A stretch of DNA of 13,327 nt, taken from the NCBI RefSeq assembly GCF_001652265.1, contig NZ_LWBS01000005.1:1-13327 (forward strand). Reading direction: 5' to 3'. The DNA comes from Rhizobium leguminosarum. Lineage in GTDB: Bacteria; Pseudomonadota; Alphaproteobacteria; Rhizobiales; Rhizobiaceae. Under the pieces are notes generated by a model, which searched no databases, was not told the DNA's origin, and worked only from the letters and a program-made list of their open reading frames with translations. Shown here piece by piece: positions 1-13,327 of this stretch (position 1 is its first letter; each line of letters opens with the position of its first letter). Both the position numbers and the translations under genes were made by a program.

Positions 1-217
1 CGCGCCTGGCGGCATCATAGGACCGGAGCTTGTCGGTGATCATGACCCGTGGTGTCCGCCCTTGAGCCTTCAGCAACTTACGCATCAGACGCTTTGCCGC
101 CTTGGCATTTCGGCGGCTTTGCACCAGTACTTCGAGGACGAAGCCGTCCTGATCGACCGCACGCCAGAGCCACTGCTTCTTGCCATTGATGGCCACCACG
201 CATTCGTCGAGATGCCA
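1..217 (-). pseudogene. IS6-family transposase, central DDE part (partial, runs off the left edge)
   Basis: Read on the minus strand from 217 to 1, the sequence is open and gives WHLDE, then VAINGKKQWLWRAVDQDGF, LVQSRRNAKAAKRLMRKLL and finally VMITDKLRSYDAARR. These are the conserved blocks of IS6-family transposases: the first catalytic Asp lies in HLDE and the second in TDKLRSY. The Glu of the DDE triad would lie beyond the window. The normal partner sequence just before WHLDE (ending GDK) is found 361 bp away at 579, so this piece is the downstream half of a transposase split by an insertion. It is non-functional here. The IS6 assignment comes from remembered family motifs, not from a search. 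Confidence 0.8.
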
Positions 218-220
218 TAT

Positions 221-571
221 GTGGACGGCCCCTCCTTGCAAGAACTCTTTGATGATTTGATCGGATCTCTTGCGTTCATATGTCCGGCCTTTTGTTGCGT
301 TCACACATGAACGCTGGCCAAGATGGGTTCCGCGACGTGGGTTCCAAACACTTGATCGGCCTCGTTGGGCCACTGGCATCTACGGAGTGTACCGCAGCTG
401 ATGCGTGAACTTGCAGGAAACGATTAGATGGTGTGATCGATCGATCCGAGACGAGACGTGCTTTGACGTATCCATGCCAATACGGATAATCTGATCCACG
501 GACGGCTCCTTCGTTTGAGATCGTTAACAGCTCACTCTGGCACATTTCGATGCCGTTCGGGGGCCGTCCAC
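221..571. repeat. Perfect 12-bp inverted repeat pair (221-232 and 560-571)
   Basis: GTGGACGGCCCC at 221-232 is the exact reverse complement of 560-571. The arms sit just inside the two breakpoints of the split IS6 transposase and therefore mark the ends of the inserted segment. Confidence 0.7.
455..499 (-). pseudogene. 5' fragment of an IS110-family recombinase
   Basis: A GTG at 499 (minus strand) is preceded by AAGGAG at a suitable distance and encodes VDQIIRIGMDTSKHV, the characteristic N-terminus of IS110/IS1111-family DEDD recombinases. The Asp in GMDTSK is the first catalytic residue of their RuvC-like domain. After about 15 codons the family similarity is lost and the downstream recombinase sequence is absent, so only the start survives. 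The short non-coding piece upstream (500-578) would be the left end of such an element. The assignment rests on recall of the family N-terminal signature. Confidence 0.55.
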
Positions 572-578
572 CCCAACA

Positions 579-814
579 CTTGTCGCCCAGGCAGCCGGCT
601 GACCGTCGCTTGATCTCCCGGGCGAAATGCCGTCCGAATTTCTCCGCCCAGCTCGAATGGTCTGGTGCGAGACGATGATGCCGCGGGCCGCCAGCATGTC
701 CGCAACCATGCGCAGGCTGAGCGGAAAGCGAAAGTAGAGCCATACCGCGTGCGCAATGATCTCAGCGGGAAAGCGGTGGCGACGATAAAGCGGATCACGA
801 GCAACTTCTGACAT
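579..814 (-). pseudogene. IS6-family transposase, N-terminal part, frameshifted and interrupted
   Basis: From ATG 814 (minus strand) the protein reads MSEVARDPLYRRHRFPAE, then IAHAVWLYFRFPLSLRMV, MLAARGIIVSHQTIR. This is the zinc-finger/HTH-like N-terminus of IS6-family transposases. At about 651-652 one base of a codon is missing, so the continuation WAEKFGRHFAREIKRRSAGC is found in another frame (650-579). The frame then runs into the inserted segment after GDK. With the 1-217 piece this makes one transposase broken by a frameshift and an insertion. Its terminal inverted repeat lies upstream at 849-864. It is not expected to make active transposase. Confidence 0.8.
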
Positions 815-848
815 GGCCCATGTACGCACATCTTCATCAGCCGTCGGT

Positions 849-864
849 TAACTTTACGGTGCCC
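849..864 (-). repeat. IS6-type terminal inverted repeat, left element (facing the cluster)
   Basis: On the minus strand, 864 to 849 reads GGGCACCGTAAAGTTA. It matches GGGCACTGTAAAGTTA at 13200-13215 at 15 of 16 positions. It lies 35 bp upstream of the transposase start at 814, as expected for the upstream repeat of an IS6-family element, and marks the boundary between the IS and the cluster. Confidence 0.75.
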
Positions 865-1034
865 ATTGAATGCCTATCCGATAAGATTCGAGCGTCGCGC
901 GCTAGTCGTGTAGTAATATTAGCTAAATTATAGGTTGCATTAACAGCGAAACCGTTGCATACTCTGCGAGACAGTATGTAGGGTTGCATAACTCGACATG
1001 GTGTTGTTTTTCCATCAGCAAACGGGAGGATGTC
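865..1034 (+). promoter_or_regulatory. Upstream region of the plus-strand operon with three GTTGCAT repeats and a dyad
   Basis: There is no convincing gene here, and the stretch is AT-richer than its surroundings. GGTTGCAT occurs at 933-940 and 982-989, and CGTTGCAT at 953-960. A perfect dyad, CATACT at 958-963 with AGTATG at 973-978 (9-nt centre), overlaps the middle copy. TTGCAT at 935-940 with CATACT at 958-963 (17-bp spacing) is a possible but weak -35/-10 pair. GGTTGCAT also occurs in front of queD at 12014-12021, which suggests a shared regulator. A strong ribosome site, GGGAGGA at 1024-1030, decides the start of the small peptide at 1035. Confidence 0.45.
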
Positions 1035-1289
1035 ATGAGGGACATCGCAGAAGGTGTAGAAAAGTACATTGCCGATCTCGGGCTTAAGATCCCCGAGGCG
1101 GAACAGAAAAAATTCGCGCTCGAACTGACGTCGGAAATCGCCAGCGAAGCTCAATCCGAAGCCAATTCGGAAGTTGCCGGCGAAGCGAATAGCGAGTCCG
1201 CGAGCGAAGCCCATCAGGAAGCTGCGGCGGAAGCCGCGATGGAAGCGGCTGGGGAAGCCGCCGTGGTGGGGGTCCGCCGGCCCTACTAA
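1035..1289 (+). CDS. Small E-x-x-x repeat peptide, candidate ribosomal-peptide precursor
   Basis: The product has 84 residues. Residues 1-32 form a charged N-terminal segment (MRDIAEGVEKYIADLGLKIP at 1-20). Residues 33-76 are eleven consecutive tetrapeptides with Glu at every fourth position (34 to 74) and mostly Ala, Ser or Asn between. The tail is VVGVRRPY. There is no Cys, Trp, signal peptide or membrane segment; the repeat should be strongly helical and acidic, the tail is basic. I chose ATG 1035 because GGGAGGA ends 4 bases upstream. It is the first gene of an operon whose next two genes are an adenylate-forming enzyme and a protease, which is the layout of a precursor followed by modifying and cutting enzymes. 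I do not recognise the family. It could instead be a helical carrier or regulatory protein; the precursor role is inference. Confidence 0.7.
   Translation: MRDIAEGVEKYIADLGLKIPEAEQKKFALELTSEIASEAQSEANSEVAGEANSESASEAHQEAAAEAAMEAAGEAAVVGVRRPY
1131..1262 (+). repeat. Eleven 12-bp coding repeats (tetrapeptide array)
   Basis: The stretch divides exactly into eleven 12-base units, each with GAA or GAG as its second codon. Codon choice varies between units (for example GAAGCT, GAAGCC, GAAGCG), so the amino-acid pattern is better kept than the DNA. This argues for selection on the protein rather than recent slippage. Confidence 0.85.
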
Positions 1290-1298
1290 CAGGCCGGC
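1276..1298 (+). terminator. GC-only hairpin over the peptide stop codon (partial terminator or mRNA-stability element)
   Basis: GCCGGCC at 1276-1282 pairs perfectly with GGCCGGC at 1292-1298, leaving a 9-nt loop that contains the TAA stop. No T-run follows, so it is not a standard intrinsic terminator. A stem here would separate expression of the peptide from the enzymes downstream, as is common behind ribosomal-peptide precursor genes. Confidence 0.5.
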
Positions 1299-1381
1299 CC
1301 GACGTCAAATTTAACTTCAGGTCATACAAGCAAAGTTTGGCAAGGTGCGAAGCCGGGTGCATCGCGCTTGATGGGTGGGGT

Positions 1382-2872
1382 ATGCTCAATTCTCTCGAAA
1401 TCGAACCTCGTGATCACACCGACCTTCGCACCTTCGCCGAAGAACTGACCGGACGATTGAACGCGGTTGCGGAAATCGATCCTGCGGCCCTAATGGATCT
1501 GTTTCGCGCATCCGAAGGGTTTCACGACGCTAACCGTCTGATTCTTTTCGCCCTTCAAAAATTCCTGCTGAAATGGACCGTGGGCCACGCCTACAAGCAC
1601 ACGAAATTTTACGGCAAAAATCCAGCCTATGCATCGCTTCCATCGAATGAAGTCGACGCTGCGCCTGACCTGTCGGCATGGCCAATCATATCCCGAACAG
1701 TGATTTCCGAAAATTTCGAAGAGTTCATAGCCGACGACGTTCAATTGCGCTCGACCTGCCATACATCGGGCACAACGGGCCAACCAATGGACGTTTATAA
1801 GTCATTCGAGGAAGTGCGTTTCATCAATGACTATTTCTCCCACATGTTCCGCTCGTTTTTGAAGTCGGGACGACCCAAACCGCTCAGCCTGTCTTTCCCT
1901 AATTTTTATCATGGAGTCGCAGTGCCGATGCCGAGCATCGGCATGAGTTTCGTCAGCGGTGTAACGGACGACACTTTGATCCAGGATGCGCGTCGTGTTC
2001 TGGATACGACCTATCATTTTAAGGGCTACGACAGCCGCATTCGTATATTAGGTGGTCTTGGGCACCATATCCTATTTTTCACCAGCTACCTACTGGAGCA
2101 GGGCGTGGACCTTAGCACGTATCGTATGGAATGCATCAACCTGACCGGTGGGTTCCTGTCCGTGCAGATGTTCGAGTTCCTACGCGACGCGTGGAAATGC
2201 CCCATCAACATCCGCTTTTCGATGACCGAAACCATCGGTGGTGCCACCTGCATCGAACCCACAAGCCGATTTGTTCTGGATCCCCACCTGATTGGCGAGG
2301 TTGTCGATGTCGACACCGGGGGCTCACTCCAAGAGGGGGTCGGCGCATTGGTGTTGACCAATCTTTACCCGTTCGTGCAGATGCAACCGTTGATCCGCTA
2401 TCAAAACGGCGATCTGGTGCGACGTATTCCCTCGGCGAATGGCCGGGTCGTTTTTGACTTCCTGGGGCGCGTCAAGAATGCCTTGACCCGCATGAAGGAT
2501 GGCAAGCGGGAATGGCTGCTGTTTTCGGCACCGCTCAATAATACGCTCGCCGCCATCCCCGATATTCGTGTTTATGACTGGTTCGCCAATGTTCGGACCG
2601 CCAAGGATCGCACTGTAGGATCACTTCCGATCATGTCCGTCCGAGCCGAAGAGAGCGGCGGCGTAGTGACCATTAAGCTTTCGCTGGAACTTCGCTACGC
2701 GCCGCATCTCCATCGGAAGCGCTGCGATCAACTCCGCAGGGAAATTATCGCCGCCATGCGCGCCGTTCCTGACACGGTGTTGAGTACGGCTATGGATGCA
2801 AACGAAGTCGTTTTCGACATCCTCTTTTGCGGACCCGAACAACTCAACGAGCCGATCGTGATAAAGATATGA
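1382..2872 (+). CDS. Adenylate-forming enzyme, PaaK/CapK (phenylacetate-CoA ligase-like) family
   Basis: The product has 496 residues and belongs to the acyl-adenylate superfamily. It shows the ATP-phosphate loop TSGTTGQP (128-135), the acceptor motif MTET with Glu283, RYQNGDLV with Asp344 as ribose-binding residue, and a hinge-like FLGRVKNALTRMKDGK region. Such enzymes activate a carboxylate with ATP and pass it to CoA or an amine; the CapK branch includes F390 synthetase-like proteins. The standard PaaK hinge (GRSDD-like) is not clear, and the C-terminal domain is divergent. ATG 1382 is preferred to an upstream in-frame TTG at 1337, which lacks a ribosome site. The stop overlaps the protease start (ATGA). 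The substrate is unknown; the neighbours suggest a peptide carboxylate, Glu side chains, or 7-carboxy-7-deazaguanine. The family is fairly sure, the substrate is inference. Confidence 0.8.
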   Translation: MLNSLEIEPRDHTDLRTFAEELTGRLNAVAEIDPAALMDLFRASEGFHDANRLILFALQKFLLKWTVGHAYKHTKFYGKNPAYASLPSNEVDAAPDLSAWPIISRTVISENFEEFIADDVQLRSTCHTSGTTGQPMDVYKSFEEVRFINDYFSHMFRSFLKSGRPKPLSLSFPNFYHGVAVPMPSIGMSFVSGVTDDTLIQDARRVLDTTYHFKGYDSRIRILGGLGHHILFFTSYLLEQGVDLSTYRMECINLTGGFLSVQMFEFLRDAWKCPINIRFSMTETIGGATCIEPTSRFVLDPHLIGEVVDVDTGGSLQEGVGALVLTNLYPFVQMQPLIRYQNGDLVRRIPSANGRVVFDFLGRVKNALTRMKDGKREWLLFSAPLNNTLAAIPDIRVYDWFANVRTAKDRTVGSLPIMSVRAEESGGVVTIKLSLELRYAPHLHRKRCDQLRREIIAAMRAVPDTVLSTAMDANEVVFDILFCGPEQLNEPIVIKI

Positions 2873-4326
2873 GCGACGAACGCACCACCGGAAATGGACA
2901 GTCGCGGTCAAACCATGCGGCTTTTCGCGTGACGGCGGAGGTTATTATCTCCCCTCCCGAGCGTTCACTCTTGGCGACGGGCGATGTTCGCGAATTGCGG
3001 GAGTTTCCGAAACCAGCGGCTGCCGAACGAATTGGTCGGGTGAGCGGACTTCTGGAAACGAATGGTTTCAACATACATCACGTCGGTCCCTTTTCGATCA
3101 CCATCGAAGGGACGCCGCAGCAATTTATACAAGCGTTCGGGTGTCGATTCGCGGATGCGCCGCATAGCCGCGCACGTCTTGCATTTGCCAATGCGGATCC
3201 CTCCTTGCACGTGCCCATCGACAAACGGTGGCAAGAGATCGAAGGCGTCGTCCTGATCCCCATCGAGAGCTACAGCGCCTCCTCGGATAGTGGCCCCTCG
3301 GACAGCGACGAAAATCATCCCGATCACCTGCCAAAACCCCAGGTCGACTACTATCACTTGAACGCCCCGAGAGACCTCGTTACCAATCTATGTGCCAACG
3401 AAGCACACGCCAAAAACATCTGTGGGCAAGATATCGACGTAGTCGTCGTCGACAGCGGCTGGTGGAACCATCCCTGGTTTCAAGACCGTGGCTTGCATGT
3501 GGATGTTGTTCTCGCGCCCGGCGCCTCAGCACCGGAATTGGACGAAGTCGGCCACGGGACAATGGTGTGCGCAAGCCTGATGTCCTTGGCGCCGAACGCC
3601 AAGGTCACGATGATAAAGCAATCCGGCGAGGACGCGTTCACCGCATTCAAAATGGCGATTGATCGAGCCCCTGCCATTATCCAAAACACCTGGGGTATGC
3701 CCGCCTCTCATGGTCCCTTGGACGCAGCGCAGAAACTTGTGGCCCTTACCGTGCTTTACGCCATCAATAACGGGATAATTGTCGTGTTTGCCGGGGGAAA
3801 CGAAAAGAAGCTATTTCCTCAGCAGATGCATGAAACAATCGCCGTGGGCGGTTCATTCGTTCATCGCGACGGGTCACTGGAGGCCGCCAGCTACGCCAGC
3901 GGCTACGAGAGCCGCCTCTTCCCCGGCCGCATCGTGCCTGATTTTTGCGGGCTCGTCGGTATGAAACCGGAAGGCGTCTATCTCATGATGCCGACCATGC
4001 CTGGATCGGAAATCGACGTCGCCTTCGCCGAGAAACCCTATGCTTACGGTGACGGTACGGACCGACCCGATGACGGCTGGGTCGTCATCAGCGGGACTTC
4101 CTCCGGATCTGCGCAGGTTTCCGGGGTCATCTCAATGTTGAAACAAGTTCAACCGAGCCTGGATCAGAAAGCGGCGAAGGAACTTATCGCCCGATGCACG
4201 AGACCCGTGCTGTATGGCGTTTCGGCGGAAGGCAACCCCGCCGGGCTGCCGCTACCGAACCTGGCGACGGGATACGGCTTGGTCGATGCGGAAAAGGCGC
4301 TGCGGGAACTTGGTGCAGCGCTTTGA
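2869..4326 (+). CDS. Subtilisin-like (S8) serine protease, cytoplasmic, with pro-domain
   Basis: The product has 485 residues. The catalytic residues are visible: Asp195 in VVVVDSGWW, His229 in GHGTMV, oxyanion Asn311 in AGGNEK and Ser411 in SGTSSGSAQ. The usual Pro after the Ser motif (GTSMAxP) is replaced by Gln. Residues about 50-110 resemble a protease pro-domain of the kumamolisin type ([20 protein letters not shown]), followed by a Ser/Asp-rich linker (about 136-153). There is no signal peptide or membrane anchor, so it should act in the cytoplasm. It starts inside the stop of the adenylating enzyme (ATGA at 2869), implying coupled translation, and folE follows after 29 bases. A role in cutting the small peptide (leader removal or release of repeat units) is inferred from position. 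Confidence 0.88.
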
Positions 4327-4355
4327 TTTTTCTCCGTACAAATGAAGGTGATATC

Positions 4356-4982
4356 ATGGACACCATTGCCCCTAAGATAGACATATTTCAACGCGACGTA
4401 ACCCGAGAACAGGTGGAGGACGCCATCCGGACCCTGTTGGTATGGGTTGGCGAAGACCCGGCCCGCGAAGGATTATCGGATACGCCGAAACGCGTCGCTA
4501 CCGCATTTAAGGAGTATTGTGCCGGTTATGAGGAAGACCCGCGCGATGTTCTGGATCGCACCTTCGAGGAAATCACCGGGTATCGCGATATGGTCGTCTT
4601 GCGGCACGTTCCGTTCGAGTCCATGTGCGAACATCATCTGGCTCCCATCATCGGCAATGCGCATGTCGCCTATCTGCCGGTTGGACGGGTGGTCGGCATC
4701 AGCAAACTTGCTCGTGTGGTTGACGGCTATTCGCGCCGCCTGCAAATCCAGGAACGCCTCACCGTCGAGATAGCGGAAGCGGTTGACAACGTCTTGAAAC
4801 CGCGAGGTGCGGCCTGTGTCATCGACGCCGAGCATTTTTGCATGAAATGCCGCGGCGTCCGGAAGAAGGGCAGCTGGATGACGACAAGCCATCTCACCGG
4901 CGCGTTCCTGACGGACGATCGCACGCGGCAAGAATTTTATCAGCGCATTCGCTGCGACGGATTCGGCTCGAGGGGACTATAA
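4356..4982 (+). CDS. folE: GTP cyclohydrolase I (FolE type), first step to preQ0
   Basis: The enzyme converts GTP to 7,8-dihydroneopterin triphosphate, the entry to folate and 7-deazapurines. The 208 residues match the family length. Zinc ligands are visible as Cys91 and His94 in CEHHLAP and Cys162 in [10 protein letters not shown]; the TSHLTGAF motif follows. I chose ATG 4356 because AAGGTGAT lies just upstream; a longer open frame back to 4194 overlaps the protease and is unlikely. The stop TAA shares its last base with the ATG of the purA-like gene. Because QueD, QueE and QueC are all present in this window, its likely job is the deazapurine product rather than folate (the ToyD role). Confidence 0.95.
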
Positions 4983-5989
4983 TGACCTGTTCCATCGTGG
5001 TCGGCGGACAGTGGGGTGACGAGGCGAAAGGCAAGATTTGCAGCTATCTGGCGGTTGCCGATAAAATCTCGGTCGCCTGCCGGGCCGGTTTGGGCCCGGG
5101 CGCCGGCCACACCGTGGTTTACGAGGGGCGCGACTACAAACTGCGCCAATCGCCCAGCGCCTTTATCAACCCGAATACGCGCCTTTTTCTGGGCGCCGGG
5201 GTCCTGATCAATAGCGACATTCTGATCGAAGAGATCACGCGGCTGGGTATCGAAAAGCGTGTCGGTATCGACCCGCGCGCGACCTTGGTCGAGCCACATC
5301 ACCGCGCAGCTGAAGTCAGAGACGCCAATTTGACGAAGACGATCGGCTCCACCGGCAGCGGCCATGGCCCCAGCCTTGCCGATCGCGCCATGCGTCGGGC
5401 GCGACGTTCCGCCGATGAGCCTCAACTGCAAGATTTCCTGGTTGATGTTTCGAAGGAGACGAATGCCTGTCTTGACCGTGGCGAACACGTGTTGATCGAA
5501 GGGACCAACGGATATCTTTTGTCTGTCTTATACGGCACCTATCCCTATGCCGTCGGAAAGGACTCCTGCGCCAGCACCGCTGCCGCCGATATCGGGATTG
5601 GGCCGACCCGCGTTGACCATGTCATCGTGACCTTCAAGGCCTTTCCAACCCGCGTGGGTGCCGGCCCATTCCCAACCGAAATGTCGGCGGATGAGGCAAA
5701 AAGGCGGGGGTTTATCCAGTGCGGGACTGTCACCGGAAGACCCCGCCGTGTCGGCGAGTTCGATTTCGAGCTGGCGGCCGATGCCGCCCGCGTCAATGGT
5801 GCAACGCAATTGGCCGTGACACATCTGGATTGGCTGGATCCTGGCTGCAACCACCTTCCGATGGATCGCTGGAATTCGGATCTGCGCCGCTTCGTCGATC
5901 GCCTGGAGCAAGCGTGCAACGTCCCCGCGACGCTGCTTGGGACAGGGCCGGATACCCATCACATCGTCGACCGCCGGCATACCCTATGA
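4982..5989 (+). CDS. purA: PurA-like adenylosuccinate synthetase, short form (ToyG role)
   Basis: Adenylosuccinate synthetases use GTP to replace a 6-oxo group by aspartate. The motifs are VGGQWGDEAKGK with catalytic Asp13, GAGHT with His43, LIEGTNGYLL, GTYPYAVGKDSC, FPTRVGAGPFPTE and GTVTGRPRRVGEFD. Two signatures deviate: GDEAKGK for the usual GDEGKGK and GAGHT for NAGHT. At 335 residues it is about 90 shorter than typical bacterial PurA, near the compact archaeal form, which argues for a specialised enzyme. ATG 4982 overlaps the folE stop and follows GAGGGG. The stop overlaps the purB-like start (ATGA). Its substrate is predicted to be the IMP-like 7-cyano-7-deazapurine ribonucleotide; the family is clear, the substrate is inferred. 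Confidence 0.92.
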   Translation: MTCSIVVGGQWGDEAKGKICSYLAVADKISVACRAGLGPGAGHTVVYEGRDYKLRQSPSAFINPNTRLFLGAGVLINSDILIEEITRLGIEKRVGIDPRATLVEPHHRAAEVRDANLTKTIGSTGSGHGPSLADRAMRRARRSADEPQLQDFLVDVSKETNACLDRGEHVLIEGTNGYLLSVLYGTYPYAVGKDSCASTAAADIGIGPTRVDHVIVTFKAFPTRVGAGPFPTEMSADEAKRRGFIQCGTVTGRPRRVGEFDFELAADAARVNGATQLAVTHLDWLDPGCNHLPMDRWNSDLRRFVDRLEQACNVPATLLGTGPDTHHIVDRRHTL

Positions 5990-7284
5990 TCCCGCGCTAC
6001 AGCCGTATGGAAATGACGCAGCTTTGGTCGCGGGAGCATAGCTATTCCTTGTGGTTAAAAGTCGAATTGCTGGCCTTGGAGGGGATGGAGGCGATCGGCA
6101 AGATCCCATCAGGCACCACCGAAATCGTTCGCTCCCGCGCGACGGTCGACGTGGAGCGGATTGCGGTTCTTGAGGCGCAAGTCCATCATGAGGTTATTGC
6201 ATTCCTGACATCCGTCTCCGAACAGGTCGGCATAGAGGGGCGCTTTATTCACTACGGAATGACGTCTTCGGACATGCTCGATACGGCGCTTGCCGTGCAG
6301 ACGTGCCAAGCGATAGATCTCCTTCTTGCCGAGATCGACGATCTCACGAACACGCTCCGCCAACTGGCGGAAGAACATCGTGGGACCCTATGCCTTGCCC
6401 GCACCCATGGAAGGGGCGCCGAGCCGACGACTTTTGGGCTAAAACTTGCCGGTTTCTTTGCCGAATTCCGACGCAGTGCGCGTCGCCTTGCCGAAGCCAG
6501 ACGGGAAATGGCGGTCTGCAAACTGGCGGGCGCCGTCGGCACCTATGCCACCATCGACCCTCGCGTCGAAAACTTCGTCGCCGCCGCGTTGAGCCTTACG
6601 CCGGAAACCGTGGCAACCCAGGCAGTCGCGCGCGACAGGCATGCCTCGGTAATGACCGGCCTGGCGATCCTGGCGGGCGCGATAGAACGTCTTGCGACCG
6701 AATTGCGCCATCTGCAGCGGCAGGAAGTCGAAGAGGTTGCGGAAGGTTTTTCAGCGACGCAAAAGGGCTCCTCGGCCATGCCCCATAAACGCAACCCGAT
6801 TTTCTCTGAAAATCTGACCGGCCTCGCGAGACTTATCCGCGCGTCGGCGATGCCCGTCTTGGAGAATATCGCGCTGTGGCACGAACGGGATATGTCCCAC
6901 TCGTCAGTTGAGCGCGTGGCCCTGCCCGATGCATTCAGCCTGTGCGATTTCGCACTTGCGCGCCTGAGCGGGATTATGCGCGGGCTAGAGGTTCGACCCG
7001 ATAGAATGCGCGCAAACCTGGACGCCATGCGGGGTGGTTTCGCCTCGCAGCGAGTTTTGCTGTCCCTGATCGATGCAGGCCTCAGCCGCGAACGCGCCTA
7101 TGCAATGGTTCAACAGGCCGCGGCCCGCGCGGTAGATCAGGGCATGACTTTCAGGGACGCGGCTCTCCTGGAGCCAGAATTGACGACCCACATATCCGTG
7201 GAGGAGATTGACGTGGCCACCGATCCCGCCTGCTATTTGGCGAATGTCGATTTCATTTTTGCGCGCGCTTTTGCCGAGCTGTGA
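5986..7284 (+). CDS. purB: PurB-like adenylosuccinate lyase (ToyF role)
   Basis: The enzyme removes fumarate from a succinylated 6-amino purine. It belongs to the aspartase/fumarase superfamily: GMTSSDMLDTA (91-101), ARTHGRGAEPTTFG with His141, and the signature loop GSSAMPHKRNP (261-271) with the catalytic Ser263. The 432 residues match the family. It begins inside the stop codon of the purA-like gene, so the two are probably made in step. It ends the plus-strand operon and meets queE tail to tail. A housekeeping purine role is possible, but the operon places it with the deazapurine pathway, where it would finish the 6-amino group of a toyocamycin-type base. Confidence 0.93.
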   Translation: MIPRYSRMEMTQLWSREHSYSLWLKVELLALEGMEAIGKIPSGTTEIVRSRATVDVERIAVLEAQVHHEVIAFLTSVSEQVGIEGRFIHYGMTSSDMLDTALAVQTCQAIDLLLAEIDDLTNTLRQLAEEHRGTLCLARTHGRGAEPTTFGLKLAGFFAEFRRSARRLAEARREMAVCKLAGAVGTYATIDPRVENFVAAALSLTPETVATQAVARDRHASVMTGLAILAGAIERLATELRHLQRQEVEEVAEGFSATQKGSSAMPHKRNPIFSENLTGLARLIRASAMPVLENIALWHERDMSHSSVERVALPDAFSLCDFALARLSGIMRGLEVRPDRMRANLDAMRGGFASQRVLLSLIDAGLSRERAYAMVQQAAARAVDQGMTFRDAALLEPELTTHISVEEIDVATDPACYLANVDFIFARAFAEL

Positions 7285-7315
7285 GGCTCATCCCCGAGCG
7301 TCTTTCAGCAACTCA

Positions 7316-7342
7316 AGGAACCGAGCGAAAGCCATGGTTCCT
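7316..7342. terminator. Weak hairpin between the convergent operons
   Basis: AGGAACC (7316-7322) is complementary to GGTTCCT (7336-7342), with a 13-nt loop, in the 56-bp gap between the two converging operons. It overlaps the queE stop and has no T-run on either side, so a terminator role is only suggested by location. Confidence 0.25.
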
Positions 7343-8036
7343 ACCGTAAAGCTAACATCTTATGTGTCTGAAGGCACAGCGTATAGCCGTGGCGCATCGC
7401 GATATCAGCACAAAGGGCGCGATTGCGTTCATTCAAATTCTCGTCGCCATCGTCGCGCGGCATGACATAGATCGGCGCCACCGCTTTTTTCTGGCGAAAT
7501 AGCCGCATGACATAGTTTTCCTTTTGCGTGGATCGTGCCGGCAATCCATCCTCCGCATCGACCTCGTCGACAGACAGAACGTATTTATAAGCGGAGATGC
7601 GGGGCACGATATCCGGATGCAACCCACGGGTTTTCGGGCTGCACACAATGGTCAAGCGTTCGCTTTCCGGCAGTTCGATCCATAAGGTTCCATTGGTCTC
7701 GATTTGAACACGCAACCCTCGCCCTAACAAGGTTTCGACCAGCGGAGCGATATTTTGCCGGAAAGGTTCACCGCCCGTGATGACGATCAAATCGCAAAAC
7801 GACGGACGAATGTTCTCGATTGTCTCAAGCAACTCGTCCAGGCTCGGTCGCCATGTGGAGGATTCGAAATCGGTATCGCACCAGAAACACTTGAGATTGC
7901 AGCCGCAGGTGCGCACGAAAACGCTGGGCTGTCCGCTGAACGGCCCCTCGCCTTGCAGCGTATAAAATACCTCCTGGATCCAAAGTTCGCGACCGTCGGT
8001 CAATTCCTGACGTCTGAGTTTATTCTTGCCCTTCAT
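7341..8036 (-). CDS. queE: 7-carboxy-7-deazaguanine synthase QueE (radical SAM)
   Basis: QueE converts 6-carboxytetrahydropterin to 7-carboxy-7-deazaguanine, using S-adenosylmethionine and an iron-sulfur cluster. The 231 residues show QGEGPFSGQPSVF, the cluster motif Cys46-x3-Cys50-x2-Cys53 in CNLKCFWCD, the GGEP motif (88-91), QIETNGT and a CSPK block, all typical of QueE. An extra Cys44 precedes the cluster. It is the last gene of the minus-strand operon; its ATG at 8036 overlaps the stop of the guaB-like gene (ATGA), so translation is probably coupled. It corresponds to ToyC in the toyocamycin cluster. Confidence 0.95.
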   Translation of the reverse strand: MKGKNKLRRQELTDGRELWIQEVFYTLQGEGPFSGQPSVFVRTCGCNLKCFWCDTDFESSTWRPSLDELLETIENIRPSFCDLIVITGGEPFRQNIAPLVETLLGRGLRVQIETNGTLWIELPESERLTIVCSPKTRGLHPDIVPRISAYKYVLSVDEVDAEDGLPARSTQKENYVMRLFRQKKAVAPIYVMPRDDGDENLNERNRALCADIAMRHGYTLCLQTHKMLALR

Positions 8037-9238
8037 GGCGAAAACTCCACCGTTTGCGTCGATTTTATTGCCCGGGCAGCCGCAGCCTCCCGAAGAAATT
8101 GCTCGCGATAATTGGGCTGAATTTGCTGAACCAGGCCGATTGCATGCGGTTTACTTTCAGCAATGCCGGCTCCAGTGATCTGGACGAAACGCGCCTTTTC
8201 ATGCATTTCGGCGATATCCATGCTGCCGCAGTATGAAATCCCGGATCGCAAACCATTGGAAAGGGACCGCACCACCTGCATAAGCGGGCCGCGGTATTCA
8301 AAGGTCGCTTCGACACCTTCTGGTTCGTAATCGGCAATTTCATCGTCGAAAACCAAATCACCTTCTGTCCAGCGTATGGTCAGGTTCACGCCGAGGGAAA
8401 CAAAGCCGGTCGAAATCTTGTAGCGTCGGCCGTCGCGCTCAACCGTGAAGGCCGCGCTTTCCTCTGCGCCGGCCAGGATGCTTCCCAGCATTACCGTTGA
8501 CGCGCCGGCCGCCAAGGCCTTCGTTATTTCCCCTGATCCCCGTATACCCCCGTCGGCGATCACAGGAACATCGTGTGCGCGCGCCACCGCCACGCAATCG
8601 CGCACCGCTGTCAGCTGAGGCACACCCGCCCCTGCCACCAATCGCGTCGTGCATATGCCGCCAGGCCCGATACCAACCTTGATGGCATCGGCACCCGCTT
8701 CAATCAAATCATGGGTTCCCTCCGCCGTCGCGACATTCCCGGCGATCACTTCGACGGCGGGATACCGGTCCTTGAGGCGCGCAACCGTTTCTATCGCGTA
8801 GTCTGCGTGTCCATGAGCGATATCCAAGACGAGGATTTCGGCCCCTGCCTCGACCAGAGCGGCAGCACGCTCCAACGCTTCCGCCTTTGCGCCGATAGCC
8901 GCAGCCGCCAACAAGCGACCATCGACCGACTGCGTTGCCGTGTGTGCCGTCGCCGGGTCGATCATGGCGCTTTTGACATTCAGTATCGCGGTCACCTGGT
9001 CTTTGATCGGCATCATTCTATGGAGAACGCCAAGCCCTCCAAGCCGCCCCATGGCAATGGCCATCCGGGCATCCGTGCACCAGGGCACATTGGCGGATAA
9101 AATCGGCACCGCAAGTCTTCTTCGGTGCGTTACCCGACTGGAAATATCGATGTCCTTGCGGCTCCGGGCGCGCGTACGTTGCGGGACCAGCAAAACATCG
9201 TCGAAAGACAGTCCTAGGGGAATGATGTCTGACGTCAT
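8033..9238 (-). CDS. guaB: IMPDH/GMP reductase-like enzyme lacking CBS domains (ToyE role)
   Basis: The 401 residues form the TIM-barrel of the IMPDH/GMP reductase family: [10 protein letters not shown] at the start, [18 protein letters not shown], the active-site loop [11 protein letters not shown] with Cys196, [18 protein letters not shown] and [11 protein letters not shown] near the flap. The CBS pair that bacterial IMPDH carries in the barrel is missing, and I see no Arg-Tyr dyad in the flap region before EGVE. Both points favour a GMP reductase-like reaction, removing the 2-amino group from the preQ0 ribonucleotide to leave an IMP analogue, as proposed for ToyE. It overlaps the nitrile hydratase stop at its start (9235-9238). 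Automated annotation would probably say IMP dehydrogenase; the deaminating role is inference from family and context. Confidence 0.87.
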
Positions 9239-9906
9239 GATCTATTCCGCTCTTCGAGGTTGGGGTCATGGATGTGCTCGCAGTCGTGGGCAGGGGGACA
9301 TTCATGGAATGGATCCCCTGTCGGAGCGTCTCTCACCAGCATTCTGCCCTCCAGCCGATGATCGGTATGCCATTTGGCGTCGCCGCCGAACGGACGGGAA
9401 TGCCAGCTGGTTTCTGCCCCTGCGATACCGGTTCCGATCAAACTGTCCAAAGTGACCAAAAGGGCCATTTCCTCCAAGCCCAGCTTCTCGAAACCTTCGG
9501 GCAAAAGGGGCAGGACCAGGTAACGATGACGGAACGTCGAATCATAAACTCGGATTTCGGTCTCGTCGGGAATATTCAATCCGAACTGCTGGGACAAAAA
9601 TCCTCGGGGATCCGTTTCCATTCGTCGCCGATATTCGGCGCTGCGATACCAATAAGGTGCCGGACCCAACAAGCTCGTGGGATAACAGGAGCACAATGTG
9701 CATACGACGGCATGGTGTACTCGTGGTTCGTTCTTCAGAACCGTCAGGATCGTACCATCCTCCAGCGCAACCCCGTATTCCGTCAGGACATCTCCAGAGT
9801 TGGTCAAAAGTCGATGTTCGAACAATGGATCCCGCCAGGCGCGTGCCACCAACATCGCGCCGACGGGTAAAAGCACCTCCGAGGATGGCCCATCTGCGTC
9901 TCGCAT
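9235..9906 (-). CDS. Nitrile hydratase alpha subunit, cobalt-type motif, with a His/Cys-rich tail
   Basis: The motif VCTLCSCY (68-75) is the metal-binding claw of nitrile hydratase alpha subunits: Cys69, Cys72, Ser73 and Cys74, and Thr in the second place of CTLC marks the cobalt type. Before it lies VARAWRDPLFEHRLL and after it YWYRSAEYRRR and EIRVYDSTFRHRYLVLP, all family blocks. The 223 residues lack most of the usual N-terminal helix but carry an extra C-terminal tail with HECPPAHDCEHIHDP, likely metal-binding. No beta subunit lies in the window. ATG 9906 shares a base with the queC stop and is preferred to an upstream start inside queC. In context it would hydrate a toyocamycin-type nitrile to the carboxamide. 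For the Streptomyces toyocamycin enzyme, the alpha subunit ToyJ has been reported active alone. Confidence 0.88.
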   Translation of the reverse strand: MRDADGPSSEVLLPVGAMLVARAWRDPLFEHRLLTNSGDVLTEYGVALEDGTILTVLKNEPRVHHAVVCTLCSCYPTSLLGPAPYWYRSAEYRRRMETDPRGFLSQQFGLNIPDETEIRVYDSTFRHRYLVLPLLPEGFEKLGLEEMALLVTLDSLIGTGIAGAETSWHSRPFGGDAKWHTDHRLEGRMLVRDAPTGDPFHECPPAHDCEHIHDPNLEERNRS

Positions 9907-10610
9907 CAGGCGGCACCGCGTTGGGCGTAACGCGCCGGATCCTTCAAACCAGCCTCGCTGAACCCTTTCAGCCGGAGCAGGCAGGAATCGCATTCCCCAC
10001 AGGACAGCCCCTCTACCGTTGGGTCGTAGCAACTGTGGGTCAGTCCGTACTTAACCCCCAGTTCCGTGCCGCGCCGAATGATCTGTGCCTTCGTCATCTG
10101 AATGAGCGGTGTATGAATCTTCAAGGTCGTTTCGCCGGTTACGCCTGTTTTCGTCGCCAGATTGGCCATGCGGACGTAAGCGTCGATATATTCCGGCCGG
10201 CAATCCGGATAACCGGAATAGTCCAACGCGTTGACGCCGATGAAGATGTCGGGGGCCTTCAGCACCTCTGCCCAAGCCAATGCGAACGACAGGAAGATCG
10301 TGTTGCGTGCGGGCACATAGGTGACCGGAATTCCCTCGCTCATTTCGGAGGTCGCCCGACCCTTGGGAACGTCAATATCCTGCGTCAGTGCCGACCCGCC
10401 AAATTGGCGCAAATCGATCGATGCGATCATATGATCCCTGACGCCTGCTTCGGCGGCAACTTGCTTGGCCGCCTCAAGCTCGGCGACATGGCGCTGACCA
10501 TACCGGAAGCTCAATGCATACAGGTCGAAGCCCTGCTGCTTTGCAATGGCCAAAGTCGTCGCGGAATCCAATCCTCCACTCAACAAAACGACGGCTTTCG
10601 ATTTTGACAT
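9906..10610 (-). CDS. queC: 7-cyano-7-deazaguanine (preQ0) synthase QueC
   Basis: QueC turns the carboxylate of 7-carboxy-7-deazaguanine into a nitrile with ATP and ammonia. The 234 residues contain the PP-loop SGGLDS (11-16), [36 protein letters not shown] and the zinc site Cys194, Cys204, Cys207 and Cys210 in HSCYDP and [11 protein letters not shown] 10610 was chosen because AGGAGGG (10624-10618) sits 7 bases upstream; the frame is open further, to 10688, without such a site. A 74-bp gap separates it from the HAD gene, the largest gap in this operon, so it may have its own translation start or an internal promoter, though none is obvious. It corresponds to ToyM. Confidence 0.96.
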
Positions 10611-10684
10611 GGCACTACCCTCCTCATGTTGCCTCTGAAAATCCCGTTGGCAAACTTGCCGTCCACCAAACCCCGATCGCCAGA

Positions 10685-11350
10685 TCAAGTTAGATGTTCA
10701 CTCGCCCTCAATTCCGCGACGCTCGCCACGACGTGATCTGGCGCCAGCGCCTCCAAGTGATTGCCCAAGAACCTGAAATTGCCTGTCCGAACAGCAATTG
10801 TTCGCATGGCGAGCGCCTTACCTGCCTGTATATCGATCGGCGCGTCGCCCACGATGGCAACTTCCCGCGGATCCATTTCCAGCTCTTTGAGGATTCGCTG
10901 CACAAGCGCGAGTTTCACCTCCAGGCTGCTGGGTGTGCCCGCGATCGCTTCCGCCCCAAGGTCGTCACGTGTCAGAACCGATTCAAAGCAATCGGCAACC
11001 TGCTCCCGCACCAGCAGACATTTCGTCTGGTCGGTGGCGACCCAGGCGCTGGCGATGGCAAGTCGCATTCCGCCATTGCTCAAGGTGCGGATAACGTCGG
11101 ATGTGCCGGGAAAAAACTGTGCCTGCTCCATATATGACCGAGGGATACGATCCAGATGATCCATCACCAGAATGTCGCCGATCGTCCGCCCTTTCTCAAT
11201 GCTGTGCCAATAGTCCAGACTCAACACATGATCGCGGTCGCTGGGTACGGATAAACATTGCCGGACATGCAGATCGTCAACGAATGCCAGGAACATCCCC
11301 GAGAAATCCAGCAAAGTCCCGTCCCGATCGAAAATCACAGCCCTAATCAT
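10685..11350 (-). CDS. HAD-family phosphatase (ToyI role)
   Basis: The product has 221 residues and all four HAD motifs: nucleophile Asp8 and Asp10 in [10 protein letters not shown], Ser101 in AIASAWV, Lys146 in LEVKLALV, and Asp169 and Asp173 in [11 protein letters not shown]. An alpha-helical cap of about 60-70 residues lies between motifs I and II, as in phosphoglycolate phosphatase-like members. Its ATG overlaps the phosphoribosyltransferase stop (ATGA). In the toyocamycin cluster the corresponding ToyI is thought to remove the 5'-phosphate of the finished nucleotide. The substrate is not readable from sequence, and a house-cleaning nucleotidase is an alternative. Confidence 0.87.
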
Positions 11351-11919
11351 CTGCGCACCGGAGCCTCGTCAGCGCTTCGCTGGCCCAAGCTCGACTGCGA
11401 GGCGACAACAAGCGGCTCGACGGGTCCATCCATCACTGCTTTCTGGCTTTCCCACGGGAAAACAACCCAATCGTCGGATTCTATCGCCCAATAATCGGGA
11501 CGATTTTGACAGTTGACGTTGCAAACAACAGTTGCGGATCGGATGGATTTCGCGCCCATCTCGCGGAGTTGCCCAAGGATGGCGGTCAAGGTACCGCCAT
11601 CGCCGGCGATGTCGTCGCAAATCAGCAAATGGCGAGCGGACCAGTCGTCTTTCGCCGGCCCCACCCAAGCTATCTTGGGCGCTCCACGCTCGGCATAGCG
11701 TTCGTCGCCGGCGTTTCGGGTGACGGAAATCACCCGGATGTCGTGCAGTTCCAGCCTATGCGCCAACGCGGTTGCCAGCGGCAGCCCGCCTCGCGCCAAC
11801 GCGACCACCGCGTCCGGCTTCACCGCGTCCTGGCATATCCGTTCGTAGAGAATATCGACGGAGTTGCCGAATTCCTCCCAGCTCAATTGCAGAAGCCGCT
11901 TTCCCAGCCAAAGATCCAT
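11347..11919 (-). CDS. Type I phosphoribosyltransferase (ToyH role)
   Basis: The 190 residues carry the PRPP-binding loop LLICDDIAGDGGTL (98-111) with the acidic pair Asp102-Asp103 and the earlier ALARGGLPLATALAHRL block, both typical of purine phosphoribosyltransferases. The base-specificity region near the C-terminus does not match a standard hypoxanthine or xanthine enzyme clearly enough to name one. It is the first gene of the minus-strand operon, with AGGAGGGG (11931-11924) four bases before ATG 11919. In context it would join preQ0 to ribose 5-phosphate from PRPP, the ToyH step, which diverts preQ0 from tRNA queuosine to a free nucleotide. That substrate is inferred. Confidence 0.87.
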   Translation of the reverse strand: MDLWLGKRLLQLSWEEFGNSVDILYERICQDAVKPDAVVALARGGLPLATALAHRLELHDIRVISVTRNAGDERYAERGAPKIAWVGPAKDDWSARHLLICDDIAGDGGTLTAILGQLREMGAKSIRSATVVCNVNCQNRPDYWAIESDDWVVFPWESQKAVMDGPVEPLVVASQSSLGQRSADEAPVRR

Positions 11920-11984
11920 GGGGCCCCTCCTACCTGTGCCAACGCATGAATATAATTGTGCGCTTGCTCCGATAGCGCCTGAAA

Positions 11985-12012
11985 AAAATACAGGCTAAAC
12001 GATTATTGTCAA
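11985..12012 (-). promoter_or_regulatory. Sigma70-type promoter of the minus-strand operon
   Basis: On the minus strand a perfect -35, TTGACA (12012-12007), is followed after 16 bases by TATTTT (11990-11985) as -10. Transcription would begin near 11978, about 60 bases ahead of the phosphoribosyltransferase. GCCTG and CAGGC arms (11977-11981 and 11991-11995) surround the -10 and could form an operator. Confidence 0.6.
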
Positions 12013-12030
12013 TGGTTGCATATTTAAAAT
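12003..12030 (+). promoter_or_regulatory. Candidate promoter of queD
   Basis: TTATTG (12003-12008) and TAAAAT (12025-12030) are 16 bases apart on the plus strand; the -10 is good, the -35 is weak. The pair overlaps the divergent promoter, so the two could be controlled together from one site. Confidence 0.4.
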
Positions 12031-12035
12031 TGCAA
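12016..12035. promoter_or_regulatory. 20-bp near-palindrome over the queD -10, likely operator
   Basis: TTGCATATTTAAAATTGCAA is symmetric except for two mismatched pairs (arms TTGCA/TGCAA, core TTTAAA). It contains the GTTGCAT word also found three times upstream of the plus-strand operon, and covers the queD -10. This fits a binding site for a dimeric regulator, none of which is encoded in the window. Confidence 0.45.
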
Positions 12036-12085
12036 TGCGAGAATGGTCTCGAAGATGTCGTGAATCCTAGCGCAGTGGGGAAACC

Positions 12086-12703
12086 ATGCAGGAATATCAT
12101 TTGATCACGCGTGAAATCGGTATCGATGCGGCCCACCGTATCCCGCACCACGAGTCGAAATGCCATAACTTGCACGGTCATCGATATAAGATTGCCGCGA
12201 CTTGCGTGGGCCCCCTGTGTGGCGACGGGGAGCAGACTGGCATGGTCCTCGATTTCGGTTTCTTGAAGGACGAAATGATGGCCGAGATCGATGCCTGCTG
12301 CGATCATGGCATGATGATTTGGGTAGACGATCCCTGGATCGGCTCCTTTCTCCCCGAAAACGCATCTGAAGCCAAGGCCGCCGCGGTTCTGCGGAAATAC
12401 CGTGACGAGGTGACCCATGCCGGTCAAAAGCTGATCGAAGGTCCATTCGGCAAGACACTTTTGCTGGCGAGCGTGCCAACTGCGGAGAACCTCGCGAAGC
12501 ATTGGTTCGATAGGCTGGCACCCCGCGTTAGGTTCCGAAGCCATAACCGCGCACATCTCCTGCGAGTAGAGGTTTGGGAAACGCCAAACTGTATGGCGAC
12601 ATACAACACCCAGGATCCAGACTGGTTCGCGTTCGATGCGGTGCCGAAACTGCCCTCCGGCAGATTGAGTCATTTGGCAGGTTACGACTCCGGATTGAGC
12701 TGA
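12086..12703 (+). CDS. queD: 6-carboxytetrahydropterin synthase QueD (PTPS family)
   Basis: QueD converts dihydroneopterin triphosphate to 6-carboxy-5,6,7,8-tetrahydropterin. Zinc ligands are His17 in AAHRI and His30 and His32 in CHNLHGH, with catalytic Cys26; VLDFGFLK, CDHG (His74) and VEVWET (Glu165) complete the family pattern. At 205 residues it is much longer than E. coli QueD (about 120), because of an insertion at roughly 76-130 and a C-terminal extension after about 170. It stands alone as the single plus-strand gene beyond the divergent promoter; GGGGA lies shortly before ATG 12086. It fills the ToyB step and completes the route to preQ0. Nothing obvious replaces its operon partners downstream. 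Confidence 0.93.
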   Translation: MQEYHLITREIGIDAAHRIPHHESKCHNLHGHRYKIAATCVGPLCGDGEQTGMVLDFGFLKDEMMAEIDACCDHGMMIWVDDPWIGSFLPENASEAKAAAVLRKYRDEVTHAGQKLIEGPFGKTLLLASVPTAENLAKHWFDRLAPRVRFRSHNRAHLLRVEVWETPNCMATYNTQDPDWFAFDAVPKLPSGRLSHLAGYDSGLS

Positions 12704-12899
12704 TATCCATGGACGGTGATGTCAGGTTAACTCGATCAAGTAAGCTTTCGGCATGCTGGTTGGATCAGGCCGCTGTCGCGGTGACCGCCTTCCTGCGCGA
12801 AAACATAAGGGTCAGCTAACCGCTTAGTGACGCCGCCATCTCGACAAGATTCCTCACCTGCGCTAGGGCTATCGCTTCTGGAACGGAAGAGGAACCATT

Positions 12900-13130
12900 A
12901 TGATCCCTAAGCCCCGGCGCCTCACACCCTACCCCGACCATGACCTCGATTGTCAGGCCGCCCTGGAAGCCACATTCCAACACGTGGTCGATCTTGCGGT
13001 AACCAGCGGGTGGAACAAGGTCGAAGCCATCACGGCCTTCCAAGAGCTCGCCTACGCGCATCTCTCCACCGAGGACGAGAACATGCACGCCACCCTCGCC
13101 GTTCTCCACGCCGGTCTCACCAACCACTGA
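12900..13130 (+). CDS. Small conserved hypothetical protein
   Basis: The 76-residue product starts MIPKPRRLTPYPDHDLDCQA and continues with two short helix-like stretches rich in Ala, Glu and Leu. A ribosome-site-like GAAGAGGAA lies just before ATG 12900. The opening (PKPRRxTPYPDHDxDCxxALE) resembles small hypothetical proteins I associate with Rhizobiales and related accessory regions, but this is recall, not a search, and no function is known to me. It has no motif linking it to the cluster. It lies between queD and the right IS end, so it is probably older host or plasmid sequence. The 196 bp before it (12704-12899) hold no gene I can support. Confidence 0.6.
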   Translation: MIPKPRRLTPYPDHDLDCQAALEATFQHVVDLAVTSGWNKVEAITAFQELAYAHLSTEDENMHATLAVLHAGLTNH

Positions 13131-13199
13131 ATTCAACACCGCCGCCGTGGTAATAGGACGCCACACCGATGATCGGGACCGCGATGAACGGTATTAGTC

Positions 13200-13217
13200 G
13201 GGCACTGTAAAGTTATC
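13200..13217 (+). repeat. IS6-type terminal inverted repeat, right element
   Basis: GGGCACTGTAAAGTTATC begins at 13200. Its first 16 bases match the left repeat at 864-849 with one mismatch. It lies about 38 bp from the stop of a minus-strand transposase tail, as expected for the downstream end of an IS6-family element, and forms the right boundary of the cluster. Confidence 0.7.
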
Positions 13218-13254
13218 AGCGGATTGATGCAGCGATAGCTGGCCGGGACGGCTG

Positions 13255-13327
13255 TCAGGCTGCGGCGACACACGCGATTTTGTTCCAGATTTGCATGGCG
13301 GCGTTACGCAGGTCTCGATGTTGAGCC
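13255..13327 (-). CDS. C-terminal end of an IS6-family transposase (partial, runs off the right edge)
   Basis: From the window edge to the TGA at 13257-13255 the minus strand reads AQHRDLRNAAMQIWNKIACV followed by AAA and stop. The HRxLRxxAMxxW pattern resembles the C-terminus of the IS6-type transposases found in alphaproteobacteria, and the neighbouring inverted repeat at 13200 supports this. The rest lies outside the window, so its integrity is unknown. Confidence 0.55.
   Translation of the reverse strand, partial: AQHRDLRNAAMQIWNKIACVAAA

Follow-up and report, generated by a model that had tools for sequence, protein, structure and literature searches.

The window, i.e., the whole stretch of DNA analysed here, comprises 13,327 nt of Rhizobium leguminosarum (assembly GCF_001652265.1, contig NZ_LWBS01000005.1, positions 1 to 13,327, forward strand) and carries thirteen genes (Table 1). 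Family profiles (Pfam and NCBIfam) were run on 10 of these, with the nitrile hydratase alpha gene scanned as 9235-10032, and the names queE, queC and queD were taken from the annotation of near-identical plasmids. As the initial annotation had described, the coordinates place a peptide, a PaaK-like ligase and an S8 protease at the head of an operon with folE, purA-like and purB genes; the successive intergenic distances are +92, -4, +29, -1 and -4 bp, so that the overlaps or gaps of at most 30 bp claimed from the ligase onward are correct. A promoter and terminator scan of positions 840-1400 found neither. At least 80% of the window is present on eight R. leguminosarum plasmids at 97.5-100% identity, and the peptide copies in the window, L080, L081, L090 and L091 differ only by synonymous changes and by one in-frame 4-residue unit that is missing from the window, therefore the gene arrangement is not a product of chance. 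Insertion sequences lie near the R. leguminosarum copies of this block.

Table 1. Genes of the window, with the evidence for each assignment
Feature	Position	Strand	Evidence
Glu-repeat peptide, 84 aa	1035..1289	+	ATG start; GGAGG just 5'; family members; Glu periodicity
PaaK/F390-synthetase-like adenylate-forming ligase, distinct family	1382..2872	+	profile scores; conserved residues
S8 (subtilisin-type) protease, long N-terminal region	2869..4326	+	PF00082; invariant catalytic residues
GTP cyclohydrolase I, FolE; ToyD-like step	4356..4982	+	profile above cut-off
Short adenylosuccinate synthetase, PurA-like; ToyG-like step	4982..5989	+	NF003295 above cut-off
Adenylosuccinate lyase, PurB; ToyI-like step	5986..7284	+	TIGR00928 above cut-off
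QueE-like 7-carboxy-7-deazaguanine synthase	7341..8036	-	near-identical plasmids' annotation; 74% identical in L002
IMPDH/GMP-reductase-like enzyme; ToyE-like step	8033..9238	-	domain scan
Nitrile hydratase alpha subunit; cluster without beta gene	9235..9906	-	domain scan
QueC-like 7-cyano-7-deazaguanine synthase	9906..10613	-	near-identical plasmids' annotation; PADLOC QueC match
HAD phosphatase; ToyF-like step	10685..11350	-	domain scan
Phosphoribosyltransferase; ToyH-like step	11347..11919	-	domain scan
QueD-like 6-carboxytetrahydropterin synthase	12086..12703	+	near-identical plasmids' annotation; locus comparison

The preQ0 gene set (folE, queD, queE and queC) is complete in the window, judged by profile for folE and by plasmid annotation for the rest, and profile scans identified GMP-reductase-like, phosphoribosyltransferase, PurA-like, PurB-like and HAD phosphatase genes alongside it. 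From this gene content we propose that the cluster may make a toyocamycin/sangivamycin-type nucleoside or nucleotide. The rest of the window had been credited with all remaining steps of such a pathway, which holds for the preQ0 and ToyE-I-like genes and fails at the nitrile hydratase, whose complete alpha-beta form belongs to the sangivamycin route only: the cluster has just the alpha gene, and the genome carries three beta-domain genes on separate contigs. We rejected a DNA-modification or defence island: PADLOC, run on 10 of the 13 window proteins, matched QueC alone and found no defence proteins of a Dpd-like anti-phage 7-deazaguanine system beside the que genes, and the PurZ model gave 164 against a cut-off of 300. 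Among 259 Hyphomicrobiales genomes searched with the IMPDH-like protein, its own genome alone matched.

The ligase scores 19.7 bits against PF00501 (cut-off 29.9) and lies far below the cut-offs of the DVU_1553, PaaK and F390-synthetase models. It is not a curated PaaK (TIGR02155, 45 bits versus 646; NF045666, 83 versus 300), and the nearest solved structures by sequence, which are phenylacetate-CoA ligases, match weakly. In an alignment of 30 sequences, H127, G130, T132, T282, E283, R339, Y340, G343 and D344 are invariant, and T128, S129, G133 and K495 are conserved in at least 90%. The family is rare, being found in 2 of 397 sampled genomes (its own and G334) and, in other samples, in 2 of 385 (its own and one distant match), 1 of 339 (the centre genome) and 2 of 347 (the centre genome and one distant match); viral contigs scanned with the ligase alignment yielded no relative. 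Plasmid matches in Roseibium aggregatum and Streptomyces were excluded from the loci described below as too distant (~27% identity), and the R. aggregatum relative adjoins heptose genes, with no Glu-repeat peptide there.

The protease belongs to PF00082, with Asp195, His229, Asn311 and Ser411 invariant in 20 sequences, and shows no signal peptide on inspection by eye. Its plasmid relatives in Calothrix and Paenibacillus lack the peptide, and the displayed regions around them carry neither a ligase nor genes of nucleoside synthesis in their annotation, which places the window protease in a wider S8 family. The Calothrix relative adjoins a BMP-family ABC transporter; the BMP family includes nucleoside importers.

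To place these genes in context, we compared nine distinct loci with readable surroundings (the R. leguminosarum window, L002-L008 and L078/L079), the other ligase matches having no readable context. A peptide of one family lies near the ligase in 9/9; in eight it precedes the ligase on the same strand, and in L003 it is found nearby on the opposite strand, so that each locus pairs a small encoded precursor with a candidate modifying enzyme, as in the general criterion for RiPPs; in L004 the peptide genes are in tandem. Nucleoside or nucleotide genes are likewise present at all nine: three loci are of the 7-deazapurine type, three (L006, L007 and L078) encode RFAP synthase with PurC and are of the C-nucleoside type, one (L008, Roseibium) combines a TruD-like gene, which the ligase gene overlaps by 4 bp, with a class II ribonucleotide reductase, one has phosphoribosyltransferase (APRT), PRPP synthetase and radical SAM genes, and the weakest assignment, L003, rests on a weak SAICAR-synthetase (PurC) match with GATase and GMC genes, none of 18 probe proteins having matched there. 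The RFAP-synthase-type clusters (Aminobacter, Mesorhizobium, Prosthecomicrobium, Aureimonas) and the Roseibium TruD and class II reductase cluster resemble C-nucleoside pathways that are worth study in themselves. None of 69 control loci had the peptide pattern or a match to the 18 probes (16 pathway proteins and 2 S8 proteases, picked after the loci were seen and several of them drawn from these loci), and chance clustering was rejected on this count. Pairing 120 of the 134 database ligase matches with 84 S8 and 26 of 45 peptide matches by equal length of the longest contig gave apparently same-genome pairs of ligase and S8 eight times and of ligase and peptide six times, of which three and two, respectively, are loci already among the nine.

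The protease, presented initially as a member of a trio, is present at 6/9 loci and proved optional: three of the seven genomes searched, those of L003, L004 and L008, gave no match to it, therefore any release would have to differ there. Deazapurine genes accompany the trio itself in three separate clusters, those of R. leguminosarum, Peteryoungia and Pseudovibrio, which argues that it is not a passenger. A quickly computed ligase tree sets Pseudovibrio apart from the other two deazapurine ligases, with two changes of label required by branches of good support, and the Pseudovibrio cluster differs from the others in gene order, suggesting that the deazapurine link arose or was retained on more than one occasion. 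This link is nonetheless not exclusive, since 6/9 loci carry other nucleoside or nucleotide chemistries in place of deazapurine genes, an outcome that the initial annotation had named as counting against it; since these partners too are genes of nucleoside or nucleotide pathways, the hypothesis is favoured in a broader form. Deazapurine clusters that lack the module exist as well, both in the Streptomyces toy clusters, as far as the available parts of PMC12648386 and PMC7492574 describe them, and as tubercidin-like clusters on two Bradyrhizobium plasmids, where there is no ligase match and no peptide, so that the module is an add-on. One RFAP-synthase plasmid, examined out of 42 records below 60% identity, had no annotated module and no peptide, and a search for RFAP synthase in 259 Hyphomicrobiales genomes gave no match at 1e-60, an uninformative result since the sample had no known positive.

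The rarity of the family and the plasmid-borne nature of the window block and of the Aminobacter and Mesorhizobium loci, with insertion sequences close to the former, might indicate that the cassette merely travelled with plasmid islands and does no work in nucleoside synthesis. We regard such hitch-hiking as highly improbable in view of the 9/9 loci against 0/69 controls, the rearranged association in Pseudovibrio, the ligase/TruD-like overlap in L008 and the spread of the loci over three phyla (Pseudomonadota, Cyanobacteriota and Acidobacteriota).

The window peptide, which has no Pfam or NCBIfam match at E 0.01, consists of an N-terminal part, 12 Glu residues in strict 4-residue register and a tail ending in RRPY, and belongs to a family of about 30 members with 4 to 15 repeats, the number varying by one unit within a species. 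Counted over 34 peptides, Glu residues stand 4, 8 and 12 positions apart 281, 257 and 228 times, compared with at most 15 times for any other distance up to 12. Of the residues at the register positions of 32 peptides, 295 are Glu, 10 are others and none is Asp, although the N-termini of the same peptides use both acids (84 Asp, 92 Glu), which points to a Glu-specific constraint on each repeat. The tails are short and differ between cluster types, whereas the N-terminus and repeats are shared across the family. As the C-terminal residue may be Y, F, R, A, K, T, S or P, the C-terminal Tyr, proposed initially as one of two options for the activated site beside the Glu side chains, was rejected as a general attachment site.

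The tails could nevertheless be read in a microcin C-like manner with unrelated enzymes, the reading closest to the initial annotation, in which the tail would be the core, linked through its carboxylate to the nucleoside or nucleotide, the Glu-rich leader would be cut off by the S8 protease and the tail would carry the nucleoside into competitors. Attachment of a ribosomal peptide to a nucleotide has a precedent in microcin C (described in the available part of PMC12250964), and the tails contain Lys or Arg in 31/34 cases and often aromatic residues; moreover, of nine within-type pairs compared, seven had tails more alike than the N-terminus and repeats, one showed no difference and one (window/P0206) showed the reverse, as for a core peptide. 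Such a core would, however, be almost absent in Roseibium, where the peptide ends in ASA, and would be unrelated between clusters of the same RFAP-synthase type (TFRFGR, ASAKA), and this reading leaves unexplained both why Glu is never replaced by Asp along as many as 15 repeats and the three loci that lack the protease. We consider it decidedly doubtful.

We propose instead that peptide and ligase form a portable module, often with an S8 protease, whose role is to handle nucleosides by binding them covalently to a ribosomal peptide, a proposal to which we give an even chance. The cluster would first make a modified nucleoside or nucleotide, here toyocamycin/sangivamycin-like; the PaaK-like enzyme would then adenylate a peptide carboxylate and pass it to a nucleoside hydroxyl or amine, giving a masked conjugate; and the S8 protease, where present, would cut the conjugate to yield the nucleoside, or the nucleoside with a short peptide, for release or export. 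For the activated carboxylate, we think the Glu side chains of the 4-residue repeats more likely than the C-terminus. Peptide-nucleoside conjugation, as first put forward, thus gains from a gene linkage now widened to several nucleoside chemistries and loses its general Tyr site and its deazapurine exclusivity. The comparison establishes the linkage at nine loci, the peptide family with its constraints and the conservation of catalytic residues in ligase and protease, while we still infer the chemistry: the peptide as the ligase's substrate, the bond and its site, the masking role and the substrate of the protease.

Glu preference and alanine richness could also simply reflect helix formation, the nearest named relatives of the ligase are CoA ligases, so that a small acid could be its substrate, and the gene content does not single out one group of the nucleoside for acylation. 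In keeping with the first two points and with the optional protease, the peptide may assist without covalent attachment, as a scaffold or helper (for example as an immunity protein or binding partner), the ligase activating a small acid that decorates the nucleoside and the protease turning the peptide over. This is, in our view, unlikely: no small-acid gene common to the clusters was seen in their non-exhaustive annotation, the ligase keeps the peptide as its partner across all the nucleoside chemistries, and usual coiled-coil repeats do not have the exact 4-residue period of its Glu residues.

Returning to covalent attachment, it is tempting to speculate, as a tentative and rather less probable extension, that the peptide is a multivalent carrier whose every fourth-residue Glu is activated at its side-chain carboxylate by the PaaK-like ligase and loaded with a nucleoside, so that up to about 15 toxic copies per peptide could be kept neutral, stored or exported, and liberated by the S8 protease where there is one, the module being indifferent to the base and hence used in deazapurine, RFAP-synthase and TruD pathways. 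If covalent attachment is correct, Gram-negative and photosynthetic bacteria handle some of their nucleoside antibiotics by means of a gene-encoded peptide. The literature searched describes no such route, which would suggest how producers avoid self-poisoning. It would also offer an enzyme for linking nucleosides with peptides and, in the form of an E-xxx-E-xxx-E peptide beside a PaaK-like ligase, a genome-mining handle for nucleoside clusters of unknown chemistry.

Among known systems, the Streptomyces toy clusters share the pathway parts of the window. In its available part, PMC12648386 gives preQ0 genes ToyB-D and M with ToyE-I salvage genes and, for S. rimosus, a nitrile hydratase, which is the three-gene ToyJKL there and one alpha gene in the window. 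The toyA-M list in that part has no peptide or protease gene, and the words peptide and protease are absent from the main text of PMC12648386 and PMC7492574; the initial annotation had described known toy clusters as lacking a peptide, adenylating enzyme and protease. The formycin/pyrazofurin and pseudouridimycin/malayamycin pathways use RFAP-synthase-like and TruD-like C-nucleoside synthases, similar to those in L006/L007/L078 and L008, respectively, with no peptide-ligase module described in the available part of PMC8724604, whose main text does not contain the word protease. Nor was such a module described among the literature matches listed, from a search with most subscription journals outside its scope. 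The dipeptide of pseudouridimycin is not ribosomal.

The window shares with microcin C-type RiPPs a ribosomal peptide whose gene cluster would give rise to a peptide-nucleotide or peptide-nucleoside. It differs in having an 84-aa Glu-repeat peptide in place of a short Asn-ending precursor, a PaaK-like enzyme, and nucleoside biosynthesis genes of its own; according to the available part of PMC12250964, MccA is a heptapeptide with Asn as its last residue and MccB is ThiF-like, and a scan of 10 of the 13 window proteins found no ThiF-like MccB. QhpE, described in the available part of PMC7876137 as a cytoplasmic S8 protease that removes the leader from a modified peptide, resembles the window protease as a subtilisin-like enzyme in an operon with a (candidate) modified peptide, but acts on another substrate, and the window protease scores 28 bits against the QhpE cut-off of 165. 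The same 10 of 13 proteins gave no match to a LysW-like carrier or an ATP-grasp LysX-like ligase. The LysW/LysX system has a metal-binding small acidic carrier, an ATP-grasp ligase and a peptidase, with one Glu carboxylate serving as the handle for amino acids. The proposed module would share this logic of small acidic carrier, ATP-dependent ligase, peptidase and Glu handle, while drawing on other protein families and offering up to 15 Glu residues in place of one, for nucleosides rather than amino acids.

The operon in the window stands as the initial annotation described it: the peptide gene, ligase, S8 protease, folE, purA and purB follow one another in the stated order, at intergenic distances of +92, -4, +29, -1 and -4 bp. 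That annotation also had the window supply the rest of a toyocamycin/sangivamycin-type pathway, which holds for the gene set but not for the nitrile hydratase beta subunit, whose gene the cluster lacks; with this exception, the window genes match the set summarised in the accessible part of PMC12648386. Three beta-domain nitrile hydratase genes are located on other contigs of the same genome. Eight R. leguminosarum plasmids carry 80% or more of the window, with identities of 97.5-100%. Insertion-sequence-related DNA lies at both window ends, and sequences from these ends are found again on many rhizobial plasmids, where they are often named IS6 or IS110 transposase.

Features of the window and of other loci discussed in the text
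Feature	Location	Strand	Genes or remarks
84-aa peptide gene	window 1035-1289	+	first gene of operon
Genes following the peptide	window	+	PaaK-like ligase, S8 protease, folE, short purA, purB, in this order
Minus-strand genes	window	-	queE, IMPDH/GMP-reductase-like, nitrile hydratase alpha, queC, HAD phosphatase, phosphoribosyltransferase (PRT)
Nitrile hydratase alpha subunit gene	window 9235-9906	-	
queD	window	+	after the minus-strand gene block
Insertion-sequence-related DNA	window 1-830 and right end		
Genes within the Pseudovibrio deazapurine cluster	L005:160-7648		LuxC, LuxE, class III aminotransferase, HAD protein
Roseibium gene row	L008:9421-16031		peptide, ligase, TruD-like, methyltransferase, class II ribonucleotide reductase, HAD
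Calothrix plasmid genes	L083:7881-15696		S8 protease related to that of the window (36%), directly before BMP-family protein and ABC transporter genes
Tubercidin-like clusters, Bradyrhizobium plasmids	L095:7557-18032; L096:5557-16032		FolE, QueD, IMPDH-like, PRT, UbiD, QueE, UbiX, nucleotidyltransferase
R. leguminosarum plasmid pRL22b5 gene row	L097:6167-10579		RFAP-synthase family, DNA adenine methylase, hypothetical, non-canonical purine NTP pyrophosphatase
Small, unrelated-looking ORFs adjoining more distant PaaK-like ligases	L085:9688-9915; L016:9766-9936; L012:9724-9933		
Further small ORFs beside distant PaaK-like ligases	L014:3652-3972; L009:9592-9975; L089:2841-3050		

The ligase alignment (A1) was searched against one genome per species and returned 76 loci, and in seven of them (L002-L008) the match spans most of the ligase at 46-73%. 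Searching plasmids brought in one further cluster, shared by Aminobacter and Mesorhizobium plasmids, and together with the window type this gives nine distinct loci. A Glu-repeat peptide was found in all nine: eight loci have it upstream of the ligase, L003 (Acidobacteriaceae) has it on the opposite strand, and L004 (Petrachloros) has two peptide genes in tandem. The S8 protease is present in six of the nine; searches of the L003, L004 and L008 (Roseibium) genomes gave no match, and the assemblies of L003 and L008 derive from metagenomes and could be incomplete. The scan's remaining 69 loci (L009-L077), which hold more distant PaaK-like genes, many with a short-segment match only, served as controls. 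None contained a reading frame with the Glu-repeat pattern, and none was matched at E 1e-8 by any of the 18 probes (16 pathway proteins and 2 S8 proteases), which were picked after the loci had been inspected, several of them from those loci; L003 was matched by none of the probes either. Small, unrelated-looking ORFs also adjoin several of the more distant PaaK-like ligases, and having a small-protein partner may be more widespread among these enzymes.

A profile search with the peptide yielded 28 matches at E <0.01, including at least two (P0205, P0209) from loci already counted and at least one (P0231) that is unrelated. The peptides comprise an N-terminal part, 4-15 Glu at four-residue spacing and a short tail. 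Counted over 34 peptides, two Glu stand 4, 8 or 12 residues apart 281, 257 and 228 times, respectively, and no other spacing up to 12 is seen more than 15 times. Lys or Arg is absent from the 1114 strict-repeat residues of these peptides, whereas it accounts for 51 of the 336 tail residues and is present in 31 of the 34 tails. Under a second run definition, which tolerates one break and admits two Lys and two Arg at another position (32 peptides), every fourth residue of the run, the register position, is Glu 295 times, another residue 10 times and never Asp; the N-termini of the same peptides contain 84 Asp and 92 Glu. Tails differ by cluster type (RRPY, GMRGF, TFRFGR, ASAKA, GFGAPRFGTFR, AFQGFGRFR, ASA), and when members of one type are compared, the tail shows greater similarity than the N-terminus plus repeats in seven of nine pairs, the same similarity in one and lower similarity in the last. 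The window peptide is without one four-residue unit found in the four other R. leguminosarum copies compared, and the remaining differences among the five are all synonymous.

In 30 aligned ligases, H127, G130, T132, T282, E283, R339, Y340, G343 and D344 are invariant, and a lysine next to the C-terminus is kept in at least 90% of the sequences. We take the conserved residues to be adenylation-type motifs, and their conservation makes it very likely that the ligase acts by adenylating a substrate. Across all the nucleoside chemistries the peptide is the partner that stays with the ligase, and in the simplest reading the ligase would activate a peptide carboxylate and then couple it to the nucleoside. 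Attachment may occur via the Glu side chains of the repeats, as suggested by a register position restricted to Glu, by repeat numbers that differ between peptides and by tails that are almost missing from some members, although a plain helix would likewise favour Glu over Asp; the type-specific tails point instead to possible attachment via the peptide C-terminus. The catalytic Asp, His, Asn and Ser of the S8 protease are kept in 20 sequences, and inspection by eye revealed no signal peptide. QhpE is a cytoplasmic S8 protease that cuts the leader from a modified peptide, according to the portion of PMC7876137 available. For the window, the most likely product would be a nucleoside of the toyocamycin or sangivamycin kind, bound to the peptide at some stage, and we give the proposed function of the module as a whole an even chance. 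On a Calothrix plasmid, an S8 protease gene lies beside BMP/ABC transporter genes, a family that includes nucleoside importers.

The Peteryoungia locus (L002) carries the full deazapurine set in the same order as the window; a search there for the nitrile hydratase alpha subunit also found its gene within the cluster. Its Pseudovibrio counterpart (L005) has IMPDH-like, PRT, PurA, QueD, QueE, PurB and FolE in a different order, and QueC and nitrile hydratase were not found on the 16-kb contig. This locus also holds LuxC, LuxE, an aminotransferase and a P450; the LuxC/LuxE/class III aminotransferase/HAD group suggests carboxyl-group reduction and amination. Common to the Aminobacter/Mesorhizobium cluster (L078/L079), L006 and L007 are an RFAP-synthase family protein, PurC and a phosphoribosylanthranilate-isomerase-like protein, along with LysA-like decarboxylase, amidohydrolase, Rieske and BtpA proteins; GMC oxidoreductase and FGGY kinase occur in L078 and L006, and PurH in L078 and, by partial match, L007. 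As far as the accessible text of PMC8724604 goes, formycin and pyrazofurin are made with RFAP-synthase-like enzymes, and malayamycin and pseudouridimycin with TruD-like enzymes. The Roseibium locus, with its TruD-like protein, methyltransferase, class II ribonucleotide reductase and HAD protein, suggests a deoxy C-nucleoside. Adenine-phosphoribosyltransferase-like, radical SAM/SPASM, HD and PRPP-synthetase-like genes are found in L004, and a weak SAICAR-synthetase match, GATase, GMC, NUDIX and HAD on the short contig of L003. The pRL22b5 gene row possibly serves a C-nucleotide destined for DNA.

In a ligase tree of 119 rows built by a quick method, the Pseudovibrio ligase lies apart from the window/Peteryoungia pair. 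Well-supported branches force two changes of the deazapurine label, whose clustering lacks significance (values as low arose in 120 of 500 shuffles), and thus the link between module and deazapurine genes is not one inherited event. Two Bradyrhizobium plasmids carry deazapurine clusters with UbiD/UbiX genes, and these clusters showed neither a ligase match nor a Glu-repeat peptide. The module is also absent from the one plasmid record examined of 42 with a distant RFAP synthase. The peptide-ligase module is an accessory.

Comparisons with known families rest on the 10 of 13 window proteins scanned, a set on which a defence island was rejected for the window. By the families tested, the window is not of the LysW-type carrier system, as we assume that system to be defined, and by curated score its ligase is not a PaaK CoA ligase. 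Nor is the window a microcin C system, as presented in the accessible part of PMC12250964, for it has neither a ThiF-like enzyme nor a short Asn-ending peptide. No description of such a module appeared among the matches listed from the literature searched, whose coverage leaves subscription journals mostly outside. Because neither core part could be traced to any described system found, we rate the module as new, and it may work like a carrier or masking system.
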